Source: Micromonospora chaiyaphumensis
GTDB lineage: Bacteria > Actinomycetota > Actinomycetes > Mycobacteriales > Micromonosporaceae
Assembly: GCF_900091435.1 (NCBI RefSeq)
Contig: NZ_FMCS01000004.1
Location: 310,001 to 374,000 of the forward strand
Direction of reading: 5' to 3'
DNA: 64,000 bases
The notes below the pieces were generated by a model, which did no database searches, was not told the origin of the DNA, and saw nothing but the letters and a program-made list of their open reading frames with translations. Positions 1 through 64,000 of the stretch are shown here, in pieces; position 1 is the stretch's first letter, and every line of letters begins with the position of its first letter. A program made the translations under genes and the position numbers.

Positions 1-109
1 CGCGACCATGGCGGAGCGGTCGCGGCGCCCTGCCATCGGCCGCCTCGTCACCCGCACTGCGACGTACCGCCCGCCGCCCCAGCCCGGCCGGCAGACCGCG
101 CCGGGAGGA
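1..109. other. Window edge, no gene assigned
   Basis: This stretch lies downstream of the molybdoenzyme gene. Open frames cross it on both strands, but none has a recognisable product or a start with a convincing ribosome binding site. It could belong to a gene cut by the window edge. Confidence 0.3.
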
Positions 110-1771
110 TCAGCCGACCTTGACCGGGACGGTGTGCCAGCCGGTGGCGCCGTCCGGGGCGACCGGGCGGCGCTGCTCCGGCTGCGTCTCCCCGGCAGCG
201 TCGGTGGCCCGGACCTGGAGGGTGTGGTCGCCCGGGGTGGCGTCCCAGCGCCACGACCACTGCACCCAGGTGTCGACCGAGACCGTCGGGGCCAGGGTCG
301 CCTCGTGCCAGGGGCCGTCGTCGACGCGTACCTCGACGCGGCGGATGCCCCGGTGCTGGGCCCAGGCCACCCCGGCGACCGTGACCGGCCCGGCCGTGAG
401 GCCGTCGCGCCGGCGCGGCGCGTCGATCCGGGACTGCGTCTTGATCGGCCCCTGCGCCGACCACCCGCGCGGCACCCAGTACGCGTCGAAGTCCGCGAAG
501 CTGGTCAGCTCCAGCTCGGTCACCCACTTGCACGCCGAGACGTACCCGTAGAGGCCGGGCACGACCATCCGCACCGGGAAGCCGTGCTCCACCGGCAGCG
601 GCTCGCCGTTCATGCCGACCGCCAGCAGGGCGTCCCGGCCGTCCCGCAGCACCGCCGTGGGGGTGCCACAGGTCCAGCCGTCGACCGAGCGGCCGACCAC
701 CTGGTCCGCACCCTCCTCCGGCTCGACCTCGTCCAGCAGCTCCCGGAGCGGCACGCCGAGCCAGCGGGCGTTGCCGATCAGGTCGCCGCCCACCTCGTTC
801 GAGACGCAGGCCAGCGTGATGTGGCGCTCGACCATCGGCCGGGCGAGCAGGTCGTCGAAGCTCAGCTCCAGCGGCCTGCGGACCCGGCCGTGGATGCGCA
901 GCCGCCAGGTCGCCGGGTCGACCTGCGGCACCACGAGGGCCGTGTCGATCCGGTAGAACTCCCGGTTCGGCGTGACGAAGGGGGCGAGCCGGTTCACCGA
1001 GAGGTCCGCGCCGGCCGGCACCGGTGGCGCGGGCGCCACCGGCGTGGGGAGCCGCACCGCCTCGCGAGCCGCCGAGACTCCGCGCCGCCCGGCCAGCCAG
1101 TGCCCGCCGAGCCCGGCCACGGCAGCCGTACCGGCCAGCAGGCCGACGCCGCGCAGGAACCGGCGCCGCGACTCGTCCCCGGCGGGCTCCTGCGGCTCCC
1201 ACCCGGCCGAAGCCTCGTCCCGCGCGAGCGCAGCGACGGCCGGAGGCGCGGACGCCGGGGGCTGCGCGGGCCCGGACTGCGCGGGCGTGGCTGTCTCCGG
1301 CCTCGGCGTGGTCGGCGGCGTCCACGGCCCGGCATTCTCGCGGAGCGGACCGGCGACGAACGCCCAGAGCGTGAGCGCACCCAGTGCGCCGCCGACCAGG
1401 GAGGGCAGCGCGTCGAGGGCATCCGCGCCGGCCCGGGTCAGGGCGGAGGCCATTCCGAGGGCCGCGAACGCGGCGATGCCGGCCAGGCCGAGGAGGAGCC
1501 GCCGGGCCGCCAGCACGCCGAGCAGCGCGGCGATCGCGGCCAGCAGCACCGCCGTGCCGACCAGCAGGGCGATCTTGTCGTAGGTGCCGAAGACCGCGAT
1601 GGCGAACTGTTTGAGGGGCTCCGGCACGACGTCGACGACCAGCCCGCCGACCGCGATCAGGGGGGCGGACCGGGGGCCGGTGAGGACGGCCACCGGTTCG
1701 GCGACACCGATCGCGACGGCCGCGGCCGTGACCCCGGCCAGCGCGGCCCGGCCGCGCGACATGCTGCTCAC
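110..1771 (-). CDS. Membrane-anchored sulfite-oxidase-family molybdopterin oxidoreductase
   Basis: A 553-residue protein of the sulfite oxidase/YedY family, which binds a mononuclear molybdenum cofactor and oxidises or reduces small S- or N-oxides. About five hydrophobic segments fill residues 8-143. A Pro/Ala-rich linker follows, then an internal twin-arginine-like sequence RRRFLRG (202-208) before a further hydrophobic stretch. The catalytic domain starts near residue 260 and holds the expected molybdenum-ligating cysteine, Cys322 in TLACVSNEVGG. The C-terminal Mo-co dimerisation (Ig-like) domain covers roughly residues 440-550. The listed start is GTG; an ATG three codons in (1762) is equally possible and neither has a clear Shine-Dalgarno. 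The substrate cannot be read from the sequence. The catalytic domain is predicted to lie outside the membrane. Confidence 0.88.
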   Translation of the reverse strand: MSSMSRGRAALAGVTAAAVAIGVAEPVAVLTGPRSAPLIAVGGLVVDVVPEPLKQFAIAVFGTYDKIALLVGTAVLLAAIAALLGVLAARRLLLGLAGIAAFAALGMASALTRAGADALDALPSLVGGALGALTLWAFVAGPLRENAGPWTPPTTPRPETATPAQSGPAQPPASAPPAVAALARDEASAGWEPQEPAGDESRRRFLRGVGLLAGTAAVAGLGGHWLAGRRGVSAAREAVRLPTPVAPAPPVPAGADLSVNRLAPFVTPNREFYRIDTALVVPQVDPATWRLRIHGRVRRPLELSFDDLLARPMVERHITLACVSNEVGGDLIGNARWLGVPLRELLDEVEPEEGADQVVGRSVDGWTCGTPTAVLRDGRDALLAVGMNGEPLPVEHGFPVRMVVPGLYGYVSACKWVTELELTSFADFDAYWVPRGWSAQGPIKTQSRIDAPRRRDGLTAGPVTVAGVAWAQHRGIRRVEVRVDDGPWHEATLAPTVSVDTWVQWSWRWDATPGDHTLQVRATDAAGETQPEQRRPVAPDGATGWHTVPVKVG

Positions 1772-1840
1772 GGCGACCAGTGTCGTCGGTCGAAGCGGGC
1801 GACCGCCAACCTCGTCAGCGTTCCGTAAGCAGAAGCGGGT

Positions 1841-1874
1841 CAGGGCACACCGCCGGGATCGGCGGTGTGCCCTG
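1841..1874 (-). terminator. Perfect hairpin terminator after groEL
   Basis: Two 14-base arms, CAGGGCACACCGCC and GGCGGTGTGCCCTG, pair perfectly around a 6-base loop. The hairpin lies 25 bp past the groEL stop and before the next minus-strand gene. No T-tract follows, as is common in actinomycetes. Confidence 0.75.
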
Positions 1875-1898
1875 AACGTCAGGCCGTACGGCTCGGCA

Positions 1899-3927
<2,029 letters not shown>

Positions 3928-4063
3928 ACCCTCCTGGGGTACTTGGTGTCGTTGCCGGTCGGCGCGCCGACCGGCGTCAATCTGCCACATGCCACCGGGC
4001 GGGGCCGTCGTCGCGGGTGCCGGTCCGCCTGGCGCTCAACCCCCGGACACCAGGGCCCGGGCG

Positions 4064-4090
4064 TTGGCACCCTCAGGGTGAGAGTGCTAA
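4064..4090 (-). promoter_or_regulatory. CIRCE element, promoter-proximal (HrcA operator)
   Basis: The arms are TTGGCACCC (4064-4072) and GAGTGCTAA (4082-4090) with exactly nine bases between them. The CIRCE consensus is TTAGCACTC-N9-GAGTGCTAA, so the right arm is a perfect match and the left matches 7 of 9. It covers the predicted transcription start of groES. Confidence 0.8.
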
Positions 4091-4094
4091 TCGC

Positions 4095-4123
4095 AGGTTA
4101 TTCCTCGGCTAGCACTCCGTCAA
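4095..4123 (-). promoter_or_regulatory. Predicted groES promoter (-35 TTGACG, -10 TAACCT)
   Basis: On the minus strand TTGACG (4118-4123) and TAACCT (4095-4100) are separated by exactly 17 bp, which fits a vegetative sigma-70-type promoter. The -35 hexamer lies inside the 9-bp spacer of the upstream CIRCE. The predicted start point falls within the downstream CIRCE, so HrcA bound at either site should block it. Confidence 0.65.
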
Positions 4124-4135
4124 GGAGAGTGCCAA
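4109..4135 (-). promoter_or_regulatory. CIRCE element, promoter-distal (HrcA operator)
   Basis: CTAGCACTC (4109-4117), nine bases, then GAGTGCCAA (4127-4135). Each arm matches the CIRCE consensus at 8 of 9 positions. It straddles the -35 region of the groES promoter. Confidence 0.85.
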
Positions 4136-4214
4136 CCCGCCGCGTCCCGTGTCGCCCCGGCACCACTCCGGGGGCCCCGGGCCGGGCGGGTCGGGCGGCC
4201 GGAAGAATGGCCGC

Positions 4215-5402
4215 GTGGACCTGGAACAGTTCGCCGCTCTGCGTACCCCCGAGGGGTCGGCCGCGCTCGACGCGGCGGCGCGGGTGGCCGGCGGCGACCC
4301 GCTGGCGGCGGCGGCCACGCTCCGCTCCGCCGGAGTGCCGGCCGGGCTCGCGGCGGCGGCGTTGACCCAGGCGGAGCTGCGGCGCCGCGCGGCCGGCAAG
4401 TTCGGCGCGGCGGCGGGCGGCATGTTCCTCACCCGGGCGGGGCTGGAGCAGGCCACCCGGGGCGCCGTGGCGCGGCGCCGGGCGGAGCGCCTGCGCGCCG
4501 CGGGCGTGGCGACCCTGGCCGACCTGGGCTGCGGCCTCGGCGCGGACGCGCTGGCCGCGGCCCGCGCCGGCATCCGGGTGTACGGCGTGGAGGCCGACCC
4601 GCTCACCGCCGCCATGGCCGCCGCGAACGCCGAGGCGGCCGGGCTGGCCGACCGGTTCACCGTGGAGTGCGGGGACGCGACGGTGTTCGACGTGACCCGG
4701 GTCGACGGGGTGTTCTGCGATCCGGCCCGCCGGAAGGCCGGCACGGGCCGGCGGATCTTCGACCCGAACGCCTACTCCCCGCCCTGGGACTTCGTCACCG
4801 GGCTGGCCGAGCGGGTGCCGCGCACCGTGGTGAAGGTGGCCCCGGGGCTCGACCACGCGCTGATCCCCCCGGGCGCCGAGGCCGAGTGGGTGAGCGTCGA
4901 CGGCGACCTGGTCGAGGCGGCGCTCTGGTGCGGCGCGCTCGCCGAGGTGCCCCGCCGCGCCAGCGTGCTGCGGGAGCAGGCCGCACACGTCCTGACCGGC
5001 AGCGGTGACGCCGAGGCGCCGGTGGGGCCGGCGCGCCGCTTCCTGTACGACCCGGACCCGGCGGTGGTGCGGGCGCACCTGGTCGCCGAACTGGCCGGTG
5101 ACCTCGACGCGACGCTGGCCGACCCGAGCATCGCCTACCTGTACGGCGACGAGGCCCGGCCGACCCCGTTCGCCCGCTGCCTGGAGATCACCGACGTGCT
5201 GCCGTTCTCGTTGAAGCGGCTGCGCGCCCTGCTGCGGGAGCGCCGGGTCGGCCGGGTGGAGATCCTCAAGCGGGGCTCGGCGCTGGAGCCGGAGAAGCTG
5301 CGCCGGGACCTGAAGCTGGCCGGCGACGCGGCGGCCAGCCTGGTGCTGACCCGGGTCGCCGGGGCGCCGACCGTGCTGCTCTGCCGCCCGCTTCCCGCCT
5401 GA
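4215..5402 (+). CDS. Class I SAM-dependent methyltransferase with THUMP-like C-terminal domain
   Basis: A 395-residue protein. The N-terminal third is helical. A Rossmann methyltransferase core follows with motif [13 protein letters not shown] and a later FCDPARRK segment. The C-terminal region ([18 protein letters not shown], near the end) matches the THUMP-like domain found in this actinobacterial family. An RNA substrate is the usual guess for such proteins, but it is not shown here. The frame is open further upstream to 4149. The GTG at 4215 ([14 protein letters not shown]) is preferred because upstream residues are low-complexity and GGAAG lies about 10 bp ahead of it. It is divergent from groES and shares its intergenic region. 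Confidence 0.82.
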
Positions 5403-5449
5403 CGGTTTCCCACTCGCCCGGCGGGTGGAGCCGGGTTAGCTTGTCGCTC

Positions 5450-5929
5450 ATGGCGGGACAGGGCACTCCGGCGACGGCACTGCTGACCAAGCGGAAGATC
5501 ACGCACAGCACCCACCCGTACGACGTCTCGCCGGACGCGCCGAACTACGGCGCCCTGGTCGCGGCGGCCCTCGGGGTGCCACCGGCCCGGGTCTTCAAGT
5601 CCCTGGTCACCGAGGTCGACGGCGGGCTGACCGTGGCGGTCGTGCCGGTCACCGGCGAGCTGGACCTCAAGGCCCTCGCCGCCGCGGCCGGCGGCAAGCG
5701 GGCGGCCATGGCGGACCGGACGGTGGCCGAGCGGGCCACCGGGTACGTCCGCGGCGGGATCAGCCCGCTCGGCCAGCGCAAGCGGCTGCCCACGGTCGTC
5801 GACGCCTCGGCGCTGGAGCATCCGACGGTCTACGTCTCGGCGGGCCGCCGCGGCCTGCAACTGGAGCTCGCCCCCGCTGACCTGGTCGCGTTGACCGGGG
5901 CCGTCACCGCGCCGATCGCCGCGCGCTGA
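5450..5929 (+). CDS. ybaK: YbaK/EbsC-type Cys-tRNA(Pro) deacylase
   Basis: A 159-residue protein of the YbaK/ProX-like editing family, which hydrolyses misacylated Cys-tRNA(Pro) in the cytoplasm. The sequence shows the typical N-terminus (TPATALLTKRKITHSTHPYD), VFKSLVTEVDG, the lysine-containing DLKALAAAAGGKRA, and the GGISPLGQRKRLPTVVD motif. The ATG at 5450 is preferred over in-frame alternatives at 5441. It follows the methyltransferase by 47 bp on the same strand and may be co-transcribed with it. Confidence 0.9.
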   Translation: MAGQGTPATALLTKRKITHSTHPYDVSPDAPNYGALVAAALGVPPARVFKSLVTEVDGGLTVAVVPVTGELDLKALAAAAGGKRAAMADRTVAERATGYVRGGISPLGQRKRLPTVVDASALEHPTVYVSAGRRGLQLELAPADLVALTGAVTAPIAAR

Positions 5930-5950
5930 GCCGGCCCACCAGCGTGGGCC

Positions 5951-5978
5951 TGGGAGCGCTTCCGAGGGAGCGCTCTCT
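5951..5978 (+). promoter_or_regulatory. Tandem LacI-family operator-like palindromes
   Basis: TGGGAGCGCTTCCG (5951-5964) and AGGGAGCGCTCTCT (5965-5978) lie head to tail. They match the actinobacterial LacI-type (CebR-like) operator TGGGAGCGCTCCCA at 12 and 11 of 14 positions. They sit about 160 bp upstream of the sugar-binding-protein gene. No LacI-family gene is in the window, so the cognate regulator would be elsewhere. Confidence 0.5.
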
Positions 5979-6010
5979 GGCGGTGACCGCGGGGTGTCAG
6001 CCGCGTTGCC

Positions 6011-6037
6011 GAATTGTTACTGCTGCCAACAAACTTC
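6011..6037 (+). promoter_or_regulatory. Candidate ROK (XylR-type) operator
   Basis: An imperfect inverted repeat with TTGTT (6014-6018) and AACAA (6028-6032) around nine bases. The right half AACAAACT is identical to the half-site of the XylR-type ROK operator known from Firmicutes. The ROK regulator encoded at 9433 is the obvious candidate ligand-responsive repressor. This is inference. Confidence 0.45.
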
Positions 6038-6139
6038 TGACCTCGGCTCTCTTGCGCCACTCCGGAGCGGGGGAATACGTTGCCGGGCACAACAAAACAC
6101 CGACAACAACTCCCCCAACCCCCGAAAGGACCCATGCAT

Positions 6140-7240
6140 ATGCGCAAGGGCTTCCTCACCTTCGCGGCCGTCGGTCTTCTTGCGACCGGCAGCATGGCCG
6201 CCTGTGGTGACAACGGCGGTTCCGACCAGGCCGGCGGCTCGACGGACAAGAAGCCGAAGATCGGCGTGATCCTCCCCGACAGCAAGTCCTCGGCCCGGTG
6301 GGAGGGCGCGGACCGCAAGTACCTCAAGGAGGCGTTCGACGCGGCCGGCGTCGAGTCGGACATCCAGAACGCCCAGAACGACAAGAACGCCTTCCAGACC
6401 ATCGCCGACCAGATGATCACCAACGGCGTCAACGTGCTGATGATCGTCAACCTGGACTCCGGCACCGGCAAGGCCGTGCTCGACAAGGCCAAGTCGCAGG
6501 GCGTCGCCACCATCGACTACGACCGGCTGACCCTGGGCGGCTCCGCCCAGTACTACGTGAGCTTCGACAACGAGGCCGTCGGCAAGCTCCAGGGCGAGGG
6601 CCTGAGCAAGTGCCTGACCGACAAGGGCGCCAAGAACCCCTCGATCGCCTACCTCAACGGCTCCCCGACCGACAACAACGCGACCCTGTTCAAGAACGGG
6701 TACGACTCGGTGCTCAAGCCGAAGTTCGACTCGAAGGAGTACACCAAGGTCGCCGACGACTCGGTGCCGGCCTGGGACAACGCGCAGGCCGCCACGATCT
6801 TCGAGCAGCAGCTCACCAAGGCCCGCGGCAAGATCGACGGGGTGCTGGCCGCCAACGACGGCCTGGGCAACGCCGCCATCTCGGTGCTGAAGAAGAACAA
6901 GCTCAACGGCAAGGTCCCGGTGACCGGCCAGGACGCCACCAAGGAGGGCCTGCAGAACATCCTCCTGGGTGACCAGTGCATGACGGTCTACAAGGCGGTC
7001 AAGAAGGAGGCCGACGCGGCCGCCGAGCTGGCCATCGGGCTGGCCAAGGGCCAGAAGAAGGACACCGGCCAGACCGTCAAGGACCCGGAGGGCGGGCGGG
7101 ACGTCCCGGCCGTCCTGCTGGAGCCGAAGGCGATCTACAAGGACAACGTCAAGGACGTCGTGGCCGACGGCTACGTCACCAAGGACGAGCTCTGCACCGG
7201 TAACTTCGCCAAGCTCTGCACCGACGCCGGCATCAGCTGA
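6140..7240 (+). CDS. Sugar ABC transporter substrate-binding lipoprotein (XylF-like)
   Basis: A 366-residue periplasmic-binding-protein type 1 (ribose/xylose class) that captures a monosaccharide outside the cell for the ABC importer encoded next to it. The N-terminus is a lipoprotein signal with a lipobox ending at Cys22 (SMAACGD). Residues 38-50 (KPKIGVILPDSKS) begin the first lobe, and later segments such as ANDGLGNAAISVL and GQDATKEGLQNILLG are typical of XylF/ChvE-type proteins. The ATG at 6140 is chosen because AAAGGA lies 9 bp upstream; an ATG at 6134 is also in frame. The substrate is probably xylose or a related sugar, by family resemblance only. A very strong hairpin separates it from the ATPase gene. 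Confidence 0.9.
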   Translation: MRKGFLTFAAVGLLATGSMAACGDNGGSDQAGGSTDKKPKIGVILPDSKSSARWEGADRKYLKEAFDAAGVESDIQNAQNDKNAFQTIADQMITNGVNVLMIVNLDSGTGKAVLDKAKSQGVATIDYDRLTLGGSAQYYVSFDNEAVGKLQGEGLSKCLTDKGAKNPSIAYLNGSPTDNNATLFKNGYDSVLKPKFDSKEYTKVADDSVPAWDNAQAATIFEQQLTKARGKIDGVLAANDGLGNAAISVLKKNKLNGKVPVTGQDATKEGLQNILLGDQCMTVYKAVKKEADAAAELAIGLAKGQKKDTGQTVKDPEGGRDVPAVLLEPKAIYKDNVKDVVADGYVTKDELCTGNFAKLCTDAGIS

Positions 7241-7259
7241 CCCATCCCCCGCTCCAGGC

Positions 7260-7297
7260 GGCGCCGCCCGGCACGGACACCCGTGCCGGGCGGCGCC
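7260..7297 (+). promoter_or_regulatory. Strong intercistronic hairpin after the sugar-binding-protein gene
   Basis: A perfect 17-bp stem (7260-7276 with 7281-7297) closes an ACAC loop. It lies 19 bp after the binding-protein stop and about 50 bp before the ATPase start. It may stabilise the upstream mRNA or partly terminate transcription, favouring excess binding protein over membrane components. Confidence 0.65.
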
Positions 7298-7347
7298 CAC
7301 GCCGGACGGGATCCGAGACCTTCCCTCCGTTTCCCAAGGAGACCCCC

Positions 7348-8163
7348 GTGTCCGCAACCCCCCTGCTGGAGCTACGCGGGATCGACAAGAGCTTCGGTCC
7401 CGTCCAGGTGCTGCGCGACGTGGCCTTCGCCGCGTACCCCGGCGAGGTGACCGCGCTGGTCGGCGACAACGGCGCCGGCAAGTCGACCCTGGTCAAGTGC
7501 ATCAGCGGCATCCATCCCACCGACGCCGGCGAGTTCCACTTCGACGGCCGGCCGGTGAGCATCAACAGCCCCCGGGACGCCGCCGCGCTGGGCATCGAGG
7601 TCGTCTACCAGGACCTCGCGCTCTGCGACAACCTCGACATCGTGCAGAACATGTTCCTCGGCCGGGAGAAGCGCAGCGGCATCGTGCTCGACGAGCCGAC
7701 CATGGAGCAGATGGCCGCCGAGACCCTGGCCGGGCTGAGCGTGCGGACCGTCAAGTCGCTGCGCCAGCACGTGTCCAGCCTCTCCGGCGGGCAGCGGCAG
7801 ACCGTGGCCATCGCCAAGGCGGTGCTCTGGAACAGCAAGCTGGTCATTCTCGACGAGCCCACCGCCGCCCTCGGCGTCGCGCAGACCGCCCAGGTCCTGG
7901 AGCTGGTCCGCCGGCTCGCCGACAACGGCCTGGCCGTGGTGCTCATCTCGCACAACATGAACGACGTCTTCGCGGTCTCCGACCGCATCGCCGCCCTCTA
8001 CCTCGGCCAGATGGTCGCCCAGGTCAAGACCAGCGACATCACGCACTCGCAGGTGGTCGAGCTGATCACCGCCGGTCGCTCCGGCAACCTCGGCCTCGCC
8101 GACACGGGCAGCAACGGCACCGGCGCCGCGCCCGCCGACACGACTCCAGGAGCCGTCCGATGA
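7348..8163 (+). CDS. Sugar ABC transporter ATP-binding protein, single-domain (XylG/FrcA-like)
   Basis: A 271-residue ABC ATPase with Walker A GDNGAGKST, signature LSGGQRQ, Walker B VILDEPT and switch histidine in LISHNMND. Sugar ATPases of the RbsA/XylG class usually carry two fused nucleotide-binding domains. This one has a single domain, as in FrcA-type systems, so two copies presumably form the dimer. The GTG start at 7348 has AAGGAGA 5 bp upstream. Its stop overlaps the permease ATG (ATGA), which indicates translational coupling. It energises import together with the neighbouring permease. Confidence 0.92.
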   Translation: MSATPLLELRGIDKSFGPVQVLRDVAFAAYPGEVTALVGDNGAGKSTLVKCISGIHPTDAGEFHFDGRPVSINSPRDAAALGIEVVYQDLALCDNLDIVQNMFLGREKRSGIVLDEPTMEQMAAETLAGLSVRTVKSLRQHVSSLSGGQRQTVAIAKAVLWNSKLVILDEPTAALGVAQTAQVLELVRRLADNGLAVVLISHNMNDVFAVSDRIAALYLGQMVAQVKTSDITHSQVVELITAGRSGNLGLADTGSNGTGAAPADTTPGAVR

Positions 8164-9419
8164 CCACCACCGCCGTCAAGAAGGAAGGCCCCGCCGCGGT
8201 CGCGCCGGCGCCCACCGTCGGCTCGCACTTCAACAACTACTGGCGCCGGGTACGCGGTGGCGACATCGGCGCGCTGCCCGCCGTGTTCATGCTCTTCGCG
8301 CTGGCCGTCGGCTTCTCGATCGCCCGCCCGACGTTCTTCACGGCCGGCAACTTCGCCAACCTGTTCACGCAGGGCGCCGCGGTCACCCTGATCGCGATGG
8401 GCCTGGTCTTCGTCCTGCTGCTCGGCGAGATCGACCTCTCCGCGGGCTTCGCCAGCGGCGTCTGCGCGGCCATCCTGGCCAACGTCGTCACCGAACTCGG
8501 CTACCCGTGGTACGTGGCGGTGCTCGCCGCCGTCCTCACCGGCCTGGTGATCGGCACCGGGCTCGGCCTGCTGGTGGCGAAGGTCGGCATCCCCTCCTTC
8601 GTGGTCACCCTGGCCGGCTTCCTCGCCTTCCAGGGCATCGTGCTGATGCTCATGAAGGAGGGCTCCAACATCTCGGTGCGCGACGACGTCCTCCTCGCCA
8701 TCGCCAACCGCAACCTCTCCCCCGCGCTCGGCTGGGCGCTGGCCGGGGTGGCCGTCGCCGGGTACGCGGCCGCGCAACTGCTGCGGCACCGCAACCGCGC
8801 CGCCCGTGGCCTGCTCACCGACCCGTTCGCGGTGGTCATCGCCCGGATCGTCGGCCTCGCCGTCATCCTCGGCCTCGCGGTCTACGTGCTCAACCTGGAG
8901 CGCAGCCGCAACGTGCTGGTCGTCTCGCTCAAGGGCGTGCCGATCGTGGTGCCGATCATCGCGCTGCTGCTGGTGATCTGGACGTTCGTGCTCCAGCGCA
9001 CCAGCTACGGCCGGCACGTCTACGCCGTCGGTGGCAACGCCGAGGCGGCCCGCCGGGCCGGCATCAACGTCGACCGGATCCGCATCTCCGTCTTCGTCAT
9101 CTGCTCCACGATGGCGGCGATCGGCGGCATCGTGGCGGCCAGCCGGGCCAACTCGGTCGACCCCAACACCGGTGGCAGTAACGTACTGCTCTACGCCGTC
9201 GGCGCGGCGGTGATCGGCGGCACCAGCCTGTTCGGCGGCAAGGGGCGGGTCCTCGACGCCGTGCTCGGTGGCGCGGTGGTCGCGGTCATCGACAACGGTA
9301 TGGGACTGATGGGTTACAGCTCGGGCGTGAAGTACGTGGTCACCGGAGTGGTGCTGCTCGCCGCCGCCACGATCGACGCGCTGTCCCGGCGGCGGGCCGC
9401 CGCCACGGGCACCCGCTGA
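8160..9419 (+). CDS. Sugar ABC transporter permease (XylH-like)
   Basis: A 419-residue polytopic membrane protein of the branched-chain/ribose-xylose permease family (BPD_transp_2), with roughly ten hydrophobic segments from about residue 35 on. Recognisable features are AMGLVFVLLLGEIDLSAG in the second segment, the cytoplasmic YGRHVYAVGGNAEAARRAGI coupling motif, and the closing VIGGTSLFGGKGRV segment. A roughly 40-residue hydrophilic N-terminus precedes the first helix. It starts in a 4-bp overlap with the ATPase gene and is followed 13 bp later by the ROK regulator, so the four genes form one operon. Confidence 0.92.
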   Translation: MTTTAVKKEGPAAVAPAPTVGSHFNNYWRRVRGGDIGALPAVFMLFALAVGFSIARPTFFTAGNFANLFTQGAAVTLIAMGLVFVLLLGEIDLSAGFASGVCAAILANVVTELGYPWYVAVLAAVLTGLVIGTGLGLLVAKVGIPSFVVTLAGFLAFQGIVLMLMKEGSNISVRDDVLLAIANRNLSPALGWALAGVAVAGYAAAQLLRHRNRAARGLLTDPFAVVIARIVGLAVILGLAVYVLNLERSRNVLVVSLKGVPIVVPIIALLLVIWTFVLQRTSYGRHVYAVGGNAEAARRAGINVDRIRISVFVICSTMAAIGGIVAASRANSVDPNTGGSNVLLYAVGAAVIGGTSLFGGKGRVLDAVLGGAVVAVIDNGMGLMGYSSGVKYVVTGVVLLAAATIDALSRRRAAATGTR

Positions 9420-9432
9420 ACCCGGTACGGAC

Positions 9433-10626
9433 ATGACGGTGGCGATGCGTGCGGGACCGAGCCAGGACGAGATCCGTCGGCAGAACCTCGGCGCGTTGCT
9501 CCGCTACGTCCACGTGCGGGGGGCCACCACCCGGGCGGAGCTGACCACCGCGCTCGGCCTCAACCGCAGCACCATCGGCGCGCTGACCGCCGACCTGGCC
9601 GGCGCCGGTCTGGTCAGCGAGGGGACGCCGAAGGAGACCGGCCGGGCCGGACGACCGTCGCTGGTCGTCCGGCCCGAGTCGGCGCGGGTCTACGCGTACG
9701 CGTACAGCATCGAGGTGGACCGGCTGCGGGCCGCGCGGGTCGGGCTCGGCGGTGAGGTGCTCGACCGCCGGGAGCTGGAACGGCCGCGGAACCTGGTCGC
9801 CGGGGCGGCCGCCCCGCTGCTGGCCGACGCGGTGCGGGAGATGCACCGGTCCGTGCCGCCCGACTCGATCTGCGTCGGCGCCGGGGTGGCGGTCTGCGGG
9901 ATGGTCCGCCGCGAGGACGGGCTGGTGCGGCTCAGCCCCACCACCGGTTGGGTGGACGAGCCCATCGGCGCGGCGCTCGCCGCCGAGCTGGGCGTCGACG
10001 TGCCCATCACCGTGGGCAACGTGGCCGACGTGGCCGCCTTCGCCGAGCACGCCCGGGGCGTCGCGGCCGGCTGCGACAACGTCATCTACCTCTACGGGGA
10101 CGTCGGTGTCGGTGCCGGCATCATCGCCGGCGGGCGGCGGCTCACCGGGCACGGCGGCTACAGCGGCGAGGTCGGCCACATGGTGGTGGTCCGGGACGGG
10201 ATGCGCTGCGACTGCGGGCGGCGCGGCTGCTGGGAGACCGAGATCGGCGAGCACGGGCTGCTCCGCGCCGCCGGCCGCTCCGACGCGCGGGGCCGGGAGG
10301 CGCTGCTGGCCGTCTTCGACGCCGCCGACCGGGGCGACGCCCGGGCCCAGACCGCCGTGCGGCAGGCCGGCGACTGGCTCGGCTTCGGCGTGGCCAACCT
10401 GGTCAACATCTTCAACCCGGAGATGGTCATCTTCGGTGGCACCATGCGCGACCTCTACCTGGCCGCCGCCGCCCAGGTGCGCAGCCGGCTCAACTCCAAC
10501 GGGCTGCCCGCCTGCCTGGAGCACGTGCGGCTGCGTACCCCGAAACTCGGCGACGACGCGGCGCTCATCGGCGCCGCCGAGCTGGCCTTCGAGCGCCTCC
10601 TCGCCGACCCGCTCGACGTCGGGTGA
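9433..10626 (+). CDS. ROK-family transcriptional regulator
   Basis: A 397-residue regulator with an N-terminal winged helix-turn-helix (about residues 15-75, including TRAELTTALGLNRSTIGALT) joined to a ROK domain. The zinc-binding motif CDCGRRGCWE and the sugar-site region GHGGYSGEVGHM are present, but the N-terminal ATP-binding signature of true sugar kinases is not apparent. This supports a repressor role rather than a kinase. It closes the sugar importer operon and probably controls it, with the candidate operator at 6011-6037 as its site. The inducer is unknown; a pentose such as xylose is plausible. Confidence 0.92.
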   Translation: MTVAMRAGPSQDEIRRQNLGALLRYVHVRGATTRAELTTALGLNRSTIGALTADLAGAGLVSEGTPKETGRAGRPSLVVRPESARVYAYAYSIEVDRLRAARVGLGGEVLDRRELERPRNLVAGAAAPLLADAVREMHRSVPPDSICVGAGVAVCGMVRREDGLVRLSPTTGWVDEPIGAALAAELGVDVPITVGNVADVAAFAEHARGVAAGCDNVIYLYGDVGVGAGIIAGGRRLTGHGGYSGEVGHMVVVRDGMRCDCGRRGCWETEIGEHGLLRAAGRSDARGREALLAVFDAADRGDARAQTAVRQAGDWLGFGVANLVNIFNPEMVIFGGTMRDLYLAAAAQVRSRLNSNGLPACLEHVRLRTPKLGDDAALIGAAELAFERLLADPLDVG

Positions 10627-10681
10627 CCGGCCGCCGCGGGCGGTGAACTGAATCGGCTCGTGATCCGTACCAGTGGGCGGA

Positions 10682-10707
10682 CGGACGGCCGCGGGGGCGG
10701 CCGTCCG
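10682..10707 (+). terminator. Hairpin terminator of the sugar operon
   Basis: An 11-bp perfect stem (CGGACGGCCGC with GCGGCCGTCCG) around a GGGG loop, 56 bp after the ROK gene stop and before the next plus-strand gene. Confidence 0.55.
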
Positions 10708-10750
10708 CGCCATCCCGCGTACCGGTCCGGACCGAGGAGGCACCGCAACC

Positions 10751-11488
10751 ATGGCACCGCTGGAATCCGTACGCCGCCGGCTGGCGCACCGGGTGATCCT
10801 GCTGCTCGTCGCGCTCGCCGCGGGGATCGGCGTCCTTCCCGGCGCGGCACTGGCCGCCCCCAACCCCGTCGTGCAGCTCAACGCCGCCGACATGACGCTG
10901 CTCAACGGCGTACGGCTGGCCGGGCTCTGGGAGATGCCGGCCGGGCAGATGGCCGCCGAGAAGGGCCAGTCGAAGCGGGTACGGGAGATCGGCGCGGAGA
11001 TCGCGCGACAGCACGGCGTCCTGGACCAGCTCGTGGTCGAGGCCGCGAACAAGCTGGGCGCCACCCTGCCGACCACACCGACCACCCAGCAGCAGGGCTG
11101 GCTGACCGAGATGCAGAACGCCACCGGCGCCCAGTTCGACCAGATCTTCGTGACCCGGCTGCGGGTCGCGCACGGCAACATCTTCCCGGTGATCGGCGCG
11201 GTCCGGGCCAGCACCCGGGACCCGATCGTGCGCAAGCTCGCCGACCAGACGAACACCTTCGTCACCAACCACATGCTGATGCTGGAGAGCACCGGGCTGG
11301 TCCGCTGGCAGCAGCTCCCGCCTCCCGCCATGCCCCCGGCGCAGAGCGACTCGCTGATCGCGGCCGCCGGGGCCAACGTCGGCAGCAGCGGCGGGACCCA
11401 GGTCAGCACCACCCTCGTGTGGGCCGTCTTCCTGCTCGCCCTGGCCACCGGCGGGTACGCGACCTGGCGGCTGCTGCGCCGCACCTGA
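10751..11488 (+). CDS. Secreted, membrane-anchored DUF4142 protein
   Basis: A 245-residue protein with an N-terminal signal peptide (hydrophobic core about residues 14-33, cleavage near PGAALAAP). A four-helix DUF4142 domain follows, and a C-terminal transmembrane segment (about 220-240) ends in RLLRRT. DUF4142 proteins are helical-bundle envelope proteins of uncertain role; some relatives are linked to metal or stress responses. The ATG is preceded by GAGGAG. It lies between two hairpins and appears monocistronic. No specific function can be assigned. Confidence 0.8.
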   Translation: MAPLESVRRRLAHRVILLLVALAAGIGVLPGAALAAPNPVVQLNAADMTLLNGVRLAGLWEMPAGQMAAEKGQSKRVREIGAEIARQHGVLDQLVVEAANKLGATLPTTPTTQQQGWLTEMQNATGAQFDQIFVTRLRVAHGNIFPVIGAVRASTRDPIVRKLADQTNTFVTNHMLMLESTGLVRWQQLPPPAMPPAQSDSLIAAAGANVGSSGGTQVSTTLVWAVFLLALATGGYATWRLLRRT

Positions 11489-11504
11489 TGACGCTGTTGG
11501 CCAC

Positions 11505-11536
11505 GGGGCCCCCAACGGTGTTCCGGCGGGGGCCTC
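11505..11536. terminator. Bidirectional terminator between convergent genes
   Basis: Arms GGGGCCCCC (11505-11513) and GGGGGCCTC (11528-11536) pair with one wobble. The site lies between the convergent DUF4142 and ABC exporter genes, only 52 bp apart. Confidence 0.55.
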
Positions 11537-11540
11537 TCGG

Positions 11541-13304
11541 TCAGCCGTGCCAGGAGCGCCAGAGGGCCGCGTACGAGCCGTTGGCCGCGACCAGCTCGTC
11601 GTGCGGGCCCAGCTCGGTGATCCGGCCGTCCTCGACCACCGCCACCCGGTCCGCGTCGTGCGCGGAGAAGAGCCGGTGCGCGATGGCGATGACGGTCCGA
11701 CCCTGGAGCACGGCCGCCAGCGAGCGTTCCAGCGCCCGGGCCGCCCGCGGGTCGATCAGCGAGGTGGCCTCGTCCAGCACCAGGGTGTGCGGGTCGGCGA
11801 GCACCAGCCGGGCCAGCGCGAGCTGCTGCGCCTGGGCCGGCGAGAGCGGGTGCCCGCCGGCGCCGACGCGGGTGTCCAGCCCGTCCGGCAGCGCCTCCGC
11901 CCAGTCGAGCGCGTCGACCGCGGCGAGCGCCGCTCGCACCTCGGCGGGCCCGGCGGACGGGCGGACCATCGCCACGTTGTCGGCGAGGGTGCCGATGAAG
12001 ACGTGGTGCTCCTGGCTGACCAGCGCGACATGGGTGCGCAGCTCGGCCAGGGGCAGCCCGCTGAGCGGCCGGCCGTCCACGGACACCGTGCCGGCGCGCG
12101 GCGGGTGCACCCCGGCCAGCAGCCGGCCCAGGGTGGACTTCCCCGCACCGGACGGGCCGACCATGGCCAGCTTCTCCCCCGGCCGGGGCACCAGGGTCAC
12201 CCCGTGCAGCACGTCGTGTCCGGCGCGGTACGCGTACCGGACGTCGTGGGCCGCGAGCCGCCCGTCGTCGCCGACCGGCCGGTCGGGCGACGCGTCGGCG
12301 GCTCCGGCCGGCCGGTCGGCGGCCTCGGCCGGCTCGGCCACGCCGAGCAACCGGGCCAGCGAGGCGCCGCCGACCTGGAACTCGTCCAGCCAGGAGAGCA
12401 GCCGGTCGACCGGGTCCACCAGCTGCTGGGCGTAGAGGGTGGCCGCGGTGACCTGCCCGAGGCTGACCCAGCCCTCCAGGTAGAACCAGCCGCCGAGCAG
12501 CAGCGTGCCGGCCACCGGCAGCAGGTAGCCGATCTCGGCGATCGGGAAGAAGACCGTCCGCAGGTTCAGGGTGTAGTACTCGGCCGCGTACGACCGGCGG
12601 ATGTCGGCGTCGGTACGGGCCCGGCGGCGGGCCTGCTGGCGCAGCGCCTCCGTGGTCCGGGCTCCCTCGACGGTCTCGCTGATCCCGTCGGTGATGTCGG
12701 AGTACGCGGCGTTCTCCCGCAGGTAGCCGGCCGGCGCCCGGCGCAGGTACCAGCGGGTGCCGGCGACCAGCATGGGCACCGCGAGCAGGCAGGGCAGGAC
12801 CAGCAGCGGCCCGGTCAGCACCACGGCGCCGAGGATCAGCAGCACCGTGACCGCCGCGATCAGCGTCTCCGGGGCGGCGAACCGGACCGTGCGGGACAGC
12901 GCCGCGACGTCCCGGGACGTGCGGGTGAGCAGGTCACCGGTGCCGGCCCGCTCCACCGTGGACAGCGGCAGGGCCAGCACCCGGTCGACGAACTCCTCGC
13001 GCAGCTCGGCGAGGACCCGCTCGCCGAGCCGGGCCGAGGCCAGGTGGGCGAAGCGGACCAGCACCGACTGGGCGACCACGAAACCCGCGATGGCCAGGGC
13101 GATCCGGTCGACCGTCACGGCGCCGACCCCGCGCGAGATCCCCTCGACGAGGTCGCCGAGGAGCCGGGGCGCGACCAGGCCGGCGGCCGCGGCGAGCGCG
13201 TGCAGGCCGAGCGCCGCGGCCAGGCCGCGCGGGTGCCGGCGGAACAGCTCCCGCGCGTACCGGCGGACCTGCCGCGCGTCGGCGACGGGCAGGGCGTTGC
13301 TCAC
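11541..13304 (-). CDS. ABC exporter subunit with intact Walker motifs but degenerate signature
   Basis: A 587-residue half-transporter of the exporter class. The six-helix membrane domain covers about residues 25-320 and the nucleotide-binding domain about 345-585. Walker A GPSGAGKST (383-391), Walker B LVLDE with catalytic Glu512, and switch His543 (IAHRL) are intact. The signature loop, normally LSGGQ, reads LSPAQ (487-491). The upstream partner has the reciprocal defect, so the two almost certainly form a heterodimer with one working ATP site. The start overlaps the partner gene by 4 bp (ATGA). The cargo is unknown; drugs, peptides or lipids are possible. Confidence 0.92.
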   Translation of the reverse strand: MSNALPVADARQVRRYARELFRRHPRGLAAALGLHALAAAAGLVAPRLLGDLVEGISRGVGAVTVDRIALAIAGFVVAQSVLVRFAHLASARLGERVLAELREEFVDRVLALPLSTVERAGTGDLLTRTSRDVAALSRTVRFAAPETLIAAVTVLLILGAVVLTGPLLVLPCLLAVPMLVAGTRWYLRRAPAGYLRENAAYSDITDGISETVEGARTTEALRQQARRRARTDADIRRSYAAEYYTLNLRTVFFPIAEIGYLLPVAGTLLLGGWFYLEGWVSLGQVTAATLYAQQLVDPVDRLLSWLDEFQVGGASLARLLGVAEPAEAADRPAGAADASPDRPVGDDGRLAAHDVRYAYRAGHDVLHGVTLVPRPGEKLAMVGPSGAGKSTLGRLLAGVHPPRAGTVSVDGRPLSGLPLAELRTHVALVSQEHHVFIGTLADNVAMVRPSAGPAEVRAALAAVDALDWAEALPDGLDTRVGAGGHPLSPAQAQQLALARLVLADPHTLVLDEATSLIDPRAARALERSLAAVLQGRTVIAIAHRLFSAHDADRVAVVEDGRITELGPHDELVAANGSYAALWRSWHG

Positions 13305-15013
13305 CGGTCCTCCTCCCGGCTCACCGCGGCCCGGTACCGGGGCTCGGCAACCAGCAACTCGTCGTGGCGGCCCTCGGCGACCACCTTGCCGTCCTCCACG
13401 AAGACCACGTGCTCGGCGCGACCGAGCACCAGCGGGCTGGTGGTGCAGACCAGCGTCGTCCGGCCGCGCCGCGCGGCGGCCAGCCGGTCGGCGACGCGCG
13501 CCTCGGTGTGCGCGTCCACCGCGCTGGTCGGCTCGACCAGGATCAACGTCTCCGGGTCGGCGACCAGCGCCCGCGCCAGCCGCAGCCGCTGCCGCTGCCC
13601 GCCGGAGAACTCCCGGCCGCGCTCGGCCACCGGGCCGTCCAGGCCGCCGGGCAGCGCCTCGACGATGTCCGTGGCGCTCGCCGCGACCAGCGCCGCCTCC
13701 ACCGCCCGGCGATCGCCCCGGTCGTGCGGGTCGAGCTCCGTGCGGAGCGCGCCGCTGAACAGCTGCGCGTCGTTGTCGGCCACCAGGATCCGCTCGCGCA
13801 CCGTTGCCAGCGCCACGTCCCGCAGCGGTACGCCGTGCAGCGTCACGTCCCCGTCGGCGTACCGGCCGAGGCGGTCGGCGATCTCGGCGGCGTCCTCGGG
13901 TGCGGTGGCGGCCAGCGCGGTGAGCCGGCCCGGCCGCAGCACCAGCCCCGAGCGCACGTCCACCAGCTCGCCCGGCCCCTCGGGCACCGCCACCGGGCGG
14001 GCCGGGTCGGTGAACTCCGGGGCCAGGCGGAGCAGCCGCACCACCCGGCGGGCTGCGACGTGCCCCCGGGTCAGCTTGTCGGCCGCCTCGGTGAGGTTGC
14101 GCAGCGGGCTGACCAGGAACGCCGTGTAGCCGTAGAAGGAGACGAGTTGACCCGCGCTGATCTCGCCGCGCAGCGCGAACCGGGCCCCGAGCCAGGTCAC
14201 CAGCACCACGAAGACGCCGGGCAGCAGGATCTGCGCGGCCTGGATGAGCGACTCCACCCGGGCCACCCGCAGGCCGTCCGCCCGCAGCGCCTGGGACTGC
14301 TCCCGGTAGCGGGCGCCCAGCACCGGCTCACCGCCCACCCCGCGCAGCACCCGCAGCCCCGAGACGATGTCGCCGGCCCGGGCGGTCAGCTCACCGGTCG
14401 ACTCCCGGTACGCCGCCTGCTGCCGGTGCAGTGGCCGGATCAGCAGCGCCACCAGCGCCATGAGCAGCGGCACCCCGAGCACCACGACGAGGCCGAGCGG
14501 CACGGACGCGGTGAGCAGGATCACCGACACGGTGGCGATGGCGACCAGCGATCCGGTGCCCCGGGCGGTGATGTCGACGGCGCTGCCGATGTGCTCGATG
14601 TCGGCCGTACCGATGCTCACCACCTCGCCCGCGGCGACCCGGCGGGGCAGCGCGGCGCCGAGCCGGTTGGTGGCGTCCACGGTGACCTGCACCGTGCGGT
14701 ACGCGGCGCCCAGCCAGTTGTGCGCCGCGCAGCGGTGCCGCAGGATCCCCGTCACCGCCTGGACGACGCCCAGCCCGAGCAGGACGAGGCCCCAGCGGAC
14801 CAGGGCGTCCGGGTCGCGGTGGGCCAGGCCGGCGTCGACGGCCCGGCCGATGGCGGCCGGCATCAGCGCCTGCGCCACCATCCAGGTGACGCCGAGGGCG
14901 ATGGCGCCGCCGAAGAGCAGCGGGTGTCGACCGGCGAGCCAGACCAGGTAACGGGTGGCGGACCGGGCGTCGGGGGTGCCGGGATCGCCGGCGGGTGAGA
15001 AACGCATGACCAC
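13301..15013 (-). CDS. ABC exporter subunit with degenerate Walker A, Walker B and H-loop
   Basis: A 570-residue half-transporter, partner of the downstream subunit. The membrane domain covers about residues 30-330. In the nucleotide-binding domain the Walker A lysine loop is absent (about 364-378 reads LTALAATAPEDAAEI). Walker B has lost its aspartate (LILVEP, 490-495) and the switch histidine position reads CTTS. In contrast the signature FSGGQRQR (469-476) is canonical. This subunit therefore supplies the signature to the partner's ATP site but cannot bind ATP normally itself. The start could be this GTG or the ATG two codons in (15007). Confidence 0.9.
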   Translation of the reverse strand: MVMRFSPAGDPGTPDARSATRYLVWLAGRHPLLFGGAIALGVTWMVAQALMPAAIGRAVDAGLAHRDPDALVRWGLVLLGLGVVQAVTGILRHRCAAHNWLGAAYRTVQVTVDATNRLGAALPRRVAAGEVVSIGTADIEHIGSAVDITARGTGSLVAIATVSVILLTASVPLGLVVVLGVPLLMALVALLIRPLHRQQAAYRESTGELTARAGDIVSGLRVLRGVGGEPVLGARYREQSQALRADGLRVARVESLIQAAQILLPGVFVVLVTWLGARFALRGEISAGQLVSFYGYTAFLVSPLRNLTEAADKLTRGHVAARRVVRLLRLAPEFTDPARPVAVPEGPGELVDVRSGLVLRPGRLTALAATAPEDAAEIADRLGRYADGDVTLHGVPLRDVALATVRERILVADNDAQLFSGALRTELDPHDRGDRRAVEAALVAASATDIVEALPGGLDGPVAERGREFSGGQRQRLRLARALVADPETLILVEPTSAVDAHTEARVADRLAAARRGRTTLVCTTSPLVLGRAEHVVFVEDGKVVAEGRHDELLVAEPRYRAAVSREEDR

Positions 15014-15079
15014 CCGACGCTAGGTGCCGGGCCGGGGCGGACGCCAACCAGTTTCCCGCCGGTCAGGGGGGCCGCCGGG

Positions 15080-15334
15080 TCAGCGGTCGACCTGGGTGAA
15101 GTCCCAGCTGTGCGGCGGCCGGGCGACCAGCCGCATGGGCGGCTCGGGCAGTTCCCGGGGGTTGCTCCGCCACTTCGAGATCACCACCACCCGGTGGTCG
15201 GTGGAGGAGAACACCTCGCTGGACAGGTGCAGCGGCTCGTGCTCGAACTCGGGCAGCGCGGTCTCGCACACCCAGGTGATCAGGTCGGCGAAGCCGTACG
15301 GCTCGGCCTTCGCCTCCCACATCCGGACGATCAC
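15080..15334 (-). CDS. Small conserved-looking hypothetical protein
   Basis: An 84-residue protein, rich in Trp and Pro near its end. The pattern (EVFSSTDHRVVVISKW at about 40-55) resembles a small dimeric alpha/beta-barrel (antibiotic biosynthesis monooxygenase-like) fold, but this is a weak impression. It begins with GTG 18 bp after the tsaD stop on the same strand and so is probably the last gene of the tsaB-rimI-tsaD operon. I do not recognise a specific family. Confidence 0.6.
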   Translation of the reverse strand: MIVRMWEAKAEPYGFADLITWVCETALPEFEHEPLHLSSEVFSSTDHRVVVISKWRSNPRELPEPPMRLVARPPHSWDFTQVDR

Positions 15335-15352
15335 GTCGGTCCCCTCCCCGCC

Positions 15353-16399
15353 TCAGACGCTGACCACGGTCAGCGGCATGGCGGAGTCGGCGGGCAGGTC
15401 CAGCCGGCTCGGGGCGACGCCCGCGGCGACCAGGTGCGAGCCGAGCGCGGCCACCATGGCGCCGTTGTCGGTGCAGAGCTTCGGCCGGGGTGTACGCACC
15501 CGGACGCCGTGCTTCGCCGCCCGGTGCTCGGCCATCGCCCGCAGCCGCGAGTTGGCCGCCACCCCGCCGCCGATCACGAGCGTGTCGATGCCGCTGGTGC
15601 GGCAGGCGTCCAGCGCCTTGCCGACCAGCACGTCGCAGACCGCCTCCTGGAAGGACGCGGCCACGTCGGCCACCGGCACCGGCTCGCCCGCCCGCTGCCG
15701 CGCCTCCACCCAGCGGGCCACCGCGGTCTTGAGGCCCGAGAAGGAGAAGTCGAAGCGGTGCCCGGCCAGGTCCTTGGGCGCGGTCAGCCCGCGCGGGAAG
15801 GCGATCGCCGCCGGGTCGCCGGCCCGCGCCTCCCGGTCGATGAACGGGCCGCCCGGGAAGGGCAGCCCGAGCAGCCGGGCCACCTTGTCGAACGCCTCGC
15901 CGGCCGCGTCGTCGATGGTCGCGCCGAGCGGGGTGACCTCCCGGGCCAGGTCGTCGACGCGCAGCAGCGAGGAGTGCCCGCCGGACACCAGCAGGGCGAT
16001 CGCCGGCTCGGGCAGCGGGCCGTGTTCCAGAGTGTCCACGGCCACGTGCGCGGCGAGGTGGTTCACCCCGTACACCGGCTTCTCGGCGGCCACCGCGTAC
16101 CCCTTGGCGGCGGCGACCCCGACGAGCAGCGCGCCGGCCAGGCCCGGCCCGGAGGTGACGGCGATCGCGTCGATGTCGGCGATGGTCACCCCGGCCTCGC
16201 GCAGCGCCCGGTCCATGGTCGGCACGATGGCCTCCAGGTGGGCACGGCTGGCCACCTCGGGCACCACGCCGCCGAACCGGGCGTGCTCCTCGACGCTGGA
16301 GGCCAGCGCGTCGGCGAGCAGGGTGTGCCCGCGGACGATGCCCACGCCGGTCTCGTCGCAGGAGGTCTCGATGCCGAGGATCAGGGGTTCGTCAGCCAT
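15353..16399 (-). CDS. tsaD: tRNA N6-adenosine threonylcarbamoyltransferase TsaD
   Basis: A 348-residue TsaD (Kae1/Gcp family) that transfers the threonylcarbamoyl group to A37 of ANN-decoding tRNAs, with TsaB and TsaE. It starts [14 protein letters not shown] and carries the metal-binding HLAAH motif (NHLAAHVAV), [12 protein letters not shown] and the closing [11 protein letters not shown] segment, all typical of active TsaD. The ATG at 16399 is chosen because the upstream open frame is not TsaD-like. It lies 5 bp after rimI, and tsaB and tsaE are in the same region, so the whole t6A set except TsaC is here. Confidence 0.96.
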
Positions 16400-16404
16400 G
16401 CGCG

Positions 16405-16857
16405 TCAGTCCTCGTTGCGCTGCATGACCAGCGCGTCGGTGTTGCTCGGTTGGTAGTAGCCGCGGCGCACGCCGATCGGCTCGAAGCCGTACATCGCGTA
16501 GAGCCGCTGGGCGGGAGCGTTGTCGGCGGCGACCTCCAGCAGCGTGCTGCGCACCCCACGCCGGGCCGCCTCGGCGAGCAGCGCCTCCAGCAGCAGCCGG
16601 CCGATCCCACGGCGCTGCGCGTCCCGGCGGACCGCGATGTTCTGCACCCACGCCTCGTCGGGCGGCGCCACCATGAGCCCCGCGTAGCCGAGCACCGTGC
16701 CCTCGTCGTCGGTGGCGACCAGGTAGTGGTGGCCGTTGGCAAGCTCGTTCCAGAACATCGCCGGGGACCACCGCTCGGCGCCGAACAGGTCCGCCTCCAG
16801 GGGCAGCACCTCGTCGACGTGCCACCAGCGGAACCGGCCCAGTCGGACCTGGCTCAT
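16405..16857 (-). CDS. rimI: Ribosomal-protein-alanine N-acetyltransferase RimI
   Basis: A 150-residue GNAT acetyltransferase. It has the acetyl-CoA motif [19 protein letters not shown] (Q/RxxGxG/A pattern) and the C-terminal NxxAxxLYxxxGF element ([18 protein letters not shown]). Members of the RimI branch acetylate the N-terminus of ribosomal protein S18 and sometimes act broadly. Its position between tsaB and tsaD is the classic arrangement. The start ATG at 16857 overlaps the tsaB stop (ATGA). Confidence 0.92.
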
Positions 16858-17531
16858 TGCAGGACCGGCTTGTGCCCGGTGGCCGCCACCGCGTCCGGGC
16901 GGCGCAGGTAGAGCGGGGTGAGCGGCTCGCCGGGGGCGCCCGCGCGGATCCGCTCGGCGGCCAGGCGGGCCAGCGCCAGGGCGTCCGGGTAGCGCGGCTC
17001 CTCCCGGACCGGCAGGCCGAGGACGTCGGCGTACCGGTGCGCGCCGTCGCCGACCGCGACCGTGACGGCCAGGTCCCGGGCCCGCTCGGCGGCGACCGCG
17101 GGGGCGTCCACGTTCGGACCGGCGATGCGCTGGCCGGCGCCGTCGTAGACGGCCCAGTAGACCTCCCGGCGGCGGGCGTCGCTGGCGGCCAGGACCGGCT
17201 CGCCGGCGGCCGCCGGGTGGCCGATCCCGTCCAGCGAGCAGACCCCGTACGTCGGGATGCCGAGCACCTGGCCCATGGTGGCTGCGGTGACCAGGCCGAC
17301 CCGCAGCCCGGTGAACGGCCCCGGGCCGAGCCCGGCGACGATCGCCGCCAGGTCGGCCGGGCGGGCGTCGACGTCGGCCAGCACCGCGTCGACCTGCGGG
17401 GCGAGCAGCTCGCCGTGCGCCCGGGCGTCGACCGTGCACCGCTGCGCGCGGGCCGCGACGCCGTCCGCCGAGACCTCGACCAGCGCCGCGGTCACCGCGG
17501 GCGTCGAGGAGTCCACCACGAGTACGAGCAC
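16854..17531 (-). CDS. tsaB: tRNA threonylcarbamoyladenosine biosynthesis protein TsaB
   Basis: A 225-residue TsaB, the ASKHA-fold partner that forms a heterodimer with TsaD. It begins [17 protein letters not shown] and has the signature [17 protein letters not shown] (about residues 68-84). It lacks the metal-binding histidines of TsaD, as expected. The stop codon overlaps the rimI start by 4 bp. A hairpin at 17565-17591 separates it from ung upstream, so the tsaB operon may have its own promoter. Confidence 0.95.
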
Positions 17532-17564
17532 GGTATGCCAGCCTAGTCGCCGCCCCGGTTACCG

Positions 17565-17591
17565 GCGGTGACGCCCCTCCCCCGTCACCGC
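17565..17591 (-). terminator. Hairpin between ung and tsaB
   Basis: Nine-base arms GCGGTGACG (17565-17573) and CGTCACCGC (17583-17591) pair perfectly. The hairpin lies 38 bp past the ung stop on the same strand. Confidence 0.5.
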
Positions 17592-17628
17592 TGGCGTCGG
17601 AGGGCGGACCGGTGGCGCCGGCTCGACG

Positions 17629-18330
17629 TCAACCGGCGGTGCGATCCCAGTCGATCGTGGGCAGGCCGGCGTCGGCGAGCGCCTTGTTGGCCGCGCTGAA
17701 CGGGCGGCTGCCCAGGAACCCGCGCGGGTTCATGGGGCTCGGGTGGCCGGCCTCCAGCACCACGTGGTTGGGGTTGGTGACCAGGGCGGCCTTCTTGCGG
17801 GCGTAGCCGCCCCAGAGCAGGAAGACCACCCGCTGGTCGAGCGCGTCGAGGGCCCGGATCGTGGCGTCGGTGAACTCCTCCCAGCCCTTGTTGGCGTGCG
17901 AGCCCGGCGTGGCCTGCCGGACGGTCAGCACCGCGTTGAGCAACAGCACGCCCTGCGCCGCCCAGCCGCTCAGGTTGCCGCCGGCCGGCTTCGGCACGCC
18001 CAGGTCCTCGCCCAGCTCCTTGAAGACGTTGCGCAGCGACGGCGGCACCGCCACCCCGTCGCGCACGCTGAAGCTCAGCCCGTGCGCCTGCCCCGCCCGG
18101 TGGTAGGGGTCCTGCCCCAGGATCAGCACCCGGGTCTCCGTCGGCCCGCACAGGCGGTAGGCCGAGAACAGGTCCTCGACCGGCGGGAAGACCATGCCGG
18201 TGGCGTATTCCCCGGCGACGAACTCGGCCAGCGCCGCGGTGCGGGCCGGGTCGAGGTGCGGGGTGAGCGCCGCCCGCCAGGCATCCGGCAGGAGCGCCAG
18301 CAGGTCGAGGGTGGGAGCGTCGTGGGGCAT
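17629..18330 (-). CDS. ung: Uracil-DNA glycosylase, family 1
   Basis: A 233-residue UNG that excises uracil from DNA as the first step of base-excision repair. The water-activating motif GQDPYHRAGQAHGLSFSV and the C-terminal HPSPMNPRGFLG loop that inserts into DNA are both present, and the length is normal. The ATG at 18330 gives the standard N-terminus; the frame is open upstream but without family similarity. It is placed between tsaE and tsaB. Confidence 0.96.
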   Translation of the reverse strand: MPHDAPTLDLLALLPDAWRAALTPHLDPARTAALAEFVAGEYATGMVFPPVEDLFSAYRLCGPTETRVLILGQDPYHRAGQAHGLSFSVRDGVAVPPSLRNVFKELGEDLGVPKPAGGNLSGWAAQGVLLLNAVLTVRQATPGSHANKGWEEFTDATIRALDALDQRVVFLLWGGYARKKAALVTNPNHVVLEAGHPSPMNPRGFLGSRPFSAANKALADAGLPTIDWDRTAG

Positions 18331-18392
18331 CGGCAACCTTTCACCGCGTCTGGTCGGTCCCCGGCACTCTAGGCAGCGGGTACGACACGGGG

Positions 18393-18872
18393 TCAGTCCA
18401 GGGTGGTGAGCCGCTCCGCCCAGTCGCCGCCGACCGGCTCCAGGGTGACCACCCGGGTGTCGTCGTCCCGCCGGTCGATACGCACCCGCAGGTGGGCGTC
18501 GACCAGTTGCTCGACCATCCCCTCGCCCCACTCGACCACGGTGACCGCCTCGTCCACCGAGGCGTCCAGGTCCAGGTCGTCGATCTCGGCGCGCGGGTCG
18601 GCCGACTCCCCCAGCCGGTACGCGTCGGCGTGCACCAGGGTCACCCGGCCGCCCCGGGCCGGATCCGGCCGGTGCACCCGGGCGATCACGAAGGTCGGCG
18701 AGGTGATGTCGCCCCGCACCCCGAGGCCGGCGCCGATGCCCTGGGTCAGCGCCGTCTTGCCGGCGCCCAGCGGGCCGCTGAGCAGCAGCAGATCACCGGC
18801 GCGCAGCACCCCGGCCAGCCGGCGGCCCAACCCGTGTGTGTCGTCGATCGTCTTGAGCTCCAGCACCTTCAC
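18393..18872 (-). CDS. tsaE: tRNA threonylcarbamoyladenosine biosynthesis ATPase TsaE
   Basis: A 159-residue P-loop ATPase with Walker A GPLGAGKT (33-40) and the following DITSPTFVIARVH element. It drives turnover of the TsaB-TsaD complex. It begins with GTG at 18870-18872. That start codon overlaps the edge of a 59-bp tandem repeat, whose last bases supply a GAGGTG ribosome-binding-like sequence 5 bp before the start. Without the repeat, the upstream hydrolase stop and this start would overlap as GTGA. Confidence 0.95.
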   Translation of the reverse strand: MKVLELKTIDDTHGLGRRLAGVLRAGDLLLLSGPLGAGKTALTQGIGAGLGVRGDITSPTFVIARVHRPDPARGGRVTLVHADAYRLGESADPRAEIDDLDLDASVDEAVTVVEWGEGMVEQLVDAHLRVRIDRRDDDTRVVTLEPVGGDWAERLTTLD

Positions 18873-18994
18873 AGCGCCACCTCGGCTCGCGACTGCGGGG
18901 CTCGCAACCCCGGCTCACTCCTCGCGCTCACAGCGCCACCTCGGCTCGCGACTGCGGGGCTCGCAACCCCGGCTCACTCCTCGCGCTCACAGCG
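18871..18994 (-). repeat. Two identical 59-bp tandem copies at the hydrolase/tsaE junction
   Basis: Units 18871-18929 and 18930-18988 are identical, and the first six bases recur at 18989-18994. Each unit contains a hairpin (CGGGG ... CCCCG around TTGCGAG, minus strand). The array separates the hydrolase stop codon from the tsaE start codon; both codons lie in the repeated GCTGTGA boundary. I recall similar short repeats being common in Micromonospora and Salinispora genomes, but I could not check this. Confidence 0.95.
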
Positions 18995-20078
18995 ATTCCA
19001 GGAACCTTTCCAGCGCCGCGTTCACCTCGTCGGCGTGCTCCAGCATCACCACGTGCCCGCTGTCGTGGATCTTCACGAACTCGGCGTGCGGCAGCCGCCG
19101 GACGATCTCCTCGGAGTGCGTCACCGGCGTGATCATGTCCTTGTCGCCCACGATCACCAGCACCGGCGTGCCGGCCAGCGCGGCCAGCGCGGGGAACCGC
19201 GAGTGGGTGGCCAGGGTGCGCAGGTAGCGGGTGACCGTGTCGGCCGAGGTGCGGGAGTTCATCGTCTCGACGTAGGACACCAGGGCCGGGCTGGGCTTCG
19301 GGGTGCCGAAGCCGTACCTGCGGGTGAGCAGCCACGCCACGTTGGAGGTCGACTTGCGGGCCTTGTCGATCACCGTGCCGCCGTACCGGGTGGCGTTGCT
19401 CATCATGTAGATGACCGGCGCGCCGACCCGGCCGAGCAGCGCGGGCGCCACGAGCTTGGTCTCCGCGAGCAGCCCGCCCGAGGTGGCCATCAGCACCGTG
19501 CCGACCACCCGGTCGCCGAACAGCTCCGGGTACAGCTCGGCCAACGCCATGATCGTCATGCCGCCCATCGAGTGGCCGACCAGCACGAGCGGCCCCTCCG
19601 GGGCCACCTCGTCGATCACCCGGCGCAGGGTGTGGCCCAGCGCGGCCAGGTCGTAGTCGCCGGTCTCCAGCTTCCCGGAGCGGCCGTGCCCGGGCTGGTC
19701 GTAGGCGACGACCCGGTAGTCGCCGCGCGCCGCGAGCATCTTGCGCTGGAAGTGGAACGTGCCCATGTCCAGGCAGAAGCCGTGCACCAGCACCACGGTC
19801 GGATGCCCGGCGACCGGGCGGGTCGGCTCGACCACCTCCACGTGGATGTCCGTGCCGTCCGGCATCTCCAGCAGGTACGCCGCGTCGTGCCGCTGCTCGC
19901 CGAACACCTCCTCGGCGTACGGGTCCGCGGGGTCGGACTTGAGGCGGCGGACCAGGACCCGCTCACTCACCACCCCTGCGGCGAGCCCGGCGGCGGCCAC
20001 ACCGAGCGCGGCGCCCACCACCCCGGCGGCCCGGCCGGCGGCGGTCCTCGGCCGCGGAATCCGGAACCGCTGGCTCAC
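18987..20078 (-). CDS. Alpha/beta hydrolase with N-terminal membrane segment
   Basis: A 363-residue hydrolase. A hydrophobic segment at about residues 13-40 (AAGVVGAALGVAAAGLAAGVV) anchors or exports it. The alpha/beta-hydrolase core follows with VVLVHGFCLDMGTF (oxyanion region) and the nucleophile elbow GHSMGG, and a catalytic His near the end (HDSGHVVMLEH). The substrate is unknown; lipase, esterase or peptidase activity is possible. Its start overlaps alr by 4 bp, so it is translationally coupled to alanine racemase. Its stop codon coincides with the edge of the 59-bp repeat. Confidence 0.88.
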   Translation of the reverse strand: MSQRFRIPRPRTAAGRAAGVVGAALGVAAAGLAAGVVSERVLVRRLKSDPADPYAEEVFGEQRHDAAYLLEMPDGTDIHVEVVEPTRPVAGHPTVVLVHGFCLDMGTFHFQRKMLAARGDYRVVAYDQPGHGRSGKLETGDYDLAALGHTLRRVIDEVAPEGPLVLVGHSMGGMTIMALAELYPELFGDRVVGTVLMATSGGLLAETKLVAPALLGRVGAPVIYMMSNATRYGGTVIDKARKSTSNVAWLLTRRYGFGTPKPSPALVSYVETMNSRTSADTVTRYLRTLATHSRFPALAALAGTPVLVIVGDKDMITPVTHSEEIVRRLPHAEFVKIHDSGHVVMLEHADEVNAALERFLESL

Positions 20079-21193
20079 GGGCGCTCGCCGTCGTAGACCC
20101 GGGGCACCCGGACGCCGCCGAACCGGGTCACGATCTCGTAGTTGATGGTGCCGACCGCCTCGGCCCAGTCGTCGGCGGTGGGCTCGCCGTCCGCCCCGCT
20201 GCCGAAGAGGGTGGCCACGTCACCGGCGGCCACCTCGTCCTCGCCGCAGTCGACGACGAACTGGTCCATGCAGACCCGCCCCGAGATGGTCCGCCGCTTG
20301 CCGGCGAGCTGCACCGGGCCCGTGTTCGAGGCGTGCCGGGGCACCCCGTCGGCGTAACCGAGCGGGACGACCGCCAGGTTCGCCTCCTGCTCGGTGAGGT
20401 AGGTGTGCCCGTACGAGACGCCGGTGCCGGCCGGGACCCGCTTGGTCAGCATCACCCGGGCGCGGGCCGTCATCGCCGGGCGCAGGCCGAACTGCTCGCC
20501 CTCGATCGGGGAGAGGCCGTAGACGGCCAGGCCGGGGCGGACCAGGTCGAAGTGGGTGTCCGGGCGGGTCAGCGTGGCTGCCGAGTTGGCCAGGTGCCGG
20601 TAGCGGGGGCGCAACCCGGCCCGCTCCACCATCTCCAGCCCCTCGTGGAACACGGCCAACTGCCGGTCGGTGGTGGGGTGGCCGGGCGAGTCCGCGTACA
20701 CGAAGTGGCTCCACACGCCGACCACCTCGACCAGGCCGTCGGCCTGGGCCTTCGCGGCGGCCTCCAGCAGCGCCGGCCAGTCGGCGACGGTCGCCCCGCC
20801 GCGGGACAGCCCGGTGTCGATCTTGAGGTGCAGCCGGGCCGGACGGTCCGCCCGCCGGCCCGCCTCGATCATCTCGTCGAGCTGGGTGAGGCTGGCGCAG
20901 CCCAGGTCGACACCGACCGCGACCCCGTCGTGCAACGGCAGCCCCGGGTCGAGCAGCCAGGCCAGCACGGGCGCGGTGACACCCTCCTGGCGCAGCAGGA
21001 GCGCCTCGTCGAGAGTGCAGACGCCGAGCCAGTCCGCCCCGGCGTCGAGCGCCGCGTTGGCCGCCGGCACCATGCCGTGGCCGTAGCCGTCGGCCTTGAC
21101 CACCGCCATCAGCTCGGCGCTGGTGCCCGACTTGAGCCGGGCCACGTTCTCCCGGATCGCGTCCAGATCGACGCGCACCTCCGACTGCCACAT
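20075..21193 (-). CDS. alr: Alanine racemase
   Basis: A 372-residue fold-type III PLP enzyme that makes D-alanine for peptidoglycan. The PLP lysine is Lys33 in AVVKADGYGHG, and the catalytic tyrosine region of the second domain is visible in GVSYGHTYLTEQE. Length and ends are normal. It belongs to the cell-wall block acpS-nnr-alr. Confidence 0.97.
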   Translation of the reverse strand: MWQSEVRVDLDAIRENVARLKSGTSAELMAVVKADGYGHGMVPAANAALDAGADWLGVCTLDEALLLRQEGVTAPVLAWLLDPGLPLHDGVAVGVDLGCASLTQLDEMIEAGRRADRPARLHLKIDTGLSRGGATVADWPALLEAAAKAQADGLVEVVGVWSHFVYADSPGHPTTDRQLAVFHEGLEMVERAGLRPRYRHLANSAATLTRPDTHFDLVRPGLAVYGLSPIEGEQFGLRPAMTARARVMLTKRVPAGTGVSYGHTYLTEQEANLAVVPLGYADGVPRHASNTGPVQLAGKRRTISGRVCMDQFVVDCGEDEVAAGDVATLFGSGADGEPTADDWAEAVGTINYEIVTRFGGVRVPRVYDGERP

Positions 21194-21409
21194 GCCCTCA
21201 GCCTACTTCCGTCGGTGATCACCATGGCCGCGAGCCGCGCGGCCAGCCTTCTCGACCGCGTGCGGCCCCCGTCGCACCGGCCGCGAGCGGGCCGCCCGCC
21301 ACGTGCCGGCCGCCGTCGCCGGACCGCCGCCGTCGCCCGCCGTCGCCCGCCGTCGCCTGCCCGCCGCCGTCGCGTGCCGGCCGCCGTCGCGTGCCGGCCG
21401 CCGTCGCGC
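21194..21409. repeat. GCCGTCGC-rich degenerate repeat between nnr and alr
   Basis: No gene is supported here. From about 21300 to 21405 the sequence is a degenerate array of GCCGTCGCC-, CCGCCGTCGC- and GTGCCGGCCGCCGTCGC-type words, including two adjacent near-identical 16-17 bp units at the right end. It immediately follows the nnr stop. Confidence 0.55.
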
Positions 21410-22879
21410 TCAGGGCAGGCGGGCCAGCACCGGGCGGAGCGCGGTCGCCACGTCGGGCGCGGTCACCGGACCGCCGCGCGCCGCCTCCCGGCCGGCCAGC
21501 CCGTGCAGGTACGCCGCCGCGGCGGCCGCCCGCTCCGGGGCCAGCCCGGCGGCGAGCAGCGAGCCGAGCAGCCCGGCCAGCACGTCCCCGGTGCCCCCGG
21601 TGGCCAGCACCGGCGTGCCGGTGGGATTGACGTAGGCCCGGCCGTCCGGGGTGCCGATGATCGTGCGGTCGCCCTTGAGTAGCACCACCGCGTTCATCCA
21701 GGCGGCCAGCCGCAGCGCCGCCCCGACCCGGTCCGCCCCGGGGGTCTCGCCGCACAGCCGGGCGTACTCGCGGTCGTGCGGGGTCACCACGATCGGCGCG
21801 TCGCGCCCGCGCAGCCGGTCCGCCAGCTTGCCGTCGACCAGCAGGGTGAGCGCGTCGGCGTCGAGCACCGCCGGCACCGGCGCGGCGAGCACCGCGCGCA
21901 GTTCGGCGGCGGACTCCTCGCCGGTGCCCAGCCCGGAGCCGCAGACCCAGGCCTGCACCCGGCCGGAGGCGGCGACCCGGTCGGTGGCGATCACCGACGG
22001 GTGCTGGTGCAGGACCTCCGCGCGGGCGCCGCCCGCGTAGCGGACCATGCCGGTGGGGCCGGCCAGCGCGCCGCTCACCGACAGCACCGCCGCGCCCGGA
22101 TAGGTGGCCGAGCCGGTGGCCACCCCGACCACGCCCCGGCTGTACTTCTCCGAGGACGCACCGAGCCGGGGCCACCAGTCGACCAGGTCGGACCACTCGG
22201 TGACGCGCAGCGCCGGGGTGCCGCGCAGCCACGGCTCCAGCCCGATGTCGACCAGCTCGATGTGCCCGGCGAGGGGTGCGGCCGGGCCGACCACCAGGGC
22301 CGGCTTCAGCGCGCCGAACGCGACCGTCACATCGGCGCGAACGGCGCAGGGCCGGCCGGAGGCGGTGAGCGGCACGTTCCCGGTGTCGACCGCGACGCCG
22401 CTCGGCACGTCGACCGCGACCACCGTGGCCCGCGTGCCGTCCCGCCCGATGCGCTCGGCGAGGCTCGCGGCGAGCTGGTCGGCGGTCTCCCGCAGCCCGC
22501 CGGTGCCGCCGATCCCGACGATCCCGTCGAGCACCAGATCCACCACGGCCGGCGGCCGGTCGACGACGCGCCCACCGGCGGCGCGCAGCGCGGCCAACCC
22601 GTCGGCGTGCGCCCGGCCCGGGGTGAGCAGCAGGGCGGCGACCGCCGCGCCCCGCCGGGCCAGGTGCGCGCCCGCGTAGAGGGCGTCGCCGCCGTTGTCG
22701 CCGGAGCCGACCAGCAGCAGCACCCGGGCGCCGTAGACGCCGCCCCGATCACCCAGCAGCAGCGCGCAGCGGCGAGCCAGCCCGGCGGCGGCCCGCTGCA
22801 TGAGCGCCCCGGGCGGCAGGGTGGCCATGAGGCCTGCCTCCGCCGCGCGTACGTCCGCGACCCGCCACACCTTTCTCAT
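21410..22879 (-). CDS. nnr: Bifunctional NAD(P)H-hydrate epimerase / ADP-dependent dehydratase
   Basis: A 489-residue fusion of an epimerase (YjeF_N, about residues 1-210) and a ribokinase-fold dehydratase (about 225-489). It repairs hydrated NADH and NADPH. The N-terminal VGSGDNGGDALYAGAHLARRG loop and the C-terminal GGTGDVLAGLLGS nucleotide motif are both intact. It sits between acpS and alr, the usual actinobacterial order. Confidence 0.95.
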   Translation of the reverse strand: MRKVWRVADVRAAEAGLMATLPPGALMQRAAAGLARRCALLLGDRGGVYGARVLLLVGSGDNGGDALYAGAHLARRGAAVAALLLTPGRAHADGLAALRAAGGRVVDRPPAVVDLVLDGIVGIGGTGGLRETADQLAASLAERIGRDGTRATVVAVDVPSGVAVDTGNVPLTASGRPCAVRADVTVAFGALKPALVVGPAAPLAGHIELVDIGLEPWLRGTPALRVTEWSDLVDWWPRLGASSEKYSRGVVGVATGSATYPGAAVLSVSGALAGPTGMVRYAGGARAEVLHQHPSVIATDRVAASGRVQAWVCGSGLGTGEESAAELRAVLAAPVPAVLDADALTLLVDGKLADRLRGRDAPIVVTPHDREYARLCGETPGADRVGAALRLAAWMNAVVLLKGDRTIIGTPDGRAYVNPTGTPVLATGGTGDVLAGLLGSLLAAGLAPERAAAAAAYLHGLAGREAARGGPVTAPDVATALRPVLARLP

Positions 22880-22945
22880 GCCACCCCGTCCCGTCCGTTC
22901 GTCCCGTTCGTCCCCGGACCGGGCGACCGGCCCGCCGGGTCCGGC

Positions 22946-23314
22946 TCACCCTTCCGCGACCACCATGGCCGAGGCGATCCCGCCGTCGTGCGACAACGAC
23001 AGGTGCCAGCGGCTGATCCCGCGCTCGGCCGCCGCGGCGGCCACCGTGCCGGCGACCCGCAGCCAGGGCCGGCCCGCCGCGTCGGGCACGACCTCGCAGT
23101 CGTGCCAGCTGAGCCCGGCCGGCGCGCCGAGCGCCTTGGCCACCGCCTCCTTCGCCGCGAACCGGGCGGCCATGGATTCCGGAGAGCGCGGGCTGCCGGA
23201 GCGGGTGTGGCGCTCGGTCTCGGTGAAGAGCCGGTCGGCGAGCGACGGCGTGCGCGCCAGGGACCGGGTGAACCGGTCGACCAGCACGACGTCGATGCCG
23301 ACAGCCACGATCAC
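22946..23314 (-). CDS. acpS: Holo-[acyl-carrier-protein] synthase
   Basis: A 122-residue AcpS that transfers phosphopantetheine from CoA to acyl carrier protein. The metal-binding [10 protein letters not shown] at the N-terminus and [16 protein letters not shown] in the middle are canonical, as is the closing [16 protein letters not shown]. It is the first gene of the acpS-nnr-alr block on the minus strand. Confidence 0.96.
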
Positions 23315-23364
23315 GGCCTCACCCTACCGGCGCCCGGGGCCGCGGACCGGCCGTGGAGAACGCC

Positions 23365-23404
23365 TGTGGAAAACCCGGCGTACGCCCACCGCCCGTTGTC
23401 CACA
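23365..23404. promoter_or_regulatory. Pair of DnaA-box-like sequences
   Basis: TTGTCCACA (23396-23404) is identical to the actinobacterial DnaA-box consensus. TGTGGAAAA (23365-23373) is an inverted near-match. Both lie in the 162-bp spacer between acpS and the ESX-like gene. They may be chance, a transcriptional DnaA site, or another factor's operator. Confidence 0.4.
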
Positions 23405-23476
23405 GGGCCGGCGCGGGTCGCCCGCCCGGCCGTAGCGTCCCCGCTGTCCGTCCGCCGGATCGTAGGGAGGGCACCC

Positions 23477-23773
23477 ATGGGCGAGGAGCCGTTGCGCGTC
23501 GAGCCGGAGCTGCTGCGGGGGGTGGCCCGGGAGCTGACCGACGACGCCTACCGGCTGGCCCGGGGGCCGGCCGCCGAGCCGGGGCTGACGGTGCCGGCCG
23601 ACGGCTGGCGGGCCGGGGCGGCGCTGGCCGACCTGGAGGCGGCGGTGCAGCGCTGGTGCGGGTCGCTCGCCGTCCGGGTGGCGGCCACCGCCGAGGCGGT
23701 CCGCGCCGCCGCCGACGGCTACGAGACGGTGGACGAGCGGGCCGCCCGCCGGCTCGCCGGGATCCCGCGATGA
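23477..23773 (+). CDS. Small ESX/WXG100-like helical protein
   Basis: A 98-residue, Ala-rich, predicted two-helix protein without signal peptide or membrane segment. The size, the tryptophan-containing middle (DGWRAGAAL and QRWCGSLAVRV) and the downstream DUF1023 partner suggest a WXG100-superfamily secretion partner, although an exact WXG triplet is missing. The ATG at 23477 follows GGGAGG. Its stop overlaps the start of the next gene (ATGA), so the two are made together. Confidence 0.7.
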   Translation: MGEEPLRVEPELLRGVARELTDDAYRLARGPAAEPGLTVPADGWRAGAALADLEAAVQRWCGSLAVRVAATAEAVRAAADGYETVDERAARRLAGIPR

Positions 23774-25422
23774 GCACGGCGACCGCCTCCGCGGGACGCG
23801 GCGGCCGGCCGGCGGACGACCCGGTGCCGGTCGGCTACGCGCAGCTCTGGCGGGCCGACCCGGGAGCGTGGGTGGCGGCGGGTGCCGCGTGGCGAGGGCT
23901 GACCGGCCCGGTCCGGCGCCGGGCCGACGGGCTGAGCGCCCGGATCGGTGCGCTGCACCCCGGCTGGTCGGGTTCGGCCTCGGGCACGGCGCAGGGACGG
24001 ATCGGCGAGCTGCGGACCGCGCTGACCGACGTGCTGCCCGCGCTCGTCGAGGTCGACCAGGTGCTCGCCGAGTTCGCCGCCCGGGTCGGCGCGGCGAGGG
24101 CGCGGCTGGGCGCCGCCGTGGCCCAGGCCGACGCGGGCGGCCTGCTGGTGGACCGGGCCGGGGCGGTCCGGCCCGATCCGGCCCGTCCCCGGCCGGCCGC
24201 CGTGGTCGGTCCGGCGGTGGTGCGGGTGAGTGCCGGGATCCGGGGCGCGCTGGCGCTGGCCGGCGCGGCGGACCGGGAGGCGACCGGCCGGCTGGCCGAG
24301 TTGGCGACGGCGGCGGCGACCGGCTGGGTGAGCGTCCCGCCGGGCCCACGACCGTCACCCGGGGCCGGGCCGGCCGAGGTGAGCCGGTGGTGGGCTGGCC
24401 TCACCCCGGCCGAGCGCCGGTGGCTGGTCGGCCGCGAGCCGGAGCGGATCGGCCGCCTCGACGGGGTGCCGGTGGCGGCCCGCGACCAGGCCAACCGGCT
24501 GCTGCTGGCGCGGCGGCGGGCGGAGCTGACGGAACGGCGCGCCGCGCTGCTGCGCCCGCTGCCGGCCGGGCCACTCGAACTGGCCCGGCTGGCCCGGCTC
24601 GCCGCGGTGGAGGCGGCGCTACGCGGCCTCGACGGGCTCGGCGAACGGCTGGCCGCGCCCGGGGCGCCGCGGGCGTACCTGCTGGGGCTGGACCCGGCCG
24701 GGGACGGGCGGGCGGTGGTGGCGCTCGGCAACCCGGACCGGGCCGGCGCGGTGCTGACGTACGTGCCGGGGATGACCGCGGATCTCGCCGACGCCCCGGG
24801 CGAGCTGGGCCGGGCCGCCCGGGTGCTGGGCCGGTGCACGGCGCTCGAACCGGGCACGGAGGCGGCGGCCGTGCTCTGGCTGGACTACGACGCGCCGGAC
24901 TTCCTGCCCGAGGCGGCGCGAGGCCGGCAGGCCGAGGACGCCGGGCCGGCCCTGCACCGGTTCCAGGAGGGGCTGCGCGCCTCGCACGAGGGGCCGCCCG
25001 CCCGGCAGACCGTGCTCGGGCACAGCTACGGCTCGGTGGTGGTCGGCACCGCGGCCCGGGACCACGGGCTGAGCGCCGACGCGCTGGTGTTCGTCGGCTC
25101 GCCCGGCGTGGGCGTCAACCACGCGGCCGAGCTGCGGCTGCCGCCGGGCCAGGTCTGGGCCGCCACCGCACCGGACGACGTGATCCGGCTGGCCCGGCCG
25201 CCCGACGAGCTGGCCCGGCGGGCGGTGCTGGCCGGAACGCCGCTCGGCCCGGTCGCGGCGCTGCTCGACCCGCACGACGACCGGCTCTGGTTCGGCGCCG
25301 ACCCGAGCGCCCCCGGCTTCGGCGGCCGGCGGTTCCCCAGCGGGCGGCACGGGCACGCCGGCTACTGGGATCCCGGCAACCCGGCGCTGGACGGAATGGC
25401 CCGGATCGTGCTGGGCCGATGA
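23770..25422 (+). CDS. DUF1023 alpha/beta hydrolase (ESX-associated)
   Basis: A 550-residue protein. The N-terminal half (to about 200) is helical and WXG-like. Next comes the conserved linker motif LTPAERRWLVGREPERIGRL with a downstream RDQANR. The C-terminal DUF1023 hydrolase domain has nucleophile Ser419 in GHSYGSVVV. Such proteins occur next to WXG100 genes in actinomycetes and are suspected secreted hydrolases or toxins. No signal peptide is seen, so export, if any, would go through type VII secretion encoded elsewhere. No obvious immunity gene follows; the next gene is glmS on the other strand. Confidence 0.85.
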   Translation: MSTATASAGRGGRPADDPVPVGYAQLWRADPGAWVAAGAAWRGLTGPVRRRADGLSARIGALHPGWSGSASGTAQGRIGELRTALTDVLPALVEVDQVLAEFAARVGAARARLGAAVAQADAGGLLVDRAGAVRPDPARPRPAAVVGPAVVRVSAGIRGALALAGAADREATGRLAELATAAATGWVSVPPGPRPSPGAGPAEVSRWWAGLTPAERRWLVGREPERIGRLDGVPVAARDQANRLLLARRRAELTERRAALLRPLPAGPLELARLARLAAVEAALRGLDGLGERLAAPGAPRAYLLGLDPAGDGRAVVALGNPDRAGAVLTYVPGMTADLADAPGELGRAARVLGRCTALEPGTEAAAVLWLDYDAPDFLPEAARGRQAEDAGPALHRFQEGLRASHEGPPARQTVLGHSYGSVVVGTAARDHGLSADALVFVGSPGVGVNHAAELRLPPGQVWAATAPDDVIRLARPPDELARRAVLAGTPLGPVAALLDPHDDRLWFGADPSAPGFGGRRFPSGRHGHAGYWDPGNPALDGMARIVLGR

Positions 25423-25443
25423 CCGCACGAGGGCCGGAGACGC

Positions 25444-25477
25444 CGCGGCCCCTCCGCCGCGGGACGGAGGGGCCGCG
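25444..25477. terminator. Bidirectional terminator between DUF1023 gene and glmS
   Basis: Perfect 13-bp arms CGCGGCCCCTCCG and CGGAGGGGCCGCG around an 8-base loop lie between two convergent genes. Confidence 0.75.
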
Positions 25478-25487
25478 ACCGGGTCGA

Positions 25488-27401
25488 CTACTCGACGGTG
25501 ACCGACTTGGCCAGGTTCCGGGGCTGGTCGACGTCGTGCCCCCGGGCGGCGGCGATCTCGGCGGCGAGCACCTGGAGCGGCACGGTGGTCACGAGCGGCG
25601 CCAGCAGCGTCGGCGTGCGCGGCACGTAGATCAGGTGGTCGGCGTAGCGGACCACCGCCTCGTCGCCCTCCTCCGCGATCACGATGGTGCGGGCGCCCCG
25701 GGCGCGCACCTCCTGGATGTTGGAGACGACCTTGTCGTGCAGCATGCCTCGGCCGACCGGCGACGGCACGATGCAGATGACCGGGGTGCCCTTGTCGATG
25801 AGCGCGATCGGGCCGTGCTTCAGCTCGCCGGCGGCGAAGCCCTCGGCGTGCATGTACGCCAGCTCCTTGAGCTTCAGCGCGCCCTCGAGGGCCACCGGGT
25901 AGCCGACGTGCCGGCCGATGAACAGCACGGTCGGCTCCGACTTCAGGTCGCGGGCCAGCTCGCGGACCGGCTCGATCCGGTCGAGCAGCTCGCGCAGCTT
26001 GCCCGGCATCTCCTGCAGCTGGGCCACCACGGCGCCCACCTCGTCGGCGAACTTGATCCCGCGCACCTGGGCGAGGTGCAGGCCGATCAGGTAGCAGGCG
26101 ACGAGCTGGGTGAGGAACGCCTTGGTGGAGGCGACCGCGATCTCCGGGCCGCCGTGGGTGTAGAGCACGGCGTCGGACTCGCGCGGGATCGTCGAGCCGT
26201 TGGTGTTGCAGATGGCCAGCACCCGGGCCTTCTGCTCCTTGGCGTGGCGCAGCGCCATCAGGGTGTCCATGGTCTCGCCGGACTGCGAGATCACCACGAT
26301 CAGCGTGGACCGGTCGAGCACCGGGTCGCGGTAGCGGAACTCGCTGGCCAGCTCCACCTCGCAGGGGATCCGGGTCCAGTGCTCGATGGCGTACTTGGCG
26401 ACCAGGCCGGAGTGGTAGGCGGTGCCGCAGGCCACGATGAAGATCTTGTCGACGTCGCGCAGGTCCTGCTCGCTGAGGCGGACCTCGTCGAGGGCGATCT
26501 CGCCGCTCTCGGTGAGCCGGCCGAGCAGCGTGTCGGCGATCGCCTGCGGCTGCTCCTCGATCTCCTTGAGCATGAACCAGTCGTAGCCACCCTTCTCGGC
26601 GGCCGACGAGTCCCAGTCGATGTGGAAGTCCTTACCGGTCGCGGGCTGGCCGGCGAAGTCGGTGATCTCGATGCTCTCCGGGGTGATGAGCACGATCTGG
26701 TCCTGGCCCAGCTCGACCGCGTCGCGGGTGTGCTCGATGAACGCGGCCACGTCGCTGGCCAGGTAGTTCTCGCCGTCGCCCCGGCCGACCACGAGGGGCG
26801 AGTTGCGCCGGGCGCCGACCACCGCGCCGGGGATGCCGGCGTCGACGGCCAGCAGCGTGAAGGCACCTTCCAACCGCTGGCAGACCAGGCGCATGGCGGA
26901 GGCGAGCAGCTGCGGGCTGTCGACCTCGCCGGCCGAACGCAGGTCGGCCAGCGAGCGGGCGAGCAGGTGCGCGGCGCACTCGGTGTCGGTGTCGCTGGTG
27001 AACTCGACGCCGTCGGCCTCCAGCTCGGTGCGGAGCTTCGCGAAGTTCTCGATGATGCCGTTGTGGATCACGGCGACCCGGCCGTCGGGGGAGAGGTGCG
27101 GGTGGGCGTTGCGGTCGGTCGGGCCGCCGTGGGTGGCCCACCGGGTGTGGCCGATGCTGGTGGTCCCGTCGCCGATGCCGATCGGGCTGGCGGCGCAGGA
27201 CTCCGGGTCGGAGGCGGCACGCTCGGCGAGAACCTTCTCCAGGTTGGCCAGCTTGCCGGCCTTCTTCTCGATCAGCAGCTCGTCGTCACAGACGACGGCG
27301 ACGCCCGCCGAGTCGTAGCCGCGGTACTCCAGCCGCCGCAGTCCGTCCAGCACGATGCCGAGCGCCGGGCGCGCACCGGCGTAACCCACGATTCCACACA
27401 T
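25488..27401 (-). CDS. glmS: Glutamine-fructose-6-phosphate aminotransferase
   Basis: A 637-residue GlmS that makes glucosamine-6-phosphate for peptidoglycan. The N-terminal glutaminase nucleophile Cys2 is exposed in MCGIVGYAG, and the glutaminase domain covers about residues 1-230. Two SIS domains bind the sugar phosphate; SQSGETMDTL lies in the first. The C-terminus ends KSVTVE, as in the family. Length is slightly above the 610 residues of E. coli. glmM lies 8 kb away rather than adjacent because the accessory region 27.7-35.6 kb lies between them. Confidence 0.98.
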   Translation of the reverse strand: MCGIVGYAGARPALGIVLDGLRRLEYRGYDSAGVAVVCDDELLIEKKAGKLANLEKVLAERAASDPESCAASPIGIGDGTTSIGHTRWATHGGPTDRNAHPHLSPDGRVAVIHNGIIENFAKLRTELEADGVEFTSDTDTECAAHLLARSLADLRSAGEVDSPQLLASAMRLVCQRLEGAFTLLAVDAGIPGAVVGARRNSPLVVGRGDGENYLASDVAAFIEHTRDAVELGQDQIVLITPESIEITDFAGQPATGKDFHIDWDSSAAEKGGYDWFMLKEIEEQPQAIADTLLGRLTESGEIALDEVRLSEQDLRDVDKIFIVACGTAYHSGLVAKYAIEHWTRIPCEVELASEFRYRDPVLDRSTLIVVISQSGETMDTLMALRHAKEQKARVLAICNTNGSTIPRESDAVLYTHGGPEIAVASTKAFLTQLVACYLIGLHLAQVRGIKFADEVGAVVAQLQEMPGKLRELLDRIEPVRELARDLKSEPTVLFIGRHVGYPVALEGALKLKELAYMHAEGFAAGELKHGPIALIDKGTPVICIVPSPVGRGMLHDKVVSNIQEVRARGARTIVIAEEGDEAVVRYADHLIYVPRTPTLLAPLVTTVPLQVLAAEIAAARGHDVDQPRNLAKSVTVE

Positions 27402-27562
27402 GGTCCGCAGCCTAACCCAGTTTCGCTCATCGCGCGTGCTCGGAAGCCGGGTAAACGATCACTGATCTTGAGCGAACCGGTGAGCGGATGGCGAGGATCG
27501 GACAAACCTCGCAGACAACGCGGGCCACCGGGAGCGGGGCGTCGCATCGACGGCAAACGGTT

Positions 27563-27589
27563 GCGTACCCGACCTGCGCACGGGTACGC
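27563..27589. promoter_or_regulatory. Inverted repeat upstream of the MmpS-like gene
   Basis: GCGTACCCG (27563-27571) and CGGGTACGC (27581-27589) are perfect 9-base arms around nine bases, 102 bp before the ATG. The 289-bp divergent spacer 27402-27690 otherwise shows no gene or RNA I recognise. The repeat could be an operator; this is speculative. Confidence 0.3.
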
Positions 27590-27690
27590 GCGGGCTGGTC
27601 GCCGGGCCGTACATTGAGGGCCCCCGTCGGGGCGACGCCCCCGACCCACCCCTCCCGCGGTCGTCCGCGCCGTCCCCTGCGAGCTGAACG

Positions 27691-28629
27691 ATGTCCGAGA
27701 CGACCCCCACGCCCGAACCGGCGAACAGCGGCGGCCCGAGCGACCCGACGGCTCCGCAACCCACGACCTGGACGCCGCCGGACCCCCTCGCCGCCCCGCA
27801 GCCCTGGGCGCCACCGGCACCGTGGGCTCCCACGCCGGGGACGCCGGACCCGTGGACTCCGCCCGCCCCGCCGGGCGGGACGGCGGGTCCCTGGTCGCCG
27901 CCCGGATCGACGCCGGGAGAGCCGCCGCCGGGACCGGCCACTCCGGGATCAGCGGCGGGTCCGGCCGGCTGGGCCAACCCGGCAGCCCCGCCACCTGCCG
28001 CCCCGAACGCCCCGGGCGCCGTGCCCGCACCGCCCTGGCCCGGCGGCGCTCCCGGGCCGGGCTGGCCCCCGGCCGGCTACCCGCCGCCGTACGCGTACCC
28101 ACGAGCGGCGCCGTACGCGTATCCCGGGGCGGCGGCGCCGCGCCGATCGGCGGGCGGGCGGGTCGTGGCCGTCGTGGTCACCGTGGTCATCGCCCTGGTG
28201 CTCGCCGTCTGCGGCTGCGTCGGCTTCGGGGTGCTCGGCAGCTTCGTCGACGGCTCGACCAACTCCGGGCAGCCCTTCGACCCCGAATTCGACGAACCGG
28301 ACGGCGGCTTCGCCGAGGAACCCACCGAGGCCGCCCCGCCGGCCCCGGTCGCCACCCCGTCCGGAGGGCCCGGCCGGTTCACGGTGGTCTACGAGGTGAC
28401 CGGCACGGCCACCGTCGACGTGCAGTTCTACGACGCCAACGCCGACTTCTTCCAGTTCGACGGGGTGCGCTCGCCGTGGCGGATGGCGCTCACCGCCAAC
28501 GACCGGGAGCGGGTGCAGATCATCGCGTCGCCCGTCGGCTCGGGCGAGGCGAGCTGCCGGATCACCATCGACGGGAAGGTCGTCTCGGAGGACTCGGGCG
28601 AGTACGGCGCCACCTGCTTCGGCTGGTGA
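27691..28629 (+). CDS. Pro-rich membrane protein with MmpS-like extracytoplasmic domain
   Basis: A 312-residue protein. About 150 N-terminal residues are Pro/Ala/Trp-rich (repeated PW, PPAPW and TPG words) and presumably cytoplasmic. A single transmembrane helix follows at about 155-180 (VVAVVVTVVIALVLAVCGC). After an acidic linker the last 85 residues form a beta-rich domain (YEVTGTATVDVQFYDAN ... ITIDGKVVSEDS) resembling MmpS/transport-accessory proteins. In mycobacteria MmpS works with MmpL exporters. No MmpL gene is adjacent, so the partner is unknown. Confidence 0.75.
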   Translation: MSETTPTPEPANSGGPSDPTAPQPTTWTPPDPLAAPQPWAPPAPWAPTPGTPDPWTPPAPPGGTAGPWSPPGSTPGEPPPGPATPGSAAGPAGWANPAAPPPAAPNAPGAVPAPPWPGGAPGPGWPPAGYPPPYAYPRAAPYAYPGAAAPRRSAGGRVVAVVVTVVIALVLAVCGCVGFGVLGSFVDGSTNSGQPFDPEFDEPDGGFAEEPTEAAPPAPVATPSGGPGRFTVVYEVTGTATVDVQFYDANADFFQFDGVRSPWRMALTANDRERVQIIASPVGSGEASCRITIDGKVVSEDSGEYGATCFGW

Positions 28630-28689
28630 GCTCCGCACCCAGGAGGCGGTGGTCTTGCGGCGTCGGTGGCGGCCCGTAGGCTGGCCGGC

Positions 28690-29877
28690 GTGACGACGAC
28701 CGATCCGCTGGTGGCCCGGATGCGGCCGTTCGGCACCACGATCTTCGCCGAGATGTCCGCGCTGGCCGTGCGCACCGGCGCGGTCAACCTCGGGCAGGGC
28801 TTCCCCGACACCGACGGCCCGCCGGAGATGCTCGCCGCGGCCGCCGAGGCGCTGCGCTCCGGCCACAACCAGTACCCGCCGGGCCCGGGCATCCCGGCGC
28901 TGCGCGCGGCCGTGGCGGCACACCAGCGCCGCTTCTGGGGCCTGGAGTACGACCCGGACGGCGAGATCGTGGTGACCGCGGGCGCCACCGAGGCGATCGC
29001 GGCGAGCATCCTCGCCCTCTGCGAGCCGGGCGACGAGGTGGTGTGCTTCGAGCCCTACTACGACTCGTACGCGGCCTCGATCGCCCTGGCCGGCGCGGTC
29101 CGCCGCCCCGTGACGCTGCGTCCCGGGGCCGACGGACGGTACGCCGTCGACCCGGCGGAGCTGCGCGCGGCGTTCGGGCCGCGCACGCGGCTGGTGCTGC
29201 TGAACACGCCGCACAACCCGACGGGCAAGGTGTTCACGGCCGACGAGCTGGCCCTGGTCGCCGAGCTGTGCCAGGAGCACGGCGCGTACGCGGTCACCGA
29301 CGAGGTCTACGAGCACCTGGTCTTCACCGACGCCGCCGCACCGCACCTGCCGCTGGCGACGCTCCCCGGCATGCGCGAGCGCACCCTGCGCATCTCCTCG
29401 GCCGGGAAGACGTTCTCCTGCACCGGCTGGAAGGTCGGCTGGGTGAGCGGCCCCGCGCCGCTGGTCGCCGCCGTGCTGCGGGTGAAGCAGTTCCTCACGT
29501 TCGTCAACGCCGGGCCGCTGCAGCCGGCCGTGGCGGTGGCGCTCGGCCTGCCGGACGCGTACTTCGAGGACTTCCGGGACGGGATGCAGCGGCGGCGGGA
29601 CCAGCTCGTCGCCGGGCTCACCGACGCCGGGTTCGGGGTCCTCGCGCCGGAGGGGACGTACTTCGTCACCGCCGACGTCACCCCGCTGGGCGGGCGCGAC
29701 GGGGTGGAGTTCTGCCGCGCCCTGCCGGAACGCTGCGGCGTGGTGGCGGTGCCGACCCAGGTGTTCTACGACGACGTGGAGGCGGGCCGGCGGCTGGTCC
29801 GGTTCGCGTTCTGCAAGCGGCCCGAGATGCTCACCGAGGCGGTCACCCGGCTGCGCCGGCTCAAGGAGGACGCATGA
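28690..29877 (+). CDS. PLP-dependent class I/II aminotransferase
   Basis: A 395-residue fold-type I aminotransferase. It has the substrate-site NLGQGFPDTDGP near the N-terminus, NTPHNPTGKVFT, and the PLP lysine in SSAGKTFSCTGWK. The overall pattern is that of the kynurenine/methionine aminotransferase (YbdL-like) group, so a 2-oxoacid transamination of aromatic amino acids or methionine is plausible. The GTG at 28690 is the best start. It is coupled by an ATGA overlap to the next PLP enzyme. Confidence 0.88.
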   Translation: MTTTDPLVARMRPFGTTIFAEMSALAVRTGAVNLGQGFPDTDGPPEMLAAAAEALRSGHNQYPPGPGIPALRAAVAAHQRRFWGLEYDPDGEIVVTAGATEAIAASILALCEPGDEVVCFEPYYDSYAASIALAGAVRRPVTLRPGADGRYAVDPAELRAAFGPRTRLVLLNTPHNPTGKVFTADELALVAELCQEHGAYAVTDEVYEHLVFTDAAAPHLPLATLPGMRERTLRISSAGKTFSCTGWKVGWVSGPAPLVAAVLRVKQFLTFVNAGPLQPAVAVALGLPDAYFEDFRDGMQRRRDQLVAGLTDAGFGVLAPEGTYFVTADVTPLGGRDGVEFCRALPERCGVVAVPTQVFYDDVEAGRRLVRFAFCKRPEMLTEAVTRLRRLKEDA

Positions 29878-30983
29878 CCGACGCGTACGCCGAGCGGATG
29901 CGCCGCCTCGCCGCCCAGCGCGACTGCGCCACGGTGCTCTCCGGCGTTCGGCCGGCCACGGTGCGGGAGCAGCTCGCGACGCTCCGGGCGGCCGTCGGCG
30001 ACGACCTGCTGCCCGATTTCTACGGCGAGGGCGGGGCGGTGGAGCAGCTCGAACGGCGCGTCGCCGAGCTGCTCGGTGTGGAGGCGGCGGCCTTCTTCCC
30101 CACCGGCACCATGGCCCAGCAGGTCGCGATGCGCCACGGCGCCGAGCTGACCGGCCGCGACGCCGTGGGCCTGCACCCGCTCAGCCACCCGCTGCTGCAC
30201 GAGCGCGACGCGTACGCGGTGCTCGGGGGGCTGCGGGCGGTGCGGACGACGGCGGCGCCGCGCAACCCGACGGCCGAGGAGGTGGCCGCGCTCGACGAGC
30301 CGATCGGCACGCTCTTCCTGGAGCTGCCGCTGCGCGACGCCGGGTTCGTCCTGCCGACCTGGGACGAGCTGGTGGCGGTGGTCGGCGCGGCCCGGGAGCG
30401 GGGCACCCGGGTGCACCTGGACGGCGCCCGGCTCTGGGAGTCCACCGTCCACCTGGGGCGCCCGGCCGCCGAGATCGTGGCCCTGGCCGACAGCACGTAC
30501 GTCTCGTTCTACAAGTCCCTGGGCGGTCACTCCGGCGCGGCCCTGGCCGGCGACGCCGAGCTGGTCCGGTACGCCCGCGCCTGGCGGCACCGCTACGGGG
30601 GCACCCTGTTCCAGCAGTGGCCGGCCGCCCTCGCCGCGCTCGCCGGCCTGGAGCGGGAGCTGCCCCGGCTGCCCGGTTACGTGGCGCACGCGACGGTGGT
30701 GGCCGAGGCCCTTGCCACCCTGCCGGGCGCCCGGGTCCACCCGGCGCCCCCGCACACCCACCAGTTCCGCCTGTGGCTGCCGCATCCGGCCGAAGCCCTG
30801 GACGCGGCCAACCTCGCGCTCGCCGAGGAGGAGAAGGCGTGGTTCGCCGGCGGCTGGCGGGACACCGAGGTGCCCGGCCTGGCACTGACCGAGGTGACCG
30901 TGGCCGGCCCGGCGCTGGAGCTGGGCCCCGACCAGATCCTCGACCTGGCCGACCGGTTCCTGCGCCGGGTCTCGTCCCGCTGA
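29874..30983 (+). CDS. Beta-eliminating lyase / threonine aldolase-family PLP enzyme
   Basis: A 369-residue fold-type I PLP enzyme of the threonine aldolase/beta-eliminating lyase family. FFPTGTMAQQVAM and HLDGARLWES are typical, and the PLP lysine is in SFYKSLGGHSGAALAG. The N-terminal 40 residues are longer than in minimal threonine aldolases. A role in threonine/glycine interconversion or in beta-elimination is possible; substrate not determined. It is preceded by AAGGAGG and overlaps the aminotransferase gene, which suggests one metabolic unit. Confidence 0.85.
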   Translation: MTDAYAERMRRLAAQRDCATVLSGVRPATVREQLATLRAAVGDDLLPDFYGEGGAVEQLERRVAELLGVEAAAFFPTGTMAQQVAMRHGAELTGRDAVGLHPLSHPLLHERDAYAVLGGLRAVRTTAAPRNPTAEEVAALDEPIGTLFLELPLRDAGFVLPTWDELVAVVGAARERGTRVHLDGARLWESTVHLGRPAAEIVALADSTYVSFYKSLGGHSGAALAGDAELVRYARAWRHRYGGTLFQQWPAALAALAGLERELPRLPGYVAHATVVAEALATLPGARVHPAPPHTHQFRLWLPHPAEALDAANLALAEEEKAWFAGGWRDTEVPGLALTEVTVAGPALELGPDQILDLADRFLRRVSSR

Positions 30984-30997
30984 CCCCGGCCTGACGA

Positions 30998-31020
30998 CCG
31001 GCCGTCCCACACCCGGCCGG
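30998..31020. terminator. Short hairpin between convergent genes
   Basis: CCGGCCG (30998-31004) and CGGCCGG (31014-31020) pair perfectly between the PLP-enzyme gene and the convergent padR-type gene. Confidence 0.4.
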
Positions 31021-31049
31021 CGCAGCGACGACGCGTGCCCCGGCAGCGG

Positions 31050-31655
31050 TCAGCCCGCGGAACGTGCCGGGCCCGCGTCCGCTGCCGGCGTCGCCGGGCC
31101 CGGCCGGTCCGCCGCCACGGCCTGGAGCACGGCACCCCCGTCGGCGAGCAGCGCCGACTCGGCGTCGTCGACGAAGGCGAGGTCCGCCTCGACGTGCCGG
31201 GCGGCGGCGGAGAGCAGCAGCCGGACCACCGGGTCCTCGGAGCGGCGGCGCAACCCGTCGAGGTTGCGCAGCTCGCGCATGAGGTGGCCGCGCTGGTTGG
31301 TCAGCACGGTGCGGACGGTGGTGGCCTCGCCGGACCGGGCGGCGGCCGTCACCTTGAGGAAGAAGTCGTCCCGGAACCCGCCGCTGCGCGGGCTGGGTTC
31401 GGCGAGCCAGCGGTCCAGCTCGGTCCGGCCCGCCTGGGTGATCTCGTAGACCACCCGGTCCGGCTTCACCGGCTGGGCATGCCGCTCGGCGACCACCAGC
31501 CCGTCCCGGGACAGCCGGTCGAGGATCTGGTAGAGGTGCCCGATGTTGAGCGGGCCCCACTGAGGGCCGACCGCCGCCTCGAAGGCGCCCTTGAGCTCGT
31601 AGCCGTAGCTGGGGCCGCGGGCGAGCAGTGCCAGGACCGCATGCTGGATCGCCAC
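31050..31655 (-). CDS. PadR-family transcriptional regulator
   Basis: A 201-residue PadR regulator. The N-terminal winged helix (QHAVLALLARGPSYGYELKG ... LYQILDRLSRDGLV) is canonical, and the C-terminal helical Vir_act_alpha_C-like domain is predicted to dimerise. It is divergent from the ABC exporter genes, and a perfect 13-bp palindrome lies in the shared promoter region. PadR proteins often repress neighbouring exporters and release DNA when they bind the exported compound. Confidence 0.92.
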   Translation of the reverse strand: MAIQHAVLALLARGPSYGYELKGAFEAAVGPQWGPLNIGHLYQILDRLSRDGLVVAERHAQPVKPDRVVYEITQAGRTELDRWLAEPSPRSGGFRDDFFLKVTAAARSGEATTVRTVLTNQRGHLMRELRNLDGLRRRSEDPVVRLLLSAAARHVEADLAFVDDAESALLADGGAVLQAVAADRPGPATPAADAGPARSAG

Positions 31656-31701
31656 CGTCTCCTCCGATCCGGTTCCGGACAGGCGCCCCGGAGGGCCCTT
31701 G

Positions 31702-31714
31702 CATTGTCACAATG
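31702..31714. promoter_or_regulatory. Perfect palindrome, candidate PadR operator
   Basis: CATTGT-C-ACAATG is a perfect 13-bp palindrome in the 98-bp spacer between padR and the exporter genes. It is AT-rich against its surroundings. A second imperfect repeat, GTGTG (31726-31730) with CACAC (31737-31741), lies beside it. Confidence 0.6.
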
Positions 31715-31753
31715 TATCGCGCACAGTGTGAGTCAGCACACGGGGAGGCGCGA

Positions 31754-31987
31754 ATGTTCCACGTCATCTGGGGGCAGCTTCGTGGCCGTGCGGGGGGGTC
31801 GGTGGCGCTGCTGGTCGGCGTGCTGGTGGCGACCACCGGCCTCGTCGTCCGGACCGGCGCCGCCACCACCTCCCGCCTCGCCGTCACCGGCACCGTTGAA
31901 CGGCACACCCGCGCCGCCTCCCGGCGGCGCTCGTCCCGACCGCTGTTGCGCCGCCTTCCCACCGCACGACTGCTGGCAGAGGAGTGA
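31754..31987 (+). pseudogene. Collapsed FtsX-type permease: N-terminus fused to C-terminus
   Basis: The 77-residue frame begins MFHVIWGQLRGRAGGSVALL, nearly identical to the first ~50 residues of the full permease at 32759. It ends LLRRLPTARLLAEE, identical to that permease's last 14 residues. About 860 middle codons are missing and the frame is kept across the junction. The nucleotide sequence around the ribosome binding site is also shared. It most likely arose by internal deletion of a second permease gene. A single-helix mini-protein could still be made: the start and the overlap with the ATPase start are intact. Confidence 0.85.
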
Positions 31988-31989
31988 CC

Positions 31990-32736
<747 letters not shown>

Positions 32737-32758
32737 ATCGGCACACGGGAGGCGCGAC

Positions 32759-35581
32759 ATGTTCCACGTCATCTGGGGGCAGCTCCGTGGCCGTGCGGGG
32801 CGGTCGGTGGCGCTGCTGGTCGGCGTGCTGGTGGCGACCACCGGCTTCACCGTCCTGACCGGCGCCACCACCACCTCCCGCCTGGATGTCACCGGCACCG
32901 TCGAGCGGAACACCGAGGCGGCGTACCAGATCCTGGTCCGTCCGAAGGGGACGCGCACCCCGCTGGAGGTCGAGCGGCGGCTGGTCCGCCCCAACTACCT
33001 CTCCGGCCTCTTCGGTGGGATCACCACGGCCCAGTACGAGCAGGTCAAGGCGGTGGCCGGCATCGATGTGGCCGCGCCCATCGCGATGCTGGGCCACTCC
33101 ACCGCACCGGTGCCCATGTCGTTCGACGTCACCGACGCCGTCGACCGGAGCCTGGACCGGCAGGTGATCCGCGTCGACCCCACCTTCGTCGCCGAGCGTG
33201 GCCTCTCCACGGCGCCGGCCAAGCCACGCTACGTGTACGTGACGAAGCACCGCCTCATCTACCCCCGCTGGAGCGACCTGTCCGAGCAGACGCCGTACAC
33301 CGACGGCCGGTCGTACAAGTGGGACGACCTGTGCGGGCCCGTCCCGCGGGAGGTGCTACCGAGCGGGGAGAGCCGCCCGATCTGCGATCCGATGTTCGGC
33401 GCCCTGCAGGGCAGCCCCGCCACCCTCTCGGAGCGGCAGGTGTGGAGCTTGAACGCGGTGCGGCTGCTGCCGGACGGCCGGTTCGAGACGGCCGACGGCC
33501 TGCTCACGCCGGACACCGCCCCCACCACCAGCGACCGCCTGGTGCTCACCTACCAGCTGACCGTGCCGCTGTTGATCGCCGCCATCGACCCCGTCGCCGA
33601 GAACCGGCTCGTGGGGCTGGACTCCGCGGTGGTCAGCGGGCGGCCGGTCCGGGCCGACGACCCGGTGGCCGAGCGCCGTGGCGGCACCGTGCTCACGCGT
33701 ACCGCGCCGGCGCTCGTCACCAACCGTCCCTTCTTCGACAGCACCGTGCGCGCCCGGTTCACCCGGCTACCCACGGCCCGGCCGGCCACCGTGCCGGCGA
33801 TCGAACTCGAGCAGACCCTGGGCCGCGCCACCGGGATTCCGGCCGGCTCCGCCGAGGTCGACGCGGGCGCCGCCTACCGGGCGCAGCTGACGGAGGGGGT
33901 CGCCGAGGACGCCTGCTGCCGCGGCCAGCTCCAGCGGGTCATCCAGGCGGGACCGGTGACCTACCGCGAGCTGCCGGACGGCACCCTGCGCGCCGACCCG
34001 GTGCCGCCCGCGGACCCCGAGGTGTACGGCAACCAGTTCACCCACAGCTTCCTGCCCCGGCCCTGGCTGGCCGAGGACACCGGCTTCCGGCCGGTCCGGG
34101 CCCTCGCCGGGAAGGAGGGTGGCGCATCCACGCAGTACCACCAGTGGCAGGCCGTCGGCGTGTTCGACCCGGAGAAGCTGGCCGGCTTCGGCGACGCGGG
34201 CACGGTCCCGCTGGAGACGTACGAGGCGCCGCGCGCCGCGGGTGCGGACGACCGCAGTCGTACCGCGCTCGGCGGCCGGCCCCTGGAGCCGAGCGGCAAT
34301 CCGGCCGGCTACCTCTCGGTGCCGCCACTGGTGCTCACCAACCTCGCCAGCGTGCCGAAGCTGCTGGAGGGCAGCAACAGCCCGCAACGCAGCGCGCCGA
34401 TCAGCGCGATCCGGGTCCGGGTCGCCGGTGTGGACGGATACAGCGAGCAGGCCGCGGAGCGGGTCCGCCTGATCGCCGAGCAGATCAACCGGGCGACCGG
34501 CCTGGACGTCGACATCACGCTGGGCTCGTCCGCCGCCCCGCGGACCGTGGAGCTGCCGGGCGGCGCGTTCGGCCGCCCCGACCTGCGGCTCACCGAGAAC
34601 TGGTCGGCGCTGGGTGTCGCGTCCACCATCGTCCAGGCGGTCGACCGCAAGAGCGCCGTGCTGTTCCTGTTGGTGCTGGTGGTCTGCGTGCTTTTCCTCG
34701 GCAACGCCGTCTCCGCCGCCGTCCGGGACCGCCGCTCCGAACTGGCGGTGCTGGCCTGCCTCGGGTGGCCGGCCCGCCGGCTCGGGGCACTCGTCCTCGG
34801 CGAGGTCGCCCTGCTCGGTCTCGCCGCCGGGCTGCTGTCGCTCGGGCTCGCCGTACCGCTCGGCGCCGCCCTCGGCATCGGCGTCGACTGGCGGCGGGCG
34901 TCGCTCGCCGTACCGGTGGCGCTGCTGCTCGCGCTGGCCGCCGGCCTGGCGCCCGCGCTGCGGGCGGCGCGCGCCCACCCGGCCGCCGCGCTCCGCCCGC
35001 AGGTCGCCACCGCCCGGTGGATACGCCGGCCCCGCACCCTGTTCGGGCTGGCGCTGGCCAACCTGGTCCGCACGCCCGGGCGGACCCTGCTCGGTGCCGG
35101 CGCCCTGGCCATCGGCGTGGCGGCGCTGACCCTGGTGGCCGCCGTCGGGTACGCGTTCCGGGGCGCGATCGTCGGGACCCTGCTCGGTGACACGGTCGCG
35201 CTGAGCGTGCGCGGCGCCGACGCGCTGGCCGCCGGCGCCACCGTGCTGCTCGGCGCCGCCGCGGTCGCGGACGTGCTCTACCTCAACATCCGGGACCGGG
35301 CGGCCGAGCTGGCCACCCTGCGCGCCACCGGCTGGACCGACCTCGCGCTCGGCCGGCTGGTCGGCTACGAGGGGCTGCTGCTCGGCGGGCTCGGCGCGCT
35401 CGCCGGCGCCGGGCTGGGCACGGGCGGCGCGGCCTGGCTGGTCGGGGACGTCCCGGGCGCGCTGGTGCTGGTCGCCGCGCTGACGGGGACGGGCGGCGCG
35501 CTGCTCACCGCCGGCGCGGCGCTGGCGCCGGCCGCGCTGCTGCGCCGGCTACCCACCGCACGCCTGCTGGCCGAGGAGTGA
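32759..35581 (+). CDS. FtsX-like ABC permease, two-module
   Basis: A 940-residue permease. One helix near the N-terminus (about 18-40) is followed by a large extracytoplasmic region (to about 625). Then come three helices of the first FtsX module (around 635-740) and a second module of helices to the C-terminus. There is no ATPase domain; the gene just upstream supplies it. Such systems export or extract peptides, antibiotics or lipids, or signal mechanically. Control by the divergent PadR protein is likely. The substrate is unknown. Confidence 0.9.
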   Translation: MFHVIWGQLRGRAGRSVALLVGVLVATTGFTVLTGATTTSRLDVTGTVERNTEAAYQILVRPKGTRTPLEVERRLVRPNYLSGLFGGITTAQYEQVKAVAGIDVAAPIAMLGHSTAPVPMSFDVTDAVDRSLDRQVIRVDPTFVAERGLSTAPAKPRYVYVTKHRLIYPRWSDLSEQTPYTDGRSYKWDDLCGPVPREVLPSGESRPICDPMFGALQGSPATLSERQVWSLNAVRLLPDGRFETADGLLTPDTAPTTSDRLVLTYQLTVPLLIAAIDPVAENRLVGLDSAVVSGRPVRADDPVAERRGGTVLTRTAPALVTNRPFFDSTVRARFTRLPTARPATVPAIELEQTLGRATGIPAGSAEVDAGAAYRAQLTEGVAEDACCRGQLQRVIQAGPVTYRELPDGTLRADPVPPADPEVYGNQFTHSFLPRPWLAEDTGFRPVRALAGKEGGASTQYHQWQAVGVFDPEKLAGFGDAGTVPLETYEAPRAAGADDRSRTALGGRPLEPSGNPAGYLSVPPLVLTNLASVPKLLEGSNSPQRSAPISAIRVRVAGVDGYSEQAAERVRLIAEQINRATGLDVDITLGSSAAPRTVELPGGAFGRPDLRLTENWSALGVASTIVQAVDRKSAVLFLLVLVVCVLFLGNAVSAAVRDRRSELAVLACLGWPARRLGALVLGEVALLGLAAGLLSLGLAVPLGAALGIGVDWRRASLAVPVALLLALAAGLAPALRAARAHPAAALRPQVATARWIRRPRTLFGLALANLVRTPGRTLLGAGALAIGVAALTLVAAVGYAFRGAIVGTLLGDTVALSVRGADALAAGATVLLGAAAVADVLYLNIRDRAAELATLRATGWTDLALGRLVGYEGLLLGGLGALAGAGLGTGGAAWLVGDVPGALVLVAALTGTGGALLTAGAALAPAALLRRLPTARLLAEE

Positions 35582-35615
35582 CCAGGGCACCCGCCAGCGC
35601 CGCCCGGGCGATCGG

Positions 35616-36971
35616 TCAGGCGACCGGGCTGGCGCTGCGGACCTGCTCGGCGATGCGCTCGGCCACCGACCGGGCGGTCGCCTCGGTGGCGGCCTCGACC
35701 ATGACGCGGACCAGCGGCTCGGTGCCCGACGGGCGGAGCAGCACGCGGCCGGTCTCGCCCAGCTCGGCCTCGGCCCGCTCCACCTCGGCGCGGACGGCCG
35801 GCGCGGCGGCGCCGACGGTCCGGTCGCCGACCGGCACGTTGATCAGCACCTGGGGCAGCTTGGTGACCACGCCGGCCAGGTCGGCGAGGGACTTGCCGGT
35901 GGCGGCCATGCGCGACATGAGGTGCAGGCCGGTGAGCACGCCGTCGCCGGTGGTCGCGTAGGCCGGCATCACGATGTGTCCGCTCTGCTCGCCGCCGAGC
36001 GCGAGGCCCGAGGCGCGCAGCTCCTCCAGCACGTACCGGTCGCCGACCTTGGTCTCGACCAGCCGGATGCCCTGCGCGGACATGGCCAGCCGCAGGCCGA
36101 GGTTGCTCATCACGGTGGCGACAAGGGTGTCCTGGGTCAGCTCGCCGGCCTCCCGCATGGCCAGGGCGAGGATCGCCATGACCTGGTCGCCGTCGACCTC
36201 CTCGCCGTCGGCGGTGACCGCGACGCAGCGGTCGGCGTCGCCGTCGTGGGCGATGCCGAGGTGCGCGCCGTGCTCGACCACGGCGGCACGCAGCGCGTCG
36301 ATGTGGTTGGAGCCGCAGTCGTCGTTGATGTTCAGACCGTCGGGCTCGGCGTAGATGGCGATCACCTCGGCGCCGGCCTCCCGGTACGCCACGGGGGCCA
36401 CCTCGGCGGCCGCGCCGTTGGCGCAGTCGACCACGACCTTGATGCCGTCCAGCCGGTGCGGCACCGTGCCCACCAGGTGCTGGACGTAGTGGTCGGCGCC
36501 GTCGAGCAGGTCGTGCACCCGGCCGACCCCGGCGCCGATCGGGCGCTCCCAGGCGGTGGTGGCGTTCGCCTCGACGGCGGCCTCGATGCGCATCTCGATC
36601 TCGTCGGGCAGCTTGTGCCCGCCGGCCGCGAAGAGCTTGATGCCGTTGTCCGGCATGGGGTTGTGCGAGGCGGAGAGCATGACGCCCAGGTCGGCCTTGG
36701 CCTCGGCGGTCAGGAACGCCACGGCGGGGGTGGGCAGCACGCCGACCCGGACCACGTTGGCGCCGGCGCTGGTCAGCCCGGCGACCACGGCGGCCTCCAG
36801 CATCTCGCCGCTGGCCCGGGTGTCCCGGCCCACCACGGCGAGCGGCGGATGGCTCTTGTCGGTCTCGGCCAGCGTGTGGGCGGCGGCCACCGCCACCGCG
36901 AGCGCCAACTCCGGGGTGAGATCCGCGTTCGCCCGCCCGCGTACGCCGTCCGTGCCGAACAACCGGCCCAT
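35616..36971 (-). CDS. glmM: Phosphoglucosamine mutase
   Basis: A 451-residue GlmM that converts glucosamine-6-phosphate to glucosamine-1-phosphate. The phosphoserine loop [12 protein letters not shown], the metal-binding DGDADR and the phosphate-binding RPSGTEP near the end are all present. The ATG at 36971 ([12 protein letters not shown]) has GGAGG 9 bp upstream; an upstream TTG at 36980 is less likely. It follows rpsI, the standard order. Confidence 0.98.
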
Positions 36972-37016
36972 ACCCGCCAACCTCCGATGGAACTGCCGTT
37001 GAGAGGAGAAAGCGGA

Positions 37017-37058
37017 ACGGCCGGGCCACCTCCCGGCGTGGGAGGCGGACCCGGCCGT
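37017..37058 (-). terminator. Two-part hairpin between rpsI and glmM
   Basis: Outer arms ACGGCCGGG and CCCGGCCGT (9 bp) enclose an inner CCTCCC/GGGAGG stem with a GGCGT loop. It lies 30 bp after the rpsI stop and about 45 bp before the glmM start. It probably terminates or attenuates read-through from the ribosomal operon. Confidence 0.65.
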
Positions 37059-37087
37059 CCGTCAGAAGTACAAGGCGCTGGTGGTGA

Positions 37088-37552
37088 TCAGCGCTTCGAG
37101 TACTGGGGAGCCTTACGGGCCTTCTTGAGGCCGTACTTCTTGCTCTCCTTGACCCGGGCGTCACGGGTCAGGAAGCCGGCCTTCTTGAGGGCCGGGCGGT
37201 CGTCGGGCTCGCTGACGATCAGCGCCCGGGCGATGGCGAGCCGCAGCGCGCCGGCCTGGCCGGTGGTGCCGCCGCCCCGCAGGTTGGCGATCACGTCGAA
37301 GGCCTCGGGCTTCTCGGCGGTGACCAGCGGGTCCTTGATGAGCTGCTGGTGCACCTTGCTCGGGAAGTAGGCCTCGAGGTCGCGGCCGTTGCAGGTGATC
37401 TTGCCGCTGCCCGGGACGATGCGGACCCGGACGATGGCCTCCTTGCGCCGACCCACGGTCTGGATCGGGCGGTCGCCACGAGGCGCGCGCGCGACGGGCG
37501 CCGGCGCCTCGGTGGCCTCGGGGGCGACCTCGGTGGCGGTGATGTCGGTCAT
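37088..37552 (-). CDS. rpsI: 30S ribosomal protein S9
   Basis: A 154-residue S9. The N-terminal 30 residues are an acidic, Ala/Pro/Glu-rich extension; the S9 core starts at [20 protein letters not shown]. The C-terminal tail [11 protein letters not shown], which reaches the P-site tRNA, is intact. The ATG at 37552 is preferred to an alternative eight codons upstream. It is co-transcribed with rplM 20 bp upstream. Confidence 0.98.
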
Positions 37553-37572
37553 GCTGCTTCCTTCGCCCGCGC

Positions 37573-38016
37573 TCACTGCGCGATCTGCTTGATCTCGAAC
37601 GGCACCGGCTGCTGCGCGCCGTGCGGGTGCTCGGCACCGGCGTAGACCTTCAGCTTCTTGAGAATCTGGCGGCCCAGCTTGTTGTGCGGGAGCATGCCCT
37701 TCACGGCCAGCTCGATGGCCCGCTCGGGCCGCTTGGTCAGCAGCTCGTCGTAGCCGACCTGCTTGAGGCCACCCGGGTAGCCGGAGTGCCGGTAAGCGAT
37801 CTTGGTCTGGCGCTTGTTGCCGGTCAGCGCGACCTTGCCCGCGTTCACGATGACGACGAAGTCGCCCGTGTCGACGTGCGGCGCGAAAGTCGGCTTGTGC
37901 TTGCCACGCAGCAGCGTGGCGGCGTGGGTCGCGAGGCGGCCCAGCACGACATCAGAGGCGTCGATGACGTGCCACTGACGCTCGATCTCACCCGGCTTCG
38001 GGCTGTACGTACGCAC
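37573..38016 (-). CDS. rplM: 50S ribosomal protein L13
   Basis: A 147-residue L13 with the conserved [18 protein letters not shown] start, the [13 protein letters not shown] segment and the [12 protein letters not shown] motif. The GTG at 38016 gives the standard N-terminus ([15 protein letters not shown]). The upstream 191-bp spacer (38017-38207) should contain the promoter of the rplM-rpsI pair; I see no clear hexamers there. Confidence 0.98.
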
Positions 38017-38207
38017 AGGTCTACCTTGTCTCGTCGTCGGTCTGGGGTCGCGCGCCGAGGTGACCAGGCGCGCACGAACGACCAAGCGTACCTGATGCGG
38101 CACGCCTAAGAATGTCGTACAACAGCAGGCAACGATACCCGGCCGCCCGGCGGCAGGTCAAAACGGGGTGTCACCCCGCGTGGCCTGCGCCTTTCCCATG
38201 GCGGAGG

Positions 38208-39581
38208 TCACACGCCGGCCAGCTTACGCGGCCCCGGCCGCAGGTACACCGCCCAGGTCACCAGGAAACAGAGCGCGTACCAGCCGATGAAGGCCAGGTA
38301 GGCGGCGTCGGCGGTGCCGGAGGCCAGGAACGACTGCCGGAACGCCACGTTCACCAGCACGCCGCCCGAGGCGCCCACCGCCCCGGCGATGCCGATGAGC
38401 GCCCCGGAGAGCCGCCGGGCCCGCCGCTCGGCGGCCTCCCGGTCCCCGGTCAGCTCCGCCTCGGCGGCGGCCCGGGCCCGGAAGATCGCCGGGATCATCT
38501 TGTAGGTCGACCCGTTGCCGATCCCGGAGAAGACGAAGAGCGCCAGGAACCCGGCCAGATAGAGCGGGAAGGACCGGTCCCGGGCGGCGTACAGCACCAG
38601 GGCGGCGCCGGCGGCCATGGCCACGAAGTTCGCGAAGGTGACGCGGGCCCCGCCGAGCCGGTCGGCGAGCTGCCCGCCGAACGGCCGGACCAGCGACCCG
38701 ATCAGCGGCCCCAGGAAGGTCAGCCAGGCGGCGTCGACCGGGGTCGGGAACCGGTCGTGGAACTGGAGCTGGAGCACCTGGCCGAAGGCGAAGCCGAAGC
38801 CGATGAACGAGCCGAAGGTGCCGATGTAGAGCAGGGACATCACCCAGGTGTGCGGGTCGCGGGCCGCCGCGCGCAGCGCGCCGGGCTCGTTGCGCGCCCC
38901 CGGGAGGTTGTCCAGCCCGCGCGCCGCGGCGAGCGCCGCCAGCACGATCAGCGGCAGGTAGACCGCCGGCACCAGCCGGGGGTACGCGGCTCCGGCGGTG
39001 GCCAGCACCGCCAGCCCGACGAGCTGCACGGCCGGCACGCCGAGGTTCCCGCCGCCGGCGTTGAGCCCGAGCGCGCGGCCCTTGAGGCGCTCGGGGAAGA
39101 ACAGGTTGATGTTCGCCATGGAGGAGGCGAAGTTGCCGCCCCCGACGCCGGTCAGGCAGGCCAGCACCATGAGCGTGGCGTACGACACGCCGGGCTCGAT
39201 CAGCACCGCCATGGGCACGGCCGGCACCAGCAGCAGCAGCGCGCTCACGATGGTCCAGTTCCGCCCGCCGAACCGGGCCACCGCCAGGGTGTACGGCAGC
39301 CGCAGCACCGCGCCCAGCGCCGCCGGCACGGCCGTGAGCAGGAACTTCCCGGCCGGGTCGATGCCGTACTCGGGGCCCAGGAAGAGCACCATGACCGACC
39401 AGAGGCTCCACACCGAGAAGCCCACGTGCTCGGCGAAGATCGAGACGTACAGGTTGCGGCGGGCGACCGGCGCGCCGGTCGTGGCCCAGAACCGGGGGTC
39501 CTCGGGGCGCCATTCGGTGATCCGTCCCGGGCGTCCGGCCTCGGCCGGGGCCAGGGTGCCGGGGGAAGCGAGCGTGCTCAC
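38208..39581 (-). CDS. narK: NarK-type nitrate/nitrite MFS transporter
   Basis: A 457-residue major facilitator protein with about twelve membrane segments. The nitrate signature of the NNP family is visible as GVGGGNFASSMANINLFFP and again in the second half around FSGIGNGSTYKMIP. It imports nitrate or exchanges it for nitrite. It is on the opposite strand and 1.6 kb from the nitrate reductase operon, with a toxin-antitoxin pair and a methyltransferase between. The ATG is preceded by GAGGAGG. Confidence 0.93.
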   Translation of the reverse strand: MSTLASPGTLAPAEAGRPGRITEWRPEDPRFWATTGAPVARRNLYVSIFAEHVGFSVWSLWSVMVLFLGPEYGIDPAGKFLLTAVPAALGAVLRLPYTLAVARFGGRNWTIVSALLLLVPAVPMAVLIEPGVSYATLMVLACLTGVGGGNFASSMANINLFFPERLKGRALGLNAGGGNLGVPAVQLVGLAVLATAGAAYPRLVPAVYLPLIVLAALAAARGLDNLPGARNEPGALRAAARDPHTWVMSLLYIGTFGSFIGFGFAFGQVLQLQFHDRFPTPVDAAWLTFLGPLIGSLVRPFGGQLADRLGGARVTFANFVAMAAGAALVLYAARDRSFPLYLAGFLALFVFSGIGNGSTYKMIPAIFRARAAAEAELTGDREAAERRARRLSGALIGIAGAVGASGGVLVNVAFRQSFLASGTADAAYLAFIGWYALCFLVTWAVYLRPGPRKLAGV

Positions 39582-39703
39582 GGCGACTCCTCCTCGTCGA
39601 TGACGAGGGGGACGCTAGGAACGGGCGGTTACCCGGCCGTGCCCGCCGCGGGTCGGTGGCGATACGGAGATCGCACGTCCGCCGGCGGGCGACGGTGAGG
39701 CGC

Positions 39704-39997
39704 TCAGATCTCCTGCAGGATGCGCAGCGCCCGGCCGACCCGCTGCATGGTCTCGGTGTCGGCCACGTCGACGCACTCGGTGAACCACTTCTTCATGGGC
39801 GAGGAAAGCCGGTCGGGCATCACCACGTAGGTGCCCATGGGCACGGCCAGGGGCGAGTCGCGCAGCAGCGACTCCTCGACCACCTCGACCACGATCACGA
39901 TGGGCACCGCGGTGGAGTTGTAGACGTCGGAGCTGATGACCAGGCCGAGCCGTTCCCGGGCGCCGGAGATGCGCCAGACCTCTCCCCTACGCAGCAC
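39704..39997 (-). CDS. MazF/PemK-family toxin
   Basis: A 97-residue protein starting RRGEVWRISG, the typical MazF/PemK N-terminus, followed by LGLVISSDVYNS and the RxxTxxVDVADTETMQRVGRAL-type C-terminus. MazF toxins are ribosome-independent mRNA endoribonucleases. It overlaps its upstream partner gene by 11 bp. Whether it is active cannot be told from sequence. Confidence 0.82.
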   Translation of the reverse strand: MLRRGEVWRISGARERLGLVISSDVYNSTAVPIVIVVEVVEESLLRDSPLAVPMGTYVVMPDRLSSPMKKWFTECVDVADTETMQRVGRALRILQEI

Positions 39998-40247
39998 TCG
40001 GGCGCCCGCCGCCGAACAGCGCGTCGTCGACCAGCGCGGCCTCCCGGGCGTCGGCCAGCGCGGCCGACTCCAGGTCCAGGCCGGCGCGGGCGACCGCCTC
40101 GGCGTGCGCGGTGAAGACCTCGCGCAGCGCCTTCTCCCGGGCGGCCTGGTCCATCCAGGCGGAGAGGGAGAGCCCTTCCCGCTTGGCGAACCGGCGCGCC
40201 TCCTCGATCGTCTCGTCGGAGAACGACAGTGTCACCTTGGCGGTCAT
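39987..40247 (-). CDS. Antitoxin of the MazEF-type pair
   Basis: An 86-residue protein with a ribbon-helix-helix-like N-terminus (TAKVTLSFSDETIEEARRFA) that would bind DNA as a dimer. An acidic, Ala-rich C-terminal half should neutralise the toxin. The ATG at 40247 is preferred; six more in-frame codons upstream look spurious. It precedes and overlaps the toxin gene, the usual order, and probably autorepresses the pair. Confidence 0.8.
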   Translation of the reverse strand: MTAKVTLSFSDETIEEARRFAKREGLSLSAWMDQAAREKALREVFTAHAEAVARAGLDLESAALADAREAALVDDALFGGGRPSAA

Positions 40248-40325
40248 GCCGGACAGATTACCCACTGGTATGACCGCCAGTCATCCCCGCTCGCACCCGT
40301 CGCCGAACCGGACAGCCGGGCACGC

Positions 40326-41021
40326 TCAGGGACGGCGGCCCCCGAACACCGCGAACCGCCACTCCTTGAAGAAGCAGTCCACGTCGACCAGACCGGCCTC
40401 GATGAGCCACCGGCACTGGTCGGCCACCGGCGCGGGCCGGTCGTGTCGCATCCGCTCCCGTGCCCCGGCGATCTCCGCGGCGTCCGAACCCAGCTCGGTG
40501 ATCCGGGCCGTCCAGACCTCGTCGTAGCGCCGGTCGAGGGCCGGGGTCGGGCCGGCCACCTGCTCGGCGTTGACGAAGACGCCGCCCGGCGCCAGCGCCT
40601 CGGCCGCCCGCCGGTAGAGGGCCCGCTTGCCGCCGTCGCCCAGGTGGTGGATGGCCAGCGCGGAGACCACCGCGTCGTAGCGGCCGGCGGGCAGCGGGTC
40701 GGCCAGGTCGGCGAGCACGGTGCGGTGCGGCACCCCGCGGGCGGCCAGGTGGCCGGTGGCGACCGCCAGCATGCCGGGCGCGCCGTCGACCAGGGTGAGC
40801 CGCACCCCGGGGACCGCCGCGGCCAGCAGCAGGGAGAGCAGGCCGGTGCCCGCGCCCAGGTCCAGCACCTCGGGGGTACGCCCCGACGCGAGCGCCGCCC
40901 GCAGCGGCGGGGCGGCCACCTCGACGGCCGTGCCGTAGAAGGCGTCGAAGCAGGGCACCAGCCGGCGCCGGGCCGTGTCGTAGCTGCCCGCCACCGCGTC
41001 GAACGCGTCCGCCACACTCAT
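40326..41021 (-). CDS. Class I SAM-dependent methyltransferase
   Basis: A 231-residue methyltransferase with motif I LDLGAGTGLLSLLLA, acidic motif II (LTLVDGAPGML), and the AIHHL segment after motif IV. The N-terminus VADAFDAVAGSYDTARRRLVP is common in ubiquinone/menaquinone-type and small-molecule methyltransferases. The substrate is not identifiable. It is divergent from the nitrate reductase gene and shares the 148-bp region that holds the GlnR-like box. Confidence 0.85.
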   Translation of the reverse strand: MSVADAFDAVAGSYDTARRRLVPCFDAFYGTAVEVAAPPLRAALASGRTPEVLDLGAGTGLLSLLLAAAVPGVRLTLVDGAPGMLAVATGHLAARGVPHRTVLADLADPLPAGRYDAVVSALAIHHLGDGGKRALYRRAAEALAPGGVFVNAEQVAGPTPALDRRYDEVWTARITELGSDAAEIAGARERMRHDRPAPVADQCRWLIEAGLVDVDCFFKEWRFAVFGGRRP

Positions 41022-41107
41022 CGCGCGCCTCCCATTATTCGAGATATCTGTCCCACATTCTAAGCCCTGCCGACCGGCTCGTCACTCCCGTGCGGTGTGA
41101 GGTGCTC

Positions 41108-41145
41108 TTGACAGGACCGAAACAGAAGGGACCCGGACCGGAAAC
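41108..41145 (+). promoter_or_regulatory. GlnR-type nitrogen-control box upstream of nitrate reductase
   Basis: The order TTGAC-N6-GAAAC-N6-GACCC-N6-GAAAC occurs at 41108-41112, 41119-41123, 41130-41134 and 41141-41145. It has the exact spacing of the actinobacterial GlnR consensus gTnAC-N6-GAAAC-N6-GTnAC-N6-GAAAC. Both GAAAC sites are perfect and the TnAC sites are partial. It ends 24 bp before the nitrate reductase ATG. Confidence 0.75.
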
Positions 41146-41169
41146 CGCCCCCCGGCACGCTTTTCCGAC

Positions 41170-43278
41170 ATGACAGACGGTGCACGCCTGGCGACGCAAC
41201 CGGGGTCTCCGCCCCGGGAGGCGGCCACGCACTGCCCGTACTGCGCCCTCCAGTGCGGCATGGTGCTCCGCGAGAACGGAGAGGGCGTCGAGGTGGCGGC
41301 CCGGGACTTCCCCACCAACCGCGGCGGCCTCTGCCAGAAGGGCTGGACCGCCGCCGACCTGCTCGACCACCCGGACCGGCTGACCACCCCGCTGCTCCGC
41401 GACCGGCCCGGCGGTGAGCTGCGCCCGGCGGCCTGGGACGAGGCACTCGACCTGGTCGCCACCGGGCTGCGGGCGATCCAGGAGCGGCACGGGCGGGACG
41501 CCGTCGCGGTCTTCGGCGGCGGCGGGCTCACCAACGAGAAGGCGTACGCGCTCGGCAAGTTCGCCCGCGTGGCGCTGGGCACGCGGCACATCGACTACAA
41601 CGGACGCTGGTGCATGTCCTCGGCCGCGGCGGCCGGGCTGCGCGCCTTCGGTGTCGACCGGGGACTCCCCTTCCCCCTGGCCGACCTGGGCCGGGCCGAC
41701 ACCCTGCTGCTGGTCGGCGCGAACCCCGCCGAGACCATGCCGCCGCTCATGCGCCACCTCGCGGACCAGCGCGAGCGCGGCGGCCGGCTCATCGTGGTCG
41801 ACCCGCGGCTCACGGCCACCGCCCGCCAGGCCGACCTGCACCTGCAACCGCTGCCCGGGACCGACCTGGCCGTGGCCAACGCGCTGCTGCACATCGCGCT
41901 CACCGAGGGCTGGCTCGACCGGGCGTACGTGGCCGACCGGACCACCGGCTTCGACGAGGTCCGGCGGACCGTGGCGGGCTGCTGGCCGGCCGAGGCGGAA
42001 CGGCTCTCCGGGGTGCCGGTGGCCGACCTGGAGGCGACCGCCCGCGCACTGGCCACCGTGGACCGCGCGATCATCCTCACCGCCCGGGGCGCCGAACAGC
42101 ACGCCAAGGGCGTGGACACCGTCACCGCGTTCATCAACCTGGCGCTCGCCCTGGGCCTGCCCGGCCGCCCCGGCTCCGGCTACGGCTGCCTCACCGGGCA
42201 GGGCAACGGGCAGGGCGGCCGGGAGCACGGGCAGAAGGCCGACCAGCTCCCCGGCTACCGGCGGATCGACGACCCGGCGGCCCGCGAACACGTTGCCGGG
42301 GTCTGGGGCGTCGACCCCGCGGCGCTGCCCGGACCGGGCGTACCGGCCTATCAGCTCCTCGACTCGCTCGGCACCGCGCACGGCCCCCGCGCCCTGCTGG
42401 TGTTCGGCTCCAACCCGGTGGTGTCGGCCCCCCGCGCGGCCCGGGTCGAGTCCCGGCTGCGCGACCTGGACCTGCTGGTGGTGGCCGACTTCCTCCGCTC
42501 CGAGACGGCCGACCTGGCCGACGTGGTGCTGCCCGTCGCCCAGTGGGCCGAGGAGGACGGCACGATGACCAACCTGGAGGGTCGGGTGCTGCGCCGCCGC
42601 GCGCTGCGCGAACCACCCGCCGGCGTCCGCACCGACCTGGCCGTCCTGGCCGGGCTGGCGGCCCGCCTCGACGCGCCCGGCGGGTTCCCCACCGACCCGG
42701 CGGCGGTCTTCGCGGAGCTGCGCCGGGCCTCGGCCGGCGGGCCGGCCGACTACGCCGGGGTCAGCTGGGACCGGATCGACGCCGACACGGGCGTCTTCTG
42801 GCCCTGCCCCGACGAGGACGGGCCGGACACCCCGCGCCTCTTCGCCGACCGGTTCCCCACCCCGGACGGCCGGGCCCGGTTCCGCGCGGTGACCCACCGG
42901 CCGGCCGCCGAGCCGGTCTGCGCCGACTACCCGCTGCACTTCACCACCGGCCGGGTGCTCGCCCACTACCAGTCCGGCGCGCAGACCCGGCGGGTCGCCG
43001 CGCTGCGCCGGGCCGCCCCCGGCGGCTTCGTCGAGCTGCACCCCGACCTGGCCGGCCGGCTCGGGGTGGCCGAGGGCGAGGAGGTCCGGGTGGTCTCCCG
43101 CCGGGGCGAGCTGCGCGCCCCGGCCCGGCTCAGCCCGGCGATCCGGCCGGACACCGTCTTCGCACCGTTCCACTGGCCCGGCGCGGCGCGGGCCAACACG
43201 GTCACCAACGACGCCGTCGACCCGGTCTCCGGGATGCCCGAGTTCAAGATCTGCGCCGTCCGGGTGGAGAAGGCATGA
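41170..43278 (+). CDS. Assimilatory nitrate reductase catalytic subunit
   Basis: A 702-residue molybdopterin guanine dinucleotide enzyme of the NasA/NasC type, which reduces nitrate to nitrite in the cytoplasm. The N-terminal [4Fe-4S] cluster ligands are Cys22, Cys25, Cys29 and Cys55. Further marks are DYNGRWCMSSAAA, ARGAEQHAKG, GYGCLTGQGNGQGGREHGQK and FHWPGAARANTVT. The length matches the shorter NasC form without the C-terminal [2Fe-2S] domain; that domain is instead on the next gene's product. Its stop overlaps the next start (ATGA). The GlnR-like box lies directly upstream. Confidence 0.95.
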   Translation: MTDGARLATQPGSPPREAATHCPYCALQCGMVLRENGEGVEVAARDFPTNRGGLCQKGWTAADLLDHPDRLTTPLLRDRPGGELRPAAWDEALDLVATGLRAIQERHGRDAVAVFGGGGLTNEKAYALGKFARVALGTRHIDYNGRWCMSSAAAAGLRAFGVDRGLPFPLADLGRADTLLLVGANPAETMPPLMRHLADQRERGGRLIVVDPRLTATARQADLHLQPLPGTDLAVANALLHIALTEGWLDRAYVADRTTGFDEVRRTVAGCWPAEAERLSGVPVADLEATARALATVDRAIILTARGAEQHAKGVDTVTAFINLALALGLPGRPGSGYGCLTGQGNGQGGREHGQKADQLPGYRRIDDPAAREHVAGVWGVDPAALPGPGVPAYQLLDSLGTAHGPRALLVFGSNPVVSAPRAARVESRLRDLDLLVVADFLRSETADLADVVLPVAQWAEEDGTMTNLEGRVLRRRALREPPAGVRTDLAVLAGLAARLDAPGGFPTDPAAVFAELRRASAGGPADYAGVSWDRIDADTGVFWPCPDEDGPDTPRLFADRFPTPDGRARFRAVTHRPAAEPVCADYPLHFTTGRVLAHYQSGAQTRRVAALRRAAPGGFVELHPDLAGRLGVAEGEEVRVVSRRGELRAPARLSPAIRPDTVFAPFHWPGAARANTVTNDAVDPVSGMPEFKICAVRVEKA

Positions 43279-44753
43279 CCGAGCGCATCGTGATCGTGGG
43301 ATACGGCATGGCGGGCGCCCGCCTCGCCGCCGAGCTGCACGCCCGGGGCGGGGACCGGAAGGTGACCGTGCTCGGGGCGGAGCCGCACCGGGCGTACAAC
43401 CGGATCCTGCTCTCCACCCTGCTCGCCGGGAAGATCGGCGAGCCGGACGTCGAGCTGGTCGAGGTCGCCGGGCAGGGCGCGGACGTCCGCACCGGGACCG
43501 CGGTCACCGCGATCGACCGGGCCGCGCGGGAGGTACGCACCGCCGACGGCGACCGGCACGGCTACGACCACCTGGTCCTGGCCACCGGCAGCCGCGCCCT
43601 CGTGCCACCGCTGCCCGGGCTCGAGCCGCTGCCCGACCGGGTCGTCCCGTTCCGCACCCTGGACGACTGCCGGCGGATCCTCGCCGCCGCCCGGGGCGCC
43701 CGCCGGGCGCTGGTGCTCGGCGGCGGGCTGCTCGGGCTGGAGGCGGCCCGCGGGCTCGCCGCCCGGGGCCTCGACGTGACCGTGGTGCATCCCGTCGGGC
43801 ACCTGATGGAACGGCAGCTCGACGAGCCGGCCGGTGCGGTCCTCGCCGGCACCCTCGGCGGGCTCGGGGTACGCACCCGGCTGGGCGTCACGGCGACCGG
43901 GGTGGCCGCCGACGCCGACGGGATCCGCCTCGACCTCGGCGACGGCGATTCCCTCACAGCCGACCTGCTGGTCCTCTCCTGCGGCGTACGCCCCGACACC
44001 GCCCTGGCGGCCGCCGCCGGGCTGGCCGTGGACCGGGGCGTGGTGGTGGACGACCGGATGCGGACCAGCGACCGGCGGATCTCGGCCATCGGCGACTGCG
44101 CCCAGCACAACGGCACGCTGACCGGGCTGGTCGCCCCGGCGTGGGCGCAGGCCCGGGTGGTGGCCGAGGTGCTGACCGGCGCCGACCCGCTGGTCCGCTA
44201 CCGGCCCCGGCCGGTCGTCACCCGACTCAAGGCGGCCGGGATCGACCTGGCCGCGATGGGCGACGCGGCGGGCGCGCCGGACGGGGGCGGGCCGGTCGAG
44301 GAGCTGACCTTCGCCGACCCGGCCCGGGGCACGTACGCCCGGCTGCGGATCCGCGACGAGCGGCTGACCGGGGCGATCCTGCTCGGCGACAACCCGGCGG
44401 TCGGCACCGTGGTGCAGCTCTTCGACCGGGGCGCGCCGGTGCCGTCGGACCGGCGCTCACTGCTGCTCGGGCGGGCGTTCGGCGCCGCACCGGCCGCCCC
44501 CGCCGCGTCCCCGGCGCTGATGCCGGACGCGGCCACGGTGTGCCAGTGCAACGACGTGAGCAAGGGCGCGCTGGTGGCGTGCTGGCGCGCCGGCGCCCGG
44601 TCCGCCGCGGAGCTGTCCGCGGCCACCCGGGCGGCCACCGGGTGCGGCGGCTGCCGGGACGCGGTGGCCGGCATCGCCGGCTGGCTCGCCGAGGTGGATC
44701 CGGCGGCGGGACACCAGGAACCGAGTACGGACCGTGTGGAGGTGGCGGGATGA
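43275..44753 (+). CDS. Nitrate reductase electron-transfer flavoprotein (NasB-like)
   Basis: A 492-residue FAD/NAD(P)-dependent oxidoreductase with the N-terminal dinucleotide fold IVGYGMAGARLA, a second fold VLGGGLLGLEAARGL, and GDCAQHNGTLTG. A C-terminal BFD-type [2Fe-2S] domain is marked by CQC and CGGC (VCQCNDVSKGAL ... TGCGGCRD). It resembles the NirB N-terminal half and Bacillus NasB, and probably feeds electrons from NAD(P)H to nitrate reductase. ATGA overlaps link it to both neighbours. Confidence 0.88.
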   Translation: MTERIVIVGYGMAGARLAAELHARGGDRKVTVLGAEPHRAYNRILLSTLLAGKIGEPDVELVEVAGQGADVRTGTAVTAIDRAAREVRTADGDRHGYDHLVLATGSRALVPPLPGLEPLPDRVVPFRTLDDCRRILAAARGARRALVLGGGLLGLEAARGLAARGLDVTVVHPVGHLMERQLDEPAGAVLAGTLGGLGVRTRLGVTATGVAADADGIRLDLGDGDSLTADLLVLSCGVRPDTALAAAAGLAVDRGVVVDDRMRTSDRRISAIGDCAQHNGTLTGLVAPAWAQARVVAEVLTGADPLVRYRPRPVVTRLKAAGIDLAAMGDAAGAPDGGGPVEELTFADPARGTYARLRIRDERLTGAILLGDNPAVGTVVQLFDRGAPVPSDRRSLLLGRAFGAAPAAPAASPALMPDAATVCQCNDVSKGALVACWRAGARSAAELSAATRAATGCGGCRDAVAGIAGWLAEVDPAAGHQEPSTDRVEVAG

Positions 44754-47263
44754 GCGGCGGCAGGCTGGTGGTCGTCGGCAACGGCATGGTCGGGCAGCGC
44801 TTCGTCGAGGCGCTGCGGGCCCGGGACCAGGAGCGGCGCTGGCGGGTCACGGTGCTCGGCGAGGAGCGGCGGCCGGCGTACGACCGGGTGCGGCTCTCCG
44901 CCTTCTTCGACGGGGTGAGCGCCGAGGATTTGAACCTGCACAGCCCCGACGACGGGGTGGAGCTGCGGCTGGGCGAGCCGGCGCTGGCCGTCGACCGGGC
45001 GCGGCGGATCGTACGGACCGCGAGCGGCGAGCACCCGTACGACGCGTTGGTGCTGGCCACCGGCTCGTCGGCGTTCGTACCCCCGATCGACGGCACGGAC
45101 CTGCCGGGCGTCTTCGTCTACCGGACGCTGGACGACCTGGCGGCGATCCGGGCACACGCGGCGGGCCGGCGCACCGGTGCGGTGATCGGGGGCGGGCTGC
45201 TCGGCCTGGAGGCGGCGAACGCGCTGCGCCTGCTGGGCCTCGCCACCAGCGTGGTCGAGTTCGCGCCGCGGCTGATGCCCGTGCAGGTGGACGAGGCGGG
45301 CGGGGCGATGCTCCGCCGCTACGTCGAGGAACTGGGCGTCACGACGTACCTCGGGGTGGCCACCAGCGCACTGCGCCCCGGCCCGGACGGGACGGTCGGC
45401 GCGCTGGAGCTCGCCGACGGGCGCACGGTCGGGGCGGACCTGGTCGTGGTGGCCGCCGGCATCCGGCCCCGGGACGAGCTGGCCCGGGCGGCCGGCCTGC
45501 CGCTCGGCCCGCGCGGCGGCGTGCTGGTCGACGCGGGCTGCCGGACGGCGGACGAGCGGATCTGGGCGGTCGGCGAGTGCGCCGCCGTGGAGGGCACCTG
45601 TCACGGCCTGGTCGCCCCCGGCTACGCGACCGCCGAGGTGGTCGCCGACCGGCTGCTCGGCGGGGCGGCCACCTTCCCGGGCGCCGACACCGCCACCAAG
45701 CTCAAGCTGCTCGGGGTGGACGTGGCCTCGTTCGGCGACGCGCACGGCGTCTCCCCGGGCTGCCTCGACGTCACCTTCACCGACCCGGCCACCCGCGCGT
45801 ACGCGAAGCTGGTCCTCTCCGACGACGCGACGACGCTGCTCGGCGGCGTGCTGGTGGGCGACGCGAGCGCGTACCCGACGCTGCGGGCGAGTGTCGGCGG
45901 CCCGCTGCCCGCTCCCCCGCTGGCGCTGCTGGCCCCGGCGGGCGGCGCGGGCGCCGGGGCCGGTGCGCTGCCGGCCGCCGCGCAGGTCTGCTCCTGCAAC
46001 GCGGTGACCCGGGCCGATCTGGACGCGGCGATCGCCGGCGGGGCCACCGACGTGCCGGCGCTCAAGGCGTGCACCCGGGCCGGCACGAGCTGCGGCTCCT
46101 GCGTGCCGATGCTCAAGCAGCTCCTCGACGCGGCCGGGGTGGCGCAGTCCCGGGCGCTCTGCGAGCACTTCGACACCGGCCGGCAGGAGCTGTTCGACAT
46201 CGTCCGGGTCCGGGGCATCCGCACCTTCTCCCAGCTCATCGCCGAGCACGGGCGCGGGCGCGGCTGCGACATCTGCAAGCCGGTGGTCGCCTCGATCCTC
46301 GCCTCGCTGGGCACCGGGCACGTGCTCGACGGCGAGCAGGCGTCCCTTCAGGACACCAACGACCACTTCCTGGCCAACCTGCAACGCGACGGCAGCTACT
46401 CGGTGGTGCCGCGGATCCCGGGCGGTGAGATCACCCCGGAGAAGCTCATCGTGATCGGCGAGGTGGCACGGGACTTCCGGCTCTACACCAAGATCACCGG
46501 CGGCCAGCGGATCGACCTGTTCGGCGCCCGGGTCGAACAGCTCCCGCAGATCTGGCGCCGGCTGGTGGACGCGGGCTTCGAGTCCGGCCACGCGTACGGC
46601 AAGGCGCTCCGCACGGTGAAGTCCTGCGTCGGCGCGACCTGGTGCCGGTACGGGGTGCAGGACTCGGTGGGGCTGGCCGTCGCGCTGGAGCTGCGGTACC
46701 GGGGGCTGCGCGCCCCGCACAAGCTGAAGTCGGCGGTCTCCGGCTGCGCCCGGGAGTGCGCCGAGGCCCGGAGCAAGGACTTCGGCGTCATCGCCACCGA
46801 GACCGGCTGGAACCTCTACGTCGGCGGCAACGGCGGCTTCCGGCCCCGCCACGCCGACCTGTTCGCCACCGACCTGTCGACGGAGGCGCTGATCCAACTG
46901 ATCGACCGGTTCCTGATCTACTACATCCGCACGGCCGACCGGTTGCAGCGCACCGCCGCCTGGATCGAGGCGATGGACGGCGGCCTCGACCACCTCCGGT
47001 CGGTGCTCGTGGACGACTCGCTGGGGCTCTGCGCCGATCTCGACGCGGCCATGGCGCGGCACGTCGCCGGCTACTCCGACGAGTGGCGGGACGTGCTGGA
47101 GGACCCGGAGCGGCTGCGCCGCTTCACGTCCTTCGTCAACGCCCCCGACGTGCCCGACCCGTCCATCACCTTCGCCGTGGAGCGCGGCCAGCCGGTGCCC
47201 ACCCGGGGCGCCGACGGCCGCCGCCAGCCGGTCGCGCTGGGCCTTCCGGGGGTACGGCGATGA
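44750..47263 (+). CDS. nirB: NAD(P)H-dependent assimilatory nitrite reductase, large subunit
   Basis: An 837-residue NirB that reduces nitrite to ammonium. In order it has an FAD fold (VVGNGMVGQRFVEAL), an NAD fold (VIGGGLLGLEAAN), a BFD [2Fe-2S] domain (VCSCNAVTRADLD ... SCGSCVPML), a ferredoxin-like half, and the siroheme/[4Fe-4S] domain. The cluster ligands appear as CVGATWC and CARECAEA. Length is normal for NirB. It overlaps the upstream flavoprotein gene and, by ATGA, nirD. Confidence 0.97.
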   Translation: MSGGRLVVVGNGMVGQRFVEALRARDQERRWRVTVLGEERRPAYDRVRLSAFFDGVSAEDLNLHSPDDGVELRLGEPALAVDRARRIVRTASGEHPYDALVLATGSSAFVPPIDGTDLPGVFVYRTLDDLAAIRAHAAGRRTGAVIGGGLLGLEAANALRLLGLATSVVEFAPRLMPVQVDEAGGAMLRRYVEELGVTTYLGVATSALRPGPDGTVGALELADGRTVGADLVVVAAGIRPRDELARAAGLPLGPRGGVLVDAGCRTADERIWAVGECAAVEGTCHGLVAPGYATAEVVADRLLGGAATFPGADTATKLKLLGVDVASFGDAHGVSPGCLDVTFTDPATRAYAKLVLSDDATTLLGGVLVGDASAYPTLRASVGGPLPAPPLALLAPAGGAGAGAGALPAAAQVCSCNAVTRADLDAAIAGGATDVPALKACTRAGTSCGSCVPMLKQLLDAAGVAQSRALCEHFDTGRQELFDIVRVRGIRTFSQLIAEHGRGRGCDICKPVVASILASLGTGHVLDGEQASLQDTNDHFLANLQRDGSYSVVPRIPGGEITPEKLIVIGEVARDFRLYTKITGGQRIDLFGARVEQLPQIWRRLVDAGFESGHAYGKALRTVKSCVGATWCRYGVQDSVGLAVALELRYRGLRAPHKLKSAVSGCARECAEARSKDFGVIATETGWNLYVGGNGGFRPRHADLFATDLSTEALIQLIDRFLIYYIRTADRLQRTAAWIEAMDGGLDHLRSVLVDDSLGLCADLDAAMARHVAGYSDEWRDVLEDPERLRRFTSFVNAPDVPDPSITFAVERGQPVPTRGADGRRQPVALGLPGVRR

Positions 47264-47598
47264 GGACGCTGGACTGGACGGCCGTCTGCCCGCTGGACCG
47301 GCTGGACCCGGACCGGGGCGTGGCCGCCCTGGTCGATGGTGTGCAGGTGGCGCTCTTCCGCACCGGCGACGAGCTGTACGCGGTCGACAACCTCGACCCG
47401 GTCGGCGGCGCGCAGGTGATGTCCCGGGGCATCGTGGGCAGCCGCGGCGGCCTGCCGACGCTCGCCTCCCCGCTGCACAAGCAGGTCTACGACCTGACCA
47501 CCGGGCGGTGCCTGGACCTCCCGGACGTGGCGTTGCGGCGGCACGACGTGCGCTGCCGGGACGGCCTCGTCGAGGTGCGGTTGCGACAGGAGGAGTGA
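47260..47598 (+). CDS. nirD: Nitrite reductase small subunit
   Basis: A 112-residue Rieske-fold protein. As usual for NirD the Rieske cluster ligands are missing: the CxH site reads as DNLDP and the CxxH site retains only the histidine in SPLHKQVYDL. It therefore has a structural rather than redox role in the NirBD complex. It ends one base into the next gene's start (TGATG). Confidence 0.95.
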   Translation: MRTLDWTAVCPLDRLDPDRGVAALVDGVQVALFRTGDELYAVDNLDPVGGAQVMSRGIVGSRGGLPTLASPLHKQVYDLTTGRCLDLPDVALRRHDVRCRDGLVEVRLRQEE

Positions 47599-48686
47599 TG
47601 CGCGAGGAACTGGCGGGCTTCACCATCGGGGTCACCGCGGACCGGCGACGCGACGAACTGGCCGCCCTGCTCCAGCGCCGCGGTGCGCGGGTGGTGCTCG
47701 CCCCGGCGCTGCGGATCGTGCCGCTGGCCGACGACACCGACCTGCGCGAGGCCACCCGGGCCTGCCTGGAGCGCCCGCCGGACGTGCTCATGGCCAACAC
47801 CGGGATCGGGATGCGCGGCTGGCTGGAGGCGGCCGAGGGCTGGGGGCTCGCGGAGCCGCTGCGCGGCGTGCTGTCCCGGTCGTACGTGGTGGCGCGCGGT
47901 CCCAAGGCCACCGGGGCGATCCGGGCGGCCGGGCTGCGCGAGCACTGGTCCCCCGCCTCGGAGAGCTGCGACGAGGTGGTCGAGCACCTGGTCCGGCGCG
48001 GGGTGGCCGGCCAGGTCGTCGCGCTGCAACTGCACGGGGAGCGGCAGCCGGAGTGCACCGAGGCGCTGGAGTCCGCCGGGGCCACGGTGATCGAGGTGCC
48101 GGTCTACCGCTGGGCGCCGCCCACCGACCCGGCGCCGCTGCACCGGCTCATCGACCTGGTCGCCGGGCGGATGGTCGACGCCGTCACGTTCACCTCCGCC
48201 CCGGCGGCCGAGGCGCTGCTGCGGGCGGCCGGTGACCGTACCGAGACGGTGCTGGCGGCGCTGCGCGGGGACGTGCTGGCCGGCTGCGTCGGCGCGGTGA
48301 CCGCCGAGCCGCTGGTGCGGCGGGGGGTGCCGGTGAGCGCACCGAACCGGGCCCGGCTCGGCGCCCTGGTCCGGACGATCGTCGACGAGCTGCCCCGCCG
48401 GACGGTGACCGTGAAGGCGGGCGGGCACCTGCTGACCCTGCGCGGCCACGCCGCGGTGGTGGACGGCGAGCTGCGCCCGCTCGCGCCGGCGCCCATGGCG
48501 GTGCTGCGGGCGCTCGCGGCCGCGCCGGGGAAGGTGCTGTCCCGGACCGCCCTGCTGCGTACCCTGCCCCGGGGCGCGGACGAGCACGCGGTGGAGATGG
48601 CGGTCGCCCGCCTGCGGGTCGGGCTCGACGCCCCCCGCGTGGTGCAGACCGTGGTCAAGCGCGGCTACCGGCTGCGGGTCGACTGA
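47598..48686 (+). CDS. Uroporphyrinogen-III synthase-like protein fused to a winged-helix DNA-binding domain
   Basis: A 362-residue fusion. Residues 1 to about 255 form a HemD-type domain (FTIGVTADRRRDELAALLQR ... VALQLHGERQPE ... TFTSAPAAEALL). The last 95 residues form an OmpR/PhoB-type winged helix (APAPMAVLRALAAAPGKVLS ... VVKRGYRLRVD). Comparable fusions occur near nitrite reductase and nitrate transporter genes in mycobacteria. It may supply tetrapyrrole for NirB siroheme, sense it and regulate, or both. The start follows AGGAGG and touches the nirD stop. Confidence 0.9.
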   Translation: MREELAGFTIGVTADRRRDELAALLQRRGARVVLAPALRIVPLADDTDLREATRACLERPPDVLMANTGIGMRGWLEAAEGWGLAEPLRGVLSRSYVVARGPKATGAIRAAGLREHWSPASESCDEVVEHLVRRGVAGQVVALQLHGERQPECTEALESAGATVIEVPVYRWAPPTDPAPLHRLIDLVAGRMVDAVTFTSAPAAEALLRAAGDRTETVLAALRGDVLAGCVGAVTAEPLVRRGVPVSAPNRARLGALVRTIVDELPRRTVTVKAGGHLLTLRGHAAVVDGELRPLAPAPMAVLRALAAAPGKVLSRTALLRTLPRGADEHAVEMAVARLRVGLDAPRVVQTVVKRGYRLRVD

Positions 48687-48705
48687 CCCGCCACCGGGCG
48701 GAGGA

Positions 48706-49323
48706 TCAGCCGACCGGGGCCGCGAAGCCGTGCTCGGCCTGGAGGCGGAGCATGGCGTGCTCGACAACGGTCACCAGCACCTGCTTGACCGAGTCGCGCC
48801 GCCGAGCGTCGCACATCACGAGCGGCACGTCCGGCGAGATCGCCAGCGCCTCGCGGACCTCCTCCAACTCGTACTGCGGCGCGTCGTCGAACCGGTTCAG
48901 CGCCACCACGTACGGCAGGTTGCGGTTCTCGAAGTAGTCCAGCGGCGCGAAGGCGTCGGTGATCCGGCGGGTGTCCACCAGCACGGCCGCGCCCACCGCG
49001 CCCCGGATGATCTCGTCCCACATGAACCAGAAGCGGGTCTGGCCCGGCGTGCCGAAGAGATAGAGGATCAGGTCCTCGGCCATGGTGATCCGGCCGAAGT
49101 CCATGGCGACCGTGGTGGTCTCCTTGCCGGGCACCTTCGACGGGTCGTCGATGCCGACGCCGGCCGCCGTCATCAGCGCCTCGGTGGTCAGCGGCTGGAT
49201 CTCGGAGATCGCGCCGACCAGGGTCGTCTTGCCCACCCCGAAGCCGCCCGCGATGACGATCTTCGCGGAGATGATCTCCCGGCTGCGGTTCGCCCCCGCG
49301 GGGTCATAGTTCGCGAAGTCCAC
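48706..49323 (-). CDS. Conservon GTPase (CvnD-type, MglA-like)
   Basis: A 205-residue small GTPase with P-loop GGFGVGKT (26-33) and switch II FGTPGQTRF. It is the output component of the conservon signalling complex, thought to work at the membrane with the kinase-like, roadblock and DUF742 proteins. It overlaps the DUF742 gene by 20 bp. The convergent HemD-fusion gene ends only 19 bp away. Confidence 0.93.
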   Translation of the reverse strand: MDFANYDPAGANRSREIISAKIVIAGGFGVGKTTLVGAISEIQPLTTEALMTAAGVGIDDPSKVPGKETTTVAMDFGRITMAEDLILYLFGTPGQTRFWFMWDEIIRGAVGAAVLVDTRRITDAFAPLDYFENRNLPYVVALNRFDDAPQYELEEVREALAISPDVPLVMCDARRRDSVKQVLVTVVEHAMLRLQAEHGFAAPVG

Positions 49324-49666
49324 TTAGCACCCTTCCAAGCAGGTTCATCCGCGCCGCGAACCCTGTGGCGGGAGCGGCGGTGTGTAGCGTCAGCAGGCCC
49401 TCGGCCACCATGTCGGCGACCAGCACCCGGGTGACGCCCAGCGGCATCCGGGTGTAAGCGGCGATCTCCGCCAGCGACTGTGCCCGGCCCTCACAGACCG
49501 AGGCGATGCGGTACTTGTCGTGCCCGGCGAACCGCGCCTCGGCCGACTGGGTGGGCGTGCAGGACAGCACCGCCTCGAGCGCGATGTTCTGCAACGGCTC
49601 GGTGCGGCCACGGGTGACCGCGTACGGCCGCACCAGCGCGCCACGCGGATCTCGTCGTGGTTCCAT
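49304..49666 (-). CDS. Conservon DUF742 protein (CvnC-type)
   Basis: A 120-residue DUF742 protein, with LVRPYAVTRGRTEP near the N-terminus and a winged-helix-like segment (AEIAAYTRMPLGVTRVLVADM). It is the third conservon gene and overlaps the GTPase gene. It is thought to associate with the kinase-like component. A 66-bp spacer separates it from the roadblock gene. Confidence 0.93.
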   Translation of the reverse strand: MEPRRDPRGALVRPYAVTRGRTEPLQNIALEAVLSCTPTQSAEARFAGHDKYRIASVCEGRAQSLAEIAAYTRMPLGVTRVLVADMVAEGLLTLHTAAPATGFAARMNLLGRVLSGLREL

Positions 49667-49732
49667 CTCGCGATCACCTCCCCTCGTACGGAGCCCGCCA
49701 GGCTCCGGATCACCAGGTCACCGGACGGCCGC

Positions 49733-50140
49733 TCAGGGCCGGACGGCGTCCCTCGGAAGCGGGACCAGCGCCTGGCCGACCCGTTCCACCAGCAGCGCCA
49801 TCTCGTAGCCCACCTGACCGACGTCGCAGCTCCGCGCGGCCAGCACGGCCATCGACGAGCCGTCGCTGATCGACATGAGGAACAGGTAGCCGCTGTCCAT
49901 CTCGATGACGGTCTGGAGCACCCCGCCGGCGCTGAACATCCGGGCGGCGCCCTCGGTCAGGCTCACCACGCCGGAGGTGATCGCGGCGAGCTGGTCGGCC
50001 CGATCCCCCGGCAGGTCGCGGGAGGAGGCGAGCAGCAGCCCGTCCGCGGACACCGCCACCACGTGGGCGATGCCCGCCACGCTGTCGGCGAAGTTGGTGA
50101 GCAGCCAACCCATGTCCTGCATGGCCGCTGGCCTGTTCAT
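49733..50140 (-). CDS. Conservon roadblock/LC7 protein (CvnB-type)
   Basis: A 135-residue roadblock/LC7-domain protein (WLLTNFADSVAGIAHVVAVS ... DGLLLASSRDLP ... GYLFLMSISDGSSMAVLA). Such proteins act as GTPase-activating or scaffold partners of the MglA-like GTPase. The start overlaps the kinase stop by 4 bp. Confidence 0.93.
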   Translation of the reverse strand: MNRPAAMQDMGWLLTNFADSVAGIAHVVAVSADGLLLASSRDLPGDRADQLAAITSGVVSLTEGAARMFSAGGVLQTVIEMDSGYLFLMSISDGSSMAVLAARSCDVGQVGYEMALLVERVGQALVPLPRDAVRP

Positions 50141-53100
50141 CGGTTCGTCTCCTTGGTCGAGGTGCTGTTCAGGTCCGCGCCGGCCGTCCGACCCCGCTGC
50201 ACACCGCGGTGGTAGGCCGACAGCAGGCCGCGTACTTCGTCCGGGGTGCGCCGGGCGGTGGCCCGGCCTCCCTTCGGTTCGATACCGCCGGGCACGAGCT
50301 GGGCCTGCGGCACCCGCTTCGGCAGGCCGGAACGGGTGGTGCCCGCGTTGCTGGGCTCCGCGGCCCGGCTGGCCCGCGACCATCCCTCGTCGGCCGCCGT
50401 GCGCCAGGCCTCCGGGTCGATGGGCGGCGGTGCCGGGGTCGGCGGGGGTACGGCCGCGGCGCGTGGCGCGGTCGGAACCGCCGGCGGGGTGTACGGGGGT
50501 GGCGTGCTCAACCCCGCCGACTGGGCGCCCGGGGTGCGGGTCGGCAGCGGCGGCAGCGGCGACCCGGCGGGCTGGGCCGGGGCGGCCGGCTGCGCGGACG
50601 CGGCGGGCTGCGCCGGCTCGTCGTCGAACCGGGGGCGGGTGAAGATCGTGGTCTCGTCCTCGCCGTGCGAGCGGAACCAGACCGCCTCCATCTCCCGGAA
50701 GATCGGTGCCTCGGCGGGCCGGCCGGACCGGGCCACCACCGGGGCCGCCGCCGCGGGGTCGACCGCCGGGGCGGCCGGCTGGTAGGCCGGCGGCGCCGCC
50801 GGGGCCGGGGCCACGGTCGCCGCCTCGCCGCCCGGCGTCCGGTGGGGCAGCGGGTCGAGGGCGGGGTTCGCGACCGTCGACCCACCCGCCGACCAGCCGG
50901 CACCGGAGATGGAGGCGGGGACGGGCGGCGCGGAGGCGACCGGCGCGGGCGCCGGCACGGTGGGCAGCGCGCCGGTCGCGCCGCCGAACTGCACGGGCGA
51001 GGCGGTGTCGCGGGCCTCGGCCGGCGCCTGCCAGCGGGCGGGCGGCGGGGTGGCGGTGCTGCGCCACTGGTCGGCCAGCGTGGCCGTGCCGGCCCGGCCC
51101 GCGCCGGCCAGCGCATCGGCGGCGCCGACCTGGCTGAGCGGGGACTGCTCGACGGCGAGCGGCTGGCGCGGGCGGGTGAGCGGGGCCTGGCCCCGGTTCG
51201 CCGGCAGCACCACGGTGGCGTTCGGCAGGGTGACCTGGGCGACGGTGCCGCCCTCGACGTTGCGGCGCAGCTCGACCCGGATCCCGTAGCGCGAGGCGAG
51301 CCGGCTGACCACGGCCAGACCCATGAGCCGGAACGCGGCCACGTCGACCGTGGGCGGGGCGGCCAGCCGGCGGTTCAGCGAGTCGAGCTGTTCGTCGCTG
51401 AGCCCCAGGCCGCGGTCCTCGACCTGGATCAGCACGTAGTCGCGGATCCGGCGGCCGTCGGCCACCACGATGGTGTTCGGCGGCGAGAACCGGGTGGCGT
51501 TGTCGAGCAGCTCGGCGACCAGGCGGACCACGTCGTTGACGGCGTGCGCGGCCACCGAGATGTCGGTGTCGACCGTGCCGAACTCGATCCGGTTGTAGAG
51601 CTCCACCTCGGACTGGGCGGCACGCAGCACGTCGACCAGGAGCGCGTCGTCACGGCGCGGCACGGCCGAGTCGGCGCCGGCCAGCACCAGCAGGTTCTCG
51701 TCGTTGCGGCGCATCCGGGTGGCCAGGTGGTCCAGCTCGAAGAGCTGGGCCAGCCGCTTCGGGTCCTCCTCGCCGCGCTCGATCGCGTCCAGCTCGCCGA
51801 TCATCCGGTCGACCAGGCTCTGCGAGCGGCGGGCCAGGTTGAGGAACATCGCCGAGACGCTGGTCCGCAGCGCGGCCTGCTCGGCCGCCACCCGGACCGC
51901 CTCCCGGTGGACCACGTTGAAGGCCGACGCCACCTGGCCGACCTCGTCGCGGTTGGTCAGCTTGATCGGGTCCCGCACCTGCTGGACGATCTCGTCCACG
52001 CCGCCGTCGCCGATGGCGTTGACGTTCTGGAGCCGGCTCACCGCGTCGGGCAGGTCGTGGTTCGCCACGGCCAGCGCGCCCTCGCGCAGCCGGCGCAGCG
52101 AGTCGTTGAGCGAGCGGGCCAGCACCACGGCCAGCGTCACGGCCACGGCCAGGGTGAGCAGCACCAGCAGGCTCTCCACGACCGCCTGCCGGATGACGTC
52201 GCTGCGCACCGCGTCGACGTCGGCGAGCAACTGTTCCTGGAGCTGGATCTCGGCCCACCGCATCAGGTCACCGACCGCGCCGATGGCCGCGGCGGCCTCG
52301 TCCCGGGTGACCAGCGGCGTCTGCCCGACCGAGCGGGAGAAGTCGTTGGCGACCCGGTCGCCGAGCTGCACGGCGTCGCCGGAGACGGTGCCGTCCACGA
52401 GGGACCGTTGGGCCGGCTCGGCGGCCCGGGAGAAGGACAGCAGGGCCTCCTGCTGGCCGGTCAGGGTGGCCACGAACGAGGAGAACTGCTCCTCGTCGAT
52501 CCGGCCGGTGTCGAGCGCGGTGAAGGCGACCGCCTCCTCCTCGGCGACCTCCGCCTTGGCGTGTGCGAAGGCGGCCACCGCGCGGCGGGCGTCGGCGAGG
52601 CCCTCCGCGCCGGGCTGCTGGGCCAGCGTGTCGCCGTACGCGACGAGGTCGTCGAGAATGATGCCGTAGCGCAGGCTCGCCTCGGAGACCGGCATCTGCT
52701 GCCGGTCCAGCACCTCCTGGCGCGTGCCGTTGAGGGTCTCCAGGTGGTCGTCGATCACCTTGAGCCGGTCGCGCACCGAGGCCGGCACGTCGCCGAGCTT
52801 CCCCCGCTCGTCCCGGTAGGCCGCGATCCGCTCGTCGGTGCTGCGGACCCGCAGGTTGTAGGCGTCCGGCTTCTGGTTGGGCGCGACCAGGAAGGAGGCC
52901 GCGGCCATCCGCTCCTTGTGCAGGTCCTGGGTGAGCGCCGAGACGTCGATCGACAGCGCGGTCAGCGATCGCATCCGGTTGGCCTCGTAGGCGCCCTCGC
53001 CGACCGAGACGAGTCGGATAGTTGCCAGTGCGATGACAGCCGCCACCGGAACGACGAGGATGAGGGCGAGCTTGGAGCGGATCCGCGCGTCACGCAGCCG

Positions 53101-53172
53101 AGGCAGTCGCCGTCGCCGGTTCCGCTGATCGGCGTCGGGGCTCTCGGGCAGGGTCGTAGGTCCGGTGCTCAC
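50137..53172 (-). CDS. Conservon sensor histidine kinase-like protein with NIT domain (CvnA-type)
   Basis: A 1011-residue membrane sensor. It has a first helix at about 30-52, an extracytoplasmic nitrate/nitrite-sensing (NIT) domain to about 325, a second helix (about 327-355) and a HAMP domain. Next come a dimerisation region (SVSAMFLNLARRSQSLVDRM) and an HATPase_c domain (LLDNATRFSPPNTIVVAD, then DRGLGLSDEQ). The last 350 residues are Pro/Ala-rich and poorly ordered. No cognate response regulator is adjacent. The GTG at 53172 follows GGAGG by 7 bp. It is the first of four overlapped or closely spaced conservon genes. Confidence 0.92.
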   Translation of the reverse strand: MSTGPTTLPESPDADQRNRRRRLPRLRDARIRSKLALILVVPVAAVIALATIRLVSVGEGAYEANRMRSLTALSIDVSALTQDLHKERMAAASFLVAPNQKPDAYNLRVRSTDERIAAYRDERGKLGDVPASVRDRLKVIDDHLETLNGTRQEVLDRQQMPVSEASLRYGIILDDLVAYGDTLAQQPGAEGLADARRAVAAFAHAKAEVAEEEAVAFTALDTGRIDEEQFSSFVATLTGQQEALLSFSRAAEPAQRSLVDGTVSGDAVQLGDRVANDFSRSVGQTPLVTRDEAAAAIGAVGDLMRWAEIQLQEQLLADVDAVRSDVIRQAVVESLLVLLTLAVAVTLAVVLARSLNDSLRRLREGALAVANHDLPDAVSRLQNVNAIGDGGVDEIVQQVRDPIKLTNRDEVGQVASAFNVVHREAVRVAAEQAALRTSVSAMFLNLARRSQSLVDRMIGELDAIERGEEDPKRLAQLFELDHLATRMRRNDENLLVLAGADSAVPRRDDALLVDVLRAAQSEVELYNRIEFGTVDTDISVAAHAVNDVVRLVAELLDNATRFSPPNTIVVADGRRIRDYVLIQVEDRGLGLSDEQLDSLNRRLAAPPTVDVAAFRLMGLAVVSRLASRYGIRVELRRNVEGGTVAQVTLPNATVVLPANRGQAPLTRPRQPLAVEQSPLSQVGAADALAGAGRAGTATLADQWRSTATPPPARWQAPAEARDTASPVQFGGATGALPTVPAPAPVASAPPVPASISGAGWSAGGSTVANPALDPLPHRTPGGEAATVAPAPAAPPAYQPAAPAVDPAAAAPVVARSGRPAEAPIFREMEAVWFRSHGEDETTIFTRPRFDDEPAQPAASAQPAAPAQPAGSPLPPLPTRTPGAQSAGLSTPPPYTPPAVPTAPRAAAVPPPTPAPPPIDPEAWRTAADEGWSRASRAAEPSNAGTTRSGLPKRVPQAQLVPGGIEPKGGRATARRTPDEVRGLLSAYHRGVQRGRTAGADLNSTSTKETNR

Positions 53173-53619
53173 GACATCGCCTCCGTCGTTTCTTCCACGC
53201 TTGACCCGCCGACCCGTGCCTGGTGCAGCGGCCAGCGCCACGCGCGGCACGGCCGCGATTTCATCAGACGAGATCGTGTTTGGGAAGCGGCAGTGAGGCA
53301 CGAAACGGTCGGGGCCGACGCACCCCGTGATCCGATCACCTAATACCTTCTTTTCTCCAGCCCCCTGAACAGGGCATGTAACTCCAGAGTGGTCAGACGT
53401 ATCTGCGCAGTAATTGTCGGTTAACGTTCCGTGTCCCCAGCATGTGGGACGGCCGTCCCGAAACCGCTCCCGACATCCGCGCTTGACCACGGGGCTCGGC
53501 ATTGGCAAGGTTTTGCAGGCTTCGCGCACACCGTACGGCACACCAATCCCGTTCCTCCACTGAGGACGGACGAGCGGCGGTGATCGGGCGCTGGCCCGCG
53601 CCGCACCTGGAGGACTGAG
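53173..53619. promoter_or_regulatory. 447-bp divergent regulatory region with three palindromes
   Basis: No gene is supported. The region is noticeably less G+C-rich than its surroundings. It contains a perfect 13-bp palindrome GTGATC-C-GATCAC (53327-53339), CCCTG-AA-CAGGG (53363-53374), and a perfect 14-bp palindrome GGGACGGCCGTCCC (53446-53459). It lies between the conservon and the solute-binding-protein gene and must hold both promoters. Confidence 0.55.
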
Positions 53620-54801
53620 TTGAGCCCCATCCGCTCCGCGAGCATCGCGGTGCTCGCATCGGCCGTGCTGGCCGCCTCGCTCACCGGCTGCGGGATCGGC
53701 GGGGAACCGCAGGACACCAGCCCGATCGTGATCGCCGCGGACCTGGAACTGTCCGGCGCCTCCGCGACGATCGGCAAGGTGTACCAGCGGGCCCTGGAAC
53801 TGAAGGTCGAGCAGTTGAACTCCTCCGGCGCGCTGGGTGGCCGGAAGATTGAACTTAAGGTGAAGGACAACCGCTCCGACGCCGCCGAATCGTTGCGCAA
53901 CATCAACGATTTCAGCGCTGACTCGCGAGTCAGCGCCATCATCATGGGCGGCTGCAACGAATGTGCGATCGGCGCCGTCCGCACGATCGGCGAGAAGCGC
54001 ATTCCCACCGTCGCGCTCGCCTCCTCCCGGGAGGTCACGGAACCGGTCGCCGATCGCCGCTATGTCTTCAAGCTGGCGCCGAATGCCGCCGACAGCGCCG
54101 CCGCACTCACCGCCGAGTTGCTCCGCCGCAACATCCGCAAGGTGGCCGTGCTGCACAGCGCCGACAAGTACGGCGAGGAGGGGCTGGCCGCGTTGAACAG
54201 CGAGTTCACCAAGGCCGGCATCCGGTTGGCCCGGGCCGAGTCGGTGCGGACCACCGACACGGAGGTCAGCACCCAGATCGACAGCCTGGTCACCAAGAAG
54301 CCCGACGCGCTGATCGTCTGGACCCCGCCGGAGCAGGCGGCGCTGGCGGCCTCCACCGCCCGGCAGAGCCGCTACGCCAAGCCCCTCTTCTTCGACGCCT
54401 CGGCGGCCGGCGACCTCTTCCTGGGCGCCTCCGCCCGGTCGACCGAGCAGGCCACGCTGATCTTCACCCAGACCATGGTGATCGACGACGTCATCGCCAC
54501 CACCCCGGCCAAGGCCGCCCGGCGGCAGTGGTTCCAGGAATACACCGCCCGGTTCGGCGGCTACAACGGCTACTCGTCGTTCGCCGCGGACGCCGTCCAG
54601 CTCATCGCCGACGCCGAGCTGCGGTCCGGCAGCGAGCCGGGCGAGGTGGACCGGGGCGCCCTGCGCGAGGTCCTGGAGACCGCCCAGCTCGACGGCCTCT
54701 CCGGGCCGATCCGGATGACCCCGGACAACCACTCGGGCCTCATGCCGCAGGCGTTGACCACGCTCGTCGCCCGCGGTGGCCGCTGGCGCCTGGCGGGTTG
54801 A
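53620..54801 (+). CDS. Orphan ABC-type solute-binding lipoprotein (branched-chain amino acid/amide class)
   Basis: A 393-residue periplasmic-binding-protein type 1 of the Leu/Ile/Val-urea-amide class. Its lipobox ends at Cys24 (SLTGCG). Both lobes are present, and a CNEC motif lies at about residue 112 (GGCNECAIGAVRT). The TTG start has GGAGG 6 bp upstream. No permease or ATPase of the matching class is nearby. It is divergent from the conservon kinase, so it may act as a ligand-capturing partner of that sensor rather than in transport. This is inference. Confidence 0.85.
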   Translation: MSPIRSASIAVLASAVLAASLTGCGIGGEPQDTSPIVIAADLELSGASATIGKVYQRALELKVEQLNSSGALGGRKIELKVKDNRSDAAESLRNINDFSADSRVSAIIMGGCNECAIGAVRTIGEKRIPTVALASSREVTEPVADRRYVFKLAPNAADSAAALTAELLRRNIRKVAVLHSADKYGEEGLAALNSEFTKAGIRLARAESVRTTDTEVSTQIDSLVTKKPDALIVWTPPEQAALAASTARQSRYAKPLFFDASAAGDLFLGASARSTEQATLIFTQTMVIDDVIATTPAKAARRQWFQEYTARFGGYNGYSSFAADAVQLIADAELRSGSEPGEVDRGALREVLETAQLDGLSGPIRMTPDNHSGLMPQALTTLVARGGRWRLAG

Positions 54802-54809
54802 TCGCGGCC

Positions 54810-54846
54810 GGTCCCGGCGGGAAGCGGCCCGCTTCCTGCCGGGACC
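54810..54846. terminator. Bidirectional terminator between convergent genes
   Basis: A 17-bp stem with a single G-T pair (54810-54826 with 54830-54846) around a 3-base loop lies between the lipoprotein gene and the convergent permease gene. Confidence 0.7.
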
Positions 54847-54853
54847 GACGGGG

Positions 54854-55693
54854 TCAGCGGGCCGAGGTGGTGGCCCGCACCCAGGGCAGGGCCAGGCGCT
54901 CGACGAGGCTGAGGGCCGAGTAGAGCAGGATGCTCATCACCGCCACCAGCACGATCGCCGCCCACGCCGTCGCGGTGTCCCCCTGGCCGTTGTACTGGAG
55001 GATCTGGTAGCCCAGCCCGGGCCGGTCCGAATAGAACTCGCCGATCACCGCGCCGATCGCGGCCAGCGGCATGGCCACCTTCAGCCCGACGAAGATCTGC
55101 GGCAGCGCGGCCGGGAGACGCACCTTCCGGAACGCCTGCCACCAGGACGCGTTCAGCGAGCGGCCCAGCTCGGCCAGGTCGGCCGGGGTGGTGGTCAGCC
55201 CGGTCGCCGTCGACAGCACGATCGGGAAGAAGCACAGCAGGAACACCATGGTCAGGATGGGCTTCTGCCCCCAGCCCACCGCGACGACCAGCAGCGGACC
55301 GAAGGCGATCTTCGGCACCGCGTTGACCGCCACCAGCAGCGGGGCGAACATCCGCTCCACCCGGCTGGAGGCGGCCAGCGCCATTCCGATCAGCACCCCG
55401 GCGAGCGTCGAGAGCAGGAAGCCGAGCAGGGTCATCCAGGTGGTGATGCCCAGCGCCGGCAGCAGCACGTCGGTGGTGCCGACCAGCGAGCGCCACACCG
55501 CCTGCGGTGGCGGCAGCGCGGCCGGGTGCACCAGGTGCAGCCCCGACGTGACCAGCCACCAGGCGGCCACCGCGATGACGAGCCCGAGCGCCGGCAGGCC
55601 CACCGCCGCCGGGCGTACGGCGCGCCGGCGCGCAGCGGCGGCGGGCTCCGCCGGCGCCGGCGTCTCGGCCCGGGTCCCGGTCAACTGCGTCAA
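54854..55693 (-). CDS. ABC transporter permease, SsuC/ThiX/TauC class
   Basis: A 279-residue permease with about six membrane segments and the cytoplasmic coupling EAA-like region around LNASWWQAFRKVRLPAALPQIF. The class imports sulfonates, taurine, nitrate or thiamine precursors. The TTG at 55693 is chosen because GGAGG lies 5 bp upstream; the frame is open further but the added residues are implausible. It is co-directional with and downstream of the binding-protein gene, with a strong hairpin between. Confidence 0.88.
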   Translation of the reverse strand: MTQLTGTRAETPAPAEPAAAARRRAVRPAAVGLPALGLVIAVAAWWLVTSGLHLVHPAALPPPQAVWRSLVGTTDVLLPALGITTWMTLLGFLLSTLAGVLIGMALAASSRVERMFAPLLVAVNAVPKIAFGPLLVVAVGWGQKPILTMVFLLCFFPIVLSTATGLTTTPADLAELGRSLNASWWQAFRKVRLPAALPQIFVGLKVAMPLAAIGAVIGEFYSDRPGLGYQILQYNGQGDTATAWAAIVLVAVMSILLYSALSLVERLALPWVRATTSAR

Positions 55694-55735
55694 CGTGTCC
55701 TCCTCTCTCGGCCGGCCCGACGACCGGCACGCGAA

Positions 55736-55776
55736 GGGGGTGCGCCCCACCGGGTCTCCCGGCGGGGCGCACCCCC
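55736..55776 (-). promoter_or_regulatory. Strong intercistronic hairpin between binding-protein and permease genes
   Basis: Perfect 13-bp outer arms (55736-55748 with 55764-55776) enclose a perfect 5-bp inner stem CCGGG/CCCGG with loop TCT. It lies 19 bp past the binding-protein stop and about 43 bp before the permease start. Confidence 0.65.
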
Positions 55777-55794
55777 GTTGCCCGAGCCGACCGG

Positions 55795-56826
55795 TCAGGC
55801 CTTCGGCGCGAGGTTGAAGTCGATGATCTGGTCGGGGGTGAGGTTCTGCTTGAGCGCGCCCGCGCCCTGAAGCAGCGCGATGCTCTTGGCGACCCGGCCG
55901 CTGTCCAGCGTGCCGATGGCGGTGCCGGAGTTGCTGGAGCGGACGTACGCGGCCATGAGCTGGAGCTCGGCGGCGGACGCGGCCGGGTTGGCGGCCGGCA
56001 CGTTCTTCTTCAGGAGCTCGCCCGCCTCGTCCGGGTGGGCCAGCGAGTATTCCAGGCCCTTGAGCAGCGCCGCGGTGAAGCGCTTGACCATCTCCGGCTT
56101 CTCCTTGGCGATCTTGCTGGAGGTGATCAGCACGTTGCCGTAGAGGTCCTGCATCACGTTGCTGTAGGGCAGCACGACCGGCTTCTTCTTGGCCACCGCC
56201 TCGACGGTGGGCTGGCCGACCACGAACTGGCCGATGCCGTCGACCGCGCCGGAGCCGAGCATGCCGATGAGGCCCTGCGCCTCGCCGTTGACCCAGGTCA
56301 CCTTGCTGCCGTCGATACCGGCCAGCCGGGCGTACGTCGGGAAGAGGTTGCGCACGACGGAGGTGGGCGTGTCGGCGAGCTTCTTGCCCTCGAGGTCCTT
56401 CGGGGTGGCGATCTTCTTGCCCTCGACGGAGACGATGGCGGCCATGGTGCGCTGCTGGATCGCCGCCACCGCGACGAAGTCCTTGGCCTGGCCGTTGCCG
56501 AGCTGGAGGATGCCGCCGGTCAGGTCGATCGGGCCGAAGTCGGCCTGGCCGCCGGTGATGGTCTGGATGACCGAGCCGGTGCCCTGCCCGGGCTTGATGT
56601 CGACGTCGAAGCCGGCCTCCTTGAAGAAGCCCTTCTCCTTCGCCACCCAGGCGTAGGAGTCACGGCCGAAGTTGCCGAACGAGGTGAGGTAGGTCACCTT
56701 CTCCAGCGCCGCGCCGTTGCCGGTCTTGGCGTCCTCCGACTTGTCCGAGTCGCTGCTGCAACCGCCGACGAGGGCGAGGGCCGTGGCCAGTGCCGCGGCG
56801 GCGACCGAACGGGTCAGCCTTCTCAT
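55795..56826 (-). CDS. ABC transporter substrate-binding lipoprotein, NMT1/SsuA-ThiY class
   Basis: A 343-residue periplasmic-binding-protein type 2 with a lipobox at Cys23 (LVGGCSSD). The NMT1-like core includes KGFFKEAGFDVDIKPGQGTG, GGQADFGPIDL and FTAALLKGLEYSLAHPDEA. Family members bind alkanesulfonates, pyrimidine precursors of thiamine (ThiY) or related small compounds. The ligand is undetermined. It is the first gene of the minus-strand half of a divergent ABC locus. Confidence 0.88.
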   Translation of the reverse strand: MRRLTRSVAAAALATALALVGGCSSDSDKSEDAKTGNGAALEKVTYLTSFGNFGRDSYAWVAKEKGFFKEAGFDVDIKPGQGTGSVIQTITGGQADFGPIDLTGGILQLGNGQAKDFVAVAAIQQRTMAAIVSVEGKKIATPKDLEGKKLADTPTSVVRNLFPTYARLAGIDGSKVTWVNGEAQGLIGMLGSGAVDGIGQFVVGQPTVEAVAKKKPVVLPYSNVMQDLYGNVLITSSKIAKEKPEMVKRFTAALLKGLEYSLAHPDEAGELLKKNVPAANPAASAAELQLMAAYVRSSNSGTAIGTLDSGRVAKSIALLQGAGALKQNLTPDQIIDFNLAPKA

Positions 56827-57113
56827 CAGTGCACCATGTCCTTTCCGACCAGGGCATGTTCGCCCGGTCGGGTCGTGGGTCCGACGGTGTCGGCAGGAGG
56901 GGGCAGCCGACGGGACCGTCGTGAGGGGACTCTTCGCGCGCAACAGCGTACGAGAAGGCCGATGACGGCAGGCGGGCGTACGGGTTGCGGAACGGAAACG
57001 AAGTTGCCTGACGGAAAGGAGACTGACGTCCACCCTGGATGGTGCTATGAGGAGCGCCGCCCGCTACGCTAGCCCGGCTCGCGATCGCGACCTTGGAAGG
57101 GAGCCGGCGACAG

Positions 57114-57899
57114 ATGATCCGACTGTCCGGGGTGTCCCGCACCTTCGACGGCCGTTCGGGCCGGGTCGAGGCGCTGCGCGGCATCGACCTCGACGTCGCC
57201 GAGGGCGAGTTCGTCGCGGTACTGGGCCGCTCCGGGTGCGGCAAGTCCACCCTGCTCCGCATGATCGCCGGCCTGCTCCCGGTCAGCGACGGTGAGATCA
57301 CCGTGGCCGGCACGCCGATCACGAAGCCCCGCCGGGACATCGCCATGCTGTTCCAGCGGCCCGCCCTGCTGCCCTGGCGGACGGTGCTCGACAACGTCCT
57401 GCTGCCGGTGGAGATCTTCGGCTGGAGCCGGGCGAAGCACCGCGACCGGGCCCGCGAGCTGCTGGAGATGGCCGGGCTGGGCGGCTTCGAGAAGCGCCTC
57501 CCGCACGAGCTCTCCGGCGGCATGCAGCAGCGGGTCTCGCTCTGCCGGTCACTGATCGGCGAGCCCCGCGTGATGCTCATGGACGAGCCCTTCTCCGCGC
57601 TCGACGCGCTCACCCGCGAGGAACTCTCCGGCGAGCTCCAGCGGGTGCACATGGAGACGAAGGCGACCATCGTCTTCGTCACCCACTCGATCGACGAGGC
57701 GGTGCTGCTCGCCGACCGGGTCGTCGTGCTCAGCCCGCGCCCCGGCCGGATCCGCGAGGTGGTCGAGGTGGCCGTGCCCCGGCCCCGCACCCTGGGCCGC
57801 CACGCGCACCTGGCCGAGGTCGCCCGGATCAGCGCCGAGCTGCACGAACTGCTGATGGAGCGCGACGCCACCGGCGGCGTCGTCGCGGGAGGGCGGTGA
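57114..57899 (+). CDS. ABC transporter ATP-binding protein, SsuB/TauB/ThiZ class
   Basis: A 261-residue ATPase with Walker A GRSGCGKST, signature ELSGGMQQRVSL, Walker B VMLMDEPFSALD and switch His in VTHSIDEA. It completes the importer whose permease and binding protein are encoded divergently. The ATG at 57114 is preferred over an upstream in-frame TTG because GGAAGGGAG lies about 10 bp before it. It is joined to the next gene by a GTGA overlap. Confidence 0.9.
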   Translation: MIRLSGVSRTFDGRSGRVEALRGIDLDVAEGEFVAVLGRSGCGKSTLLRMIAGLLPVSDGEITVAGTPITKPRRDIAMLFQRPALLPWRTVLDNVLLPVEIFGWSRAKHRDRARELLEMAGLGGFEKRLPHELSGGMQQRVSLCRSLIGEPRVMLMDEPFSALDALTREELSGELQRVHMETKATIVFVTHSIDEAVLLADRVVVLSPRPGRIREVVEVAVPRPRTLGRHAHLAEVARISAELHELLMERDATGGVVAGGR

Positions 57900-58852
57900 C
57901 CATGCGGGTGTCCGTCTTCACCGAGCCGCACCGCGGGGCCAGCTACGACGACCAGCTCCGGTTCGCCCGGCTGGTCGAGGAGACCGGCTTCGAGGGGTTC
58001 TTCCGGGCCGACCACTACCGGGCCATGGGCGACGAGCCCGGGCTGCCCGGCCCCACCGACGCGTGGCTGACGCTCGCCGCGCTGGCCCGGGAGACCTCCC
58101 GGATCCGGCTCGGCACCCTGGTCACCTCGGCCACCTTCCGGCTGCCCGGGCCGCTGGCCGTGCTGGTCGCCCAGGTCGACCAGATGAGCGGCGGCCGGGT
58201 CGAGCTGGGCATCGGCGCCGGCTGGTACGAGCGCGAGCACACCGCCTACGGCATCCCCTTCCCGGCGGTCACCGAACGGTTCGACCGGCTGGCCGAGCAG
58301 CTGGAGATCGTCACCGGGCTGTGGCGGACACCGCCCGGCGAGACCTACAGCTTCACCGGGGACCACTACCGGCTGGTCGACGCACCCGCGCTGCCCAAGC
58401 CGGTGCAGCAGCCCGGCCCGCCGGTGATCGTGGGCGGCCGCGGCCCGAAGCGCACCCCCGAGCTGGCCGCCCGGTACGCCGACGAGTTCAACATGCCGTT
58501 CAAGACCGTCGGTGAGACGGCCGCCGCGTACGAGCGGGTCCGCGAGGCGTGCGACCGGACCGGACGCGCCGCGTCGGGACGGCCGCCGCTCGTGCTCTCC
58601 GCCGGCGTCGTCGTGGCGATCGGGCGCACCGACGCGGACGCCCAGCGCCGGGCCGCGCCGCTGCACGTCAAGAGCGCGCTCCCGCCGGAGGACCCGGTGG
58701 TCGGCTCCCCCGCCCAGCTCGTCGACCGGCTCGGTGAGTTCGCCGCGATCGGGGCCACCCGGGTGCACCTGCGGCTCATCGACTTCGACGACCTCGACCA
58801 CGTGGAGCTCATCGCCGCCGAGGTGCTCCCCCAACTGGACGGACCAGGATGA
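57896..58852 (+). CDS. Luciferase-like (LLM) flavin/F420-dependent oxidoreductase
   Basis: A 318-residue TIM-barrel protein of the luciferase-like monooxygenase superfamily, actinobacterial F420-dependent branch by appearance (RVSVFTEPHRGASYDDQLRF, GTLVTSATFRLPGPLAV, GIGAGWYEREH). It may oxidise the compound imported by the neighbouring ABC system, for example by desulfonation or ring opening. The GTG at 57896 overlaps the ATPase stop; an ATG at 57902 is possible. The cupin gene overlaps its 3' end. Confidence 0.88.
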   Translation: MTMRVSVFTEPHRGASYDDQLRFARLVEETGFEGFFRADHYRAMGDEPGLPGPTDAWLTLAALARETSRIRLGTLVTSATFRLPGPLAVLVAQVDQMSGGRVELGIGAGWYEREHTAYGIPFPAVTERFDRLAEQLEIVTGLWRTPPGETYSFTGDHYRLVDAPALPKPVQQPGPPVIVGGRGPKRTPELAARYADEFNMPFKTVGETAAAYERVREACDRTGRAASGRPPLVLSAGVVVAIGRTDADAQRRAAPLHVKSALPPEDPVVGSPAQLVDRLGEFAAIGATRVHLRLIDFDDLDHVELIAAEVLPQLDGPG

Positions 58853-59157
58853 CCGAACTCTCCGCCGACCTCGAACTCGGCCCGGTGGGCCAGGAGATCG
58901 TCTTCGAGAACGACCGGGTACGCGTCTGGCACATCCGCCTGGCGCCGGGCGAGCGGCAGCCGCTGCACCGGCACGACCACCCGTATCTGGTGGTGGCCGT
59001 CGAGGGCGCGAAGAACGTGGTGCAGACCATCGACGGCACGACGATCGACGCCGACGAGCCGACCGGTGGGGTGGTCTACCGCGACCCCGGCGCCGTGCAC
59101 ATGCTGACCAACGTCGGTGACACCACGTACCTGGCCCGGCTGGTCGAGCTTAAGTAG
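58849..59157 (+). CDS. Small cupin-domain protein
   Basis: A 102-residue single-domain cupin. The first metal-binding motif region reads PLHRHDHPYLVVAVEG and the second PGAVHMLTNVG. Small cupins act as dioxygenases, isomerases or ligand sensors. Overlap with the luciferase-like gene (ATGA) suggests a step in the same pathway. The substrate is unknown. Confidence 0.87.
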   Translation: MTELSADLELGPVGQEIVFENDRVRVWHIRLAPGERQPLHRHDHPYLVVAVEGAKNVVQTIDGTTIDADEPTGGVVYRDPGAVHMLTNVGDTTYLARLVELK

Positions 59158-59222
59158 CCAGGTCGCCATCAACCTCGGCGAGTAAGTAGCGGGCGGCCGC
59201 ACCGGGCCGTAACGTGCCCGAC

Positions 59223-62200
59223 ATGGCCTTTCGGACGTGGGGCAGGCTGCTGCTCACGGCGCTCGGGGTGAGCGTGCTGGCCGGGGCCGGCCAGCTCGGC
59301 ATCGCGTACGGCTTCGGCGTCGTACGCCTCGACGGCGCGTTCGTCGACGACTCGGTGAACCGGTGGCCCGCCCAGCTCGCCTGGGTCGGCTGGTTCGCCG
59401 CGGTCGCGACGGTCGCCGGGGCCGTCCTCACCGAACGACTCGCCCGCCGGGACACCGCCTCGGCCGGCACCACCGAGGTGCTCTCCATCGCCGGCGTCAG
59501 CGGGCTGGGCGCCATCGTGGTCGCTCCGCTCTGCATGCAGCCGGCCCGCGCCGCGGAGCTGGGCGGCAGCGTCGACCCGGTGTGGGCGGTCGGCATCTGC
59601 GCGATCCTCGGCGCGGTGGTCGGGGCGGGCGCGGCGATCGCCGTGCTGCTCAGGCCACCGTTCGGCTGGAGCATCGTGCTGACCGCCGCGGCCGTCTGGT
59701 TGCTCGCCCTGGTCTCCGTCGCGCCGTCGGTCGCGTCCACCGGCACGCTGCCCACCGTCCGGCTCGGCGTGCTCGAACCGTCCTGGCTGGACCCGGCGGC
59801 GGCCCAGCGCCTCGCCATGCTGCTGCTGCCCACGCTGGCCCTGCTTGCCGGCGCGGCGGTCGGCGCGCTGGCCCGCCGCGCCGGCTACCTGCCGGTGGTC
59901 GGCGGCGCGGCCGGGGCCGCCGGCCCGGTCCTGCTGGCCTTCGCCTACCTGACCGCCGGGCCCGGCACCGCGGCCGACCGCTACCAGCTCGCGCCCTACT
60001 ACGGCGCGCTGATCGCGGTCGCCGCCGGAGCGCTCGGCTCGACCGCCACCACGGTGCTGCCCCGACCGGTGACCACGGCCGCCGGGCCCGACGCCATCGA
60101 ACCGACCGACATCCTTCAGCCCCTGCCGCCGTCGCCGGCCACCCACGACGCGACCCCCCCGGCTTCCACCACCCCGGCGACCGCGCGCGCCGTCGGAGCG
60201 CCGAGCCCCGCGCACTGGGACTGGCCGGCCGCCGGCGGGCTCACCCCCGCGCCCGTACCGGCCGGACTCACCCGCCGGCCCCTCGGCCGCCCCGGGCCCG
60301 AGCGGCCGGCCGACCGGGACGAGCCGACCCATGGGTACGGGTCGGTTCCCGCCGGTGAGCGGTCTGAGCTCGCGGCCGAGGGGTCGGGTCCTGCCGTTGA
60401 GGGGTCGGGTCCTGCTGTTGAGGGGTCGGGGCTCGCCGCCGAGGGGCCGGGGCTCGCCGGGAAGGGTGCGGCGAGCGGGCCGGAGGCTGTCCGGCACCCG
60501 CTCGACGCGATGCCGACCGCCGAGGCGTCCCCCTCCGTCGCCGGTGCGGTGACCGGCCGGGCCCCGGTCGCGCACGATGCCGGGCGGCCGGCCGCCGAGC
60601 CGGGCGCCACGGCGGACGGGATCACCGCTCGGCACCTGGCCCCGGAGCCCGACGACCGGCCCGCGCAGGCCGACGTGACGCCGGGCGTGGCCCACGAGCT
60701 GACCGCGGACCGGCCCCGATTCGAGCCGGCCTTCTCCGCGGAGCAGGGTCCGGACGTCGCGCGTCGGGACCGGTCGGACGACAGCGGCCCCGGTCAGCTC
60801 CCCGGATCGCCGCCCCCGGGACGGCGGACCTCCGCCATCGACGTGCTGGCCGCCGGTCGTCCGACCCCGCCGGTCGAGCCGGACCCGGTCACGCCGCCCG
60901 CCCCGAGCGCAGAGCCGCCGCACCCGGCCGCAGCGTCCGCCGAGGCCACGACGGCGACCCACCGGAGCGAAGCCTCGTCCGTGGACCCGGGCCCCGTGAC
61001 GCCGTCCGCCCCGACAACCAGATCGGCCCACCGGGCGACAGCTCACGCCGAGGCGACGGGGGCACCCGGCCGGACGGACGCGCGGCCCGTGGCCCCTGAC
61101 CCGGCGCCGGACCGGCCGGAATCCCAGTCCGTAGCCCCTGGTTCGGCGCCGGACCGGACGGAGGCGCCGTCCGTCGCGCCGAACCCGGCACCGGACCGGA
61201 CGGAGGCGGCGGCCGCGGCGGAACGCCAGGTGGCCGTAGCCGCCCCCGCCGAGCCGGCGACCGAGGCGGCCCCGACGCGGGCCACGCGATCCAAGCGGAG
61301 CCGCGCCGCGACTCCCGCGCCGCGCTCCGCGGACCACGCCTCCCGCACGACCCGCTCGGCGGACGACGTGCCCGCAGGGGCTCGCGCGGCCGACGACGTG
61401 CCCGCGAAGGGTCGCGCGGCCGACGACGTGCCCGGGAAGGGCCACTCGGCGGGCGATGTGCCCGCGAAGACCCGGCCGGCCGACGGCACGCCATCGGCGA
61501 CCCGTCCGAAGGCGGCGCCCGCACCGGCCCCCGCGATCGACGATGCGCTCCCGACGGCCGGGTCGACGGGTGACGCCCCGTCGGCGGACCGACCTGCCGG
61601 CGACGGCACCCGGGCGGCCGGACCGGAGGCGGCGGGCGAGTCCGCCCCGGCTACGGCCGGCCGCGCCAGGCGCACCCGCAAGCCGCGCACCAGCCGGAGC
61701 GCCCCGGAGCAGGCCGCCACCGAGCCGGCCACCACCACATCGGACAGCACCGCCGCACCGACCGCGACCACGCCGGACACCACGGCCGAGCCGGCAACCA
61801 CCAGGCCGGACAGCACCGTGAAGCGGGCCGGAAGCAAGCGGGACAGCGGCTTCGAGCGGGCCGGCAGCACGCCGGACGACACCTTCGAGCGGGCCGGAAC
61901 CGCGCCGGTCGTCGCGGAGACGCCCGCGGACGCCCGCACCGGGCCGACCGGCGCGGACGAGCCGGCCCGCCATGTCGGCCAGCGGCACCCGGCCCGCGAG
62001 ACCCGGGCCGCGGGCGTACCGGAGGCACCGACCCCGGCCGACCCGAGCGGCGGCGGCACGCCGGCCGCGGGTGAACGGCGGAGCTTCTTCTTCGACCCGG
62101 AGCCGGTGCCGGCCGAACTGCCCGAACCCCCGGCGTCGCCCCGGCCGCGGATCCCGATGTTCGAGGACACGACCCCGAACAACGTCCGGCCGGCCTGGCC

Positions 62201-62885
62201 GGTGGCCCCCGCCCCGAACTGGCCGGTGACGCCGCGCGGCACCGAGCAGACCGCGCCGGGCACCCCGACGACCGGCCGGACCGGCGACGGCACCGGCAGC
62301 GCTGGCGCCACCCGGCCCGAGCCCGCCCCGCGTCCCCGGCACCGCGCCCTGCCCGACCTGGGCCGGAGCACCGGCTGGGACGCCCTCGCCAACGCCCGCC
62401 CCGCCGGCCCGCCCGCCCCACCGCCCACCGGCCCGACCCCGGAGGCCACCGCCCCCGTCGGCGGGACCCCGGAACCGACCGGCCACATCGGCGGGACCCC
62501 GGAGGCCACCGGCCGGCCCGCGGAGACCAACGGCTCTCCCCAGCAGTCCACCGGCGGCACCGATCCCGCCCCCGGGGCCACCCGGCCGATCCTTCCGCCC
62601 TGGGACGGCCCGGCCCCCGAGGTGGCCGGCAGCGCACCCGGCCGGCACGCCGACCTGTCGAGAGCCGACGCGACCACCGAGGCGGCCGGGGGGAAGTCGA
62701 AGGCCCGGCGCAGCCTGTTCCGGCGTAACCGGGGGAAGGGCGCCGAGGCGGGCGAGGCCGACCGCGAGTCCGAGCCGATCGCCGCGCAGGACGAGGAGTA
62801 CGTCGACTGGGTCGCCGGCCTGGCCTCGGACGACAACGCGGATGACGCCCGGTCCCTGCGTACCGGCCGGCACCACCGCGACTGA
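59223..62885 (+). CDS. Polytopic membrane protein with ~900-residue low-complexity tail
   Basis: A 1220-residue protein. The first 280 residues contain about eight hydrophobic segments. The remainder, to about 1150, is dominated by Ala, Pro, Thr, Arg and Asp/Glu and is predicted disordered. Two coding tandem repeats lie in it (60360-60464 and 61351-61500). The C-terminal 150 residues look more conserved: SFFFDPEPVPAELPEPP, RIPMFEDTTPNN, a basic patch KSKARRSLFRRNRGKG, and an acidic end DEEYVDWVAGL. The reading frame is uninterrupted and codon use stays G+C-rich, so it is probably real. The ATG at 59223 is chosen; a GTG at 59214 is possible. I do not recognise a function. Confidence 0.75.
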   Translation: MAFRTWGRLLLTALGVSVLAGAGQLGIAYGFGVVRLDGAFVDDSVNRWPAQLAWVGWFAAVATVAGAVLTERLARRDTASAGTTEVLSIAGVSGLGAIVVAPLCMQPARAAELGGSVDPVWAVGICAILGAVVGAGAAIAVLLRPPFGWSIVLTAAAVWLLALVSVAPSVASTGTLPTVRLGVLEPSWLDPAAAQRLAMLLLPTLALLAGAAVGALARRAGYLPVVGGAAGAAGPVLLAFAYLTAGPGTAADRYQLAPYYGALIAVAAGALGSTATTVLPRPVTTAAGPDAIEPTDILQPLPPSPATHDATPPASTTPATARAVGAPSPAHWDWPAAGGLTPAPVPAGLTRRPLGRPGPERPADRDEPTHGYGSVPAGERSELAAEGSGPAVEGSGPAVEGSGLAAEGPGLAGKGAASGPEAVRHPLDAMPTAEASPSVAGAVTGRAPVAHDAGRPAAEPGATADGITARHLAPEPDDRPAQADVTPGVAHELTADRPRFEPAFSAEQGPDVARRDRSDDSGPGQLPGSPPPGRRTSAIDVLAAGRPTPPVEPDPVTPPAPSAEPPHPAAASAEATTATHRSEASSVDPGPVTPSAPTTRSAHRATAHAEATGAPGRTDARPVAPDPAPDRPESQSVAPGSAPDRTEAPSVAPNPAPDRTEAAAAAERQVAVAAPAEPATEAAPTRATRSKRSRAATPAPRSADHASRTTRSADDVPAGARAADDVPAKGRAADDVPGKGHSAGDVPAKTRPADGTPSATRPKAAPAPAPAIDDALPTAGSTGDAPSADRPAGDGTRAAGPEAAGESAPATAGRARRTRKPRTSRSAPEQAATEPATTTSDSTAAPTATTPDTTAEPATTRPDSTVKRAGSKRDSGFERAGSTPDDTFERAGTAPVVAETPADARTGPTGADEPARHVGQRHPARETRAAGVPEAPTPADPSGGGTPAAGERRSFFFDPEPVPAELPEPPASPRPRIPMFEDTTPNNVRPAWPVAPAPNWPVTPRGTEQTAPGTPTTGRTGDGTGSAGATRPEPAPRPRHRALPDLGRSTGWDALANARPAGPPAPPPTGPTPEATAPVGGTPEPTGHIGGTPEATGRPAETNGSPQQSTGGTDPAPGATRPILPPWDGPAPEVAGSAPGRHADLSRADATTEAAGGKSKARRSLFRRNRGKGAEAGEADRESEPIAAQDEEYVDWVAGLASDDNADDARSLRTGRHHRD
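60360..60464 (+). repeat. Five 21-bp coding tandem repeats
   Basis: Units begin at 60360, 60381, 60402, 60423 and 60444. The second and third are nearly identical and encode EGSGPAV-type heptads; the others diverge. They lie in frame in the tail of the large membrane protein. Confidence 0.8.
61351..61500 (+). repeat. Five 30-bp coding tandem repeats
   Basis: Units of exactly 30 bp at 61351, 61381, 61411, 61441 and 61471 encode decapeptides such as RAADDVPAKG. The second and third differ at one or two bases; the last is the most diverged. They are in frame. Confidence 0.85.
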
Positions 62886-62887
62886 GT

Positions 62888-62929
62888 TCGCCGGGGGCCG
62901 CGCCGACCAGCGGCACGGCTCCCCGGCGA
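62888..62929. terminator. Hairpin between convergent membrane-protein gene and thiC
   Basis: TCGCCGGGG (62888-62896) and CCCCGGCGA (62921-62929) are perfect arms in the 47-bp space between the two stop codons. Confidence 0.5.
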
Positions 62930-62932
62930 GGC

Positions 62933-64000
<1,068 letters not shown>

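Follow-up and report, generated by a model that had tools for sequence, protein, structure and literature searches.

A solute-binding protein (SBP) gene and the gene of a NIT-bearing conservon kinase form a real, family-wide, and recurrent pair. The pairing suggests that the SBP feeds a chemical signal to a Ras-like switch through the kinase, by way of a protein contact that we infer. The reading in which this lipoprotein is the dedicated sensory SBP of a conservon three-component system, with docking on the kinase as a predicted step, is given a probability of about 0.55. A recurrent SBP–NIT pairing would give the NIT-bearing CvnA class a concrete candidate input, and it would tie a Ras-like switch of bacteria to the uptake of nutrients and perhaps to nitrogen assimilation. 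The stretch of DNA that was analyzed, hereafter the window, is 64,000 nucleotides long and is part of contig C8 of a 6.74-Mb Micromonospora chaiyaphumensis genome.

The Lipoprotein and the Conservon

The SBP gene (53620–54801, plus strand) begins with a TTG start codon and encodes a 393-residue protein of the Peripla_BP_6 type (Pfam, E = 2.5e-36). The lipobox LTGC, with Cys24 as its cysteine, is found in 112/112 aligned SBPs, which classifies the protein as a bacterial lipoprotein by sequence only. The structure model of the SBP (pLDDT 74.1, pTM 0.77) is weak at residues 1–29, 279–295, and 357–393, and its nearest folds are those of aromatic-acid binding proteins. The closest is 3uk0 (Z 36.5 over 336 residues, rmsd 2.7), and a phmmer search with the SBP reached 4dqd at E = 4e-22. 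These Peripla_BP_6 proteins from Rhodopseudomonas palustris (PDB 3uk0, 4f8j, and 4dqd) are the closest in fold, but are only about 20% identical to the SBP and are titled transport proteins. Nitrate was considered as the SBP ligand and found to be unsupported; the nearest folds of the model bind aromatic acids.

The CvnA-type sensor kinase is encoded on the opposite strand (50137–53172, minus strand) and contains a NIT ectodomain (E = 6.4e-36; Pfam stretch 79–315), a weak HAMP match, and a HATPase domain. It is followed on the same strand by CvnB (Roadblock/LC7; 49733–50140; PF03259, 2.1e-23), whose start overlaps the cvnA stop as read from the sequence, by CvnC (DUF742; 49304–49666; PF05331, 3.7e-27), and by the Ras-like small GTPase CvnD (48706–49323; PF03029, 6.9e-32; PF00071, 3.6e-04, slightly short of the cut-off). 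Read leftwards, this ordered cvnA-B-C-D set is, according to Pfam, a complete conservon, or actinobacterial G-protein system (AGPS). The C-terminus of CvnA carries an LPxR tail, GLPKRVPQAQLVPG, and a C-terminal LPxR motif has been described for CvnA (PMC4316618).

A search of the same genome returned nine NIT matches and four matches to the divergent SBP. On contigs C14 and C15 (L100 and L101), two NIT kinases are found with a roadblock gene, with no cvnC or cvnD match.

On its other side, the conservon adjoins a nitrate assimilation neighborhood (38208–48686) that consists of an MFS transporter, which is presumably NarK-like, a Mo oxidoreductase, an FAD oxidoreductase and a NirD-like ORF (both assigned by eye), NirB, and a HEM4+Trans_reg_C gene. 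The last of these is NnaR-like and ends 19 bp from cvnD. A homologue stands beside cvnD in 49/58 loci with CvnD in the set L014–L093 (two of the 49 being weak), in 15/27 of L166–L197, and in 8/9 of L199–L207, with some loci ending early. M. smegmatis needs NnaR for the use of nitrate and nitrite (PMC6277429).

Distribution of the Gene Pair

SBP matches at E ≤ 1e-15 were found in 205 of 250 family genomes, a count that includes paralogues and Liv-type relatives. The gene layout was examined for the best 150 SBP and the best 150 kinase matches of these 250 genomes. Among the matches listed, a kinase lay within 6 kb of the SBP in 140/150 cases, all 140 of them divergent, with a median gap of 451 nt between the match ends. 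The divergent co-occurrence with conservon kinases, which the original prediction had proposed to count, was thus borne out among these listed matches and within one family.

Ten listed SBP matches had no kinase match beside them. One lies at a contig edge (G427), and three are other SBPs, found with LivH and LivM (L191 and L192) or with an ABC ATPase match only (L190). No kinase match was listed for G352, G387, G373, G333, G354, and G367, and when the loci of G373 and G333 were fetched, the kinase was found adjacent to the SBP. Likewise, ten of the 150 listed kinase matches had no adjacent SBP match. G427 again represents a contig edge, the SBP is present outside the listed matches in G315 and G317 (L207 and L206), and in G384 (L201) it is split over two frames, as it also is in L089. 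The other six listed kinase loci (G424, G437, G451, G460, G501, and G529) have no SBP and keep both cvnA-D and the NnaR-like gene. Since these six loci retain the conservon, the kinase does not need the SBP there.

In the sample of the class, the SBP was matched in 17 of 296 genomes. Outside the genus, LivH or LivM matches accompanied the SBP relatives in 15/15 loci (L123–L137; 15 of 16 such matches were fetched), and conservon matches were found beside them in 0/15 of these loci from the class sample. The pair itself remains divergent even where SBP identity falls to about 46%, with variable flanks around it: the NMT1 module is inverted or dispersed, and the NnaR-like gene is unseen in 12/27 loci, some of which end early. 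A lasting association between the gene of an SBP and that of a kinase with an ectodomain is one mark of SBP-coupled sensor kinases, and the 140 divergent listed matches show it.

The Intergenic Region

The divergent arrangement of the SBP and kinase genes and the 447-bp gap between them, both stated in the original prediction, were confirmed. The gap measures 437–464 nt in 77 of the 79 related loci whose sequence extends to the kinase. All 79 use TTG as the start codon of the SBP and GTG as that of the kinase; L072, whose contig ends before the kinase, was left out. The three palindromes that had been said to occupy the gap are all present (53243–53257, 53327–53339, and 53446–53459), but only the first is conserved, as the exact palindromes occur in 71, 5, and 5 of 80 aligned regions, respectively, with the window included. 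The conserved palindrome, CGCGGCACGGCCGCG, lies within a kinase-proximal conserved block (53243–53268) and is held by 71/80 regions. The one at 53446–53459, GGGACGGCCGTCCC, is unconserved as a palindrome (exact in 5/80, with GGGAC-N4-GTCCC in 18/80), and exact counting ruled it out as a conserved operator. Inverted repeats with arms of at least 6 nt numbered 4, compared with 2.1 ± 1.7 in 500 dinucleotide shuffles (P = 0.19), and those with arms of at least 5 nt numbered 14, compared with 7.8 in 500 such shuffles (P = 0.046). The palindromes were rejected as a special operator region, as arms of at least 6 nt are not enriched and two of the three palindromes are unconserved.

The conserved feature of the gap is, as judged by alignment, a promoter for the lipoprotein gene (53482–53511, plus strand), with a −35 element TTGACC, a 17-nt spacer, and a −10 element CAAGGT (CTTGACC-N15-GGCAAGGT). 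This sequence is present in 75/80 aligned intergenic regions. The same spacing recurs in 23 of 32 SBP-bearing loci from other genera, one more has a spacing of 23, and the remaining loci keep one promoter half, or neither, exactly. A simple sigma-70 scan of the region returned no promoter, and the promoter was found only by the comparison across genera. Neither promoter half was found in the six SBP-less loci (0/6), whereas the TTTCATC of the kinase-proximal block is present upstream in 6/6 of them; the SBP and kinase genes therefore seem, from these patterns, to have separate promoters. As the whole SBP–importer block is absent from the SBP-less loci, the absence of the promoter shows which gene it belongs to, and not the cause of the loss.

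A 35-nt element that extends from the −10 element into the leader (53504–53538, plus strand) is exact in 50/80 regions. Its first 21 nt, with one N, occur once in the genome at up to three mismatches, and a search for RNA elements gave no Rfam match to the 35-nt element up to E = 1. The conservation of this element exceeds what a promoter alone would need.

The Kinase Ectodomain and Its Co-Variation with the Lipoprotein

Residues 1–345 of the kinase were modeled as all helical (pLDDT 87.9), and the ectodomain model superimposes on NasR (4akk) with a Z of 31.5 over 273 residues (rmsd 3.1), which points to a NIT fold. NasR has both nitrate-site arginines (PMC8199190), and the helix-5 residues E175 and R176 are predicted pocket residues (PMC7496416). 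In our own alignment, the helix-1 arginine (Arg88) is kept in 116/117 kinases, and the position of the NasR helix-5 arginine is occupied by Glu in 76 and by Gln in 41 of the 117 (Glu213 in the window kinase). The nitrate site, with one NasR arginine each on helices 1 and 5, is thus incomplete, and NasR-style nitrate binding by the kinase appears unlikely because the helix-5 arginine is replaced in 117/117 aligned sequences.

In the six SBP-less kinases, the NIT domain departs further from that of the window kinase than expected from the kinase core (6/6; z −0.6 to −2.3), and 9/62 conserved NIT positions are changed in all six, versus 3/170 HK positions; the six represent two genera only, so that these counts are not independent.

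Family-wide, the full partial correlation of distances between the SBP and NIT is 0.69 (bootstrap 0.57–0.76) in the 79 loci, from 112 SBP matches, that have all nine proteins or domains. In the same 79 loci, the values for the SBP with the seven other proteins or domains, including the fast-evolving NMT1-type binding protein (NMT1sbp) and permease, range from −0.10 to 0.11. In a set of 88 that leaves out short fragments, the L191 and L209 kinases, and the L190, L191, L192, and L201 SBPs, the SBP–NIT correlation given HK is 0.88, and the SBP–HK correlation given NIT is 0.15. In the Micromonospora set alone (n = 54), the SBP–NIT partial correlation is 0.15 (0.07–0.25), and the values for SBP–NMT1sbp (0.49), SBP–HK (0.38), and SBP–ATPase (0.32) are all above it. 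If some of the NMT1 genes are non-orthologous, the family-wide value may be too high. The co-evolution signal in these sequences, supportive across the family and weak within the genus, is suggestive only.

Paralogous Pairings

Three of the four SBPs in the genome adjoin a NIT kinase with a roadblock gene. Contig C3 carries a gene for a paralogous SBP (32% identity) that converges with cvnD-C-B-A. This type was matched in 53/150 genomes, and in the best 30 loci, it is convergent with cvnD and cvnC in 30/30; the NIT kinase was also observed at two loci, L094 and L122. In these 30 loci, the 1.5-kb flanks of the C3-type SBP contain no match to the transporter genes that were queried. Outside the genus, there are two weak matches only (28%) in the 296 class genomes.

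Directly upstream of the C3-type SBP, a protein with a CvnA-type tail, GLPKRVPQANLVPG (LPxR), is encoded in 30/30 C3-type loci (L218–L247) and on contig C3 itself (L094:1424–3808), where the copy has no Pfam match. The tail of the conservon kinase is present here as a separate copy.

On contig C7, cvnA, cvnB, an SBP gene, livH, livM, and ATPase genes follow one another on one strand. The order cvnA-cvnB-SBP-livH-livM is found in 2/7 loci, the second being from another genome of the genus. L213 and L214, from another family, have SBP-livH-livM without cvnA or cvnB, and L215–L217 have the SBP alone. The C7 locus (L095:5949–13467) is an apparent operon in which the genes of a NIT kinase and a roadblock protein are combined with a full Liv-type transporter set; neither cvnC nor cvnD was matched there. 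In G355 (L191/L209), an SBP–Liv operon is divergent from a NIT conservon, a layout that suggests how a transporter SBP could be recruited to a conservon.

One genome thus offers three testable SBP–kinase protein pairs, with interface residues predicted. As a tentative extension that we hold slightly below even odds, the three SBPs (divergent, convergent, and in the Liv operon with cvnA-cvnB) would represent a general and hitherto undescribed extracytoplasmic input of conservon NIT kinases, each SBP serving a kinase of its own, and ligand-loaded SBPs, not nitrate, would drive the GTPase switches in this family.

The Adjoining Importer

The original prediction described the SBP as lacking a permease and an ATPase. 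This holds for Liv-type partners at the locus: the protein has the Peripla_BP_6 fold of a Liv-type (HAAT) SBP, but LivH, LivM, LivG, and LivF are not encoded alongside it, the adjoining permease is BPD_transp_1/TauC-like, and no LivH or LivM match was found in 80 related loci. It does not hold for transport in general, as an NMT1/TauABC-type importer begins 52 bp past the SBP stop codon; because of this linkage, the SBP is an orphan relative to Liv partners and not relative to transport genes.

The first gene of the importer cassette (54854–57899) is convergent with the SBP gene and encodes an ABC permease (54854–55750, minus strand; BPD_transp_1, TauC/SsuC/NtrB-like, with NCBIfam matches below the cut-off). 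It is accompanied by NMT1sbp, an NMT1/SsuA-type binding protein (55795–56829, minus strand; PF09084, 6.4e-39) that is taken to be the importer's own SBP, and by a TauB/NtrCD-like ABC ATPase (57114–57899, plus strand; Pfam/NCBIfam). An F420-type luciferase-like monooxygenase (57896–58852, plus strand; TIGR03560, 290.7 bits, above the cut-off) follows, with a small protein beside it (58849–59157, plus strand) that we take to be cupin-like.

Among the SBP-bearing loci laid out from other genera, the NMT1-type ATPase is near the SBP in 32/32, a count that excludes L191, which has a Liv operon. In L193 and L194, there appears to be a 4-nt overlap between the SBP gene and the ATPase gene, whose start was placed by homology; the distance in L195, a partial match, was left out. 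In L180, L181, and L184, the order SBP-NMT1sbp-permease-ATPase is co-directional, with 41–67 nt between the first two genes. The SBP, permease, NMT1sbp, ATPase, and monooxygenase had no match in the six SBP-less loci, from which the SBP and the cassette are missing together, as one block. From this joint absence, and from the apparent overlap of the SBP and ATPase genes in two loci, the SBP may belong to transport. In L202–L205, which lack the SBP, an ORF close to the start of the kinase gene was recognized by eye as the membrane protein that lies at 59214 in the window; L199 has a weak match to this protein. When the SBP-less genomes were searched with the importer's SBP, G437 and G451 gave no match at E = 1e-20; the match was 30% in G424 and G529 and 46–47%, at another place in the genome, in G460 and G501. 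In four SBP-bearing genomes searched alongside, it was 63–90%.

Relation to Known Systems

The TorT–TorS system is proteobacterial. Its structure (PDB 3o1h) likewise shows a helical sensor domain with an SBP bound, and 114 residues of TorS align with the kinase ectodomain at an rmsd of 2.9 and a Z of 7.2, a value within the warning range of the tool for helical bundles. This similarity was considered as evidence for SBP docking and, at a Z of 7.2 only, was not counted.

In the GlnH–GlnX–PknG system of Mycobacterium and Corynebacterium, an actinobacterial SBP lipoprotein has similarly been proposed to report ligand occupancy to a helical-bundle transmembrane sensor (PMC6069109, PMC9769921). GlnH, however, binds Asp or Glu and is related to glutamine-transport SBPs (PMC6069109, PMC9769921), and the output is a Ser/Thr kinase with no conservon GTPase module; according to a figure legend in PMC9769921, the interaction between GlnH and GlnX is undemonstrated. 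In CuaD–CuaS–CuaR, a second SBP lipoprotein acts as a sensor with a histidine kinase, while the CuaABC importer has its own SBP (PMC10384115). That system differs in having a cellobiose SBP and an ordinary two-component output, and is found in Ruminiclostridium (PMC10384115).

Among conservons, sensory input components are described as largely unexplored (introduction of PMC13343842). CvnF8 and CvnE are alike in being extra proteins with a genetic link to a conservon, for which a role in sensory input has been proposed, but they are GAF or P450 proteins, and the accessory inputs studied in that work accompany NIT-less kinases (PMC13343842), whereas an extracytoplasmic SBP and a NIT-bearing CvnA are found here. 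The SBP thus does not belong to the CvnE/CvnF type, which is defined by a NIT-less CvnA and by a P450 or GAF protein encoded four genes away from cvnA. The main text of PMC13343842 makes no mention of the terms lipoprotein, solute-binding, substrate-binding, or periplasmic, and PMC4316618 makes none of solute- or substrate-binding; in the open-licence literature searched, we came across no report of an SBP serving as the input of a conservon.

Proposed Mechanism and Alternatives

In the proposed mechanism, the SBP would be lipid-anchored outside the membrane and would bind a small ligand, for which an aromatic or keto-acid type of carboxylate is the likeliest candidate. The ligand-bearing SBP would dock on the helical NIT ectodomain, and the signal would pass from the kinase through CvnB, CvnC, and CvnD to the expression of the importer and monooxygenase cassette; the conservon would perhaps also set the expression of the adjoining nitrate assimilation genes. 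Because the importer has its own SBP, the divergent SBP would work like CuaD beside CuaABC. The proposal that the lipoprotein presents its ligand to the kinase ectodomain, as originally put forward, fits this picture, and a mechanism close to the known SBP–kinase systems is plausible by analogy. Counting for it are the family-wide adjacency, its recurrence in other layouts, the SBP–NIT co-variation across the family, the altered NIT domains of the SBP-less kinases, the incomplete nitrate site, and the link to the importer. Counting against it are the near loss of that co-variation within Micromonospora, the persistence of the kinase without the SBP, and the joint absence of SBP and cassette, together with the apparent overlap of the SBP and ATPase genes.

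The SBP might instead be a second or accessory receptor of the NMT1-type importer, held near the conservon by a shared regulatory intergenic region and making no contact with the kinase. The presence of the NMT1-type ATPase near the SBP in every one of the 32 loci of other genera, the apparent 4-nt overlaps and the co-directional gene orders, the absence of the cassette along with the SBP, and, within Micromonospora, the strongest co-variation with NMT1sbp are all consistent with such a role. We nevertheless consider it unlikely, though a serious contender, given that the importer already has its own SBP, that the Peripla_BP_6 relatives outside the genus are accompanied by LivH/LivM in all 15 fetched loci, and that SBP paralogues stand beside other conservons, in the C3 case without the queried transporter genes in the flanks.

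Inherited synteny, in which the SBP serves a Liv-type permease encoded at another locus and the divergent layout was simply handed down, is improbable. The genome does encode Liv-type transporters elsewhere (the C7 and C14 loci), and, in the samples searched, the pairing occurs in a single bacterial family only, but the pair has stayed divergent at low SBP identity though its flanks change, and synteny is a weaker account because the two paralogous SBP–conservon pairings have other layouts. We also regard it as improbable that the NIT kinase senses nitrate or nitrite directly, with the SBP having no part in the conservon: the conservon does abut the nitrate cluster and the NnaR-like gene, which is present in all six SBP-less loci, and Arg88 is nearly invariant, yet the second nitrate-site arginine of NasR is Glu or Gln in every kinase, and the NIT domain has diverged further at the loci without the SBP, despite the presence of the NnaR-like gene.

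A Conserved Cysteine Pair

A CxxC pair is unusual for a Peripla_BP_6 protein. One such pair (Cys112/Cys115, within SBP residues 93–115, window 53896–53964) is present in 111/112 SBPs of the group, and the SBP of L197 has T and G at the two cysteine positions.
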